Below, one piece after another: positions 1 to 51,056 of a stretch of DNA of 51,056 nt. The notes below the pieces were generated by a model that did no database searches, was not told the origin of the DNA, and saw nothing but the letters and a program-made list of their open reading frames with translations. Source of the DNA: Bacteroidales bacterium (GTDB taxonomy: Bacteria > Bacteroidota > Bacteroidia > Bacteroidales > UBA10428); assembly GCA_016934395.1 (NCBI GenBank), contig JAFGSZ010000105.1, positions 1-51,056 on the forward strand, in the 5' to 3' direction. The position numbers were made by a program, and so were the translations under genes. Every line of letters begins with the position of its first letter. The first letter of the stretch is position 1.

Positions 1-831
1 ATCGCTTCCATTGAGAAATCATCTTAGTTTTAAAATTTCGAATCATAATGCTAATAGTTTAGTTTGGTTTAAATCATAATAATTAGTTTATATTGGAATT
101 AGAATCATAGGCATTGATTAGTAGTAGTATGAATATTTCGCTGTCTATAATTTTTTTAGTAAATAAAATTGCGCAAGATAAATTTTTTGATGAAAAATTA
201 CTCATAATAGGCATTTATTTAATTAATATATTCTGATTATAAATTGCGGCAATATATTAAATTCATTTTTGAATATACTATAGAATTCTTTACACTTATA
301 ATACTAATTTTTCAATTAATTAATATTAATAAATCGATAATCTAAACTTAATAATTATTAGGAATTCTTTTCCTGGTGCATCTTGTAATTAAATACTGAA
401 ATTTTTTTTAATGCTACGTATTAAAAAGATGTGTATTTATTAATAGTCGTCTTACAAAATTTTGCACTAATATACAAAAAAACATGAATATTCATACTCT
501 GGTAATATTTTATTTGAAATTATTTAAAAGTCTGTAAATTTAATTCTACACAACAAGCAGTGTTAATATTTTTATTCCAAAACATGGTATAATATTATAT
601 TACAGCTATATCCCTCCGGTTTATATATGTCAAATTTTCAAGGGATTAAATTTACAAATCCTAAAAAATAATTTGTGCAATTTTAAATTAAAATTCAATA
701 TTTCCAAATTAATTCTAAATTTTAAGCTATAACTAATAAATGAGTATGTAATATTCAATTACAATTAAATCTTAATATTGATTATATTTATCGGCACAAA
801 TTAATAATTTTTTATTTTAAAAACATTCTAC
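1..831. other. AT-rich gene-free stretch at window edge
   Basis: No open frame of useful length, tRNA-like fold, tandem repeat or strong GC-rich hairpin is visible here on either strand. The stretch is markedly richer in A and T than the coding DNA that follows. It ends at the start of the redoxin lipoprotein gene, so its last 100 bases or so should hold that gene's promoter, but no clean TAnnTTTG element could be placed. A small RNA cannot be excluded by eye. Confidence 0.6.
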
Positions 832-2076
832 ATGACAACAATGAATAAAAATTCATCAGAAAAATACGTATTGAAATATGGCGGGAAAATTGCCCTGATC
901 TGTATTACAGCGCTACTTTTAATAACAAGTGCATGTAAACAAAGTGGAAACCGGAATTTATCCGATATGAGTGCAGACTCAACAGGTGCGAAGTTTATTC
1001 CAAATCCGCAAATTGTTGAAAAACAAGATGTAAAAACACTTGAAATTGGTGCTCAGGCTCCTGAATTCAGCCTTCCTGATGTAAATGGAGATTTTATTAG
1101 TCTTGACGATTTTTCTGATGCAGAAGTTTTAGTAATCCTTTTTATTTGTAATCATTGCCCTACTGCTCAGGCATACGAAGACCGGATTATTAGTTTTACA
1201 GATGACTATAAAAATAAGAACGTTTCTGTTGTTGCAATTATGCCAAATAGTAATGCCGGTTTGTTATTGGAAGAATGTGGTTATTCGGATCTCGACGATT
1301 CTTATGAAGCCATGGGTATACGATATAAATATAAAGGTTATAATTTCCCTTATTTATATGACGGTGATAATGAGGCTGTATCAATACAATATGGACCTGT
1401 AGCTACCCCACATGCTTTTGTTTTTGATAAAGATAGGAAATTGCAATACGTGGGAAGATTAGATGCTTCTGAAAAACCAGGTACAGCCAATGCCGAAGAT
1501 TTAAGGAATGCCGTGGATGAAATACTGAGTGGAAAACCTGTTACTACACCTGTTAATAAAGCATTTGGCTGCTCTGTAAAATGGTCGTGGAAATCGGAAT
1601 GGACGGATAAGGTAAACAGCGACTGGAATGCACAGGAAGTTACGCTTCAGGATGCTGATATCAATAAAGTAAAAGATATTCTGGCAAACAATACAGAAAA
1701 ACTCAGGCTTGTAAATATCTGGGCCACCTGGTGTGCTCCTTGTGTAATCGAATATCCTGAATTTGTAAATATTCACAGGATGTATTACAACCGTGATTTC
1801 GAATTTGTTTCAATTTCTGCCGATAAACCTGAGCAGAAGGAAAAAACACTAAAATTCCTTCAGGAAAAACATTCGGCATTACAGAATTATATATATAGTA
1901 AAGAAGATAAATACGAACTGATTGAAGCTGTTGATCCTGAATGGGGCGGTGCTCTTCCATATACCCTTCTTATTGAACCCGGTGGAAATATTATTTATAA
2001 AAATCAGGGAATAGTAGATCTTCTTGAACTCAAACGCAAAATTGTTGAACACAAATTAATTGGAAGAGTTTATTAA
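832..2076 (+). CDS. Lipoprotein with two thioredoxin-fold (redoxin) domains
   Basis: This 414-residue protein begins with a lipoprotein signal; the lipobox ITSAC puts the lipidated Cys at residue 35, so it is probably anchored in the cell envelope. Residues about 65-235 form an AhpC/TSA-type redoxin domain with a C-x-x-C pair at 106-109 (CNHCP), as in bacterial peroxiredoxin-like families. Residues about 265-410 form a second, TlpA/ResA-like thioredoxin domain with WCAPC (Cys301, Cys304) and a later cis-Pro region (ALPYT). Two active sites in one chain suggest thiol-disulfide exchange on extracytoplasmic partners, but the substrate is unknown. A second ATG nine bases downstream (841) is an equally possible start. 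The next gene begins 17 bases after its stop, so the two are likely co-transcribed. Confidence 0.85.
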   Translation: MTTMNKNSSEKYVLKYGGKIALICITALLLITSACKQSGNRNLSDMSADSTGAKFIPNPQIVEKQDVKTLEIGAQAPEFSLPDVNGDFISLDDFSDAEVLVILFICNHCPTAQAYEDRIISFTDDYKNKNVSVVAIMPNSNAGLLLEECGYSDLDDSYEAMGIRYKYKGYNFPYLYDGDNEAVSIQYGPVATPHAFVFDKDRKLQYVGRLDASEKPGTANAEDLRNAVDEILSGKPVTTPVNKAFGCSVKWSWKSEWTDKVNSDWNAQEVTLQDADINKVKDILANNTEKLRLVNIWATWCAPCVIEYPEFVNIHRMYYNRDFEFVSISADKPEQKEKTLKFLQEKHSALQNYIYSKEDKYELIEAVDPEWGGALPYTLLIEPGGNIIYKNQGIVDLLELKRKIVEHKLIGRVY

Positions 2077-2093
2077 TTTTATAATTAACGATT

Positions 2094-2855
2094 ATGAATA
2101 AATGTATAACCTTTATTTTTATCTTTTTACTTTCTGTTATGAGTATTAATGCAAAGGACAATAACAAAAACATTAATGTCCTGGTATATTATAATACGGC
2201 CGGTTATTGGCATGAGTCCACACCCGAAGGTGTAAAAACTTTTGTTTTACTTGGCAATCAGAATCAATGGAATGTTACATCAACTGAAGATTCTACCTTA
2301 TTTACTGATGCATTTCTGAACCGGTTTGATGTCATTGTTTTTTTAGAAACCGGTTTAACCATCTTTGATGATATGCAGAAAGCTGCAGTTCAACGCTTTG
2401 TCAGAGGAGGAAAAGGACTGATTACGGTGCATACCGGTACATATACTGAAATGGAATGGCCCTGGTGGGTTAATGCTGTTGGTGGAAAATTTCTCGGACA
2501 CCCGCCTGAACAGAAGGGAAAATTGATTATTGAAGATAATACACACATTTCAACTCTTCATCTTACAGAACCAACTTGGGAAACAACTGATGAATGGTAC
2601 AGTTTTGACCGGAACCCACGTGATAGCGCACATGTACTGATCTCCATAGATGAAAATTCGTACAATGTGGACGATGATAAATGGTTTCCCGGCGTAAACC
2701 AACGTATGGGTGATCATCCCATTGTCTGGTACCGTGAATATGAAAATGGAAGAATTTACCAGACGGCTTTGGGGCATTCTGAAAAAATGTTTCAGGATCC
2801 TAATTATCAAAAATTGTTAACCGGTGCTATCCTCTGGGCTGCCGGAAAAGAATAA
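2094..2855 (+). CDS. Exported ThuA-like domain protein
   Basis: The 253-residue product has a typical signal peptide (residues 1-20, hydrophobic core followed by NAKD). The rest matches the ThuA-like fold, a class I glutamine-amidotransferase-like family first named from a trehalose-utilisation locus: VLVYYNTAGYWHES near the start, FDVIVFLETG, GGKGLITVHTGT around residues 103-114, GGKFLGHPP and a late ALGHS motif. In Bacteroidota such proteins often accompany carbohydrate-degrading enzymes, and here a glycoside hydrolase remnant follows. Catalytic activity is not established for this family, so no reaction is assigned. It sits 17 bases after the redoxin gene and is followed by a strong hairpin. 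Confidence 0.85.
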   Translation: MNKCITFIFIFLLSVMSINAKDNNKNINVLVYYNTAGYWHESTPEGVKTFVLLGNQNQWNVTSTEDSTLFTDAFLNRFDVIVFLETGLTIFDDMQKAAVQRFVRGGKGLITVHTGTYTEMEWPWWVNAVGGKFLGHPPEQKGKLIIEDNTHISTLHLTEPTWETTDEWYSFDRNPRDSAHVLISIDENSYNVDDDKWFPGVNQRMGDHPIVWYREYENGRIYQTALGHSEKMFQDPNYQKLLTGAILWAAGKE

Positions 2856-2864
2856 AAAATAACT

Positions 2865-2905
2865 TTTCAGAGCTAACAGGTTTTTGCAACCTGTTAGCTC
2901 TGAAA
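2865..2905. terminator. Perfect 18-bp inverted repeat (hairpin)
   Basis: Arms 2865-2882 and 2888-2905 are exact reverse complements (18 of 18) with a 5-base loop. It lies ten bases after the ThuA gene stop and ends 13 bases before the next ATG. No long T-run follows directly, so it may be a terminator, an mRNA-stabilising structure or a copy of a dispersed palindromic repeat. Confidence 0.65.
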
Positions 2906-2918
2906 CTTCTTTACATAA

Positions 2919-4014
2919 ATGAAAAAATTTATACTCCAAACCAGCATCTGCCTTTGTATTGCTGTTTTTAGTGTTGCAGCTATATATTCCCAGGGAATAA
3001 AAACTTCCAATAGGAATAAAACAGACTGGTGGAATGAAAATTCCATACCTTCTTATTCAATAAAAGAAAATGTCAGTACCTTAAGTTTTATTAAAGTAGA
3101 TGGAAATAAATTTATTAACTAGAAGGGCGAAGTGGTTGTATTTAGGGGCCTTTCGATTTCCGATCCTGATAAAATAGATAAAAACGGCCAATGGGGACGT
3201 AAACATTTCGAAGCTATAAAAAGCTGGGGGGTTAATCTTGTACGTATCCCTGTTTATCCGGTATCCATTCATCAGAGAGGATTAGATGAATACATAAAAC
3301 TACTCGATCAGGCTGCAGACTGGTGTTCTGAATTAGGTATGTATATTATTATCGACTGGCACAGCATTGGCAACCTTCGTATGGAGGTTTTTCAAAACGA
3401 TATGTATAATACTACTAAAAAAGTAACTTTTTATTTCTGGAAAACAATTGCCAATCATTACAGGAATGTACCCACTGTTGCCTTTTATGAATTATATAAT
3501 GAACCTACTGTATTTAACGGAATGTTTGGCACATGCTCTTGGGAACAATGGAAAGAAATATATGAAGAAATAATAGATATTATATATGCTTATGATAAAA
3601 AAGTAATTCCCCTGGTAGCCGGTTTTAACTGGGCCTATGATTTACGCCCGGTTAAGGAAAATCCGATTAACCGTGAAGGAATTGCATATGTATCTCATCC
3701 ATATCCCGGAAAAATACAAACCTCCAAGAGAACCACAGTGGAAAGCAACATTTGGATTTGTTGCTGATACATACCCGGTAATTGCCACAGAAATAGGATT
3801 TATGGAAGAAGGAGAAGACCGTAATCTTATTGATGATGGAAAATACAGTTTTTCGATTATAAATTATTTTAACCGTAAAGGGATATCCTGGACTGCCTGG
3901 GAATTTGATCCTGACTGGGTGCCACAGCTAATAAAAAACTGGGAATATGATCCAACTTCTCAGGGTATTATTTTCAGGGACGTGATGCTGGGGAAATTCA
4001 AATACGAAGAATAA
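2919..4014 (+). pseudogene. Glycoside hydrolase family 5 (cellulase-like), broken
   Basis: Joined across two lesions the reading gives about 364 residues: a signal peptide (1-25), then a GH5-type TIM barrel with VNLVRIPVYP, IIDWHS, FYELYNEPT (acid/base Glu195), a VSHPYP segment and ATEIGF (nucleophile Glu291, corrected numbering). The first lesion is an in-frame TAG at 3120-3122, just before the barrel; reading resumes in the same frame (KGEVVVFRGLSIS). The second is a frameshift at the A5 run 3710-3714: removing one A joins HPYPGK to YKPPREPQWK. Both catalytic Glu are intact, which suggests recent decay or two sequence errors. TAG serves as an ordinary stop elsewhere in the window, so recoding is unlikely. 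The enzyme would have cut beta-linked glucans or mannans outside the cytoplasm. Confidence 0.85.
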
Positions 4015-4045
4015 TTGCATCATTTAAAAAATTATATTCAAAAAT

Positions 4046-4078
4046 TAAACAGGCCACAATACAATGGTGGCTTGTTTA
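4046..4078. terminator. Bidirectional terminator between convergent genes
   Basis: Arms 4046-4057 and 4067-4078 pair over 12 bp with one G-U wobble. A-rich flank lies on the left and T/A-rich sequence on the right. The right arm contains the stop codon of the minus-strand barrel gene, and the GH5 remnant ends 32 bases upstream, so the hairpin can serve both strands. Confidence 0.6.
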
Positions 4079-4945
4079 ATTCAGGCCAAATAAGTATCCG
4101 ATTGAAACATTAAAATAAGATGATCCCCTGATGTCAGGATTATCGCCCAAAGCTCGAGGAAAATTAATATTATATCCAAACTCTAAATCAAGATCTTTAA
4201 ATGAAACCTCCAAAGGCAATTGGATTTCCATATTCATTAGGCCAAATGTATCTTCATAATAATAGTTAGATGTTGAGGATTGAGGCAAAGTTCGGCCGCT
4301 TTCATAATATATTGCCGTTTCGTCGCCAAGGAAAAAAGACAGCTCCGGCTCGATTTTAACTTTATAGTCGCCGGATTTTAATATATTAATTGATGCAAAT
4401 ACATCGAATGATATATTTGCAGATAATCCCTCATCGATAAGAAAAGACATGTCAAGCCTTGTTCCAAGAACTTTCTTTTTTAATGTTAAACCAGTATTTA
4501 TACTGCTGTAAAGTGCTGTTTCTGTGGTATCGCTTGCAGAAAAAACGTTTGTATTTACTGATGCACCAAATCTGAAAATTTTACCTTTACCCAGACTATT
4601 ATTATATCCGGCAGTGAAAACAGTGGTGTTCCACATAGGTTCAAATTTTTCATATAACACTCCTGCTATACCAAATAGAAAACCTTTTGAATTTAAATAA
4701 TACAAATACTGGGTACTGGAAAATTGATCTATTCCTAAATCACGGCCGGCAAAATATGCTTTTTCATTAAAATTAAAACCGGCATATATAAAATGATAAT
4801 TTTTTGTGATTCCCAATAAATCGAAAAGATCTTCATCACTAGTACCAAGCAAATCATCAATAATAACTTCTTTATCCTGGGCCAGTGAAACAAAATGTAA
4901 ACTCAGGTAACCTAAAATCAGCAAGGTGAGTACTATTTTTTTCAT
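4076..4945 (-). CDS. Putative outer-membrane beta-barrel protein
   Basis: The start is placed at the ATG at 4945, which gives 289 residues beginning MKKIVLTLLILGYL with a clear signal peptide ending near SLAQD. The longer open frame would run backwards through the terminator of the upstream gene, so it was rejected. The mature part is rich in alternating polar and aromatic residues (for example FLFGIAGVLYEKF, YFNVSIGYLFGLN at the very end), and the chain ends in a hydrophobic beta-strand, as in outer-membrane barrels. No named family was recognised. It lies downstream of an exported LTxxQ-repeat protein, but a terminator separates the two. Confidence 0.6.
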   Translation of the reverse strand: MKKIVLTLLILGYLSLHFVSLAQDKEVIIDDLLGTSDEDLFDLLGITKNYHFIYAGFNFNEKAYFAGRDLGIDQFSSTQYLYYLNSKGFLFGIAGVLYEKFEPMWNTTVFTAGYNNSLGKGKIFRFGASVNTNVFSASDTTETALYSSINTGLTLKKKVLGTRLDMSFLIDEGLSANISFDVFASINILKSGDYKVKIEPELSFFLGDETAIYYESGRTLPQSSTSNYYYEDTFGLMNMEIQLPLEVSFKDLDLEFGYNINFPRALGDNPDIRGSSYFNVSIGYLFGLN

Positions 4946-4952
4946 ATGGAAA

Positions 4953-4987
4953 ATAAAAAAAGCAGCCGGCTTTTGGGCCGGTTGCTT
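4953..4987 (-). terminator. Intrinsic terminator of the LTxxQ-repeat gene
   Basis: Arms 4960-4970 and 4977-4987 pair over 11 bp with one wobble and are GC-rich. On the minus strand the hairpin is followed by a run of T (A-run 4955-4960 on the plus strand). It follows the stop of the gene at 5004. Confidence 0.75.
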
Positions 4988-5003
4988 ATATTGATTATTA
5001 AAA

Positions 5004-5477
5004 TTACTTTTTACCGGCAGCCTTTTCATTTCCTGACTGGCGGATTCTTTTGGCACTTTCAGAGCCGCTTTTTCTGGCCATTTTTCTCATAGCAACTTGT
5101 TGCTCTTCTGTTAATGTTGCTCTGAACATATCCCGCTGTTGTACCCTTAATGTCTGTTGCTCTTGCAACATAGTCTTTTGTTCTGTAGTTAAAGTAGCCC
5201 TAAGGGTTTCTCTCTTTTGTTCGCGTGTTAATTCCGGATTATCCAGAATGGCCTCCTGTTCAGGAGATAATGTTGCACTGAAAGCTTCTCTATGCCTGGC
5301 ATTTACCATTTTCTGTTCCTGAAGCATGTTGCGCTGCTGTTCTGTGAGGTTTTTTGGAAGATTTTCATCTACAGGTTCATCTGTTACCAAATCTGTTCCA
5401 TCCTGTGCAAGTGACACACTAAAACTTAATAAAACCCCAAATAATAGAACTGTAAGTTTCTGAAATAATGTTTTCAT
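5004..5477 (-). CDS. Exported LTxxQ-repeat (Spy/CpxP-like) protein
   Basis: The ATG at 5477 was preferred over the one at 5501 because it gives a compact signal peptide (MKTLFQKLTVLLFGVLLSFS...SLAQ) and a 157-residue product. The mature part is almost wholly Gln/Glu/Arg-rich helix with repeats of about 33 residues. Each repeat contains an LTxxQ-type motif: LTEQQ, LSPEQ, LTREQ, LTTEQ and LTEEQ, interleaved with MLQEQ and RATLT. The LTxxQ motif is characteristic of the periplasmic Spy/CpxP chaperone and stress-sensor family, so a periplasmic protein-binding or stress role is plausible but inferred. The C-terminus is basic (RKSGSESAKRIRQ). Low-complexity composition means the family call is tentative. 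Confidence 0.65.
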   Translation of the reverse strand: MKTLFQKLTVLLFGVLLSFSVSLAQDGTDLVTDEPVDENLPKNLTEQQRNMLQEQKMVNARHREAFSATLSPEQEAILDNPELTREQKRETLRATLTTEQKTMLQEQQTLRVQQRDMFRATLTEEQQVAMRKMARKSGSESAKRIRQSGNEKAAGKK

Positions 5478-5800
5478 CTTTTTAAGTATTAAATTATACA
5501 TTGCTTTTTTAACATTTTACCCTTTTGACTAAAAAGAAATGAAAAGGTTTATTCATGGTCCAATAATATAAAACAATAAGTTTATCGGCGGATCACTAAC
5601 ATTACCGGAATAAAGGAAAAACACTTATAAAATGGACGGAATACCTAAAAAGCCTAAATAGAAGGAAGAGAAATAAATGCAGGCAAAAAAACATAAAAGA
5701 AGGCCTTTTCTGCGTAATCAATCCGCTTACAAGAAAAGGCCATATTCTAACAAACAAAAGAATAGTATTTCACCTATTCCGTTAAAAAGCTCTCTGAAAC
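5478..5800. other. Intergenic stretch with one hairpin
   Basis: No gene was seen. It holds the upstream region of the LTxxQ-repeat gene and, at 5685-5741, the likely terminator of the small membrane protein gene. The remainder is AT-rich without recognisable repeats. Confidence 0.5.
5685..5741 (-). terminator. Likely terminator of the small membrane protein gene
   Basis: Arms 5702-5711 and 5732-5741 are perfect 10-bp reverse complements with a 20-base loop. On the minus strand they are followed by a T-rich tract (5685-5700). It lies about 60 bases past the stop of the gene at 5801. Confidence 0.55.
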
Positions 5801-6001
5801 TTATTTTTCCAGATTATTAATCCTTATTGCCACAAATAGCGCAATTGCTAAAAGGAGAAGACTATTTGCAACATGAAAATAATTCACTACATGAACAAAA
5901 CCAAAAAGGCCTCTGCCCATTATCAGGGAAATAATTCCCAGGATTATAATTATTACCGCTGCAACTATTAAAATCCAGGCAATCCATTTTAGTGCTTTCA
6001 T
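5801..6001 (-). CDS. Small two-helix membrane protein, unknown function
   Basis: Starting at the ATG at 6001 gives 66 residues (MKALKWIAWILIVAAVIIII...). Two hydrophobic segments, about residues 7-27 and 41-60, are separated by a short loop containing GRGLFGFVHVVNYFH. The longer upstream extension is Ile/Lys-rich and not needed. The His and aromatic residues between the helices (VHVVNYFHVAN) are the only distinctive feature. No family was recognised. It is alone on its strand, with its own likely terminator. Confidence 0.6.
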   Translation of the reverse strand: MKALKWIAWILIVAAVIIIILGIISLIMGRGLFGFVHVVNYFHVANSLLLLAIALFVAIRINNLEK

Positions 6002-6200
6002 AAGTTTTTGAATTTTGATTAGAATGCTTAGGAAATCAATACAATGAAAGTTATGAATTTTTAATACACTTGTCAAGCAATACCCGGCATGTTTATAAAC
6101 CTAATATTATATTCAAAAAATAAATTTTATTGAAAACCGGGTTAAATATCGCATAACAATGTTTTACAGCTTCGACTGCCTGTTCTATTTTATACAAATA

Positions 6201-7064
6201 TTAATACTGATGAAATGCATCGGAAATAAAACTTAATACATTAGGCAGTGATGCCCGCCAGTAAGTCCAGGTATGACCGCCATCACGAATCCTAAACTCA
6301 TGAGGGATTTCTCTTTTTTTCATGGCAATATGAACCAGCGAATTTCCTTCATACAAAAAATCATCATCGCCACAATCGATATACCATCTAACGTCTTTTT
6401 TATGATCTTCGGCAATATTATTCACCATATCTAAAACACTATAATGTTTAAAGTAAGCTTCCGTTTCGCTTTTATTATCATACGGAATTCCCCTGCGATT
6501 TAAATAATCCCCGGTAGTTTCCATTGTAAGGGGACCTGTACCGGCACTTAGCGGGCATGCAGATGAAAACATTTCCGGATGGTGCAAGGCATATACAAAT
6601 GTGCCTTCACCTCCCATAGATAAACCTGCAATAGCACGGTAGCGTTTTTCACCTTTAATGCGGTAAGTTTTTTCTATGTATGGGATAAATTCCTGGAAAA
6701 AAAAGTCTTCGTATAACCAGTCTCCTTTAATATCATTAAAGTATCCTCTTCGACCTGTATTGGCATCAGGCATAACAATAATCATTGAAGTAGCCGATCC
6801 TTCAAGAATTGATTTATCGGCAATATGAAGCACTTCACCAAACTGCACCCATCCGGTCTGGTCATCGCCACTGCCATGCAAAAGGTACAATACCGGGTAT
6901 TTTCTCTGAGAGGTTTGATAATCGGGAGGTAGATATAATGCATATTTGCGTTCGCTTTTTAATATTTTACTGGGCAGCGATAAATCATCGTTTACCATTC
7001 CTGTTTGTGAATACAAATTTCCGGAGACCCACAAAATCACTAATAAAGAAAAATATTTTTTCAT
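6201..7064 (-). CDS. Secreted alpha/beta-hydrolase esterase (esterase D / acetyl-xylan or feruloyl type)
   Basis: The 287-residue chain has an N-terminal signal peptide (MKKYFSLLVILWVSGNLYSQ). It carries hallmarks of the putative-esterase family of alpha/beta hydrolases: YPVLYLLHGSGDDQTGW (oxyanion region), IIVMPDANTG, the nucleophile elbow GLSMGG with Ser149, then Asp233 in CGDDD and His264 in GGHTW completing the triad. Many relatives deacetylate or de-feruloylate xylan, and the nearby GH5 remnant and beta-mannosidase fit hemicellulose breakdown, but the ester substrate cannot be read from the sequence. It is transcribed alone or after the upstream lipoprotein gene, with a 169-base gap. Confidence 0.87.
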   Translation of the reverse strand: MKKYFSLLVILWVSGNLYSQTGMVNDDLSLPSKILKSERKYALYLPPDYQTSQRKYPVLYLLHGSGDDQTGWVQFGEVLHIADKSILEGSATSMIIVMPDANTGRRGYFNDIKGDWLYEDFFFQEFIPYIEKTYRIKGEKRYRAIAGLSMGGEGTFVYALHHPEMFSSACPLSAGTGPLTMETTGDYLNRRGIPYDNKSETEAYFKHYSVLDMVNNIAEDHKKDVRWYIDCGDDDFLYEGNSLVHIAMKKREIPHEFRIRDGGHTWTYWRASLPNVLSFISDAFHQY

Positions 7065-7233
7065 TTTAAAATCTGTTAAAATTGAAATTAAATTAAGTAG
7101 TGGTTTAATTAAATAAACCCGAATTTAAAATAAAATAATAATATCTGAAAAGTTAATTTTATTCGGTTTAAAAAAACCGGTCCGATTCAATGGTCAATTG
7201 TAACACAAATAAAGTTTAATTAAGTAAAATGTT

Positions 7234-8136
7234 TTATTTACTATTATTAAATTTTGCATACCATTTTTCTGCTGAATCCATGTCACCCAGAGCTTCGTAA
7301 ACAACTCCAAGATTTTTAGCTGCCCGCTTAGCCTCTTTTTTATTACCCGAACCTGCAAGCGGCAGCAACATTTCAATGGCTTTATTCCAATTGCCATCTT
7401 GAATATAGGGGACAATAGGAGCAAAATTTTTGTTGGTGAAATAACTTCTTGTTTCAAGATAATCAGTGGGGTAAAATTTATTGATATACTGAAAGCCCAA
7501 ATCAAAAGCCATCCGGTCAATCTCTTCCTGCCTTTTTGCATACGACGGGCGGATGGCGATGTCAAGCAAAATCACTGCCCTTGAATCGATAAACTCTTCA
7601 GCATAAAATAATGAACTGTTAATTATATTTCCTGTTTTATCATAAAGTGTAAGCCCGGGTTTTACGATCAGATAATAATTTGCTGTTTTTGATTTATTCC
7701 CGTTTTCATCTTCGCTAACGCTGATATCCTTATCATAATATATTTCAAATGCCTCAAGCGCCAATAACATATCGGCATTGCTCATCAGGCAGTAATATTT
7801 TACCGAATCCGGATTTAATGTATAATTTAAAGTAGTTGCTGCCCTGCCTTTCACTAACGAATCGAGAATATTTATTGAAAATTCAGGATTTTCCGCAAAA
7901 GATCTTTCTAATCCATCGATTAACCTGTTAACTCCTGAGATATATACCTTAGTTCTTTCTTCGTTGTCAAAATTAAGGGTAGTATAATCATAAAAATTTA
8001 CAAATTGAATAGTCTGTTCATCTTCATTTAGAATTATTTCCGGTGGCTGGGTTTTTTGTATTTGAAGGTAAGATATACAACCGGATTGAATAAACATAAA
8101 AAAAATACACAATACAGATAAGAGTCTGGTTTTCAT
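7234..8136 (-). CDS. Lipoprotein with C-terminal TPR-like region (DUF6340-like)
   Basis: The 300-residue product starts with a lipoprotein signal; the lipobox IQSGC puts the lipidated Cys at 20. The middle part has no motif I could name. Residues about 250-295 look like one or two TPR-type helices (GNWNKAIEMLLPLAGSGNKK, AAKNLGVVYEALGDMDSAEKWY). The layout recalls a Bacteroidota lipoprotein family labelled DUF6340; this is from memory and unchecked. A role as an envelope-anchored assembly factor is possible but not supported by anything specific. A TAGATTTG element lies 18 bases before the start on its strand. Confidence 0.7.
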   Translation of the reverse strand: MKTRLLSVLCIFFMFIQSGCISYLQIQKTQPPEIILNEDEQTIQFVNFYDYTTLNFDNEERTKVYISGVNRLIDGLERSFAENPEFSINILDSLVKGRAATTLNYTLNPDSVKYYCLMSNADMLLALEAFEIYYDKDISVSEDENGNKSKTANYYLIVKPGLTLYDKTGNIINSSLFYAEEFIDSRAVILLDIAIRPSYAKRQEEIDRMAFDLGFQYINKFYPTDYLETRSYFTNKNFAPIVPYIQDGNWNKAIEMLLPLAGSGNKKEAKRAAKNLGVVYEALGDMDSAEKWYAKFNNSK

Positions 8137-8153
8137 ATTTAATTCGTTTTAAA

Positions 8154-8161
8154 CAAATCTA
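8154..8161 (-). promoter_or_regulatory. Putative Bacteroidota -7 element (TAGATTTG)
   Basis: The minus-strand octamer TAGATTTG fits the phylum consensus TAnnTTTG and lies 18 bases upstream of the lipoprotein start. No clear -33 TTG was found, so confidence is limited. Confidence 0.35.
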
Positions 8162-8361
8162 CAATTAAAAAAATATAAATTCATAAACTTATGTTTCTAA
8201 ATTCGTTACTGATAAATCGCATGTGGAATTGAATGAAATTCTATAGAGAATACCATTTAATTAAAATAATATTATTGTTATAAAATAAATTGAAAATGAA
8301 AAAGGATATATTTAGCAATAAAAATTTTAAGATCCTAAAATCTTAGTTAACCAGGAATATT

Positions 8362-10347
8362 CTATTTCTTTTTACCTGCTGAGCTCCTGTAGAATTCTAT
8401 TTCTTCTCTAAGTGCCTGAAGTTCTTCGAGGTGGACCCTCATTTCTTCTTCACTCTGTACAAGCTCGCTTTCTTTTTCGCGAAATACCTTAAGAAGCTGT
8501 ATGTTCTTTTCGCTCATTTGCATAAAATGAACCGTTGAGGAAAGGCTTTCAGTTATTTTTTCAAGAAGCTCAAGTTGAATTGCCGACATGGGCTTAATTG
8601 AAGCCAGTTCAAGCACACCAATTGGTATATCATTTGCAATGAGCGGCATAAGAACAAGATTTTTTAAAGGTGTTTCGCCCAACCCGGAAGATAATTTTAT
8701 AAATGTATCGGAAACATCAGATAAAATAGCAGCTTTTTTATCTTTAAAACAGGCGCCTACTAATCCTTCACCGGGTGCAATATCAGGAGTGTTGATCATT
8801 TCTTTACTGGCACTCCATGAACCTGACATTTCAAGCCGAGGATTTTCCTTATCGTCGTTTATCAGATATATTGCTCCAATTTTAGCATCTGAGATTGTAA
8901 CGATTTCCGAAATTAATTTTTGTGAAAGGGTTTTTAAATCGTCTTTATTATTATTTAATACAGAATTTATCTTAGCCAGACCTTCATTAAACCATCCCTG
9001 GGTCTGTAATTCTTCTTTATGTTTTAAATTTTCGCTGTTTTGTTTTCTTAGCTCCCGGGTCCTTTCTTCTACCCTTTCTTCCAAAAATTGTTTTTCATTC
9101 TGCAGTTCCAGGCTTAAGCGCTCATTATCTGAAATAGCACTGGCAGAACTCCGGGATAAAATATACGATTGAACAAGCATGTAAAAACCAAGGCCATAGG
9201 GAGCAACTTCAGAAGTATGAATTAAGCTCATACTTATAAGTACATCATTAATAGCAGTTGCATAAAGCACAAAAAAACCTATAAAAGTCAACAAGGCACC
9301 TTCTCTGTGATGCAAAGATGCCCTGAGAAGTACATAAAATGTAAGATATAAACCCCCAAATAAAATATATAGCTCAAAAAACATCCGGTAACGTCCATAA
9401 ATAAGTTGCGGTGTAATAAAAACAAACAATGTAATTAAAACACCTATTGATACAATTATTTGCAGCATACGTTTTGGAAATTCATCTTTAAACAGAATAT
9501 ACAGAAAAACAGCAAATAAGGGTATCGTGCCAAAACCGGAAAAATTATCGAGCTTAAAAATAAGACTCCAGGGTATATTGGGAAATAAAAAGGTTATTAT
9601 GCGTTCACCGGTGGAAATATTTCGTAATATCATTACCAGACACAATAAACTAAAAAACAGATTCGATCTGTCGTTTTTATGCAGGAAAAAGTACATAAAA
9701 TGATTAAAACTTATGATTAGTATTATACCAACAATAAGCAGATTCAAAATCAATAATTCTTTTGTTTGATTGGTCAACTGGTTAAACCTGCCAAAAAATA
9801 CGGGCTTAATAATCCCTGCCCTTGTATGATGATAATTTGAAACCTGTATGACCAGTTCATGCTTTTCTTTTGCCTTATCAAGTATCAGTGGAATATTTTC
9901 ATAAGCAAATTTAGGTATTGATGTCTTGACTGAGTTACCCGGTGTGCCTGCAGAAAAAATAAGTCTCCCGTCCAGCCAGGCCTGTGAGGCTGTAAATATA
10001 TCATAGAGTCTGATACCGTATACGCCTTCCAATTCACCGGTTTCAATAATTAACCGGTAAGTGGCTTTACCTTTGGTATTGTGAAGCCCTCCTTTTTTTG
10101 ATGTCCATGATGCCGGAATATTAATCAGGGTTCCGAATATCGAACTATTTTTAAGGTCATCCGGATTTAAAAGAGTGTCCCAGTAAAATTCCCATTCTCC
10201 ATGTAATTTAACAAGACCATTTTTTTCAAAATCCCAGGTACTTAGATTAATACTGCCACCTTCTGCCTGGGGTGCAATATTTGTTGCTCCGATAAGACTG
10301 TAATTGCAAGTAATTAGAATTGAGAATAATAAATATAAATTTCGCAT
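8362..10347 (-). CDS. 7TM-DISM membrane sensor with GAF domain, no output domain
   Basis: The ATG at 10347 (MRNLYLLFSILIT...) was chosen over an upstream TTG because it starts a clean signal peptide; this gives 661 residues. Residues about 25-190 are an extracytoplasmic jelly-roll-like domain (ASQAWLDGRLIF, WEFYWDTLL) of the 7TMR-DISMED type. About 198-398 hold seven hydrophobic helices. About 408-450 is a coiled coil (LEERVEERTREL), about 455-610 a GAF domain (IGAIYLI, APGEGLVGACF, IPIGVLELAS) and about 612-655 a second coiled coil ending EEEMRVHLEELQALREE. No histidine kinase, cyclase or phosphatase domain follows, so it would need a partner to pass on a signal. It stands alone on its strand, with a 343-base divergent region upstream. 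Confidence 0.85.
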   Translation of the reverse strand: MRNLYLLFSILITCNYSLIGATNIAPQAEGGSINLSTWDFEKNGLVKLHGEWEFYWDTLLNPDDLKNSSIFGTLINIPASWTSKKGGLHNTKGKATYRLIIETGELEGVYGIRLYDIFTASQAWLDGRLIFSAGTPGNSVKTSIPKFAYENIPLILDKAKEKHELVIQVSNYHHTRAGIIKPVFFGRFNQLTNQTKELLILNLLIVGIILIISFNHFMYFFLHKNDRSNLFFSLLCLVMILRNISTGERIITFLFPNIPWSLIFKLDNFSGFGTIPLFAVFLYILFKDEFPKRMLQIIVSIGVLITLFVFITPQLIYGRYRMFFELYILFGGLYLTFYVLLRASLHHREGALLTFIGFFVLYATAINDVLISMSLIHTSEVAPYGLGFYMLVQSYILSRSSASAISDNERLSLELQNEKQFLEERVEERTRELRKQNSENLKHKEELQTQGWFNEGLAKINSVLNNNKDDLKTLSQKLISEIVTISDAKIGAIYLINDDKENPRLEMSGSWSASKEMINTPDIAPGEGLVGACFKDKKAAILSDVSDTFIKLSSGLGETPLKNLVLMPLIANDIPIGVLELASIKPMSAIQLELLEKITESLSSTVHFMQMSEKNIQLLKVFREKESELVQSEEEMRVHLEELQALREEIEFYRSSAGKKK

Positions 10348-10690
10348 GAATCGGGTTTTCAACAACTTTTCCTAATTTATTTTTGGGTGGATATAAATAT
10401 ATAAACTTTCTGTTAATTTGAGCAGGATTCGATATTTATTTATTTATTATTTTTTGTGTTTTTTAAAAAAATTAATCTACAATGACCTCTCTACCTAAAT
10501 TAATATTGACCTTCACATTAATATTTTATTATACTATCAATACAAGTAACTGATTCATGTAAAAGGAAAAACTAATTTTATAGCATCACGTAAATTCGTC
10601 ATACAAAACACCTCCAAACAGATCTGAACCAGATCAATAATCAATTGAATTTTAATTTTTTTATACTAACAATACTCAAATTTGAAAATT
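10348..10690. other. Divergent intergenic region
   Basis: This 343-base AT-rich region separates the 7TM sensor (-) from the small STAS-like gene (+) and must hold both promoters. No good TAnnTTTG element was seen. The 11-mer ACTAACAATAC at 10665-10675 recurs at 14811-14821, in both places followed by a similar CAA-TTTGAA segment. Confidence 0.5.
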
Positions 10691-11107
10691 ATGAAGGATT
10701 TAACAAAGGATCACGCAGAAATCGTGTATGATGAAAATTTGAAAACGCTGAAACTTATTTACAAATCCCAGATCTCAGCAGATGAATTTATTCAGGTTAA
10801 CCAACAGTTTATTGATGTTTTTAAAAGTTTGGATACTAATAAGATCTTCGTTGATGCAAGAGTCATTAAAGTAGTTCCTGTTAAAAGTCAGCAATGGATT
10901 GTGCAGCATATGATGCCTGAACTTATAAAACATGTTAACGGGAATAAATTATATCACGTACAAATTCTAAATAAAGATGCATTCGTTCAATATGCTGCAA
11001 AAAGCATTAAAAGTCAGACTGAAAAAAATAATCAGGAAAGCCCAATGGAAATTGCTGCTTTTACGGATGAGCAAGAAGGTATTGACTGGTTAGTATCGCA
11101 GAATTAA
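10691..11107 (+). CDS. Small cytoplasmic protein, possibly STAS/SpoIIAA-like
   Basis: The ATG at 10691 is preferred over the in-frame TTG nine bases earlier, giving 138 residues. There is no signal peptide or membrane segment. The alternation of strands and helices (AEIVYDENLKTLKLIYKS, KIFVDARVIKVVP, LYHVQILNKD, IAAFTDEQEGIDWL) and the closing EGIDWLVSQ helix resemble the SpoIIAA/STAS-like fold common in small Bacteroidota proteins. That fold call is an inference, and no catalytic residue is apparent. It converges on the beta-mannosidase gene, sharing a bidirectional terminator, and its divergent neighbour is the 7TM-GAF sensor. Confidence 0.65.
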   Translation: MKDLTKDHAEIVYDENLKTLKLIYKSQISADEFIQVNQQFIDVFKSLDTNKIFVDARVIKVVPVKSQQWIVQHMMPELIKHVNGNKLYHVQILNKDAFVQYAAKSIKSQTEKNNQESPMEIAAFTDEQEGIDWLVSQN

Positions 11108-11143
11108 GTTATCACTACCTCTATATTTTGAGTGCATAAAATA

Positions 11144-11181
11144 AATCCCTGTAGAAAAATCAGACATTTTCTGCAGGGATT
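11144..11181. terminator. Bidirectional terminator
   Basis: Arms starting at 11144 and ending at 11181 pair over 15 bp with one wobble; the outer half is GC-rich (ATCCCTG/CAGGGAT) and the inner half is A/T. It lies between the convergent small gene (stop 11107) and the beta-mannosidase gene, whose stop codon overlaps the right arm. Confidence 0.75.
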
Positions 11182-13753
11182 ATATATTATTTAAAGACAT
11201 TACCCTAAGCTGTTTTTTCAAATCCACATCTTTATTCTCTGTTATAAACAGGATTGTTTTTTCTTCTCCGGGCAACATATCAAAAAAGTTATCGGAAAAT
11301 AAACCATCTGCTTCCAATGTAGAAAGAAACACATTTTTTGACAGGTTATCAGTAGCTAATGTAATAGCAAATCCACTCTCATTTTTTGCCACTTCAACTT
11401 TTATATCGGAATGTGGAAAACTTAAATTTTTAAGCGGTTTGAAATACACATTGGTTGAAGCCAGCATTTTTTCATCTTCATTTAACGTTATATTGAGAAA
11501 TACATTATTCCTGTTAATTCCATCGAGCCATTCGGAAAGATACTTCTGAAAATAGATATTACTGGAATTGGAAGCTACAGTAAAACGAATTTCTTCCTGT
11601 TTTAAAATTTCACCCGTAAAATTTATAATTTTTGCGTCTAAAATACAATCAAAGTGTTCTAGCCGGTCCGAGACTACATATAAATTAAATTTATTATTCG
11701 TAATCTCACCCGACAACATTACTTGCGAAAAGGCTTCACGGGCAAAATAATGCAAGGCTTTCCACCGGCCGTAATAATCAATACCAGACCATGATGCAAC
11801 CGGCCAGCAATCATTTAATTGCCAATATAACGATCCCATACAATATGGCATATTTCTTCGATGAGCTTCAATACCAATGCGTACTCCCTCCGCCTGCAAC
11901 AACTGACCAACATACAAAAATTGTTCAAAATCCTTTGGAACTATATAATGGCGGGCCATATAGGTTTTTATAAGCTGGTTTCCCCGGGGATGTCTTTGAT
12001 GAGACTGCATAACTTCAGATTCAATATCCCTGTCTTCCGGAAGAGTATAGGAATTTACAGTTTTTAGCTCAGGAAAGGATTGAAATCCAAATTCACTCAT
12101 AAATCTTGGTATCACTTCATTATAAGAATCAAATTCATCTCCTCCATGCCACACATTCCAATTGTGCATATCACCTGAATTCGCTTTTAACGTGGAAGGA
12201 ATATTCCTGTCGGCCTGAGGCGAAGATTCCCAGTAAAATCTATCTGAATCGTATTGATTCACCACACCCGGTAAAATTGAATCAAAAATATGAAGGTAAG
12301 CTAGCCAGATTTTATCCGCATTTTCTTTCGATTTTTTTTCTTCAGCTTCTTTCCAACCCCATTGCCACCAGGCGCCTAATATTTCATTATTGCCACACCA
12401 TAATGCTATTGAGGGATGGTTTCTGAGACGAACAACATTATCAATTGCCTCCTGCCTTACATTTTCAAGAAATGCCTGGTCTCCCGGATACATGGCACAG
12501 GCAAACATAAAATCCTGCCACACCAGTATTCCATATTGGTCGCACAAATTATAAAATATATCATTTTCATAAATTCCACCTCCCCAAACCCGAAGCATGT
12601 TCATATTTGCATCAGCTGCGCTCTTCACAATATTTGTATATTTTTCCGGAGTTACCCTGGTTAAAAAATTATCATTGGGAATATAATTCGCCCCTTTCAT
12701 AAATATCGGAACATCGTTTAATTCCACATAAAAAGTTTTTCCATCATTATCCGGCTTAGTAATAATCCTAAGCTTCCTAATCCCGATTTTATTATATAAT
12801 TCCTGTAATGTTACACCTCCCAATTTTGCGGACCCGATAAAATTATACAGGTAAGGTTCTCCCAATCCATTGGTCCACCATAATTTTGGATTCTTAATTT
12901 CAAAAGATAGTTCTACAATATTTTTGCCTTGCTCCAGGGATACCTTTTTACTAACAATAAAATCCTTTTTACCAAACTCAGAAATACTAAATTCAATTTC
13001 CTGCTGCGATGTTGAATAAACCTCAAATATGGCTGTGACCAGGGCATTTTGCCTATTTACATCTTTTTGAATATATTGAATGTTTTCTATATGAACTTTA
13101 TTCCAGGCTTGTACATATATTGGTCTCCAAATACCGCTGGTAACAAATCTGGGACCCCAGTCCCATCCATAATGATATCCTGCTTTACGAGTGAATATAC
13201 TCACTTTTTTATCACCCAGGCCGCCAAGTTCCGATTGGTCATTATTTGAAACAGGTATTACATAATTCAGGTTGTCAAAGGCTTCCAAACCTTTATTCAC
13301 CGGCGAATGAAAAAGGATTGTGATATTATTTTCGCCTTTTCTGAGTAAAGATTTAATTTCTGCTTTCCATTCCCTGAACATATTATTTGAAGATACCAGC
13401 AAAGAATCATTCAGGTATACATCAGCATAAGTATCCAGACCTTTACATACCAATTCGATACGTTCTTTTGCCAAAAGATGGTTGTTAACATTAAATGTAG
13501 TTTTATATTCCCAGTCTTTTTTATCAATCCACTGCTGGTCGTGTTCATTTAATCTGTAAAAAGGGGGTTCAATAATTTTGTTCCTGAGGAGATCTGTATG
13601 CACCGAACCGGGGACTTCTGCTTTATACCATGCAGAATCGCCGGTTTCATGAAAGTACCAGTTTTTGTTAATGTTCATTTGGAGAAATTCAGGAGTCTTA
13701 TTACAACCCAATAACAAAAATAAAACTAAACTATATATAAAGGTTCTGGTCAT
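11180..13753 (-). CDS. Beta-mannosidase, glycoside hydrolase family 2, lipoprotein
   Basis: This 857-residue enzyme carries a lipoprotein signal (LLLGC, lipidated Cys17), so it acts in the periplasm or at the cell surface. The GH2 architecture is complete: a sugar-binding jelly-roll (about 25-215), an immunoglobulin-like domain (about 220-335), then the TIM barrel. Beta-mannosidase signatures include VPGSVHTDLL, GYHYGWDWGPRF, the acid/base in WCGNNE (Glu457) and the nucleophile in FMSEFGFQS (Glu554). C-terminal beta domains follow. Length is normal for the family. It hydrolyses terminal beta-D-mannose from manno-oligosaccharides or N-glycan cores; with the nearby esterase and GH5 remnant it points to plant or algal mannan use, although no SusCD pair is present in the window. 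Confidence 0.93.
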   Translation of the reverse strand: MTRTFIYSLVLFLLLGCNKTPEFLQMNINKNWYFHETGDSAWYKAEVPGSVHTDLLRNKIIEPPFYRLNEHDQQWIDKKDWEYKTTFNVNNHLLAKERIELVCKGLDTYADVYLNDSLLVSSNNMFREWKAEIKSLLRKGENNITILFHSPVNKGLEAFDNLNYVIPVSNNDQSELGGLGDKKVSIFTRKAGYHYGWDWGPRFVTSGIWRPIYVQAWNKVHIENIQYIQKDVNRQNALVTAIFEVYSTSQQEIEFSISEFGKKDFIVSKKVSLEQGKNIVELSFEIKNPKLWWTNGLGEPYLYNFIGSAKLGGVTLQELYNKIGIRKLRIITKPDNDGKTFYVELNDVPIFMKGANYIPNDNFLTRVTPEKYTNIVKSAADANMNMLRVWGGGIYENDIFYNLCDQYGILVWQDFMFACAMYPGDQAFLENVRQEAIDNVVRLRNHPSIALWCGNNEILGAWWQWGWKEAEEKKSKENADKIWLAYLHIFDSILPGVVNQYDSDRFYWESSPQADRNIPSTLKANSGDMHNWNVWHGGDEFDSYNEVIPRFMSEFGFQSFPELKTVNSYTLPEDRDIESEVMQSHQRHPRGNQLIKTYMARHYIVPKDFEQFLYVGQLLQAEGVRIGIEAHRRNMPYCMGSLYWQLNDCWPVASWSGIDYYGRWKALHYFAREAFSQVMLSGEITNNKFNLYVVSDRLEHFDCILDAKIINFTGEILKQEEIRFTVASNSSNIYFQKYLSEWLDGINRNNVFLNITLNEDEKMLASTNVYFKPLKNLSFPHSDIKVEVAKNESGFAITLATDNLSKNVFLSTLEADGLFSDNFFDMLPGEEKTILFITENKDVDLKKQLRVMSLNNI

Positions 13754-13933
13754 TTTCTCAAGATGATTTTGGTTTACTGGAGTGAATAAAAATACATTTT
13801 TTAGAATGAAATGGCTATAAAAATTATTAACCGATAGTGTTAATCTTAATTTTATTTAAGGTCCATAAATTATATATTGTGGTTTTTGGAAATGAATTTT
13901 AATTACTAAAATACTTTAAGTGTTTAAGTCAGA

Positions 13934-14587
13934 TTAAAAAATCATATTCCATTCACGGTAAAATTCTTTGAGAAACTTTTTCAAAAATTTATGCCTTTTG
14001 CGTGCAATTTTTTTCCCTTTTTTGGTAGTCATGGTATCTTTCAGGAGCAATAATTTCTCATAAAAATGATTTATGGTGGGTGCAGTATTGTTTTTATAAT
14101 CTTCCTTATTCTTATATTTTTTTGGATCAATTGAAGGATCATACAATGTCCGATTTTTAAAACCTCCATAATTAAATGCACGAGCAATCCCAATAGCTCC
14201 AATTGCATCCAGCCTGTCAGCATCGCGGACAACACAAAGTTCTGTTGAATGAAATTCGGGGGGATTTATTCCTTTATGAAATGAAATATGCTCCACTATT
14301 TTTACCACATGGCTTATCACTTCTTCCGATACGGCAATTGATTCTAAATAAACTCTTGCGCGCCGCGGACCTATCTTCTCATTTCCATTATAAAATTTAG
14401 AATCGGCTATATCATGCAATAGTGCTGCAAGTTCTATAACAAATAAATTTACATCTTCATTCTTTGCAATATATTTCGATAATTTCCAGACTCTTTGGGT
14501 ATGCCACCAATCGTGTCCTCCTTCAGAATTTTTTAAGGATTCTCTTACAAACTTTTCAGTCTGATCTATAATTCTTTTCTGGTCCAT
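13934..14587 (-). CDS. HD-domain metal-dependent phosphohydrolase
   Basis: The 217-residue cytoplasmic protein shows the HD superfamily metal site: His25 in GGHDWWHTQRV, the His58-Asp59 doublet in LLHDIAD, and a later Asp in VRDADRLDAIGAIGIARAF. This arrangement is that of the YedJ-like group of putative phosphohydrolases, generally about 210-230 residues, whose substrates are probably nucleotides but are not established for this protein. The C-terminus is very basic (TKKGKKIARKRHKFLKKF). It is transcribed alone, with a promoter-like TATATTTG and a palindrome directly upstream. Confidence 0.88.
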   Translation of the reverse strand: MDQKRIIDQTEKFVRESLKNSEGGHDWWHTQRVWKLSKYIAKNEDVNLFVIELAALLHDIADSKFYNGNEKIGPRRARVYLESIAVSEEVISHVVKIVEHISFHKGINPPEFHSTELCVVRDADRLDAIGAIGIARAFNYGGFKNRTLYDPSIDPKKYKNKEDYKNNTAPTINHFYEKLLLLKDTMTTKKGKKIARKRHKFLKKFLKEFYREWNMIF

Positions 14588-14615
14588 AATAAAAAATGGA
14601 ATATATAAAACTTAC

Positions 14616-14631
14616 ATTCTGTACACAGAAT
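14616..14631. promoter_or_regulatory. Palindrome at the HD gene transcription start
   Basis: ATTCTGT-AC-ACAGAAT is a perfect 7-bp inverted repeat with a 2-base centre. It sits just downstream of the TATATTTG element and would overlap the predicted transcription start of the HD gene, a position suited to a repressor operator. This is an inference from placement. Confidence 0.4.
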
Positions 14632-14632
14632 T

Positions 14633-14640
14633 CAAATATA
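14633..14640 (-). promoter_or_regulatory. Putative -7 element (TATATTTG) of the HD gene
   Basis: The minus-strand octamer TATATTTG fits TAnnTTTG and lies 46 bases upstream of the HD gene ATG. No clear -33 element was found. Confidence 0.4.
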
Positions 14641-14727
14641 ATATTCTTTACTGTTACATATGATTTAAAAACCGAAGAATAACTGTTGAAAAAATTATCA
14701 GGAGATAACAAAGAAGTAAAAAGGAAC

Positions 14728-14800
14728 TAAAAAAAATAACGAAACAATCTCAGATGCCATAACGAAAAACACGGTGGTAATTCTCTAAAAGATTGTTTCG
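14728..14800 (-). terminator. Likely terminator of the Mth938-like gene
   Basis: Arms 14740-14750 and 14790-14800 are perfect 11-bp reverse complements with a 39-base loop. On the minus strand they are followed by a run of eight T, as in intrinsic terminators. The long loop lowers confidence. Confidence 0.5.
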
Positions 14801-14957
14801 AAATTTTTAAACTAACAATACCCAATTTGAATTTTCACTTAGTACCATTGGGCCTGCAAATGTCACCACCTGACACACACTTTTTTTTAATTTTTTTTAA
14901 AACTATATTTAACATACTAATTACCAGGCTGATATGCGTGTGATTTTTATTTAGCAA

Positions 14958-15353
14958 TTAGCACGTTCCATGAGCAAGTAAGGCTACTTTTTTCCCCTGA
15001 TGGTAAAACAGGTTGTATGCCTGACAAGCCTCTTTGGTCTTTTTCAATATAACTTCGTCAATACCATGACGTTTAATCGAATTTATCAGACTTACAGAGC
15101 ATTCAATTTTTCCATCAGCTCCAATACCTATAATTAAAATATCGATATTATAATCATATACTACTTCTATCATTTCTTCGGTAAGCACATGCCCTTTGCG
15201 TTTTTTCCACTTTTTAACTTTAGTACCGACAAGCAATATATCTTTCCCTTTGCCAGTGGAGCCATGCAAAGTTTTAGAATGTTCTTCACCCTGAACAACA
15301 AATTTTGCCCAGGAATAATGCTGGATCGGACCTATAGGATCATCAAAATTCAT
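14958..15353 (-). CDS. Mth938-like (DUF498/NDUFAF3-type) domain protein
   Basis: The 131-residue soluble protein has the features of the Mth938/NDUFAF3 family: a short beta-rich start (FDDPIGPIQHYSWAKFVVQG), a basic stretch (VKKWKKRKGHVLTEE), and the core IDILIIGIGADGKIECS followed by a helix and a closing strand (KVALLAHGTC). The mammalian relative assists respiratory complex I assembly, but bacterial members are uncharacterised, so no function is claimed. In many members the motif after DILIIG is GTG; here it is GIG. It is transcribed alone with its own likely terminator. Confidence 0.8.
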   Translation of the reverse strand: MNFDDPIGPIQHYSWAKFVVQGEEHSKTLHGSTGKGKDILLVGTKVKKWKKRKGHVLTEEMIEVVYDYNIDILIIGIGADGKIECSVSLINSIKRHGIDEVILKKTKEACQAYNLFYHQGKKVALLAHGTC

Positions 15354-15448
15354 GAACTGAGATTTTGATTAAAACAGACTTGAAAAAAAAAAGGAAATTA
15401 TGGCAGAGTTTTTTATGAATTATAAAATTACTAAAAAGTATTAAATTC

Positions 15449-15456
15449 TAAATTTG
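15449..15456 (+). promoter_or_regulatory. Putative -7 element (TAAATTTG)
   Basis: TAAATTTG followed by C matches the phylum -7 consensus and lies about 150 bases before the small exported protein gene. The long leader and missing -33 make it tentative. Confidence 0.3.
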
Positions 15457-15606
15457 CGAAATAAAAAATATCAGTCACATATGTTATGAATCATATCTTC
15501 TGATAATATAAATTATCGAATAAATAAGGAAAGTATTGAACATGCCTGCAAAAAATACGTATACATAACCGGAAATTTTAGTTAGAGGTAAATTAAAACT
15601 ACTACT

Positions 15607-15828
15607 ATGAAAGCAAGATGGCAAAGTCTGCTTCTTATTGGATCGGCATGTTGTCTGGCACTTACCTTTTCTAAATGTGCCAGTCCAAGAGAATTTCAGA
15701 CCAAAAGAAACCTGATGTTACTTAGTACATCAGAATTACCAAGAAATTCAAAATATTCGGAACCGGCCAAGCGGAAAACGAATAAAGTAAAAAACCAGAA
15801 AGTAAAAAAACCTAAACGCCTTTTTTAG
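15607..15828 (+). CDS. Small exported basic protein, unknown function
   Basis: This 73-residue frame begins with an ATG, a basic residue pair and a hydrophobic segment (LLLIGSACCLALTF), consistent with a signal peptide or a lipoprotein signal whose Cys would be residue 24, although the lipobox (FSKC) is not canonical. The mature part contains a segment, NLMLLSTSELPRNSKY, that I associate from memory with small Bacteroidota exported proteins, and ends in a strongly basic Lys-rich tail (about 12 Lys in the last 25 residues). It ends with TAG, showing that this codon is a normal stop here. It converges on the TonB/anti-sigma gene with only five bases between the stops. Confidence 0.55.
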   Translation: MKARWQSLLLIGSACCLALTFSKCASPREFQTKRNLMLLSTSELPRNSKYSEPAKRKTNKVKNQKVKKPKRLF

Positions 15829-15833
15829 TTCTA

Positions 15834-16928
15834 TCAATTTAGTTTAAAAGTAATCGGAATAGTGAATTCAACATTCACAGGAATATCTCTTTGTTTTCCC
15901 GGTTGCCAGCGTGGGGAAGACTGGATGGCTTTTAATACCATACTATCCAACTGAGCATCTACGCCCCGCAAGATCTTAGCATTCACAACTTCCCCGGTAC
16001 TATCGACTATAAATTGTACGAATACCCTGCCCTCAATGCCCGATTCTGCAGCTTCTTCAGGATATGTTATATTCTTCTGAATGTATTCTATAAATGAATT
16101 AATATCTCCATTTCTAAATTTTGGCATTTCCTCTACAATAAAAAATACCTGTTCTTCTGGCGATGAATCTTCTTCTTCATTCATTATTGCCGGCATTGCT
16201 CTTGATGATTTTTTCTCGGAGGCAACAGTTCCGGCAGGCAGGGAAATCTCATCTTCATAAGGAATTATATTTACCTCACTTGCTTCATACTCTGTATCGA
16301 TATCCTCTAACATAAGATCATCTGAAAGTATAATTACTGAACTTGTTACATCCTTCTTTTCCCGATTGGTAAATTCAGCTGATTTTACCGTTTTTTCCGG
16401 TTCAGGTTTTCTGGTATATAGTATTTCTGATGCTGACTTTTTTTCCTGAAGTGTTACTTTATTTTCCTGTTTTTCTTCTGTTTTGCTAATGTCAGGAATA
16501 CTTTTATTTTTTGGAGTTGCTATTTCGTTAAATTGATTTTTTATATCTCTATTTTCGGCTATCCGGGTTGCAGGATTAAACCATGTGAATTTAAAAATTA
16601 AAAACAAGCCCGCCAGAAAAATTAAGGACGCGGCAGCAGCGGGAATATAAAAGCGGTATTTTTTCCTTTTTTCAAAATCATAATTTTGCTTTGAACGTAG
16701 CTGTATCTTTTTATTTATATTGCTAATATTATTCTTACTTTGTTCCAAATCACCTGTTGAACGAAAACCTTCGATGGCATCTGAACATAATGGACATGAC
16801 CGGATATGAGATTCAACTAATTTTATTTCGTGCCCTTTAAGCCCGCCCGACAGAAACAACTGAATACCCTCCATTGATAAGCAGCCAGCCTCGTTAAATA
16901 GTTTTTTATTATAATGTATATTTCCCAT
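15834..16928 (-). CDS. Anti-sigma factor (zinc finger) fused to a TonB C-terminal domain
   Basis: The 364-residue protein combines three parts. Residues about 15-55 form a zinc-finger anti-sigma-like domain (His41-x3-Cys45-x2-Cys48). Residues about 93-115 are a single membrane helix (FYIPAAAASLIFLAGLF). After a long acidic linker, residues about 265-364 form a TonB C-terminal domain (GIEGRVFVQFIVD, ILRGVDAQLDSMVL, SSPRWQPGKQRD, FTIPITFKLN). The N-terminus would hold the sigma factor in the cytoplasm and the TonB domain would lie in the periplasm. The gene overlaps the upstream ECF sigma gene by 20 bases, the usual sigma/anti-sigma arrangement. The ligand of the TonB domain is unknown. Its TonB domain closely resembles that of the divergent neighbour (both have FRNGDINSF). 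Confidence 0.85.
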   Translation of the reverse strand: MGNIHYNKKLFNEAGCLSMEGIQLFLSGGLKGHEIKLVESHIRSCPLCSDAIEGFRSTGDLEQSKNNISNINKKIQLRSKQNYDFEKRKKYRFYIPAAAASLIFLAGLFLIFKFTWFNPATRIAENRDIKNQFNEIATPKNKSIPDISKTEEKQENKVTLQEKKSASEILYTRKPEPEKTVKSAEFTNREKKDVTSSVIILSDDLMLEDIDTEYEASEVNIIPYEDEISLPAGTVASEKKSSRAMPAIMNEEEDSSPEEQVFFIVEEMPKFRNGDINSFIEYIQKNITYPEEAAESGIEGRVFVQFIVDSTGEVVNAKILRGVDAQLDSMVLKAIQSSPRWQPGKQRDIPVNVEFTIPITFKLN

Positions 16929-17526
16929 CGCTACTTGTTAAATAATTTTTCAGGTTCCTTTTTCCATTTTGTATATGACTCTTTACTTTTATTAAGGTGT
17001 GCCCGGTAAGAACAGAAATTTCTTTATAGCTCTTATCTTCAAAATAAAACAATTTTATGCACTCACCCTGTTCCCTGTTCAAACTGCCTATAGCCTCTTC
17101 AAGTAATTCTAAATAATTCATTTGTTCATTATCTGGATGCATTTCCTCCTCAAATTCCATAAATTCAATAAGAAAATTTCTATCAACTTGTGAAGATATT
17201 TTCCGCCGTGCTTCTTTTGACCGGATATACATTAAACAGTAATTTTTTACTACTGTATATAACCACGATTTAAAGGAAGTTACATTATGTTTTTTAAGTT
17301 TTTCAATTAAAATTTCATAGATGTCCATAACGGCATCCTTACTTAACTCCTCATCTTTCAGATATTTTATGGCAATTCCGTAAACAAGGTGAACATATAA
17401 CCCAAATAATTCAGCCAAAATATTCAAATCAAGCGTTTTCTGATATATGATTATAAGTTCCTCATCGGTTTTTTTACTTTCCGGATGGGATTTTCTTTTG
17501 CTGTTATTTAAAAACCGAATTGTCAA
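16909..17526 (-). CDS. ECF-type RNA polymerase sigma factor
   Basis: The 205-residue product has sigma-70 region 2 (about residues 35-110: AELFGLYVHLVYGIAIKYL, DAVMDIYEILIEKL, FKSWLYTVVKNYCLMYIRS) and region 4 (about 140-195: LNREQGECIKLFYFEDKSY, EISVLTGHTLIKVKSHIQNG). It would direct RNA polymerase to a small regulon, controlled by the overlapping membrane anti-sigma protein. No ATG is available at the N-terminus; the most likely start is TTG at 17526, with an in-frame stop shortly upstream. Its own divergent neighbours, the TonB-like and VIT-vWA genes, are natural candidate targets, but this is inferred from position only. Confidence 0.88.
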   Translation of the reverse strand: MTIRFLNNSKRKSHPESKKTDEELIIIYQKTLDLNILAELFGLYVHLVYGIAIKYLKDEELSKDAVMDIYEILIEKLKKHNVTSFKSWLYTVVKNYCLMYIRSKEARRKISSQVDRNFLIEFMEFEEEMHPDNEQMNYLELLEEAIGSLNREQGECIKLFYFEDKSYKEISVLTGHTLIKVKSHIQNGKRNLKNYLTSSDGKYTL

Positions 17527-17763
17527 TCTGGTATTTATTTTAATAAATCCAATTTAATTAAAATACCGTACAGCACAAATTATTCTGAATATTATATGCT
17601 GCAGAACATATTTAGTAATACGATACTGGCATCTTTTTTGCTGTTTATTGTATTGAATTGCAACTTATTATAGTTCTTTGACAAAATTGATTTCAAATTT
17701 TTATGGATTTCCACCATGTGTTGCATCTATTAAGTAAACAATTTTCACTTAAACACACATATC

Positions 17764-18441
17764 ATGGAAACAAAAAAGTCACATAAAGCAAACCTGGAGA
17801 ATAAAAAAGGCCTTTTTTTCGAACTCGGCCTTGTTATTGTTCTCTCTCTTGTTCTCATTGCATTCGAATGGTCGGGTAATAAAAAAGATTTGACAAACCT
17901 GATCAGGGTTTCGAATACTATAGCTGATGAAGAATTAATTATCAATACCATTCAGGAGAAAAAAATTCCGCTACCTAAAGAGCCTGCAGTGCCAGAATTT
18001 AAAATTCTTGATAACAGCTCTGATATTGAGGAGGACATCATTGAAATTAATGTAGATGTCAAACCCTGGGACTTTGTTGATTTTAATAATGATGAAACAG
18101 AAGCCGAAGAGGCACTACCCTTTTTTAGGGTAGAAGAATTACCAAGCTTCCGAAATGGCGATATAAATTCTTTTAACAAATACATCCAGGGGAAATTACG
18201 ATATAGCCCGGAAGCTATTAACCTGGGATTAGAAGGACGGATCTTTATCCAGTTTGTGGTAGACAAAAAAGGTAATGTTACCAAGGTACAAATTCAAAGA
18301 GGTATTGATCCCCTGCTGGATAATCAGGTGATAGAAGTTATGGAAAACTCTCCGAAATGGAAACCGGGTAAACAACGTGATAAAGCTGTTGATGTAGTCT
18401 TTACAATGTCCGTTTTATTTAAACTTGAAAAAAGCTTTTAA
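17764..18441 (+). CDS. TonB-family periplasmic-spanning protein
   Basis: The 225-residue protein has a short cytoplasmic start, one membrane helix at about residues 18-36 (FELGLVIVLSLVLIAFEW), a Pro/Glu-containing periplasmic linker (KKIPLPKEPAVPEF, acidic stretches) and a TonB C-terminal domain at about 125-222 (LGLEGRIFIQFVVDKKGNV, RGIDPLLDNQVIE, NSPKWKPGKQRDKAV). Classical TonB passes proton-motive energy to outer-membrane receptors; no ExbB/ExbD genes lie here, so it may instead be a specialised TonB-like protein. The C-terminal domain is very similar to that of the divergent anti-sigma protein, pointing to duplication. The next gene starts 61 bases after its stop. Confidence 0.83.
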   Translation: METKKSHKANLENKKGLFFELGLVIVLSLVLIAFEWSGNKKDLTNLIRVSNTIADEELIINTIQEKKIPLPKEPAVPEFKILDNSSDIEEDIIEINVDVKPWDFVDFNNDETEAEEALPFFRVEELPSFRNGDINSFNKYIQGKLRYSPEAINLGLEGRIFIQFVVDKKGNVTKVQIQRGIDPLLDNQVIEVMENSPKWKPGKQRDKAVDVVFTMSVLFKLEKSF

Positions 18442-18502
18442 TCTGACTCCTTTTAAAACTTTCTTTAAACAATAGATTATTTATCCATAAAAATTTGAAA
18501 TC

Positions 18503-20848
18503 ATGAAATTATTAAAGTATATATCCAGAAAAACAACTTATCTAAGTTTTACCCTGATATTTTTATTAAATACAGTATTTTGTTTTAATCAGGAAGCAGA
18601 ACAAAAAGATAAGACCTTATCTCCTTATTTTGTAGTAATAAATAGAGATAGTGAAACAGATCAGCTGCCGCTAAAATCTACAGCGGCTGATGTAACTATT
18701 TCAGGAGTAATTGCCGATGTTACGATTAAACAGATTTATAAAAATGAAGGGAAAACAACCCTGGAAGCTATTTATGTTTTCCCGGCCTCAACTCAGGCCG
18801 CTGTTTATGCCATGACCATGAAAATTGGTGAACGTGAAATTGAGGCCATAGTTCAGGAAAAAGATTTGGCCAGAAAACAATATGAATTAGCGAAAAATGA
18901 AGGCAAAACTGCCAGTTTACTCGAACAGAAACGTCCCAATGTCTTTCAGATGAATATAGGTAACATCCTGCCGGGCGATGTAATTGAAGTTAAATTATCC
19001 TACACTGAACTGCTGGTCCCTAAATCAGGAGTTTATGAATTTGTTTATCCAACAGTTGTTGGTCCTCGATATGCCAATTCACTTACCGACCCAATGGAAG
19101 ATTCCTGGGTGGCCAATCCTTATCTGGAAGAAAATAAACCTCCGACATATACTTTTCTATTTTCGGCAAAAATATCTACCGGGATTCCCGTGAAGGATAT
19201 TCAATCACCCTCACATAATATCCAGGTTCAATATAATAATAAATCCACTGCTCAGATAAAACTTCAGGACACTGATAAATATAAAGGCAATAAAGATTTT
19301 ATTCTTCAATACAGGCTGGCCGGCGGGGCTATTGAAGACGGGCTGATGTTATATAAAGGAAAAGATGAAAACTTTTTTTTAGCCATGGTCCAGCCACCCA
19401 GGCAGGTTACCAGTGAATTTATTCCCCCAAGAGAATATATTTTTATTGTGGATGTATCGGGCTCCATGAACGGATTCCCCTTGACCGTTTCAAAGTCGCT
19501 GATGAAAGATTTATTGGCAGGATTAAGGCCTCAGGATAAATTTAACGTTATCCTTTTTGCCGGAGCTTCAAGTATGTATGCCCCTCAATCGCTTTCAGGT
19601 TCAGAAACAAATATCAAACTGGCTATGGAGCATATAAATAAACAGTCCGGCGGCGGAGGAACGGAATTACTGCCCGCGTTACAGAAAGCGTTGAATTTGC
19701 CAAAAGAGGAAGATATTTCCCGAATTCTGGTTATTCTTACTGATGGGTATGTATCTGTTGAAAGGGAAGCATTTCAATTGATCCGGCAAAATATGGGCAA
19801 GGCAAACTTCTTTGCTTTCGGTATCGGCTCTTCGGTTAACCGGTACATTATTGAGGGAATTGCCAAATCGGGCAATGGCGAGCCATTTGTCGTAACAAAT
19901 CAAAATGAATCTCGAAAAATTGCTGATCAGTTTAAAAAATATGTAGCCTCCCCGGTGCTCACAAACATTCAAATTTCATTTAATGGTTTCAATGCTGCGC
20001 AGATACTTCCTGAACGATACCCCGATGTATTTGCTGAACGTCCGCTAATAATTTCCGGAAAATATTCTGGTGAAGCTAAAGGAAATATTACTATTACAGG
20101 ATATTCAGGCGCCGGCAAATTTTCATCTGTAATTCGGGTGGCCGATTACAAAGAAGCGGTGGATCAAAATGCCCTGAGATACCTTTGGGCCAGGACCAAA
20201 TTGCAATACATTGATGATTATTCTTCGGGGGAAACCGCAGAGAATATGGATGATTTTAAAACTGAAATTTTGGAAATCGGCCTGAAATACAACCTGCTCA
20301 CACGATTTACATCATTTATAGCTATAGATTCAGAAATAAGAAATCCGGATGGAAGTATTACCCGGGTTAAACAGCCATTGCCTTTACCCGAGGGGGTAAA
20401 TAATTATGCCGTTGGTTCACCGATGTACCTAACCGGCAAAAAAAGTTCACCAACAGGTGCTATAAAAAGCATAAACTTAAATATCGTAGCTGACGAAGAA
20501 TTTGAAATAAGCGAAGAGAAAGATATAACCAAACCTGAATTTTTTACAGTTGAAAAGGCGGCTGAATATACCGGAGGTATGGAAGCATTTAAGAAATTTA
20601 TTCTGGCAAATATTCAATATCCGGAAAAATTAAAGACCTCGGGAATATCCGGTACAGTTTACATTCAATTTTCTATCGGTATTGATGGTTCTGTTTCAGA
20701 TGTAAAAGTATTACGAGGATTACATCCCCTGTTGGATCAGGAAGCCATACGGGTTATTAAACTTTCAGCAAAATGGACACCGGCGCAGCAGGGTGGAAAG
20801 CCGGTAAAAACCACATTAACAGTCCCTGTACAATTTAGACTGAACTGA
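18503..20848 (+). CDS. VIT / von Willebrand A protein with C-terminal TonB domain
   Basis: The 781-residue exported protein (signal peptide about 1-28) shows a VIT domain at about 38-170 (VTISGVIADVTIKQIYKNEG, ARKQYELAKNEGK, FQMNIGNILPGDVIEVKLSY). A vWA domain follows at about 311-480 with an intact MIDAS metal site (DVSGSMN, 317-323; later TDGYVS and FGIGSSVNRYIIE). A TonB C-terminal domain occupies about 682-781 (GISGTVYIQFSIGIDGSV, VLRGLHPLLDQEAI). VIT-vWA proteins are normally surface or periplasmic adhesion-like proteins; ending in a TonB domain is unusual and makes it the third such domain in 5 kb. There is no membrane helix before the TonB domain apart from the signal peptide, so it is probably periplasmic. 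A strong terminator follows. Confidence 0.9.
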   Translation: MKLLKYISRKTTYLSFTLIFLLNTVFCFNQEAEQKDKTLSPYFVVINRDSETDQLPLKSTAADVTISGVIADVTIKQIYKNEGKTTLEAIYVFPASTQAAVYAMTMKIGEREIEAIVQEKDLARKQYELAKNEGKTASLLEQKRPNVFQMNIGNILPGDVIEVKLSYTELLVPKSGVYEFVYPTVVGPRYANSLTDPMEDSWVANPYLEENKPPTYTFLFSAKISTGIPVKDIQSPSHNIQVQYNNKSTAQIKLQDTDKYKGNKDFILQYRLAGGAIEDGLMLYKGKDENFFLAMVQPPRQVTSEFIPPREYIFIVDVSGSMNGFPLTVSKSLMKDLLAGLRPQDKFNVILFAGASSMYAPQSLSGSETNIKLAMEHINKQSGGGGTELLPALQKALNLPKEEDISRILVILTDGYVSVEREAFQLIRQNMGKANFFAFGIGSSVNRYIIEGIAKSGNGEPFVVTNQNESRKIADQFKKYVASPVLTNIQISFNGFNAAQILPERYPDVFAERPLIISGKYSGEAKGNITITGYSGAGKFSSVIRVADYKEAVDQNALRYLWARTKLQYIDDYSSGETAENMDDFKTEILEIGLKYNLLTRFTSFIAIDSEIRNPDGSITRVKQPLPLPEGVNNYAVGSPMYLTGKKSSPTGAIKSINLNIVADEEFEISEEKDITKPEFFTVEKAAEYTGGMEAFKKFILANIQYPEKLKTSGISGTVYIQFSIGIDGSVSDVKVLRGLHPLLDQEAIRVIKLSAKWTPAQQGGKPVKTTLTVPVQFRLN

Positions 20849-20924
20849 GAATGAATCTGACGAAGATTAGAGCATCAGCTAAAATTACTGTTTGAATTCG
20901 TATCAGGTTGAATTACTGTATCCT

Positions 20925-20962
20925 GAGGGTATTCCACTTACATGGAATACCCTCGCTTTTTT
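20925..20962 (+). terminator. Intrinsic terminator after the VIT-vWA gene
   Basis: Arms 20925-20936 and 20943-20954 are perfect 12-bp reverse complements with a 6-base loop, followed two bases later by six T. This is a textbook Rho-independent terminator closing the TonB/VIT-vWA unit. Confidence 0.88.
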
Positions 20963-21090
20963 ACAGTGCTTTACCATTCTATAACTTCATGATGACCATA
21001 ATAATAAAAGTTTAAAATCAAAATATTGTTAATAAGTGGTAGGGTAATTCATACTTTATTTAAAAAAAATAATTATTACCTTACGCCCCT

Positions 21091-23595
21091 ATGAAACGGT
21101 GCATTCTGATATTTTATTTAGGATTGGCAATTACATTAACAGCCTTTGGAAATACAAGAATCGACAGCTTGAAATCGGGGTTGGTTTTTGCATCTTCAAC
21201 AGACAGTATTGATATTTTACTTAAGCTAGCTTTTGAGTTGGTTGCAGATTCTCCGGATAATGCCTTTAATTATGCTCAAAAGGCTAAATCGCTGGCAAGT
21301 AATTTAAAAATTACCGAGAAAATTGCGTTTGCCAATAAACGATTAGGAGACATTAAATTAGAACGTAATGAATTTTATGAAGCAAAGAAATATTTTAACG
21401 ATGCTTTGGATTATTATAAAGCATTTGATGTGCCTGAAGTATTAGGAGATATATATTATAATCTCGGTATAGTAAATTACTATTTGGGAGATTATAGTAC
21501 TTCCCTTGGGTATTACCATAAAGCCCTTGCCATTTTTCTGGAATTGAAAGACTCGCAGAGCGAGGCTAATGTTTATCAGATGATCGGCCTTGTGCATCAT
21601 AATATGAACAATTCTGAATATGCCCTGAATTATTATAACAAATCGCTTGAAATAAATAAAAAGGAGAATAATACAACCAATATAGCCGGGTTGATTCAAA
21701 ACATAGGGATTATTACATTCCGGAATGGCGATTATAATAAGGCCCTGGAATATTATGAGGAATCTTTGGCTTTGTTTACAAAACTTGATGATAAGGAAGG
21801 TATAGGCACTTCATTAAGTAATATTGGGCTGATTCATCAGAATCTTAAACATTTTCAAAAAGCGCTTTCAAATTATCAAAAAGCATATAAGGTATACCAT
21901 GAAATAGGGTATGATCTGGGAGCCATTTGGGCTTTACACAATATAGGGACTTCTTATGCAGATCTGGAAAATTTTGATCAGGCATATAAATATTATATGA
22001 AAAGCCTGGAACTCTCAAAAACTTTAAAACATTCTGAAAGTATTATTTCAAATTATGAAGCGCTTTCAAACCTGTTTGAAGATTTTGAGGATTATGAATC
22101 TGCGCTGTTCTATCATCGACTTTACAAAACGATTAATGATTCTATACATTCTGCTTCTGCCCAGGAAAAAATAGCTGAACTTGAAACCCTCTATAATCTT
22201 GAAATAAAAGATATTGAACTCAACAAGAAAAACGCTGAGCTTGCCAGAGAAAAAGTTCAAAAGCAGGGGTTGCTGCTCGGGCTAACTTTTGTTCTGATTG
22301 CAATGATGATAATATTTATTGCATATCGTCAGAAAAGGAAAGCAGAATTACTTCTGGAAGAACATAAAATCAATCTTGAAAAGCTGGTTGAACAGCGTAC
22401 AAACGAACTCAAGATAGAAATTTCGGAACGAAAAATTGCCGAGGAATCTGATAAATTAAAATCAGCCTTTCTTGCCAATATGTCTCATGAATTAAGAACA
22501 CCCATGAATGCAATAATTGCGTTCTCAAATTTCTTAAAAGATCCGGAACTTGAGACGGAAAAAAGAGAAGAGTATATTAATTATATTACCATCTCCGGTG
22601 AAAACCTTATGCAGCTTATTGATGATATAATCGATACAGCCAAAATTGAAGCCAAACAGTTAAACATAAGCAAGAGTGAAACAAACATCACCGGAATGTT
22701 AACTGATCTGTACAAATTTTTCAAAGAATTAATCAGGAAGAGCCAGAAAAGCAACCTTGAAATTCGTTTAAAAGATGAAAACCTGAACGAGCACGTATTT
22801 ATAAATACCGACCCGCTAAGATTAAAGCAAATTGTTACGAATCTGCTCGACAATGCAGTAAAATATACCGAAGAAGGTTCAATAGAATTCGGGTATAAAG
22901 AATATAAAAATTACCTTGAATTTTATGTGAAAGATTCCGGCATTGGTATTCCCAAGGAAAAATACGAATCCGTTTTTGAACGATTTTCCCAGGTTGAATA
23001 TTCCCTCGACAGAAAATATGGTGGTACCGGCCTGGGGCTGGCAATTTGTAAGAACCTGGCAGAATTGCTTGGTGGTAAAATCTGGGTGGAATCTGAGGTA
23101 AACAAAGGATCTACATTTTATTTTACCATTCCGTTTAAAAAATTAAAAAAACAGCGGCTATTAAAAAAATCAGACGAATTACGATATGCATCCTCTATAC
23201 AGAAGAATGAATATAAATGGGATGGCAAATTGATACTCGTTGCTGAAGACGAAGAATTAAATTATAAAGTACTGGTTTCCATTCTTGAAAAAACAAATGC
23301 CAAAATAGTAAGGGCAATCGATGGATATCAAGCTGTTGAATTATGCAAAACAAAACCTATAGACCTGGTTTTAATGGATATCCAGATGCCCAATATGGAT
23401 GGCTTTAAAGCCACAAAAGAAATTAAAAAAATTAAAAATTTACCAATCATCGCACAAACTTCTTTTGCCATGCCCGGAGAAGAAGATAAATGCAAAGATG
23501 CCGGATGCGACGATTATATTGCAAAGCCCTTAAATATGGATGAGCTGTTGTATAAAATCGACACATTAATTCCGGATAAGACTGCAAAGATTTAA
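21091..23595 (+). CDS. TPR-containing hybrid sensor histidine kinase
   Basis: The 834-residue protein has a signal peptide (1-20) and an extracytoplasmic array of about seven TPR repeats (about 60-350; GDIYYNLGIVNYYLGDYSTS is typical). A membrane helix lies at about 392-412, followed by a coiled coil (KLVEQRTNELKIEI). The kinase core has the phospho-acceptor His466 in SHELRTP, an N box with LLDNAVKYT near 585, the G1 box DSGIGI and the G2 box GGTGLGLAI. A C-terminal receiver domain has Asp763 in LMDIQMPN. It senses an unknown signal, probably through the TPR region. No separate DNA-binding regulator is adjacent, so output may go through a phosphotransfer protein elsewhere. It has its own start after a terminator and a 129-base gap. 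Confidence 0.92.
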   Translation: MKRCILIFYLGLAITLTAFGNTRIDSLKSGLVFASSTDSIDILLKLAFELVADSPDNAFNYAQKAKSLASNLKITEKIAFANKRLGDIKLERNEFYEAKKYFNDALDYYKAFDVPEVLGDIYYNLGIVNYYLGDYSTSLGYYHKALAIFLELKDSQSEANVYQMIGLVHHNMNNSEYALNYYNKSLEINKKENNTTNIAGLIQNIGIITFRNGDYNKALEYYEESLALFTKLDDKEGIGTSLSNIGLIHQNLKHFQKALSNYQKAYKVYHEIGYDLGAIWALHNIGTSYADLENFDQAYKYYMKSLELSKTLKHSESIISNYEALSNLFEDFEDYESALFYHRLYKTINDSIHSASAQEKIAELETLYNLEIKDIELNKKNAELAREKVQKQGLLLGLTFVLIAMMIIFIAYRQKRKAELLLEEHKINLEKLVEQRTNELKIEISERKIAEESDKLKSAFLANMSHELRTPMNAIIAFSNFLKDPELETEKREEYINYITISGENLMQLIDDIIDTAKIEAKQLNISKSETNITGMLTDLYKFFKELIRKSQKSNLEIRLKDENLNEHVFINTDPLRLKQIVTNLLDNAVKYTEEGSIEFGYKEYKNYLEFYVKDSGIGIPKEKYESVFERFSQVEYSLDRKYGGTGLGLAICKNLAELLGGKIWVESEVNKGSTFYFTIPFKKLKKQRLLKKSDELRYASSIQKNEYKWDGKLILVAEDEELNYKVLVSILEKTNAKIVRAIDGYQAVELCKTKPIDLVLMDIQMPNMDGFKATKEIKKIKNLPIIAQTSFAMPGEEDKCKDAGCDDYIAKPLNMDELLYKIDTLIPDKTAKI

Positions 23596-23667
23596 GGTTT
23601 TGTTACCTTTCTGAAATAAGAATAGAACATTTTTATGAATAAATCCATTCAAAATTTAAATGTTCAC

Positions 23668-23675
23668 TATTTTTG
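23668..23675 (+). promoter_or_regulatory. Putative -7 element (TATTTTTG) of the KAS III-like gene
   Basis: TATTTTTG matches TAnnTTTG and lies 33 bases before the ATG at 23709, giving a short leader. The -33 element is unclear. Confidence 0.45.
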
Positions 23676-23708
23676 CATAATTATTCAAATTACACACAAT
23701 ATATATTA

Positions 23709-24797
23709 ATGGAAAATAAAATATATTCGATAATCACGGGTACAGGATGTTATATACCGAACAAGATCATTAAAAATTCAGATTTTTTAAATCATATTTT
23801 TTATGACCCGAACGGGCAGGTAATTGATCTTCCAACGGAGCAAATCATAAAAAAATTCGAAGAAATAACAGAAATTAAGGAAAGAAGATACGTAGAGGAT
23901 AATCAAACCGCATCAGATATTGCTTATGAATCGGCAAAAGAAGCCATTATAAACGCGGGTATTGATAAGGAAAGTCTCGATTATATTATTGTTGCCCATA
24001 ATTTTGGGGATATTCGTTTTGAATCCCACCAGATGGATATGGTGCCAAGCCTTGCTGCAAGGGTGAAGGAAAAACTGGGTATAAAAAATCCGGGGACTGT
24101 ATGCCACGATACCCCGTTCGGCTGCCCGGGATGGTTGCAGGGAATCATTCAGGCCAACTATTACATTAAATCCGGTGATGCCAAAAAAGTGCTGGTGATA
24201 GGTACAGAAACGCTATCCAGAATTTCTGATCCGTATGACAGAGATAGTATGATATACGCGGATGGAGCAGGCGCAACTATTCTCGAAGCAAAAGAAAGTG
24301 AGGTACCGGTGGGAATTCTCGCACATGTTACCCGCTCAGATACTATTGAACAGGCGTATAATTTATGGCTTGGAAAATCAAATAATCCGGAATATAAAGA
24401 AAATGAGTTGTTCATTAAAATGAATGGCAGAAAACTTTATGAATATGCTATTACTACGGTACCCCAGGTTGTAAAGGAAAGTATTGAGAAAGCAGGAGTA
24501 ATGTTTAATAATATTGTAAAAATTCTGATTCACCAGGCTAATGCAAAAATGGACGATGCCATCTTAAAACGAATTTTCAGGCTGTATAAAGAAATTAAAA
24601 TTCCTAAAAATATCATGCCCATGACCATTTCTGAATTTGGTAATTCTTCGGTGGCCACCATTCCTACTTTGCTCAACCTGATTCTTACAGGCAAAATGCC
24701 TGAACATCATTTTACTCCGGGTAACATTTTGGTATTTGCATCAGTTGGCGCCGGAATGAATATAAATTCCGTGGTTTACAAATTTCCGGGAGTTTAA
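23709..24797 (+). CDS. 3-Oxoacyl-ACP synthase III-like ketosynthase
   Basis: The ATG at 23709 gives 362 residues; the longer frame starts at a TTG inside the promoter. The thiolase-fold triad of KAS III enzymes is present: Cys139 in FGCPGWLQG, His275 in LIHQANAKM and Asn312 in FGNSSVATIPT. The glycine-rich end SVGAGMN is also family-like. These enzymes condense an acyl-CoA or acyl-ACP starter with malonyl-ACP. The protein is longer than typical FabH (about 320 residues) because of an N-terminal insertion around residues 30-55, and no other fatty-acid gene is adjacent, so it may serve a special acyl product rather than bulk fatty acid synthesis. The gene stands alone between a kinase gene and a convergent dehydrogenase gene. 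Confidence 0.85.
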   Translation: MENKIYSIITGTGCYIPNKIIKNSDFLNHIFYDPNGQVIDLPTEQIIKKFEEITEIKERRYVEDNQTASDIAYESAKEAIINAGIDKESLDYIIVAHNFGDIRFESHQMDMVPSLAARVKEKLGIKNPGTVCHDTPFGCPGWLQGIIQANYYIKSGDAKKVLVIGTETLSRISDPYDRDSMIYADGAGATILEAKESEVPVGILAHVTRSDTIEQAYNLWLGKSNNPEYKENELFIKMNGRKLYEYAITTVPQVVKESIEKAGVMFNNIVKILIHQANAKMDDAILKRIFRLYKEIKIPKNIMPMTISEFGNSSVATIPTLLNLILTGKMPEHHFTPGNILVFASVGAGMNINSVVYKFPGV

Positions 24798-25042
24798 TAT
24801 TCCCTGATATTGTTTTCACCTGATTAATTATGCTTCGCATGAGCTAAAGGTTCATAAACTTCACCTATTAAACTGTTTACGATTAAGGTATACTAACTTT
24901 TTTACAAAAACTAAGTGTAACTAAATCGGCTTCGCCTTCGCATATCTGCTAAAGCAGAGCAATTGGATAATTCCGTTTAATAAGGGACAAGTTCTGCCTT
25001 GGCACAGATCAGACTGCGAATAGATGAATAGGGCAGGTTAAA

Positions 25043-26080
25043 TTAATCAAAGTCTATCATGGCTTTCATTACCCCGTCCCGGTAATTTGCCACCAGATCG
25101 AATGCTTTATTTGTTTCACTAAATTTAAACCAGTGTGTCGGCATTTTACTCACATCGGTTTTTCCCTGTTTTATAAAGTCCAGGGCAGTTTGAACGCAAT
25201 CCAACTGGCGGCGCACAAATTGAATGGTTATCTCTTTATGACGAGTCTTATCAACATTTACCTGCCATGTGTCGAACGGGGGTATTCCAACGATCATCAG
25301 TTTACCTCCCGGTTTTAGGATATCCAGAGCATTTTCAAGTGCATCCTGCTGGCCACAGCACTCAAAAACCACATCAAGCGAAAGCGGCTCTTTTTCTGAT
25401 ATACCCTTCACAATATCCTCTGTTTCCGGATTTCCGGTCCATTGTGCTCCACATCTTTTGGCCATTTCCAGGCGTTCAGGAATTTTATCTGTTACAAATA
25501 TTTTTGATGGATTATGTACCCGGGCAGCCAGTAAAACACTCATACCGATAGGTCCAAAGCCAAGTATTCCAATTGAGGCCCCTTGCAGGTTTTTCGAATT
25601 TTTAACGGAATACACCCCTATAGAAAGAGGTTCTGAGATTGCTGCCTGATTATAATTTAAGTCTTTATCAATTGGGAAACAACTGGTTTCAGGCATAACA
25701 ATATATTCCGTCAGACAACCATCTGCCTGTCCCGGATTTCCCAAAAACCGCAAATTACGGCAGGTGTGTGACCTGCCGGCTTTACATTGATCGCACTCCC
25801 AGCAAGGCATTGCCGGATCAATTGCAATTCTGTCTCCCGGTTTTACAAGGGTTACCCCCCGTCCTACTTCTTCAACTATCCCTGCACCCTCATGTCCCAA
25901 CGGAAAAGGAAACGTAACAACCTGACAGCCAATTTTGCCGTCGGTATAATAGTGAATATCACTTCCGCATACACCAACAGATTTCATTTTAATCAGTACG
26001 TCTGTTGTTTTTTGTATCAGCGGGGCAGGAATATCCATCATTTCCATTTGCCTTATCCCGGTAAGCATCATTGCCTTCAT
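25043..26080 (-). CDS. Zinc-dependent medium-chain alcohol/polyol dehydrogenase
   Basis: The 345-residue enzyme belongs to the MDR superfamily, sorbitol/threonine-dehydrogenase branch. Catalytic zinc ligands Cys38 (GVCGSDIH) and His63-Glu64 (GHEGAGIV) are present, as is the structural-zinc set Cys93, Cys96, Cys99 and Cys107. The Rossmann motif GILGFGPIG lies near residue 170, and FVTDKIPERLEMAKR supplies the acidic residue that usually favours NAD. It would oxidise a polyol or secondary alcohol; the exact substrate is not readable. A real Shine-Dalgarno-like AAGGAGA precedes its ATG, unlike nearly all other genes here, which could mark an acquired gene. It converges on the KAS III-like gene across a 245-base gap with no clear terminator. 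Confidence 0.88.
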   Translation of the reverse strand: MKAMMLTGIRQMEMMDIPAPLIQKTTDVLIKMKSVGVCGSDIHYYTDGKIGCQVVTFPFPLGHEGAGIVEEVGRGVTLVKPGDRIAIDPAMPCWECDQCKAGRSHTCRNLRFLGNPGQADGCLTEYIVMPETSCFPIDKDLNYNQAAISEPLSIGVYSVKNSKNLQGASIGILGFGPIGMSVLLAARVHNPSKIFVTDKIPERLEMAKRCGAQWTGNPETEDIVKGISEKEPLSLDVVFECCGQQDALENALDILKPGGKLMIVGIPPFDTWQVNVDKTRHKEITIQFVRRQLDCVQTALDFIKQGKTDVSKMPTHWFKFSETNKAFDLVANYRDGVMKAMIDFD

Positions 26081-26086
26081 ATCAGA

Positions 26087-26094
26087 TCTCCTTA
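26087..26094 (-). promoter_or_regulatory. Shine-Dalgarno-like site (TAAGGAGA)
   Basis: On the minus strand TAAGGAGA lies six bases before the dehydrogenase ATG. Strong Shine-Dalgarno sequences are rare in Bacteroidota and not seen at the other starts in this window. Confidence 0.6.
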
Positions 26095-26172
26095 TTTGCG
26101 CTAAAATTAATATTTATTCTCTCTGAATTTTTTAAAAGTATTTATTCTTGCTAAATTAAACCTTAAATAAAG

Positions 26173-26180
26173 TATTTTTG
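26173..26180 (+). promoter_or_regulatory. Putative promoter (TTG, TATTTTTG) of the TPR gene
   Basis: TATTTTTG matches the -7 consensus; a TTG at 26148-26150 lies 22 bases upstream, near the expected -33 spacing. The ATG follows at 26244. Confidence 0.5.
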
Positions 26181-26243
26181 GATTACAATACATATAATAA
26201 GCTAATTTTATATTTCATTCGTTTCATTAAAAGTTTTAAAAAT

Positions 26244-27491
26244 ATGAATAAGAAACTTATCAGGATAATTTTAACTATAATAATTATTTTAATTATAATC
26301 GGAACAGGTTTCTTTTTTTCTAAAAACAAAATCGCTGAATCACTGAGAGTGAAAGGTGTACAACTGGCTGATTCAACGCAGTATGAACCCGCCCTGACGT
26401 ATTTAAAACGTTCGTTAAGATGGGATAAAAAAAATGCGGCTACCTATTTAAATTTAGCGGAAGCTTATTATAATCTTCAGAATTTTTCACAGGCAGAAAC
26501 GAATATCAATACTTCAATTACACTTGATAGTCTGAAAAAAGATTCTTATTTATTAAAAGGAAAAATCCTAAATAAAATTGGACAGTATGATGATGCTTTA
26601 TTACAATTTTCAAAAGTTATTCTTCTTGACAGTACGTCTGCACTTGCCTATTATCACAGAGGAATAACCAAAGCCAGCCTTAATGATTTTACCGGTGCAT
26701 TAGCTGATTATAATATAGCAAAAGAACTGGATAATAATAATCTGGAAGCTTATTTACAAAGCGTTCAGGCCCGCGAAAACCTGGAGGATTATAAAGGTGC
26801 CATTCAGGATTATGATAAGATACTCGAAATGGATATTAATAATATTGATGCATTTTATAACCGGGGGTACCTGAAGTTTAACCTGAATGATTTTGAAGGG
26901 GCAATTGAAGATTTTACTCATACACTTGAGCTGGATAAAAACTATCCCAATGCCTATTACTATAGAGGAGTAAGTTATGCAAGACTTAATAATTTTAAAG
27001 CCTCGGTAACCGATTTTGACGAGGCGATTAAGTATAAATTCAAACCAGCAGACAGCTATTATAACAAAGCATTATCAAAATTAAACCTCAATGATATTAA
27101 AGGGTCACAGGCAGATCTTGAACAAAGCCTGCGTATTAATCAGGCAAATGCGAAAGGATACCATTTACTTGGCATTATAAAAGCAATGCAACAAAATTAT
27201 GCTGGTTCTATTGCTTCTTTTAGCGAGGCAGTTAAAATAGATCCGGCTTTCGCTGATTCATATTATAGCCGAGGCGTCTCAAAAGGCATCTTAAAAAAAC
27301 ACAAAGAAGCAATAGCTGACTATAACGAATATATAAAGTTAATTCCCAACAATGCTGAAGCTTATTATCAGAGAGCCGTTTCTTACATCAACCTGGATAA
27401 CATGATGGAGGGCTGTAAAGATCTTGAAAAAGCGCTTGATTTGGGCTATACGCAAGCCAGTGAAATGATTAGTATATATTGCTCAAATTAA
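26244..27491 (+). CDS. Membrane-anchored TPR repeat protein
   Basis: The ATG at 26244 gives 415 residues; the longer frame begins at a TTG within the promoter. An N-terminal helix (about residues 6-28, IRIILTIIIILIIIGTGFFF) is either an uncleaved anchor or a signal peptide. The remainder is about eleven consecutive TPR repeats, well conserved with each other (AYYHRGITKASLNDFTGALA, AFYNRGYLKFNLNDFEGAIE, AYYYRGVSYARLNNFKASVT). Such arrays are protein-interaction scaffolds; no partner is indicated. The gene is followed 46 bases later by the YD-repeat-like gene on the same strand and could be co-transcribed with it. Confidence 0.8.
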   Translation: MNKKLIRIILTIIIILIIIGTGFFFSKNKIAESLRVKGVQLADSTQYEPALTYLKRSLRWDKKNAATYLNLAEAYYNLQNFSQAETNINTSITLDSLKKDSYLLKGKILNKIGQYDDALLQFSKVILLDSTSALAYYHRGITKASLNDFTGALADYNIAKELDNNNLEAYLQSVQARENLEDYKGAIQDYDKILEMDINNIDAFYNRGYLKFNLNDFEGAIEDFTHTLELDKNYPNAYYYRGVSYARLNNFKASVTDFDEAIKYKFKPADSYYNKALSKLNLNDIKGSQADLEQSLRINQANAKGYHLLGIIKAMQQNYAGSIASFSEAVKIDPAFADSYYSRGVSKGILKKHKEAIADYNEYIKLIPNNAEAYYQRAVSYINLDNMMEGCKDLEKALDLGYTQASEMISIYCSN

Positions 27492-27537
27492 TTTTAACTA
27501 TTACTAAAATTTTGGTTTACAAAATTCATCTATAAAT

Positions 27538-28410
27538 ATGAAAATCTATAAAATTATTTTGGGTTTGTTGTGTATTACTCAGGTATTGCACGCCCAAAAA
27601 GATACTGTAAAAATTGATTTTGAATACGGTCAGGAAATTATTGATGGAAAAACAACCCCAAAAAGTACAGTAATAAGTCAGAAGTTTTTATCGGTAAATG
27701 ACCGGCTGTTGCGTGAATTCTTCTACGATATGAATACCGGTATGTTAACGAAGTATATATGGTATTTTTATGAAAATAATTTGCCGCATACCAAAGAGGT
27801 TTATAATAGTGATAATACATTAAATTTCCTTATTCAATACCAGTATGATCCGGATGGCAAAAAAATAAAAGAAACTGAATTTGTGCCTGAGGGTGAACAT
27901 GTAAAAAAACAACTGGAAACAATATATAGCTATCAGAACAACCTGTTAAAATCCAGTCAGGAACGTGATGCTGATAATAAGTTACTCCGGACAACAAATT
28001 TAAATTATAACAATCAGGGATTGACTCTCAACAAATCTGTTAAATATAAGCCCCGTTCACCATCAGAAATTAAATCAAAAACAATTGAATACACTTATAA
28101 TGATAGCGGACAGATAAGCAAAAAGATTATCCAAATAAAGAATAAAAACGGGAGTAATAAAACTGAAATTGTCTCTTTTGATTATAACGAACAAGGCCGG
28201 CTTGCAGCCAAGAATTATACAACAGAAGATGGCAGCCTGATTAAAAAATTTGATTATTTATATTATCCAAAAGGGAAAATAAGCCGCTTTCGCGAATTTA
28301 ATAAAGATAGTGTTCTTGTAAATTATTCAAGTTACAAATACGAAATTCATCAGATTTCGAAAGGTACATTTGAAAGTTATCTGGAAAAAACAGAAAATAA
28401 AAAGGAGTAA
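27538..28410 (+). CDS. Exported protein with YD-repeat-like strands
   Basis: The 290-residue product has a signal peptide (about 1-19, ITQVLHAQ). The mature chain is a series of short beta-hairpins of the type YxYDxxGKxxxE: YQYDPDGKKIKETEF, LNYNNQGLTLNKSV, YTYNDSGQISKKII, FDYNEQGRLAAKNY and LYYPKGKISRFREF. They resemble YD/RHS-type repeats but are too few to call an RHS protein. It ends in a Lys/Glu-rich tail. A cell-surface or periplasmic role is likely; nothing more specific is visible. It converges with the PorP/SprF gene, the stops being 11 bases apart. Confidence 0.65.
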   Translation: MKIYKIILGLLCITQVLHAQKDTVKIDFEYGQEIIDGKTTPKSTVISQKFLSVNDRLLREFFYDMNTGMLTKYIWYFYENNLPHTKEVYNSDNTLNFLIQYQYDPDGKKIKETEFVPEGEHVKKQLETIYSYQNNLLKSSQERDADNKLLRTTNLNYNNQGLTLNKSVKYKPRSPSEIKSKTIEYTYNDSGQISKKIIQIKNKNGSNKTEIVSFDYNEQGRLAAKNYTTEDGSLIKKFDYLYYPKGKISRFREFNKDSVLVNYSSYKYEIHQISKGTFESYLEKTENKKE

Positions 28411-28421
28411 AAGAAACAATG

Positions 28422-29438
28422 CTAATACCTGTTCAGCCAACGATATCTTCTGGCATTATCGCCAAATTTAACAGCAAGCATTAATTCATGTGAACCAAGT
28501 GTATTTTTTTGAATGCTGCTTAGAGTATAGTCAAACGCATACCCGAAATAAAATTTATCCACCCGGGCGCCTGCCATAAAAATTACAGATGATCCTTTTC
28601 CGGCAAGAGTTTCATCATAAAGCTTAAATCCTCCTCCGGTGCGGTAGGTTAGACCAGCCCAATAATCTTCCTTAAAATAAAATTTGAGGTTTACATCACC
28701 CTGTGCACTAAACTTCTCTGTAGATTTAAAAAGGAATGAAGGCTCAACAAATAAAAAATCAATTAAATCAAATCGATACCCGGCCATTACAAAATAGGTT
28801 CTGAGCATCTCAAAACCAAATCCCTGATTGTTTAATTTGAGTGAACTTTGAAACAATTGCTGGGCAGAAAACCCTGCATATAAATTTTTATTCGAAAAAT
28901 AAACTCCAAAGTTGGCATCAGGCACGAGCGCCGATTTCTCTGCGTTATTATATAAATTATCAACATCATCCAGTAAAACTATTTTAGAATCATCAATACC
29001 AAACTGAAATCCGGTAAGCGAAACTCCAAATGAAAGCTGAGACCTGTCTAAGGTTAAATGGTAAGAATAGGTGCCCTGGAATCCGGTTCTGTTAAACGCA
29101 CCATTCCTGTCTGCAAATACATATGCTCCAAACCCCACACGCCCGCTTCTTGATTTTGCACGCCGGCGCTTACGAACAGATGCCGAACGAAAAATAAAAC
29201 TATTTTTAAGCAAACGGGTTTGTCCGCTTAAAGCATAGGTACTGGGAGCGTCTTTTAATCCAACCCATTGTTCCCTGGCAGTAACATTAACGGCAGTATA
29301 TCCCTCATGGCCTGCAATAGCAGGATTCAGCAGAAATCCATTCATCATGTATTGACTATATACAGGAAACTGCTGAGCTTTTATAGCTATTGAGCCTAAT
29401 AAGAAAGAAAATACCAGTATATATTTTACTTTTTTCAT
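28422..29438 (-). CDS. PorP/SprF family type IX secretion membrane protein
   Basis: The 338-residue protein starts with a signal peptide (about 1-21) followed by the family hallmark QFPVYSQYMMNGFLLNPAIAG, and continues as an outer-membrane beta-barrel with repeated GFGAYVFAD / SFGVSLTGF-type strands. It ends near LMLAVKFGDNARRYRWLNRY. PorP/SprF proteins work with the type IX secretion system and are usually encoded next to, and needed for, proteins with a type B (CHU_C) sorting domain such as SprB. Exactly that arrangement is seen here: the CHU_C gene lies 125 bases upstream on the same strand. A run of basic residues at about 84-97 (ASVRKRRRAKSRSG) is an odd insertion for a barrel loop. Confidence 0.92.
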   Translation of the reverse strand: MKKVKYILVFSFLLGSIAIKAQQFPVYSQYMMNGFLLNPAIAGHEGYTAVNVTAREQWVGLKDAPSTYALSGQTRLLKNSFIFRSASVRKRRRAKSRSGRVGFGAYVFADRNGAFNRTGFQGTYSYHLTLDRSQLSFGVSLTGFQFGIDDSKIVLLDDVDNLYNNAEKSALVPDANFGVYFSNKNLYAGFSAQQLFQSSLKLNNQGFGFEMLRTYFVMAGYRFDLIDFLFVEPSFLFKSTEKFSAQGDVNLKFYFKEDYWAGLTYRTGGGFKLYDETLAGKGSSVIFMAGARVDKFYFGYAFDYTLSSIQKNTLGSHELMLAVKFGDNARRYRWLNRY

Positions 29439-29563
29439 TTACAATATATCATGCCTTATGTTTCTGCAAAAACTTTTTAAGCGGTTTTCAATCGCTGATT
29501 ATTCCTGTTTTTTAAGTCGTCAAATATATCGAAAGATTCTCAATTGAAAAAAAATCAAACTTG

Positions 29564-30592
29564 TTAACGAATTATATTCACTGTACCCACCAGGGTATCA
29601 AAATTGTCTACATTGAGTTTTATTACATAATAATAGGAATCCATGGGTAATTCTTTACCTGCCTGAGTATGCCCATCCCAGGGTTGTCCGGAAATGTTTG
29701 TTGATCGATAGATCAGTCTGCCCCATCGGTCAAATATTTCAAGCTCGGCATTCGGGAACAGATTCATATAGGGTATAATCCATTCGTCATTCTGTCCGTC
29801 ACCATTTGGTGTTATTGTATTTGGCATTTCTGCAAATAACAATTCCAAATCACAGGGCAGCATTAAAATAGTATCCTGGGCAATACAACCATTATCATCC
29901 ATAACAACCACAGAAATAGTATCTACAGTTCCCTGGCTGGATCCAATTTGAATGGGATTACCGATATCTCCGGTTGACCAGTCATAAAAACTAAAATATC
30001 CGGCATTCAGTTCATACAATCCAGTCCCGCAGACCGTTGTATCCGGCCCGAGATCCACAACGGGTAATGGATGTACAACCAGTTGTGAGGAATCATAATC
30101 CACACAACCATCAATATCAGTTACTCTCACCCAAACTCCTTCCGATTGATTTGTGACATAGGTGGGATTATCACTCCCATCCTGCCATAAATATGTTACC
30201 GGTTGAGTTGATGACCCTGAAGCATCAAATTCAAAATTTCCGTCTGCGCATATTTCATTAAAATCCGCACCCAGATTTACATCCGGCCTGCGAACATCTA
30301 CATATGCTTCTACAGGATTTCCTATACAATTATAATCTGTGATTTCAACCACCTGAAGACGATGGTTTCTGCGATCGGTGTCCCATTGAACAACAATGGA
30401 ATCATTAGAATTATCAAGAATTATCCCTCCATCGATAAGCCACTCAAAGGTAGAATTATAACTTCCAGTAATGCCATAAGCTTCAATACTGCCGGCACAG
30501 GCAAAAGGTAAATTTTGCCCGTGCCCATATACAGTACCGAGTATTATGAACATTAGTGTTATTATCTTATTCTTGTAACCTATGAGAAACAT
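29564..30592 (-). CDS. Secreted protein with Ig/PKD-like domains and CHU_C (type B) sorting domain
   Basis: The 342-residue product has a signal peptide (about 1-25), then a PKD-like domain (about 30-100, with WLIDGGIIL and VVQWDTD) and two short Ig-like domains (about 105-175 and 180-248). The chain ends in the gliding-motility-associated C-terminal domain (about 255-342): TPNGDGQND at 261-269, LEIFDRWGRLIYRS, WDGHTQAGKELPMDSYYYVI and the final VGTVNIIR. This domain directs export by the type IX system and attachment at the surface. It is short compared with SprB-type adhesins and may be the cap, anchor or adaptor for the much larger protein upstream. The PorP/SprF gene follows. Confidence 0.92.
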   Translation of the reverse strand: MFLIGYKNKIITLMFIILGTVYGHGQNLPFACAGSIEAYGITGSYNSTFEWLIDGGIILDNSNDSIVVQWDTDRRNHRLQVVEITDYNCIGNPVEAYVDVRRPDVNLGADFNEICADGNFEFDASGSSTQPVTYLWQDGSDNPTYVTNQSEGVWVRVTDIDGCVDYDSSQLVVHPLPVVDLGPDTTVCGTGLYELNAGYFSFYDWSTGDIGNPIQIGSSQGTVDTISVVVMDDNGCIAQDTILMLPCDLELLFAEMPNTITPNGDGQNDEWIIPYMNLFPNAELEIFDRWGRLIYRSTNISGQPWDGHTQAGKELPMDSYYYVIKLNVDNFDTLVGTVNIIR

Positions 30593-30647
30593 ATTTCGAT
30601 TTATATCAACATCCTAAATAATCAAACTACACTAAATCAAATAAATC

Positions 30648-31601
30648 TTAATAGCTGTAGGTATTAGGTATATGATAGATATCTCCTGTTGAAGGAGCAG
30701 GGTTAACGATAAATACCACTGTAGTTTTAGCACCAAAAGCATGTGCATTAACAGCTCCTGCCAAATAATCTGATTTATGTGAAATTGCAGAAACAATACC
30801 TGTTCCGGTTACACCTGATGCAGAAACAACAGAATATGTATAACGGGTACGTGCATTGTTTTCAACGTCCAAAGCAGCAGAAGTTAATGTATAGGTGAAA
30901 TTCGGAGATGTTCCGGCAAAACCTGAAGTACCGGTTTTTGCTTTTGCACCTAAGCCAAAATCAGCTACATTATGAGTAGCCGTTACAGTAGCTGTAGGGC
31001 TGCCACCAGCATCAATATTTTCAACAATTTCTGTAATTGTAAAAGAATACGCAGCTAATGCATCAGGAGCACTTTCAGTGATCGCTAATACAACCGAAGC
31101 AGCTGGCTGATCATCACATAAACCTGTAGTTACGTCAGCAGTAGAAAACTGGGCTGAAGGTGCAGGAATTGCGGTTACATTCAAAACTGTTGGAGAAGCA
31201 TCTGCGCAACCACCAAAAGCAGCTGAAGATTCTTCTGCCACGTTAATTACATAATCACCAGCAACCGGATACGTAATAGTTGCATAGTTTGCATCACCCG
31301 GCTTATTAATTGTAGGTGCAGTTCCGGGATCAGTCGGAGCTGTCCAGTTCCATACAAAACCGGTTTGTAATGTCCAGCTACCACCAGCATTATAGCTTGG
31401 ATGATAAACAGGATCCGGTTCGGCAAAATAACCTAAAGTAGCGCCAACAGTTACATATTCAACATCGGCGGGAGCTACTGCGGCAGCATCATACACCACA
31501 TAATTTCCAGAAGGATCGTTCACCTGTGCAAACACACCATTGGTTACAAGTATTGCAACAGCAACACTCATCAACGTTCTAACTAAATTCACTTTTTTCA
31601 T
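30648..31601 (-). CDS. Secreted Ala-rich PKD-like protein with P-x-T-G-x-x-Y-H-I-x-N tail
   Basis: The 317-residue protein has a signal peptide (about 1-25, ILVTNGVFAQ). The mature part is rich in Ala, Thr, Val and Pro. It contains one PKD-like segment (about 70-145: FVWNWTAPTD, GDYVINVAEES), then a region of beta strands without a recognised family. It ends abruptly in APSTGDIYHIPNTYSY, lacking any type A or B sorting domain. The end closely resembles that of the giant protein encoded just upstream (PETGPAFHISNDNDL), suggesting a shared function of the tail. Size and composition would suit a repeating structural subunit, but that is speculation. It lies 55 bases upstream of the CHU_C gene in the same direction. 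Confidence 0.75.
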   Translation of the reverse strand: MKKVNLVRTLMSVAVAILVTNGVFAQVNDPSGNYVVYDAAAVAPADVEYVTVGATLGYFAEPDPVYHPSYNAGGSWTLQTGFVWNWTAPTDPGTAPTINKPGDANYATITYPVAGDYVINVAEESSAAFGGCADASPTVLNVTAIPAPSAQFSTADVTTGLCDDQPAASVVLAITESAPDALAAYSFTITEIVENIDAGGSPTATVTATHNVADFGLGAKAKTGTSGFAGTSPNFTYTLTSAALDVENNARTRYTYSVVSASGVTGTGIVSAISHKSDYLAGAVNAHAFGAKTTVVFIVNPAPSTGDIYHIPNTYSY

Positions 31602-31768
31602 AACACTTTGTTTAAATTAATAATGACTTTTTTTAAATATTTATTTTTAAAATCTTCGTGTAATCCACGATTACTGTTAATTTGGTTCTTATTCGTTTAT
31701 ATTTATAATTTGTTTCAATAATTTGATCAATCAGCTTAATTTTATTATTAAATTTAATATGCCTGGTT

Positions 31769-34700
31769 TTATAAATCGTTATCATTCGAAATATGAAATG
31801 CCGGGCCTGTTTCAGGCCGTCTGAATACTGTTACTTCAAAATCGGGAGTTACAGTTGCACATGAGGCAGGTGCGGGAGTTGTTTCTGTAACTATAACAAT
31901 TCCTGTATTACTTATTGTCCCCACCGGAGTTACTGTATCCCAGGTAACTGAAATGGCATTTGTATTTTGTCCGGAATCAATTACCCCGCCGGTTACAGAC
32001 CATACAAAACTATTTCCTGTAATGGCGGTAGAATATGATCCCAGCGCGTTTTCACAAACAATAGTATCTGTTGAAATAATTGCCGGAGCAGGAACAGTAT
32101 TCACGGTGATGGTTGTAATAGCACTGGTATCGATACAGCCTGAGCTGGTAGTTACAACAACAAAAACTTCATCATTATCTACTAAGGAACTGGTGGTATA
32201 GGTAACCAGGGTGCTGTTTTGTACTGAACTGTTATTCAGTTGGAAATTATAATTAGATCCGCCTGAACCCGTAAAAATGACTTCCTCCCCTTCACAAATT
32301 TCATTACCGGTTGAACTATTAACTAAACCGGCTGCAGGTTTGGGATTAACAGTAATAATAATATCCTGATCTCCTACAAGTATGCCGGTACCATTATTGT
32401 CTGTTATTGAGTCCAGGGTGTAAGTTGTTGTAGTTACAGGTGATACGGTTATTGTTAATGGACTTGTGGAAGTAGCATCGGAATAATCGGATGTTCCATC
32501 AGAATAATAAACTGTCCAATTTGCTGTTCCCGTAAGCGAAACTAAAATATTCACCGATTCACCTTCGCATATTGTGGCATCACCGGTAATAATGGATCCA
32601 GTGGCCAGGGTAATAGTCTCAGTTGTACCGAGAGTAAAATATTGATAGCTGTTACAATTGATATCCGCAGTAGCAGTAACCGTGCCCGAAGTAGCTGTAC
32701 CGGTAATTGTTGGAGTACCGCCTACTTGTACCCATTGCGAACCATTCCATGCTACTATACGCAATGTATTGATATCAGTAGCTGCGTTGGCTACATCACT
32801 TGATCCGTCAAGTGTAAATCTTAATTTGCTTTGCGCATTTGTCGGGGCCTGAAAATGCCAGTATTCAGTCTGACTAACCGTACCGATGCCTGCTCCTATA
32901 CTTGTGGTTGTATAACCTGCATTTGTAGGATTATCAAAGAAATATTCTGCACTTACATCTCCGCTACCGCTAAAGGCTGTTACAGATCTGGCTTCAATTT
33001 TACCCGGATTTCCATTTTTACCTATCGGATAAATAAAATTGGTAGTACCGGAGGCTGTAAGTACTTTTGTGAGTTTTCCGTTTACATAAGAAGAACTGCT
33101 TCCCGATGCAGGGCTTATGATACCTGTTAATCCAATTCTGAGTGTATTGCCGCCAGGATTAATGCGCCCGTTTGTGAGGGTTAACTGGTTATTTATATCC
33201 ACATTACCGGAAAGATTTATACCACTTACATTATTAACCTTTAAGATATTAAATGCCGCATTTGTACCTGTGAAATTTCCTGTTATAGTTTGTAAGGAAA
33301 TTCCGGATAATTCTACAATTGCGTTTGATCCGGTCCCCGCACTGAATGCTCCGGTACCCAGGGTAAGATTTCCCTTTATATCAATTTTTCTGTTATATAA
33401 GTTTATAAATTTTAATCCGGATGTTCCATCTATTGTTAAATTACCCAAAACGTTAAGATTGGCATCCGAAAGTTTCCGATCACCGGTACCACTTAGTTTA
33501 AGATTATTTACCTGCGGATAGCTGCTTAATATATTAAAATTCGTTGTTCCGCCAAACTCAATTGTTCCTCCGGCTGCTGAAAAGAATGCATCATAAACGC
33601 CGGCAGGTATTGCTTCTCTTTCAAGGTACATCAATCCCTGTCCCTTTACCAGTCCTAACCGGTGTCCAAAAGTGGAGTTAAGCTTAAGGGTTCCCTGAAT
33701 TTCGGTTGTATAGGATGAAATATAATTAGCCGTGGCAGTAACTTCGTGTGTTAAATTAATTTTTGCAATAGCACCTCTTGGACCGCCAGTTACATTGGGC
33801 GTCCAAATTGTGCCAGTATTCCAGTTTCCTGTAGTATTGGTTTCATATTCCGGCACATTATCAGGAATTGCACCATTAAACCATGAGCCATCAACACCTG
33901 CTGTATAGTCACCGCTGATTTCTTCGTCAGGAACACCTTCAAATTCAAAGATCAGGGTCTCTGATGATTCATCAAATTTTGTGGTGTCATCGTACTTATT
34001 CCACTCTCCACTGCCATCATTTAGCAGCCTTGCAGTAATATAATCGTATATATCATACGGGCTTGTTACCCTAACATCAGCTGGATTATATTTCATGTTT
34101 ACCGTGCCATCAAATCCTGATATGCCGTTGGCATCCATGGACCAGTGATATTGCAGCACATTATCCGCATCAACAATTTCAGGATTTGGCGCTTCAGCAT
34201 CTTCCTGAATACTCGGATGCATTTCATCAGCAGCTTTTACTGTTATACTTCCTGAACTGTTGCCATTTGCATCAATGATCATTGTAACCGGAGTATACTT
34301 GCCACCAGACCCAATTGGGTAAACAAAAGAGGAAGCCCCGGATGGTAATACTTTCTTTACACCTTTATCTGTAAACGAAATATTGGTTTGGATCATATTT
34401 GATGAGGAAAACGCAACAGTTTCTTCAATAACCGCACCTAAATTTAAAGTAAGAAGGTTTTTCCCAATAGTAAAAACACCACCATTCATTTTTAAATTAT
34501 CAGTAATTGTCAGATCATTACCCAATGGAACAGTAACATTGTTACTAATTGTAATTTTACCAAATGTTCCCGAACCTGACAGTTGCTGTTCGAAACTGCC
34601 ATTAAAGTCAATACCGTCTCCGGCTCCGCCATAAATATGAGTGGCATCACTGAAACAATCTCCAGAAATATAAACTGTATTGCTGCTATCCCGTAATGTA

Positions 34701-37700
34701 CCACCAAGTAATTGAAGATCGTTCTGTACCGTTATATCGGCTCCGGCAGCAGCAAGACTTAATGTGTTATTTGAAGATTTAATTAGGTTATAAAAGTTAG
34801 TATTTCCAACAATCCGTTGGTCTGAAGTCCCATTTAAATACGTAGTATTATTATTTGCAGTAAAGTTTCCTGAATTGATAAAATTGCCATTTACATAAAG
34901 ATTTAATCCATTTGCATCAAATGTTGTTCCTGATCCTATGTTTAGATTTTCAGTGATCGTTAGAGGCACTGTCCACATAGTTAAAGATGGACTATTTGAA
35001 CCGGAATTGTCCAATGTAATATTCTTCAAATCAATAGTTGAATAGATACCCATATCCTTATTAGCCGCCAAAGTAGAACTATTTCCAAACACAAAACCAG
35101 AACCAGACCCTAAACTACTGGATTCCGGATCAAGATATAATGAAGGGAAGGCCGGAGTAGTTTGAGAATGAACAATAGTAATTGATGCGTCTGCTACCTG
35201 GGTAAATTCACTGCCTGCATTTAGTATTTCAAATACACCTCTTCGGTTTTCCGGAGCATCTGTTTCTCCAATTATAACAGTTGAATTGGCGTTATTTTGT
35301 GAAAAATTCAGGATTCCTTCAGTAGTTAATGTATTTCTCCTAATTTGTGATCCTACTATTAAAGTACCCTGCTCTACTTGTATCTCAGCATTTCCGGAAG
35401 CGGAATATTCAATAAAATTGTTGGTTCCTCCGTTTAACAACCACTGGCTATTGTCCCCAACTTCCATTAATCCATCCAGGTAAATACCACTATTTGTACC
35501 GGTAGCTCTAACAATTGCATTTGATACACTTAAACTGGTACCGGAAGGAATTTTAAAATTGGCACCTCCACTGGTTAAGGTAATGTCGGTTGAGCTACCC
35601 AATATTATTAAATCACCGCTAATTAGTTCCAGTGCTTTTGTAGCCCCATTAGTAGGCCCTGATAAAGTAAAATCGTTATTACATGTAAAACTATACCCTT
35701 CTAATTTATCAATTTCTAAACGGTATAAATCTGTAATTTCAGCAGCAGTTTTAGTAAATTCACTATTGGATTCTCCATCAATAGTTAAAATCGTATTATT
35801 CGCGGTACCAGCGCCATTATATAAATCAATAATACCTACTCCCTGAATAATATCACCACCAATAATTAATTGATGTTCCAGGCTGGAAGGTGTTGAATTA
35901 TTTACATAAATTGTTCTATCATTGGTTGGAGCAGTTACTGATTGTGTGAAGTCCAAATTTCCGCCAATAGTTAAAATTCTATTGTTCCCGGTTGAAGGAA
36001 ATTCGATTTTACCCCATTCCCAATCTCCAATCCATACATTGCCGCCCACATAAATATCTCCAGCAACACCATTATTTAATAATAATGTAGACCTTCCTCT
36101 TGGGTTCAGATTATAATTTATGGTAATATCTACCGGAAAAGTAAGACTATTATTCCAACCTTCGGTCATTACGTTTGGATATACTGCAGGTGTGGAAGGT
36201 AAAGTAACCGAATCCGCACTGGCTACATATAAAAACCAACTGTATTTCTGATTTGCAAAATCACCAAAATCACCTATTATAACCGGATCGTTAACATTAT
36301 TAATCCATTCGGTAAAAATACCTGTACCTGTTACTTTTATAAATGTAGCAGTATTATTTACATCTACCTGAACACGTGGGAGATCCTCAATGCCATGAGA
36401 AACAGCGGTATCATGATCAAATTCAAGTTCTGCAACGGTGGGATTAACACCTGATGGTACATTTACACGATTTCCATTTCTAACAACAACAATATCACTA
36501 CCAGCAGGTAAATTACCGGCATTTTCTATTAAAGTCCCAACCTCATCCTCCCACATTGGATTTCCGACGGTAACATCATTCCAGTTACCGTTTTTTCTGG
36601 AATACAATATTCTTCTATTATTAAATTCCCCATTCTGGCCTGCTGCAAATTCTCCATCGATAAATCCAAATGTATTTTCTTTGTATTCCAGTATTGGGCT
36701 CCCATTGATCCCTGAATTGGCATCTAACCATGAATTATTAAATAAAACATGTTCCCTGAAATTATTGGGCACATTCGATGAATACGTGAACCTATAGTAG
36801 ACATTAGCCGCAGGAACAGAGGAAAAACCTGTTTCCTCAGACATCCAGTAATATGCCAGTACATTGACAGGATTTCGGGTTGCCGGATGATAAGCATTTA
36901 CAGGATTTACCTGAACAGAACCGCTTACAGCACTTCCAAAGGTATAATTATCAATAAATATTTCACCGGGTGTATATTTTCCTGTTACACCAACAGGATA
37001 GAACGCAACAGATGTATTTGCTCCATAAGTTCCGGATAGTGTAAATTCTAAAGTTAATCCGCCATCAGAAGCGTTGCCTGCTGATCTAAAATATCTCGCA
37101 TTGGTGTAACCACTTATATTGTTTGTAACTGTTAGATTATAAATATCAAGATCAAACATTCCATTGGTTAATGTAACATCAGTACAATTAACATTACTTA
37201 ATAAAATAACTCCATTACCATCATTTAACTCAATATGCCCAAAGCTTTGTTCTTTGCTTGTTGAACCTTTCAGTGTGTGTTGGCCAGTCCCGCCAGTAAG
37301 TTCTATTCTTCCAGGATTGGTCCCATCTGCTAATATTTCACCATCAATTATCTCGATGTCGCCATTTTGCTCAATAGTATATCTATATGTATTTAAACTT
37401 CCCCGCCTGATGGTAAGGTCATTTAAAATTGTTATAGCTGTATTAGCTGCAACACCGGGTGTTTCAGATCGGCCCGGACTTTGAAGTTCAACAGAATAAA
37501 AAGATGAAGTGCCTAATTTATCTTTTTCAATATACAAATTATAGAATACCAAATCAGATGGTGTGGCTGTATTTTCGATAATTATTGATGAATTATCAGC
37601 ACCAATAAAATATGTAGTATTATTATTATGATCATATACCCCTCCATCTTCTATAATTAAATCACCACCAATTTTAACGTCAAAACCTTTTGTTTCCAAT

Positions 37701-39439
37701 GTTGTATTTGCACCAATTGTAAGATCATTTAAAACTGTAAGGTTACTTTGTAATGCTACCTGTTGTGTACCAGCGTTTACAGATTCCGTTAAGGTAAGGT
37801 TCCAAAATGGCGCTGTAGTATTTATTTCAAATTCCGGTTGCCCTCCGGCATCTTCAGTTGGAATCAGGAGCTCAATTGTACCTCCGGTAACATTAATATT
37901 CCCTTCATCACAACCAATATCAATACCATTTGTTGCGGTAGTATTAACAGCGTCAATCTGTATTAATCCGCCAGACATATTAAACGAATAATCACTTTGA
38001 GGTAAAGCAAACACTGCCGAAGAACCACGGCTATCCGATAAATTATTTATATATAATGCTCCACCTGATTGAATATAACTAAATCGTCCTGTTGTATTTG
38101 CTTCTTTCACCTGGGTGGTATAAATTTCCCCGCCTTCTAAAACCAATTTTCCGGGCTCTGCAACATTACTGAAATAGGTAATACCTCCCGTATTGGCAGG
38201 ATTGGTGAATGTACCTGATGAAACCTGTAACGTTCCGTAAATTGTTATACCACGCCAGCCTCCTCCAGTTGTGTGTGTTGATACATCAGCGCCATCAATC
38301 CATAAACGTGCATTGTAGGGTATGTGAAACTCCTGGGGATCTGTACCTGTTCTGAATGCGCCCAATATCGGGATATTTATATTTGATCCCAGTTTTAGGG
38401 TTCCATTATACAGTACCAGGGCAAGACGTTCCCAGCCTCCCGGGCCATCTTCTGGGTCAGCGCCACCAGCTCCTGTAACAGGTCCAAATAAATTAAAATT
38501 AGCCGTATTGGTAGAAATTACTGATAATATGTATGTATCATCCGTACCTTTATCAAGAAAAAAACGATAAAAATCGGTTGTGCCATTACAGGTAAGAATA
38601 TTATCTGTTGCACCACTAAAAATTGCTTTGACTGCACCATTGGTAGCTGCAGTATATATTGCCCCATTGGCAAAATCAATTGTTCCGTTGTTTGTTACAT
38701 CCCCTTTAAATTCGATGGTATGCACTGCATTCCCGGCACCTACAACAATACTTCCATCTGTTTCAACGGTTGTATTACCATTTATTAAAATATTCAGCGC
38801 TGTAGTGGAAGAACCATTATTAATTTGAAATTTTCCCTTATTTATAGTAAGGTTGCCGTTAATGATATAATTGTTAGTTATAATTACTGCATCAGTGGCA
38901 TTATTCAAATTAACCTGAAGGTTATAAAAGGTACGTGCTGAACCTGCAATAAATCCGTTTCCGTTATAAACAACTGTACCCTCACCAAAATCTTCAGTGA
39001 TAAAATGTGATGCATCTCCTGATGGAAAATTATCAGCTGCCAGGTATATAATACCGCCGCCCCTGATTTCAGAAAATGTATGTCCGGTTGTTGTTGTAAT
39101 ATCCAGTTCACCGTTTACAGTAAGAATGGCATTCGTTTTATTATTATTACCAGCCTGGATTGTTATTATTCTTCCGGCCAATATAATAACATTATCGGTT
39201 GCACTTGTTGGTGAGGTTGTGGGTGTATAATTTCCCGGATTGTTTGGTAATGACCCGGAAGGATCAAGTGTCCATATTGCGGGATCATCCCAATTACCAG
39301 CAACCAGAGGATACCAGGTTACAGCATAAATATTAGCGCTAAATACTGCAAGTGTCAGAAATAACAAAAAACCCTTATAATACTTTTTAAGTTTTATATG
39401 GTTTCTAAAAAATAATAATATAATTCTGCTTAGGCTCAA
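31769..39439 (-). CDS. Giant (2556-residue) secreted repetitive surface protein
   Basis: The chain begins at a TTG (no ATG is available) with a long signal peptide ending SANIYA. It contains about three large blocks, each opening with a Gly-Asn-Trp motif (GNWDDPAIW near 48, NGNWNDVT near 946, GNWNTGTIW near 1870). Each continues with beta-helix-like repeats of the type LTVNGELDI / GNFINSGNFTANNNT, and closes with a conserved YP[IV]G-x-x-GKYTP-like module (near 811, 1706 and 2138). Ig/PKD-like domains fill about 2280-2556. The protein stops after RRPETGPAFHISNDNDL with no type A or CHU_C sorting domain. It probably forms an extended extracellular adhesin or fibre exported by the type IX system. 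Three downstream genes (317-residue, CHU_C, PorP/SprF) run in the same direction. Confidence 0.85.
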   Translation of the reverse strand: MSLSRIILLFFRNHIKLKKYYKGFLLFLTLAVFSANIYAVTWYPLVAGNWDDPAIWTLDPSGSLPNNPGNYTPTTSPTSATDNVIILAGRIITIQAGNNNKTNAILTVNGELDITTTTGHTFSEIRGGGIIYLAADNFPSGDASHFITEDFGEGTVVYNGNGFIAGSARTFYNLQVNLNNATDAVIITNNYIINGNLTINKGKFQINNGSSTTALNILINGNTTVETDGSIVVGAGNAVHTIEFKGDVTNNGTIDFANGAIYTAATNGAVKAIFSGATDNILTCNGTTDFYRFFLDKGTDDTYILSVISTNTANFNLFGPVTGAGGADPEDGPGGWERLALVLYNGTLKLGSNINIPILGAFRTGTDPQEFHIPYNARLWIDGADVSTHTTGGGWRGITIYGTLQVSSGTFTNPANTGGITYFSNVAEPGKLVLEGGEIYTTQVKEANTTGRFSYIQSGGALYINNLSDSRGSSAVFALPQSDYSFNMSGGLIQIDAVNTTATNGIDIGCDEGNINVTGGTIELLIPTEDAGGQPEFEINTTAPFWNLTLTESVNAGTQQVALQSNLTVLNDLTIGANTTLETKGFDVKIGGDLIIEDGGVYDHNNNTTYFIGADNSSIIIENTATPSDLVFYNLYIEKDKLGTSSFYSVELQSPGRSETPGVAANTAITILNDLTIRRGSLNTYRYTIEQNGDIEIIDGEILADGTNPGRIELTGGTGQHTLKGSTSKEQSFGHIELNDGNGVILLSNVNCTDVTLTNGMFDLDIYNLTVTNNISGYTNARYFRSAGNASDGGLTLEFTLSGTYGANTSVAFYPVGVTGKYTPGEIFIDNYTFGSAVSGSVQVNPVNAYHPATRNPVNVLAYYWMSEETGFSSVPAANVYYRFTYSSNVPNNFREHVLFNNSWLDANSGINGSPILEYKENTFGFIDGEFAAGQNGEFNNRRILYSRKNGNWNDVTVGNPMWEDEVGTLIENAGNLPAGSDIVVVRNGNRVNVPSGVNPTVAELEFDHDTAVSHGIEDLPRVQVDVNNTATFIKVTGTGIFTEWINNVNDPVIIGDFGDFANQKYSWFLYVASADSVTLPSTPAVYPNVMTEGWNNSLTFPVDITINYNLNPRGRSTLLLNNGVAGDIYVGGNVWIGDWEWGKIEFPSTGNNRILTIGGNLDFTQSVTAPTNDRTIYVNNSTPSSLEHQLIIGGDIIQGVGIIDLYNGAGTANNTILTIDGESNSEFTKTAAEITDLYRLEIDKLEGYSFTCNNDFTLSGPTNGATKALELISGDLIILGSSTDITLTSGGANFKIPSGTSLSVSNAIVRATGTNSGIYLDGLMEVGDNSQWLLNGGTNNFIEYSASGNAEIQVEQGTLIVGSQIRRNTLTTEGILNFSQNNANSTVIIGETDAPENRRGVFEILNAGSEFTQVADASITIVHSQTTPAFPSLYLDPESSSLGSGSGFVFGNSSTLAANKDMGIYSTIDLKNITLDNSGSNSPSLTMWTVPLTITENLNIGSGTTFDANGLNLYVNGNFINSGNFTANNNTTYLNGTSDQRIVGNTNFYNLIKSSNNTLSLAAAGADITVQNDLQLLGGTLRDSSNTVYISGDCFSDATHIYGGAGDGIDFNGSFEQQLSGSGTFGKITISNNVTVPLGNDLTITDNLKMNGGVFTIGKNLLTLNLGAVIEETVAFSSSNMIQTNISFTDKGVKKVLPSGASSFVYPIGSGGKYTPVTMIIDANGNSSGSITVKAADEMHPSIQEDAEAPNPEIVDADNVLQYHWSMDANGISGFDGTVNMKYNPADVRVTSPYDIYDYITARLLNDGSGEWNKYDDTTKFDESSETLIFEFEGVPDEEISGDYTAGVDGSWFNGAIPDNVPEYETNTTGNWNTGTIWTPNVTGGPRGAIAKINLTHEVTATANYISSYTTEIQGTLKLNSTFGHRLGLVKGQGLMYLEREAIPAGVYDAFFSAAGGTIEFGGTTNFNILSSYPQVNNLKLSGTGDRKLSDANLNVLGNLTIDGTSGLKFINLYNRKIDIKGNLTLGTGAFSAGTGSNAIVELSGISLQTITGNFTGTNAAFNILKVNNVSGINLSGNVDINNQLTLTNGRINPGGNTLRIGLTGIISPASGSSSSYVNGKLTKVLTASGTTNFIYPIGKNGNPGKIEARSVTAFSGSGDVSAEYFFDNPTNAGYTTTSIGAGIGTVSQTEYWHFQAPTNAQSKLRFTLDGSSDVANAATDINTLRIVAWNGSQWVQVGGTPTITGTATSGTVTATADINCNSYQYFTLGTTETITLATGSIITGDATICEGESVNILVSLTGTANWTVYYSDGTSDYSDATSTSPLTITVSPVTTTTYTLDSITDNNGTGILVGDQDIIITVNPKPAAGLVNSSTGNEICEGEEVIFTGSGGSNYNFQLNNSSVQNSTLVTYTTSSLVDNDEVFVVVTTSSGCIDTSAITTITVNTVPAPAIISTDTIVCENALGSYSTAITGNSFVWSVTGGVIDSGQNTNAISVTWDTVTPVGTISNTGIVIVTETTPAPASCATVTPDFEVTVFRRPETGPAFHISNDNDL

Positions 39440-39998
39440 AACTTTTTATATTAGTTTAATAATCAGGTGGTCAGATCGACTGATAAGTAAGTTGGTTGGT
39501 CTGTTTTTCAGAAATACAATCTTGGGTATAAATTTTATCATACGCACTAATTCAACAAATCATCAATGACCTTAACGAAAATCATCGTTTTCAGGTTACA
39601 TTTGATAAGTTTGGTATCAGGGTTTATTGATGAAAATTAAAATAATTTTGACGAGCAGTAAACTCCAAGTTATTAACATTGGTTATAAATTACACTCCCT
39701 TAGTGCATTAACGTGCTGAATTTCAAGATAAATAAAGAAACCTAATTTTAATCTTATTTGTAATGAAATATTTTTATAAACTCGGTTACATCTAATGTAA
39801 AACATCCGATATAGCAGTTTTAAAATTAACCTATTGTAATTGTGAAAAACAATCAAATTAAAATAGTACTATTTAGTTGCATTCATGAAATGAACAGTTG
39901 TTCTTAGACTAATACATATAAAGCATCAGATGATACTGAAGTATCAGGAAAGTATTGAAAATTTAAAATAAAAAATTGTAATAAGTTTATTCCTTGAT
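39440..39998. other. Long intergenic region upstream of the giant surface protein gene
   Basis: This 559-base stretch has no supported gene. It must contain the promoter of the surface-protein cluster, but no exact TAnnTTTG could be placed. Two small inverted repeats are visible: GAAAA/TTTTC around 39577-39592, and the palindrome TGATACT-GA-AGTATCA at 39931-39946 near the end of pntB. Nothing else was recognised. Confidence 0.5.
39931..39946. promoter_or_regulatory. Short palindrome TGATACT-GA-AGTATCA
   Basis: This is a perfect 7-bp inverted repeat with a 2-base centre, about 53 bases past the pntB stop. It could be an operator or part of a weak terminator; no T-run follows on the minus strand. 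Confidence 0.3.
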
Positions 39999-41414
39999 CT
40001 ATAAACTTTTTATCTCAGTTACCAGTTTCTGGATAGAATCTTTGGCATTTCCAAACAGCATACGGGTTTTATCGTGATAAAAAAGATAATTTTCTATAGC
40101 GGCATATCCTTTCCCCATACCGCGCTTCATAACAATAATATTTTTTGCTTCATGAGCCAGAATAATCGGCATCCCATAAATGGGGCTACCCGGATCGTCG
40201 AGCGCTGCAGGATTAACCACATCGTTAGCTCCTATAACAATTGCAACATCTACATTGGGCATATCGGGATTGATATCATCCATTTCTATTAATTTATCAT
40301 AGGGAACATCAGCTTCTGCGAGCAACACATTCATATGCCCCGGCATTCTTCCTGCTACCGGATGAATGGCGTATTTAACTTCTACTCCTTTATCCGATAA
40401 CATACGGTCCATTTCACTGCAAATATGCTGTGCCTGTGCAGCAGCTAATCCATAACCCGGAATTATTACCACCTTTTGAGAATAACTTAATAATACCGCT
40501 GCATCACTGAGTGATATTTCTTTAATGGTACCTATCTCTTTATTTGCAGCAACACCTGCCCCACCGCCAAAAGCGCCAATTATAACATTTAACAACGATC
40601 GGTTCATTGCCCGGCACATTAACAACGTAAGAATTGTACCCGCAGCACCCACAAGAATCCCGCCTAATATCATGGCCTGATTCTGATAAATAAATCCTGC
40701 CATTGCAGCAGCAATACCTGTAAACGAATTTAATAATGAAATTACTACGGGCATATCTGCACCGCCAATGGGCATAACAAATGTAATTCCGTATATAAGA
40801 GACAACGCTAATAATGCGTATATCCATCCTTGGGATGGTTCGGTTGCAAAAATTAAATACACAGTTATTCCGGCAATGATGGCAAGAAATAATAAATTAA
40901 TATAGGTCATAATGGGAGAAAAGATATCCCCGACTTTACCATCGAGTTTTCCATAGGCAATCATACTTCCGCTAAAGGCAACACTTCCAATTATCAATCC
41001 GAGAAGTGTAACTAACACAGATGTGTTATTGGGATTTGAAAATTCCATAAGGGCAACGAGAGCTGACGCGGCTCCTCCGGTGGCATTATAAAAAGAAACC
41101 AGTTGGGGCATTGCAGTCATTTTAATTTTTCGGGCAATTATTGCGCCGATAATGGTCCCTATAGTTATTGTAATAATTATTAAAATTATATTTGGAAGCG
41201 CTATATGTTCCCCGTTGTTATTTCTGTGAAATATTAATGTGGTAATCATTGCCAGTAACATACCCGCTGCTGCCCAAAGGTTCCCTCTTTTTGCACTTTC
41301 GGGATGACTTAATAATTTTAACCCGATAACAAACAAAATTGCAGCTATTAGGTAACTTAATTCAAGAATTACATCACCACCGGTAACTCCTATTTGCTCT
41401 ATAATATTATTCAC
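39999..41414 (-). CDS. pntB: Proton-translocating NAD(P) transhydrogenase subunit beta
   Basis: The 471-residue product has an N-terminal membrane domain of about eight or nine helices (about 15-270, including QLVSFYNATGGAASALVALMEF-like PntB sequence) and the soluble NADP(H)-binding domain III at about 300-471 (IIPGYGLAAAQAQH, HPVAGRMPGHMNVLLAEADV, GANDVVNPAA, RGMGKGYAAIENYLF). With the alpha subunits it couples hydride transfer from NADH to NADP+ to inward proton flow across the cytoplasmic membrane. Translation appears to start at a GTG (41414). It is the last gene of a three-gene unit in the order pntAA-pntAB-pntB, with 50 bases to the preceding gene. Confidence 0.95.
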   Translation of the reverse strand: MNNIIEQIGVTGGDVILELSYLIAAILFVIGLKLLSHPESAKRGNLWAAAGMLLAMITTLIFHRNNNGEHIALPNIILIIITITIGTIIGAIIARKIKMTAMPQLVSFYNATGGAASALVALMEFSNPNNTSVLVTLLGLIIGSVAFSGSMIAYGKLDGKVGDIFSPIMTYINLLFLAIIAGITVYLIFATEPSQGWIYALLALSLIYGITFVMPIGGADMPVVISLLNSFTGIAAAMAGFIYQNQAMILGGILVGAAGTILTLLMCRAMNRSLLNVIIGAFGGGAGVAANKEIGTIKEISLSDAAVLLSYSQKVVIIPGYGLAAAQAQHICSEMDRMLSDKGVEVKYAIHPVAGRMPGHMNVLLAEADVPYDKLIEMDDINPDMPNVDVAIVIGANDVVNPAALDDPGSPIYGMPIILAHEAKNIIVMKRGMGKGYAAIENYLFYHDKTRMLFGNAKDSIQKLVTEIKSL

Positions 41415-41464
41415 TTGATTATATTTTAAATGTTGATTTGTTGATCAGTTCTTGCGTTGTTGTA

Positions 41465-41791
41465 TTAATTTGAATTTTTTCTCTTCTTTTTTTTAAACAT
41501 TTCCAGCATACGGTCAGTAACCACAAAACCTCCGGCTACGTTTAGTGTTCCGAAAAGAACAGCTAAAATTCCCAAAATCATATTTAAAGAGATCCCCGAT
41601 AAATCGGCATGTCCAAGAAGAATTATACCGCCTATAATTATAACCCCGCTAATAGCATTTGCCCCTGACATTAGTGGTGTATGCAACACTGAGGGAACAT
41701 TTGAAATCACCTCAATCCCTAAAAACACAGATAATACAATAATAAATATCGGCCCTTTATAGGTGTAAAAAAATATAAGAATATCTTCCAT
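41465..41791 (-). CDS. pntAB: NAD(P) transhydrogenase alpha subunit, membrane part
   Basis: The 108-residue protein corresponds to the membrane domain that in E. coli is fused to the C-terminus of PntA. It has three hydrophobic helices and the family motif SNVPSVLHTPLMSGANAISG (about 30-50), followed by GTLNVAGGFVVTDRMLEMFKKK. The split into separate alpha-1 and alpha-2 chains is as in Rhodospirillum rubrum. It lies 11 bases after the alpha-1 gene and 50 bases before pntB. The Lys/Arg-rich end (KKKKRKNSN) is cytoplasmic. Confidence 0.95.
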   Translation of the reverse strand: MEDILIFFYTYKGPIFIIVLSVFLGIEVISNVPSVLHTPLMSGANAISGVIIIGGIILLGHADLSGISLNMILGILAVLFGTLNVAGGFVVTDRMLEMFKKKKRKNSN

Positions 41792-41802
41792 AATTTTTGT
41801 TC

Positions 41803-42927
41803 TTATTTAATTGTGTTTTTTACCCTTTCATTCATAATTTCACCATTATGAGTGAGGCAGGTACCTTTAATAATTTCGTCTTCAAAATTAAGATTTAGTT
41901 CACCCTTTTCAGAGATCATAAGTTTTAAAAAGTTAAAAACATTTTTAGCAAACATAGCGCTGGCATCACCAGGCATGTCTGAAGGATAATCGGAATTACC
42001 AATAATAGTAACTTTGTTATGGACTATTATTTTAGCATTCTGAGTAAGCTCACAGTTACCCCCAGTTGAAGCTGCCAGATCAACAATTACCGATCCGGCT
42101 TTCATTCCTTCAACCGTCGCTTTTTTTACTAACACAGGAGCTTTTTTCCCGGGAATTTGAGCGGTACAAATCACTACATCTGATTTTAAAGCATGACTTT
42201 GTATTAATTCGCCCTGTTTCTTTTTATATTCTTCACTTTGCTCTACAGCATATCCTCCTGCGGCAGCATCTTCGGCAGCGCCTTCTACTTCAACAAATTT
42301 TCCGCCAAGGCTTTTAACTTCTTCTTTAACGGCTGATCGAACATCAAATACTTCTACCACAGATCCCAGTTTTCTGGATATTGCCAGCGCCTGTAATCCG
42401 GCAACTCCTGCTCCTAAAATTAAAACCTTTGCAGGCTTTATTGTTCCGGCAGCTGACATAAACATCGGGAAAAACCTTGGTAAATGAAATGCTGCATCCA
42501 ATACGGCCTTATACCCTGCAACAGTAGCCTGCGATGATAATATATCCATAGATTGCGCCCTGGAAATTCTGGGTACCAGTTCCATGCTAAAAGAAGTAAG
42601 CTGTTTTTTTACTAACTCTTTAACCGCTCCGGAATCTGTGAAAGGTTGTAAAGTACCTAAAACTACCTGTCCCTTTTTAAGGGATTTGATTTCCTCCGGA
42701 GAAAATGAATTCACCTTCAGTAAAATATCCGATTGATCTAAAATTGTTTTGGCATCTTTAGTTTCTGCCCCGGAATTTTTATAATCAGAATCGTAATAAT
42801 ATGCAGCATCCCCTGCACCCTTCTCTATAAAAACCTGAGTTCCAAGATTCACGAGTAATTTGATAATTTCCGGAGTTAGCACAACACGTTTTTCCGGAGC
42901 TTTTTCTTTAAGAATTCCTATTATCAT
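41803..42927 (-). CDS. pntAA: NAD(P) transhydrogenase alpha subunit, NAD-binding part
   Basis: The 374-residue soluble subunit (domain I) resembles alanine dehydrogenase and binds NAD(H). Visible signatures are EKRVVLTPE near the start, the SRAQSMD loop (122-128) that corresponds to the conserved RQD region contacting the nicotinamide, the Rossmann motif GAGVAGLQA at 172-180, and VEGMKAGSVIVDLAASTGGNCE. It works at the membrane with the two downstream subunits to make NADPH from NADH at the expense of the proton gradient. It is the first gene of the unit, divergent from the nfnA-like gene across 281 bases. Confidence 0.95.
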   Translation of the reverse strand: MIIGILKEKAPEKRVVLTPEIIKLLVNLGTQVFIEKGAGDAAYYYDSDYKNSGAETKDAKTILDQSDILLKVNSFSPEEIKSLKKGQVVLGTLQPFTDSGAVKELVKKQLTSFSMELVPRISRAQSMDILSSQATVAGYKAVLDAAFHLPRFFPMFMSAAGTIKPAKVLILGAGVAGLQALAISRKLGSVVEVFDVRSAVKEEVKSLGGKFVEVEGAAEDAAAGGYAVEQSEEYKKKQGELIQSHALKSDVVICTAQIPGKKAPVLVKKATVEGMKAGSVIVDLAASTGGNCELTQNAKIIVHNKVTIIGNSDYPSDMPGDASAMFAKNVFNFLKLMISEKGELNLNFEDEIIKGTCLTHNGEIMNERVKNTIK

Positions 42928-43162
42928 TTTATTTAATTGGTTTCGGTTATTTTTAACACACGGTTAACAATTTTGTTCTTTAAAAACTAATAATTAATTT
43001 ATTGCTTTCACTAATCCCGGTCATAAAAGAAAAGCAAAGTTAATTCCGTTTTAATTTGTAACAATTTTAAATTATATATTAAATTACAATATATTTTGCT
43101 ATAAATCAAATATTTAAATAGCACTCCGTAAAACACTTAATATATATATGCTTTCTAAATTT

Positions 43163-43170
43163 TATTTTTG
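43163..43170 (+). promoter_or_regulatory. Putative -7 element (TATTTTTG) of the nfnAB unit
   Basis: TATTTTTG matches TAnnTTTG and lies 38 bases before the nfnA ATG. No clear -33 sequence accompanies it. Confidence 0.45.
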
Positions 43171-43208
43171 AGACTTTTTTAAGTATTGTTATAGAAACAT
43201 TACAATTG

Positions 43209-44036
43209 ATGAATAAAATAATTGATAAAGTTAACTTTTCAGAAAATGTGGTTAAGCTGGTTATCGAAGCGCCAGATATTGCACAAAAACGCAAAGCAGG
43301 GCATTTTGTAATTGTTAAAATTGGTGAAAAAGGCGAAAGAATACCACTGACTATTTCACAGGCAGACCCGGAGAAAGGTACGATTACCCTGGTAATCCAA
43401 AAAGTAGGTGTTACATCTCATAAAGTATGTAATCTCAATCCGGGAGATTTAATAACAGATGTAGTTGGCCCTCTGGGGCAGGCTACACACATTCATAATT
43501 CAGGAACTATATTATGTGCCGGAGGAGGTGTGGGTATTGCCCCGCTTTTACCCATTGTGGAAGCCATGAAAAAAGCCGGAAACAGAATTGTTACCGTATT
43601 GGCAGCCAGAAATAAAGAACTTATTATACTTGAAGATCAGATACGTGCCTATTCTGATGAAGTGATCATTATGACCGATGATGGTTCGCATGGAAATAAA
43701 GGCCTGGTTACCCATGGTATGGAAGAAGTAATTAAACGTGAAAAAGTCAATGAAGCAATTGCCATTGGTCCGGCCATTATGATGAAGTTTGCTTCTTTGC
43801 TTACCAAAAAATACAACATCCCCACCGTGGCCAGTTTAAATACTATTATGGTAGATGGTACGGGAATGTGCGGCGCCTGCCGTGTAACCGTGGGTGATAA
43901 AACTAAATTTGTATGTGTTGATGGACCCGAATTTGATGCACACCAGGTAGATTTTGATGAGCTTTTGTTGCGACTGGGCGCTTATAAAAATGAAGAAAAA
44001 CAAGCCTACGAGCAATATCTTGAGACTTTAAATTAA
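43209..44036 (+). CDS. nfnA: NfnA-type FAD/[2Fe-2S] subunit of NADH-dependent ferredoxin:NADP+ oxidoreductase
   Basis: The ATG at 43209 (not the TTG three bases earlier) gives 275 residues. It is an FNR/PyrK-like flavoprotein: an FAD-binding part with RIPLTISQAD, the NAD-binding motif GGGVGIAPLLPI near 100, and a C-terminal [2Fe-2S] site VDGTGMCGACRV...FVC (Asp216, Cys221, Cys224, Cys236). Asp in place of the first Cys of PyrK matches the unusual Asp/3-Cys ligation known for NfnA. With the next gene it would form the electron-bifurcating Nfn complex, coupling NADPH, NAD+ and ferredoxin in the cytoplasm. Sulfide dehydrogenase subunit B is a common alternative label. The stop is 33 bases before nfnB. 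Confidence 0.88.
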   Translation: MNKIIDKVNFSENVVKLVIEAPDIAQKRKAGHFVIVKIGEKGERIPLTISQADPEKGTITLVIQKVGVTSHKVCNLNPGDLITDVVGPLGQATHIHNSGTILCAGGGVGIAPLLPIVEAMKKAGNRIVTVLAARNKELIILEDQIRAYSDEVIIMTDDGSHGNKGLVTHGMEEVIKREKVNEAIAIGPAIMMKFASLLTKKYNIPTVASLNTIMVDGTGMCGACRVTVGDKTKFVCVDGPEFDAHQVDFDELLLRLGAYKNEEKQAYEQYLETLN

Positions 44037-44069
44037 TTGTTTACATTTTCAAATTTCTGAAATTTTACA

Positions 44070-45554
44070 ATGACAAATAATCCGGAATATTTTAAAGCAG
44101 AGCGGGATCAGGAGTGGCGGGTAGCCTTAAGATCGCAAATAAAAAACAAAGAACGTACTTCACGCGAACGCGTAAAAATGCCCGAACAGGATCCCAATAT
44201 CCGAAATAAAAACAGCCTTGAAGTAAACCTTGGATTAACCGAAGAACAGGCTGTGTCGGAAGCACAGCGTTGTATTGATTGTCCAAACCCCACCTGCATA
44301 ACCGGATGCCCGGTGGGTATAAACATTCCAAAATTTATTAAATATATTGAAGCACGTGATTTTTTAAGTGCAGCAAAAACGCTAAAAGAAACCAATTCGC
44401 TTCCGGCAGTTTGCGGCAGGGTTTGCCCACAGGAAGTACAATGCGAAGCCCAGTGCTTTTATACCCAGAAACTAAAAAAACCTGCAGTAGCTATCGGACA
44501 TCTTGAGCGCTTTGCTGCAGATTTCGAAAGAAACAGCGGAAAAATATCCATACCTGAAATTGCAGAAAGGAATAATATTAAGGTGGCTGTAATAGGTTCC
44601 GGGCCCGGAGGGCTTGCCGCTGCGGGTGACCTTGTTAAAATGGGCTATTCCGTGACCGTTTTTGAAGCTCTGCATGAAATTGGCGGAGTATTAAAATATG
44701 GAATTCCCGAATTCAGACTTCCAAATGATATTGTAGATGTGGAAATCAACAATCTTCGAAAAATGGGTGTTGAATTTATTACCAACTTTGTGGTTGGAAA
44801 AACTTCCTCGTTTGAAGATCTGAAAGCAAAAGGATATGTTGCATTTTTTACAGCCAGCGGGGCCGGACTCCCCAGGTTTATGAATATTCCCGGTGAAAAC
44901 TATGTGGGTATTTTTTCTTCCAACGAATACCTTACCCGTGTAAATTTAATGGGAGCTGCCAAGGCAGATTATGATACTCCTGTATTATTTGGGAAAAATG
45001 TTGCTGTAATCGGCGGAGGCAATACGGCTATGGACTCGGTTCGAACCGCCAAAAGATTAGGCGCTGAAAGGGCAATGATCGTCTACCGGCGCTCGCTCGA
45101 TGAAATGCCGGCCAGAATTGAAGAAATTCACCATGCCCAGGAAGAAGGAATTGAGTTTATGAACCTGAACAGTCCGGTTGAATATTTTGCAGATGAATCC
45201 GGACGGGTTAATCGTATGCGCCTGCAAAAAATGGAACTTGGCGAACCCGATAGTTCCGGCCGCAGGAGGCCTGTTCCTCTAACAAGTTCAGAATATGACG
45301 TAGATGTGGATATGGTAGTGGTAAGTGTGGGCGTATCGCCAAATCCGCTTATCCCGAGCGCCGTTGATGGATTAAATATTACAAAATGGGGTACAATACA
45401 TGTTAACCCGGATAATATGCAGTCAAACATTTCTGATTTGTTTGCCGGTGGGGATATAGTTCGTGGAGGAGCAACTGTTATCCTGGCTATGGGTGATGGC
45501 AGAAATGCTGCTGCAGGAATTCATGCATATATTCAACAAACATTAGTAAATTAG
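44070..45554 (+). CDS. nfnB: NfnB-type large subunit (GltD-like flavoprotein)
   Basis: The 494-residue protein is a GltD/glutamate-synthase-small-subunit-like flavoprotein. The N-terminal iron-sulfur domain has two Cys sets: Cys68, 71, 76, 80 (CIDCPNPTCITGC) and Cys115, 119, 125, 129 (CGRVCPQEVQCEAQC). It is followed by an FAD motif GSGPGG at 176-181 and a second nucleotide motif GGGNTAMD near 311. The end (SDLFAGGDIVRGGATVILAMGDGRNAA) is the family FAD-closing motif. Alone it would be called the glutamate synthase small chain, but no large chain is present and the PyrK-like partner lies directly upstream, which favours NfnB. It would hold the bifurcating FAD and two [4Fe-4S] clusters. The gene ends in TAG. 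Confidence 0.9.
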   Translation: MTNNPEYFKAERDQEWRVALRSQIKNKERTSRERVKMPEQDPNIRNKNSLEVNLGLTEEQAVSEAQRCIDCPNPTCITGCPVGINIPKFIKYIEARDFLSAAKTLKETNSLPAVCGRVCPQEVQCEAQCFYTQKLKKPAVAIGHLERFAADFERNSGKISIPEIAERNNIKVAVIGSGPGGLAAAGDLVKMGYSVTVFEALHEIGGVLKYGIPEFRLPNDIVDVEINNLRKMGVEFITNFVVGKTSSFEDLKAKGYVAFFTASGAGLPRFMNIPGENYVGIFSSNEYLTRVNLMGAAKADYDTPVLFGKNVAVIGGGNTAMDSVRTAKRLGAERAMIVYRRSLDEMPARIEEIHHAQEEGIEFMNLNSPVEYFADESGRVNRMRLQKMELGEPDSSGRRRPVPLTSSEYDVDVDMVVVSVGVSPNPLIPSAVDGLNITKWGTIHVNPDNMQSNISDLFAGGDIVRGGATVILAMGDGRNAAAGIHAYIQQTLVN

Positions 45555-45571
45555 TCTACAAATTTTTCATT

Positions 45572-46564
45572 ATGATCGACCTATCTACAAAATACATTGG
45601 ATTACATCTGAAAAATCCAATAATAGCAGCCAGTTCTGGTCTTACAGCAAATATTGAGAATATAAAAAAACTGGAATCCAACGGTGTTGCTGCTATCGTG
45701 TTAAAATCTATATTTGAAGAAGAAATCCTTCAACAGGAAAAAGATCTCAAGAATGAAGTTCAAAAAGATTCACTTATTTACTCGGAACTTTCTGAAACAC
45801 TCGATTATATTGATATTCATATAAAAGAAGACACGCTGAATGTTTACCTGGAACTCATCAGAAAAGCAAAAAAGGAAACATTAATTCCGATTATCGCCAG
45901 CATTAATTGTGTTACAAATTATGAATGGACAGACTTTGCAAAAAAAATTGAAAGCGCCGGAGCGGACGCACTCGAATTAAATATTTTCCTAAATCCGGTA
46001 GATACTTCCGACAAAGATTTTGAGAAAACATACATTGAAATAACAAAAAACGTAACTAAAAAAGTTTCTATTCCGGTTTCTGTAAAAATTAGCCAGTACC
46101 ATACCAAACCTGCCCATGTAATTCAAAAGTTATCGGAAACCGGTGCGACAGGAATCGTATTGTTTAACAGGTTTTATACTCCTGATATTAATCTCGAAAA
46201 ACTCGAATTAACACAGGCAAATCATTTCAGCAATGAAAATGAATACCTGAATGTATTACGATGGATTGCCCTGATGTCAAAAAAAATTAATTGTGATCTT
46301 GCTGCTTCCACTGGTATTCATTCTGCCGAAACCATAATAAAACAAATACTGGCCGGAGCAAGCGCTGTACAAATTGCTTCGGTTCTATATTCAAAAGGTA
46401 TCGATTATGTTTCTGTACTTTTAAAAGAGCTTGAAAACTGGATGGAAAAACATAATTATAATTACCTGAACCAGATAAAAGGTAAATTAAGTCAGGAAAA
46501 AATTCAGGATCCGGCGGCATTCGAGCGCATGCAGTTTATGCGATATTTTAGCGGAATAGAATAA
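45572..46564 (+). CDS. Dihydroorotate-dehydrogenase-like TIM-barrel flavoprotein, catalytic residue missing
   Basis: The 330-residue chain is clearly of the dihydroorotate dehydrogenase fold: DLSTKYIGLHLKNPIIAASS at the start, PIIASINC, AGADALELNIF, PVSVKISQ and the late phosphate-binding DLAASTGIHSAETIIKQILAGASAVQIAS. However, the stretch that normally reads LNxSCPN or carries Ser reads LNIFLNPV, so the catalytic Cys or Ser base is absent. It is therefore probably not the pyrimidine-synthesis enzyme. A second, non-pyrD DHOD-like family is common in Bacteroidota. It follows nfnB by 17 bases, so it is likely co-transcribed. A PreA-like role with the GltD-like protein is conceivable, although PreA's ferredoxin domain is lacking. 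Confidence 0.82.
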   Translation: MIDLSTKYIGLHLKNPIIAASSGLTANIENIKKLESNGVAAIVLKSIFEEEILQQEKDLKNEVQKDSLIYSELSETLDYIDIHIKEDTLNVYLELIRKAKKETLIPIIASINCVTNYEWTDFAKKIESAGADALELNIFLNPVDTSDKDFEKTYIEITKNVTKKVSIPVSVKISQYHTKPAHVIQKLSETGATGIVLFNRFYTPDINLEKLELTQANHFSNENEYLNVLRWIALMSKKINCDLAASTGIHSAETIIKQILAGASAVQIASVLYSKGIDYVSVLLKELENWMEKHNYNYLNQIKGKLSQEKIQDPAAFERMQFMRYFSGIE

Positions 46565-46676
46565 TAAATACCCCATTACTCTTTATAAAAAATAAAACAA
46601 TTTTTTGTTTGCAATTTATAACGAAATAAGAACGCCCTGATAAATTAGCGAATATACACGGCATAAAAAGTTTTCT

Positions 46677-46684
46677 TAACTTTG
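46677..46684 (+). promoter_or_regulatory. Putative -7 element (TAACTTTG) of the sucAB unit
   Basis: TAACTTTG fits TAnnTTTG and lies 47 bases before the sucA ATG, within the 167-base gap after the DHOD-like gene. This suggests that sucAB has its own promoter. The -33 sequence is unclear. Confidence 0.45.
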
Positions 46685-46731
46685 AACCAAAGTATAGGAA
46701 TACTGTTTTTTCTTAAAAAATAACTTGGTTC

Positions 46732-49545
46732 ATGGAAAATTTTTCCTTCTTGGGAAATGCCGATATTGAGACGATTGAAAAACTTTACAGACAGTTTAAA
46801 GAAAACCTCGAATCAATAGATAAAAGCTGGCAGGATTTTTTTAAGGGATTTGAATTTGCAAGGCAGAATTACGATGAAAATTCTGACATCACTCAAAATC
46901 TGGATAAAGAATTTAAAGTCATTAATTATATCCATATTTTTAGAAGACGGGGGCACCTTTTCACAAAAACTAACCCGGTAAGAACCCGAAGAAAATATTA
47001 CCCCACGCTTGATCTTGAAAATTACGGGCTTTCTGAAAGCGATCTGGATACTGAATTTCAGGCCGGAAAAGAAATAGGAATTGGTAAAACCACCCTTCGA
47101 AATATTGTAGCCCATTTAGATGAAACCTATTGCCGTTCTATAGGTTCAGAATATATGTTTATTCGAAAACCTGATAAAATTGAATGGCTGCAGACAAAAA
47201 TAGAAAAAACAAAAAATCAGACCACTTTTACTCCCGAAGAAAAAATAGAAATTTTCGGACATTTAAATAAAGCTGTAGGTTTCGAAAAATTCATACATAA
47301 AAAATTTGTGGGGCAGAAACGATTCTCGCTTGAAGGAACCGAAACACTTATTCCGGCATTGCATAATATTATTAAGACCGGGTCGGAACTCGGAATTTCT
47401 GAATTTATAATCGGAATGGCCCACAGGGGAAGATTAAATGTGCTGGGTAACATTATGCAGAAACCTTATGAAAATATCTTCCAGGAATTTGTTGCTGAAC
47501 AGTATGCCGATAATATTTCTTTGGGCGATGTTAAGTACCACCTTGGTTTTAGTAATACCATAAAAACCAAAGAAGGTAAAAATATAAGACTAAACCTGGC
47601 TCCTAACCCAAGCCATCTGGAAGCCGTTTCACCGATAATTCAAGGCATTGCCAGAGCCAAGATCGACAACAGTTGTAATGGCGATTTTACAAAACTGGCC
47701 CCGATATTAATTCATGGCGATGCTGCAATTGCCGGACAAGGGGTAGTGTATGAGGTGATACAGATGTCTGAACTTAGCGGCTACCGAACCGGAGGTACCA
47801 TTCATCTAGTAATTAATAATCAGGTGGGATTTACTACAAATTACCTTGATGCCCGGAGCAGTACATATTGTACTGATGTGGGCAAGGTTATTAAATCCCC
47901 GATCTTTCATGTAAACGGTGACGATGTGGAAGCCCTCGTTCATACCATCAGACTGGCCCTTGAATATCGGCAGCATTTTTATACAGATGTATTTATTGAT
48001 ATTTTATCGTATAGAAAATACGGACATAACGAAGGGGATGAACCCCGTTATACACAACCTACATTATATAAAGAAATAGCAAATCACCCAAATCCCAGAG
48101 ATATTTATGCCGAGCAACTGGTAAATGAGGGAATTTTCACAACGGAAGAAATTGAGAAACTGGAGTTGAACTTTGATAACCATCTTGAAGAAAAACTTAA
48201 AATTTCTAAAGAATTGGGGAAAGTTCATATACAACAGTTTTTATTCGAAGACTGGAAAGAATTTAACTATACCGAATGCTGCGATTTTAATAAACATTTT
48301 CCGGGAACAGTATCCAAAGACCTTATTTACCAGATAAGTGACAAAATAAATTATCTGCCTGAAGATGAAAAATTTATTAATAAAACAGTAAAACTGGTAG
48401 AAGACCGTAAAAATCTTATTAAACAAAATAAAGTCGACTGGGCCCTTGGTGAATTACTGGCATACGGAACACTGATGTATGAAGGATTTCCGGTACGTAT
48501 CAGCGGACAGGATTCTGTAAGGGGTACATTTGCACATCGGCATGCAGCCCATGTTATTGAAAAAACTGACAAAATATTTACTCCGCTAAAATATGTGAGT
48601 AAAAATCAGGCGCACTTTAATATTTACAATTCACCGCTCAATGAATACGGTGTATTGGGATTTGAATACGGATATGCCCTGGCAACTCCAAAAGGACTGA
48701 CGATCTGGGAAGCGCAGTTTGGCGATTTTTTAAATGTTGCCCAGGTAATTGTTGACCAGTATATCAGCTCAGCCGAAGAAAAATGGGGACTAATGAATGG
48801 TATTGTTCTTATGTTGCCGCATGGCTTTGAAGGCCAGGGGCCCGAACATTCAAGTGCCCGCATTGAACGCTTTCTGTCTCTGGCAGCACGAAATAATATG
48901 CAGATTGTAAATCCCACTACTCCGGCAAATCTTTTTCATGTACTCCGGCAAAGTGTGCTGCGCAACTTCAGGGTTCCCCTTATTTTGTTTACACCTAAAA
49001 GCCTGTTGCGTCACCCCAAGTGCGTCTCAACTTTAGATGACCTTGCCAGCGGAAATTTTAAAGAAGTTATTGATGATGATAATGTTGACGTTAAAAATGT
49101 ACGGCGATTGGTATTTTGCTCGGGAAAAATATATTATGATTTACTGGCAAGAAAGGAAGAATTAAACGCACGGGATATTGCCCTTATTAGAGTAGAACAA
49201 CTGCATCCTTTCCCGAAAAATCAAATTGATACTATTATTAAAAAATATAAAAATGTTATTCTTACCTTATGGGTGCAGGAAGAGCCTCAGAATATGGGTG
49301 CATGGCGTCATATTCAACAGGAATTTAAAGAAATTGAAATTTTACCTATTACCCGTCTGGTAAGTGGAAGCCCTGCCACCGGTTTATTTAAAATCCATGA
49401 AATAGGACAGAAAGAAATTATTAATAAAGTATTCAGGGAATGTATCTGTGAAAATAAATTAAAGTACTGTGGTTTAAAATGTCATGATGGTAGCATTCGC
49501 GAAGAAATATTAAAACAACATCGCTACTTTTTGTACAATTCATAA
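46732..49545 (+). CDS. sucA: 2-Oxoglutarate dehydrogenase E1 component
   Basis: The 937-residue length is normal for the thiamine-diphosphate-dependent E1o subunit. The N-terminus has the short segment FSFLGNADIETIEKLYRQFK with WQDFFKGFEF, typical of E1o. Other landmarks are KFVGQKRFSLEGTETLIP, GMAHRGRLNVLGN, the ThDP/Mg motif HGDAAIAGQGVVYE near 329-342, INNQVGFTT, SYRKYGHNEGDEPRYTQP, the transketolase-like part with GQDSVRGTFAHRHA, and LMLPHGFEGQGPEHSSARIER. It decarboxylates 2-oxoglutarate in the TCA cycle and passes the succinyl group to E2. The E2 gene follows after nine bases. The E3 gene is not in the window, as is usual. Confidence 0.97.
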   Translation: MENFSFLGNADIETIEKLYRQFKENLESIDKSWQDFFKGFEFARQNYDENSDITQNLDKEFKVINYIHIFRRRGHLFTKTNPVRTRRKYYPTLDLENYGLSESDLDTEFQAGKEIGIGKTTLRNIVAHLDETYCRSIGSEYMFIRKPDKIEWLQTKIEKTKNQTTFTPEEKIEIFGHLNKAVGFEKFIHKKFVGQKRFSLEGTETLIPALHNIIKTGSELGISEFIIGMAHRGRLNVLGNIMQKPYENIFQEFVAEQYADNISLGDVKYHLGFSNTIKTKEGKNIRLNLAPNPSHLEAVSPIIQGIARAKIDNSCNGDFTKLAPILIHGDAAIAGQGVVYEVIQMSELSGYRTGGTIHLVINNQVGFTTNYLDARSSTYCTDVGKVIKSPIFHVNGDDVEALVHTIRLALEYRQHFYTDVFIDILSYRKYGHNEGDEPRYTQPTLYKEIANHPNPRDIYAEQLVNEGIFTTEEIEKLELNFDNHLEEKLKISKELGKVHIQQFLFEDWKEFNYTECCDFNKHFPGTVSKDLIYQISDKINYLPEDEKFINKTVKLVEDRKNLIKQNKVDWALGELLAYGTLMYEGFPVRISGQDSVRGTFAHRHAAHVIEKTDKIFTPLKYVSKNQAHFNIYNSPLNEYGVLGFEYGYALATPKGLTIWEAQFGDFLNVAQVIVDQYISSAEEKWGLMNGIVLMLPHGFEGQGPEHSSARIERFLSLAARNNMQIVNPTTPANLFHVLRQSVLRNFRVPLILFTPKSLLRHPKCVSTLDDLASGNFKEVIDDDNVDVKNVRRLVFCSGKIYYDLLARKEELNARDIALIRVEQLHPFPKNQIDTIIKKYKNVILTLWVQEEPQNMGAWRHIQQEFKEIEILPITRLVSGSPATGLFKIHEIGQKEIINKVFRECICENKLKYCGLKCHDGSIREEILKQHRYFLYNS

Positions 49546-49554
49546 AATTCCGAT

Positions 49555-50817
49555 ATGATTATTGAAATTAAAATACCCAGCCCCGGCGAATCCATATCTG
49601 AAGTGGAAATTGGAAACTGGCTTGTTGAAGATGGCGATCTGGTTGAAAAAGATCAGGAAATTGCTGAAGTAGAATCCGATAAAGCCACCCTTCCCTTAAT
49701 TGCTGCAGATTCAGGTAAAATTTCCATTAAAGCAAAAACCGGTGATATGATTAAAGTGGGAACCGTAGCATGTACCATTGATACCAGCGTGCAGTTTAAA
49801 AAAACGAAAGCTCCGGAAAAAGAGTCCGATTCAGTAAAAACCAACATACCCACAGATACAGAAACTAAAAAAGAAAACAACCCAACAACTCAAATAGCTG
49901 AGCCGATTTCCAAAACACAAACTTCTGCAGAAACGCATCAGGTAAAAATTACCCCGCTGGCCAAAAACCTGATGGAAGAAAACCATCTTTCGTTAGACGA
50001 TATTTTAAATGGATTGCGAAAAATAACATCAAAGGAAGTAAGACAAGTACTCATTGGTGTTCCGCCTGTAACACAAAAAGAAATATCGCGGGAAAGTACA
50101 AGGGAACGGATGTCTAGTTTAAGGAGAAAACTCGCCTCCCGGCTGGTATCTGTAAAAAATGAAACCGCAATGCTCACAACTTTCAACGAGATAGATATGA
50201 GCAATGTAATCGAACTTAGAAAAAAATACCAGGATAATTTTAAAGCGAAGCATGGAGTTAAGCTTGGATATATGTCTTTTTTTACAAAAGCGGCAACCAT
50301 AGCCCTGCAATCTTTTCCAAAGGTAAATTCAAGAATTGAAGGCGAGGAAATTATTACACCGGGTTATGTGGATATTGGTATTGCCGTTCAATCGGACAAG
50401 GGTTTAATGGTTCCGGTATTGCGAAACACTGAAACCAAAAGCCTGGCAGATATTGAAAAAAACATTCTCGAATTGGCAAATAAAGCAAGAAGTAATAAAA
50501 TATCAATCCAGGAAATGACCGGAGGAACTTTTACCATTACTAACGGCGGCATCTTTGGATCCATGCTGTCCACTCCTATTCTTAATCCCCCGCAATCGGC
50601 TATTCTGGGAATGCATAATATTGTGGACCGACCTGTGGCAATAAACGGAAAAGTTGAAATACGCCCCATTATGTATCTGGCCCTCTCGTATGATCACAGA
50701 GTTATTGATGGCCGTGAATCGGTGAGTTTCCTGGTAAAGGTTAAAGAACTTATTGAAAACCCTGAAAATATGCTGCTGGGAGGTTCTGATATGGATAGAA
50801 CCTTGCTTGAAATTTAA
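49555..50817 (+). CDS. sucB: 2-Oxoglutarate dehydrogenase E2 (dihydrolipoyl succinyltransferase)
   Basis: The 420-residue protein has one lipoyl domain (1-78) with the modified Lys43 in [10 protein letters not shown], and a Thr/Lys/Pro-rich linker. A peripheral subunit-binding domain follows at about 132-167 ([19 protein letters not shown]), then the catalytic acyltransferase domain at about 190-420 with His381 and Asp385 in HRVIDGR. It transfers the succinyl group from lipoate to CoA and forms the core of the complex. One lipoyl domain and the [20 protein letters not shown] sequence fit the succinyl type rather than the acetyl type, as does pairing with sucA. It is followed at once by a hairpin terminator. 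Confidence 0.96.
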
Positions 50818-50818
50818 T

Positions 50819-50842
50819 AAAAAAAGTTGCCTGACTTTTTTT
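50819..50842 (+). terminator. Terminator after sucB
   Basis: Seven A then GT (50819-50827) pairs with AC then seven T (50834-50842) around a 6-base loop. The 9-bp stem is A/T-rich but placed two bases past the sucB stop, with the T-run in the right arm. The remaining 214 bases of the window are AT-rich without a recognised feature. Confidence 0.6.
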
Positions 50843-51056
50843 GGGTTTTAACAATACCATAATATAATTACATTTCCTTTATGTAATTATTCTCAATCCT
50901 GAAGAATAAAAGTATACAATTCAACAAAATTTTATACTAAATCTTTGGCATTTGCCTTTTTCAAAAATATTATTCTTATTTTTAGGAAGTTTGTTAAGGT
51001 ATCATATTATTTCATTCAGATTCTTGTTGTTCATCGGAAATATTAATTATCATTAA

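Follow-up and report, generated by a model that had tools for sequence, protein, structure and literature searches.

Exported proteins of the type IX-dependent route (T9SS) are assigned as substrates by their own C-terminal domain (CTD). In the described pairs of type B CTD substrates and PorP/SprF shuttles (SprB-SprF and PG1035-PorP-PorE), the exported protein itself carries the CTD (PMC12618676, PMC9143113). In type V (FimA/Mfa) pili of Bacteroidia, a strand at the N-terminal edge of one subunit may be supplied by another subunit, and in Mfa4 the protein's own first strand is freed by gingipain cleavage (PMC4789730). Chaperone-usher pili, discussed in the same paper, probably join their Ig-like subunits by donor-strand complementation from an N-terminal donor. 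The locus analyzed here resembles the first of these arrangements in that P0003 carries a CHU_C (type B) domain and is next to a PorP/SprF gene, P0004. It differs in that two neighbouring exported proteins, P0001 and P0002, have no recognised CTD and share a C-terminal tail that fits a CTD-bearing adaptor. We found no description of this system in searches limited to open-licence PubMed Central papers without preprints (papers consulted also include PMC12635249 and PMC10994853).

The window, the whole stretch of DNA that was analyzed, is 51,056 nucleotides of contig JAFGSZ010000105.1 (assembly GCA_016934395.1) from a Bacteroidales bacterium. The features of the locus are listed in the table.

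Features of the locus, with coordinates in the window
Position	Strand	Feature	Supporting data
31769..39439	-	P0002, giant exported protein (2556 aa), no T9SS sorting domain recognised; donor	no Pfam or NCBIfam sorting domain
31772..31816	-	C-terminal donor tail of P0002, PETGPAFHISNDNDL	tail profile E 2.5e-11 (a query row)
31772..32092	-	Last PKD/Ig-like domain of P0002 plus tail	41% identical to the end of a tail protein on another contig (C27) of the same genome
30648..31601	-	P0001, tail protein (317 aa): signal peptide, acceptor-like N-domain, second domain, tail	no Pfam or NCBIfam sorting domain
30651..30695	-	C-terminal donor tail of P0001, PSTGDIYHIPNTYSY	tail profile E 4.2e-13 (a query row)
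31140..31460	-	N-terminal domain of P0001, related to the adaptor's acceptor domain	profile-profile probability 97.4, E 9.8e-12, 81 columns (14 small tail protein rows against 17 adaptor rows, the window among both)
29564..30592	-	P0003, adaptor (342 aa): N-terminal acceptor domain, further PKD-like domains, C-terminal CHU_C	
30260..30517	-	Acceptor domain of P0003, starting at the presumed mature N-terminus (QNLPFACAGS...) without strand A	the window is one of the 17 rows of the acceptor alignment
29597..29830	-	CHU_C / T9SS type B sorting domain of P0003	PF13585 E 1.7e-21; TIGR04131 E 4.4e-18
28422..29438	-	P0004, PorP/SprF family outer-membrane protein, domain over nearly the whole protein	PF11751 E 2e-75; TIGR03519 E 4.4e-74

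The original prediction, that P0001 and P0002 end in a shared terminal motif, was confirmed. The DNA pattern for TGxx[FY]HIxN, allowing at most 1 mismatch, matched 3 times in the window, against 0.12 expected (0 of 100 shuffles reached 3). The two exact matches are the two tails, and the third (41230-41256) is, by our arithmetic, out of frame with the ORF there. In 1663 distinct complete ORFs (780,007 residues) of the window and the fetched loci, P.TG..[FY]HI.N occurred 40 times, 40 of 40 within 8 aa of the C-terminus, and a relaxed form occurred 79 of 79 times in this position, although many of these loci were fetched because they hold tails. The original prediction held that the two proteins share little else near their ends. 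In contrast, we found that they also share the strand just before the tail (VxVxPxP), and the conserved unit is about 25-30 residues.

A 30-position tail profile was used to search genomes at three taxonomic levels. It matched 19 of 23 genomes of the family (E<=1.2e-4), 28 of 295 genomes of the order (E<=1e-4) and, in a sample of 296 genomes of the phylum, 1, the own genome. The family tally at E<=0.1 was 20 of 23, but one of these genomes had only partial hits and was not counted. These counts are lower bounds, because in many genomes of the order and phylum searches only part of the first-look candidates were scored (for instance 27 of 37 in the own genome), and because loci with strongly diverged tails (...LTRR, ...NIFHF) are not found by this profile. 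The matches checked, 84 of 84, end at most 5 aa before the stop; seven of them are also query rows (four from the own genome and three from one other genome). There were 12 weaker hits in the family search (E 0.002-0.093), and the one inspected is internal.

The genes around the tails were compared across the fetched loci. Of the 83 matches that fall in a listed ORF, 40 are small tail proteins (S). Of these 40 genes, 31 are directly followed by a gene with a PKD-like acceptor domain at its N-terminus, usually ending in CHU_C and next to PorP/SprF; 39 of 40 have an acceptor gene in the fetched locus, and 30 of 40 have a PorP relative among the next three genes. Tailed giants lie beside this set or elsewhere. 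For example, in Perlabentimonas gracilis a 3266-aa and a 521-aa tail protein lie on another contig than the S-adaptor-PorP set. Only 21 of 43 large tail ORFs have an acceptor gene in the fetched stretch, although many stretches end at contig ends. The genome containing the window has SprA (TIGR04189, over its cut-off), in two pieces on two contigs.

The acceptor domains of the adaptors start a few residues after the signal peptide and lack strand A, whereas related domains inside long proteins carry a tail-like strand there, such as PVTSIISGNTLPV followed by C (one row filed as internal is in fact N-terminal). Short acceptor frames and tails coincide (22/10/6/257, Fisher 2e-20), but the cut for this table was set by hand after seeing the list. 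Of the 267 tail-negative genomes of the order, 71 also have acceptor-profile hits, mostly inside long frames, and two genomes have tails but no acceptor hit at E<=1e-8. Diverged terminal tails were seen by eye at 9 of 9 testable genomes that were acceptor-positive and tail-negative. Twelve loci were fetched for this comparison; two were further loci of genomes that already have tails, and one had no sequence upstream. Of 16 rows with an N-terminal acceptor domain and no CHU_C match, five were dropped (three run off a contig, one has masked letters and one ends like a CHU_C protein). The remaining complete proteins, 11 of 11, end in a tail, as judged by eye, and thus have both acceptor and tail; two of these match the acceptor profile weakly (1e-5, 2e-3).

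We found that tail endings are concerted within genomes. The value was 13.81 within a genome against 3.53 between genomes (0 of 5000 permutations). Because related genomes are not independent, the value of 0 of 5000 is inflated; with one genome per family, it was 27 of 5000. For tails of giants and small proteins, 24 pairs from different fetched loci had a mean of 12.62, against 2.86 between genomes.

We used AlphaFold models to ask whether the tail could complete an acceptor domain. In a model of an S protein joined to its adaptor, from locus L053, a relative of the P0001/P0003 pair, the tail forms an ordered strand (265-268; block 261-270, pLDDT 87). Solved Ig domains (7r3t_B, 7quz and 8q2h) align to model residues 259..397/398, that is, from the tail to the end of the acceptor domain, over 80-83 residues at 2.1-2.2 A. 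Of the 50 rows shown, 25 start in the tail (254-263) and 8 start at 309-317 without it. This model joins two genes by reading through stops, which brings them near each other, and its pTM is 0.49; without coordinates or residue pairs, the contact is inferred from strand assignment and from the first and last aligned residues. In a model of a giant joined to S without adaptor, from locus L051, no tail strand forms (last S block, pLDDT 49), and the giant's tail did not dock on S. This speaks against a giant-to-S link, but the model is weak (mean pLDDT 60.6). Because the two models come from different orthologues and differ in quality, the control is not clean. An alignment that put S rows onto the giant's domain was not used. 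A search of PDB sequences with the acceptor profile gave no hit below E 0.13. Two Pfam PKD_6 matches were local matches, one of them under Pfam's cut-off.

Of the three functions originally proposed for the tail (a recognition tag, an incomplete strand donated to a neighbouring subunit, or a processing/ligation site), the evidence supports the donated strand, and we consider this the best reading (probability about 0.7), although it rests on sequence analysis and modelling alone. In this reading the last 10-15 residues (PxTGPx[YF]HIxN) of P0001 and P0002 act as strand A of a PKD/Ig-like domain whose remaining strands begin the mature P0003 protein. Inserting the tail would complete that domain and tie the CTD-less protein non-covalently to P0003, whose CHU_C domain would be recognised and anchored by P0004. 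The likely partner is the CHU_C protein originally named, but through its N-terminal domain rather than its CHU_C domain. Docking of an S tail on its adaptor is predicted only, from the one model of a relative and not from the window's own proteins. Docking of the giant's tail, which has not been modelled on any adaptor, is inferred, as are signal-peptide cleavage, export by T9SS as or before the complex forms, and surface anchoring. P0001 also has an acceptor-type N-domain, so it may sit as a link between giant and adaptor (gene order giant - P0001 - P0003 - P0004), or giant and P0001 may each dock on adaptor copies. The presence of one such groove per adaptor copy against two or three tail proteins per operon is unexplained. 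Several of the counts rest on regular expressions and on reading by eye.

Other explanations seem less likely. The tail could itself be a compact T9SS targeting or anchoring signal, read directly by PorP/SprF or the translocon, with the adaptor a separate substrate of the same carrier. The frequent PorP neighbours of small tail genes and the lack of a recognised CTD in the tail proteins scanned fit this possibility. However, adaptor domains lack the strand that the tail resembles, the tail is ordered in a model with the adaptor and not in one without it, and tails co-occur with short acceptor proteins. PorP also sits beside giants with fused CHU_C where we saw no tail in a partial search. We consider this rival unlikely, and more doubtful still that the tail is a leftover linker from the fission of one gene into adaptor and tail protein, kept by descent without function. 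Fused forms do exist: on another contig (C46) of the same genome a domain of the acceptor type, with SLPVTGEIS... before it, lies inside one ORF that also has CHU_C, and in many PorP loci CHU_C is fused to the giant. But tails of giants and small proteins change in concert within a genome and stay terminal, which a leftover would not be expected to do.

It seems very unlikely that the tail is a sortase-like processing or ligation site, cut and joined to lipid or another protein, and this possibility has no support beyond a resemblance of PxTG to LPXTG. In both window proteins only 11 residues follow TG, with no membrane segment; each of 100 tails has its core 5-14 residues from the end (the range that the expression asked for); and diverged tails such as ...NIFHF or ...PSGIWHNP lack TG. 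Equally improbable is that the motif is the ordinary edge of a PKD-like repeat, an inter-domain linker that happens to be terminal. The first 16-17 profile positions (strand plus PxP) do match weakly elsewhere, including the internal hit inspected. However, there was no internal copy of the motif in the 780,007 residues searched, and the strong hits checked are terminal.

A broader possibility, about as likely as not, is a modular surface-chain system of Bacteroidales. Exported proteins without any T9SS domain, up to giants of over 3000 residues and encoded beside the core genes or elsewhere in the genome, would bear a genome-specific C-terminal donor strand; link proteins would bear an acceptor domain and a tail; and a terminal adaptor would bear the acceptor and the only T9SS domain. 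Strand insertion would build tip - link - adaptor - PorP chains and let one secretion signal serve several cargoes in trans. If the donor-strand reading is right, a tag of about 15 residues recruits proteins to a PorP-anchored adaptor, so a giant adhesin-like protein need not carry its own secretion domain. Proteins with this tail would be missed when substrates are assigned by their own CTD.

The closest structural matches to the S-adaptor model were mostly from GhpA, the grappling-hook protein of Aureispira (9fls, 9flx, 9flu, 9flw), probably a long chain of Ig-type domains of a Bacteroidota bacterium. These made up four of the five top rows (Z 9.3-9.5, rmsd 13.9-27 A, 289-365 residues aligned over several domains). 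The match is of the general domain chain, rows within 1 Z are tied, and we know of no tail or split domain in GhpA. Among the 50 rows shown in each of two fold comparisons, we saw no type V pilin and no chaperone-usher subunit, only a CupB2 chaperone in one of them, which excludes nothing. As is probably the case in chaperone-usher pili, the proposed mechanism is donor-strand complementation of Ig-like domains, with subunits that look both donor and acceptor, but the donor is at the C-terminus and not the N-terminus. As may occur in type V pili, a strand at the N-terminal edge of one subunit would be supplied by another. In contrast to Mfa4, the strand is absent from the gene, and the base carries a T9SS CTD. 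P0001 (...GVFAQ) and P0003 (...GHGQ) have no lipobox cysteine, as read by eye without a signal-peptide program, and no FimA-type Pfam domain was hit in P0001, P0002 or P0003, nor in a repeat search with mature P0001, mature P0003 and the last 410 residues of P0002. If right, the donor-strand reading would give Bacteroidota a strand-swap assembly distinct from type V pili, needing no protease, and a split Ig domain usable as a non-covalent connector.

Four genes lie in order on the minus strand: those for P0002, an exported giant protein, P0001, a small exported protein, P0003, a protein that ends in a CHU_C domain, and P0004, a PorP/SprF protein. Searches of Pfam and NCBIfam found no T9SS sorting domain in P0002 or P0001. 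Signal peptides were judged by eye. SprA is present in the genome, in two pieces on two contigs. The last residues of P0002 and P0001 are as given in the original prediction, which had described a short C-terminal tail shared by these two neighbouring proteins. P0004 and its close relatives end in a conserved ...GDNARRYRWLNRY, and P0004 has no cysteine at all, unlike SprF, whose C-tail twin cysteines matter for gliding (PMC12635249). This may mark a static anchor. Elsewhere in the window, three ORFs end in a similar W.P..Q....V...F.(V/I)...F.L stretch.

Coordinates of the genes and loci discussed
Feature	Location	Coordinates	Strand	Length and content
P0002	window	39439-31769	minus	2556 aa; exported giant
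P0001	window	31601-30648	minus	317 aa; exported
P0003	window	30592-29564	minus	342 aa; ends in CHU_C
P0004	window	29438-28422	minus	PorP/SprF protein
Three ORFs with similar ends	window	15834-20848	one minus, two plus	364 aa (minus); 225 and 781 aa (plus)
Fused ORF (locus L033)	contig C46, same genome	9876-12092	minus	acceptor-type domain and CHU_C
Paralogous set (locus L029)	contig C127, same genome	8347-19999		giant, 256-aa and 242-aa proteins, CHU_C adaptor, PorP

We found further tails in the same genome. A protein on contig C27, with no CHU_C or PorP gene recognised in the 20 kb fetched, ends SRLPQTGPQYHIENNQEY and is 41% identical over the last domain. In a paralogous operon on contig C127, the giant ends LPPTSPIYHDLEEN and both small proteins have tail-like ends. 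We then scanned 84,980 species genomes for relatives of this PorP, using two short peptide patterns, and obtained 80 loci. In 9 of these (L048, L051-L056, L062, L064), a giant's end with tail, one or two small tail proteins, a short adaptor and PorP lie together, and 2 more (L081, L082) have a small tail protein, adaptor and PorP. In many of the others, CHU_C is at the end of a giant instead. At two further loci, L182 (genome G254, contig C5) and L191 (genome G101, contig C1), there are two giant tail ORFs on one strand, with their tails about 10 and 12 kb apart, suggesting duplication of the giant.

A profile built from 20 tails matched 4 places in the own genome with E values from 2.7e-13 to 7.4e-10, the next being 0.29. 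It matched 20 of 23 genomes of the family at E<=0.1, of which 19 have a hit at E<=1.2e-4, and 28 of 295 genomes of the order at E<=1e-4 (17 of 184 genera). In a phylum sample of 296 genomes it matched 1, the own genome. Of the 95 distinct places with E<=1.2e-4, we checked 84 (7 of them query rows, as are the other 11), and all 84 end at most 5 residues before a stop codon. By regular expression, 40 of 40 strict and 79 of 79 relaxed copies in 1663 ORFs are terminal. The condition under which the original prediction would have failed, a motif found mostly inside long proteins, is therefore not fulfilled.

To determine what the tail attaches to, we examined the genes next to it. Of the 83 checked tails that fall in a listed ORF, 40 are on small proteins (under 450 aa, complete) and 43 on larger or cut ones. 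Of the 40, 31 are directly followed by a gene whose product starts with the acceptor domain, 39 have such a gene in the fetched stretch, and 30 have a PorP relative among the next three genes. Most of the 9 others are followed first by another small tail-size gene. Of the 43 large ones, 21 have an acceptor gene and 18 a PorP gene in the fetched stretch, although several stretches end at a contig end.

Adaptors begin, a few residues after the signal peptide, with a PKD-like domain (the acceptor domain) that starts at its first cysteine, for example GQNLPFA followed by CAGSIEAYGITG in the window. In contrast, relatives of that domain inside long proteins carry a strand before this cysteine, for example VHPLPVTSIISGNTLPV on contig C46 of the own genome, or VHPAPATSAITGNSPVV. 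The tails (VHPTPVTGPIYHINN...) look like that strand. The ORF on C46 is a fused form, in which a tail-like stretch (SLPVTGEIS...) precedes an acceptor-type domain within one ORF that also has CHU_C. Two possible link proteins match Pfam PKD_6 only from profile positions 7 and 10 of 82, although these are local matches and one is under the cut-off. Donor and acceptor thus look like two halves of one domain.

We used AlphaFold to predict one natural pair of small tail protein and adaptor (locus L053; same frame, 17 codons apart), read through its stops, with a 23-row alignment. The model had a mean pLDDT of 78.1 and a pTM of 0.49. In it, the tail forms a strand (265-268), the 261-270 block has a pLDDT of 87, and the linker 273-312 is below 50. 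Structural comparison aligned solved Ig domains, 7r3t_B residues 26-108 and 7quz residues 26-109, to model residues 259-397 and 259-398, that is, from the tail to the end of the acceptor domain, over 80 residues at 2.1 A; 8q2h gave 83 residues at 2.2 A. Only the first and last aligned residues are given by this comparison. Of the 50 rows shown, 25 start in the tail (254-263) and 8 at 309-317, after it. Four of the five best structural matches are GhpA fragments of the Aureispira grappling hook (Z 9.3-9.5). In a second prediction, a giant's end was joined to the small tail protein without adaptor (locus L051). The mean pLDDT was 60.6, the giant's tail (93-107) lies in a stretch below 50 without strand, and the last block of the small protein's tail has a pLDDT of 49 and no strand. 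This fits the adaptor as acceptor of the small protein's tail and gives no support to docking of the giant on the small protein, but it is a weaker model of another orthologue.

Tail endings of giants and small proteins resemble each other within a genome. The mean score was 13.81 within genomes against 3.53 between genomes (35 genomes or loci, 53 pairs within), which was reached in 0 of 5000 label permutations. Without the three loci with ...RR tails, the means were 13.50 against 5.46 (0 of 5000), and with one genome per family (10 genomes, 17 pairs) they were 10.41 against 5.01 (27 of 5000). The 24 pairs from different fetched loci of one genome averaged 12.62, although a few such loci are neighbours on one contig. 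This concert is expected if both tails fit one acceptor type, and shared ancestry contributes to it.

We also tested whether tail and acceptor occur in the same genomes. An acceptor profile run over the same 295 genomes hit 97 at E<=1e-8, domains inside long proteins included. These were 26 of the 28 tail genomes (not G103 and G206) and 71 of the 267 others. Counting only short frames (<=420 aa, E<=2e-14; picked by hand from the list of hits), acceptor and tail coincide in 22 genomes, 10 have only the acceptor, 6 only the tail, and 257 neither. We then looked upstream of the 10 acceptor-only cases. One contig starts in the adaptor, and the other 9 have neighbouring genes that, judged by eye, end in a diverged terminal tail such as PKPSTSPIFHF, NKPITSNIFHF, LPNPSGIWHNP or SKPITSGITHY, the least clear being SPALLPLTIFHD and NKPTNILIEHD. 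Eleven complete proteins have an N-terminal acceptor domain and no CHU_C, and all 11, by eye, end in a tail; these could be links. The 242-aa protein of the paralogous set on C127 has both an N-terminal acceptor-type domain and a tail-like end. The N-domain of P0001 is related to the acceptor domain (probability 97.4, E 9.8e-12). A cultured species, Perlabentimonas gracilis (Bacteroidales, Tenuifilaceae), has the set of small tail protein, adaptor and PorP on one contig and a 3266-aa and a 521-aa tail protein on another.

Type B CTD proteins are already known to be recognised and anchored by PorP/SprF-like proteins (PMC12618676, PMC9143113). The simplest account of our data is that the tail completes the first domain of the adaptor, so that the adaptor lends its CTD and anchor to proteins without one. 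Docking of the giants, whether on the adaptor or on link proteins, and the export route are inferred. What would be new is that the exported protein borrows its CTD from a partner, and we found no account of this system in the open-licence papers searched. The proposed arrangement works like donor-strand complementation, and by the features tested it is not a type V or chaperone-usher pilus.
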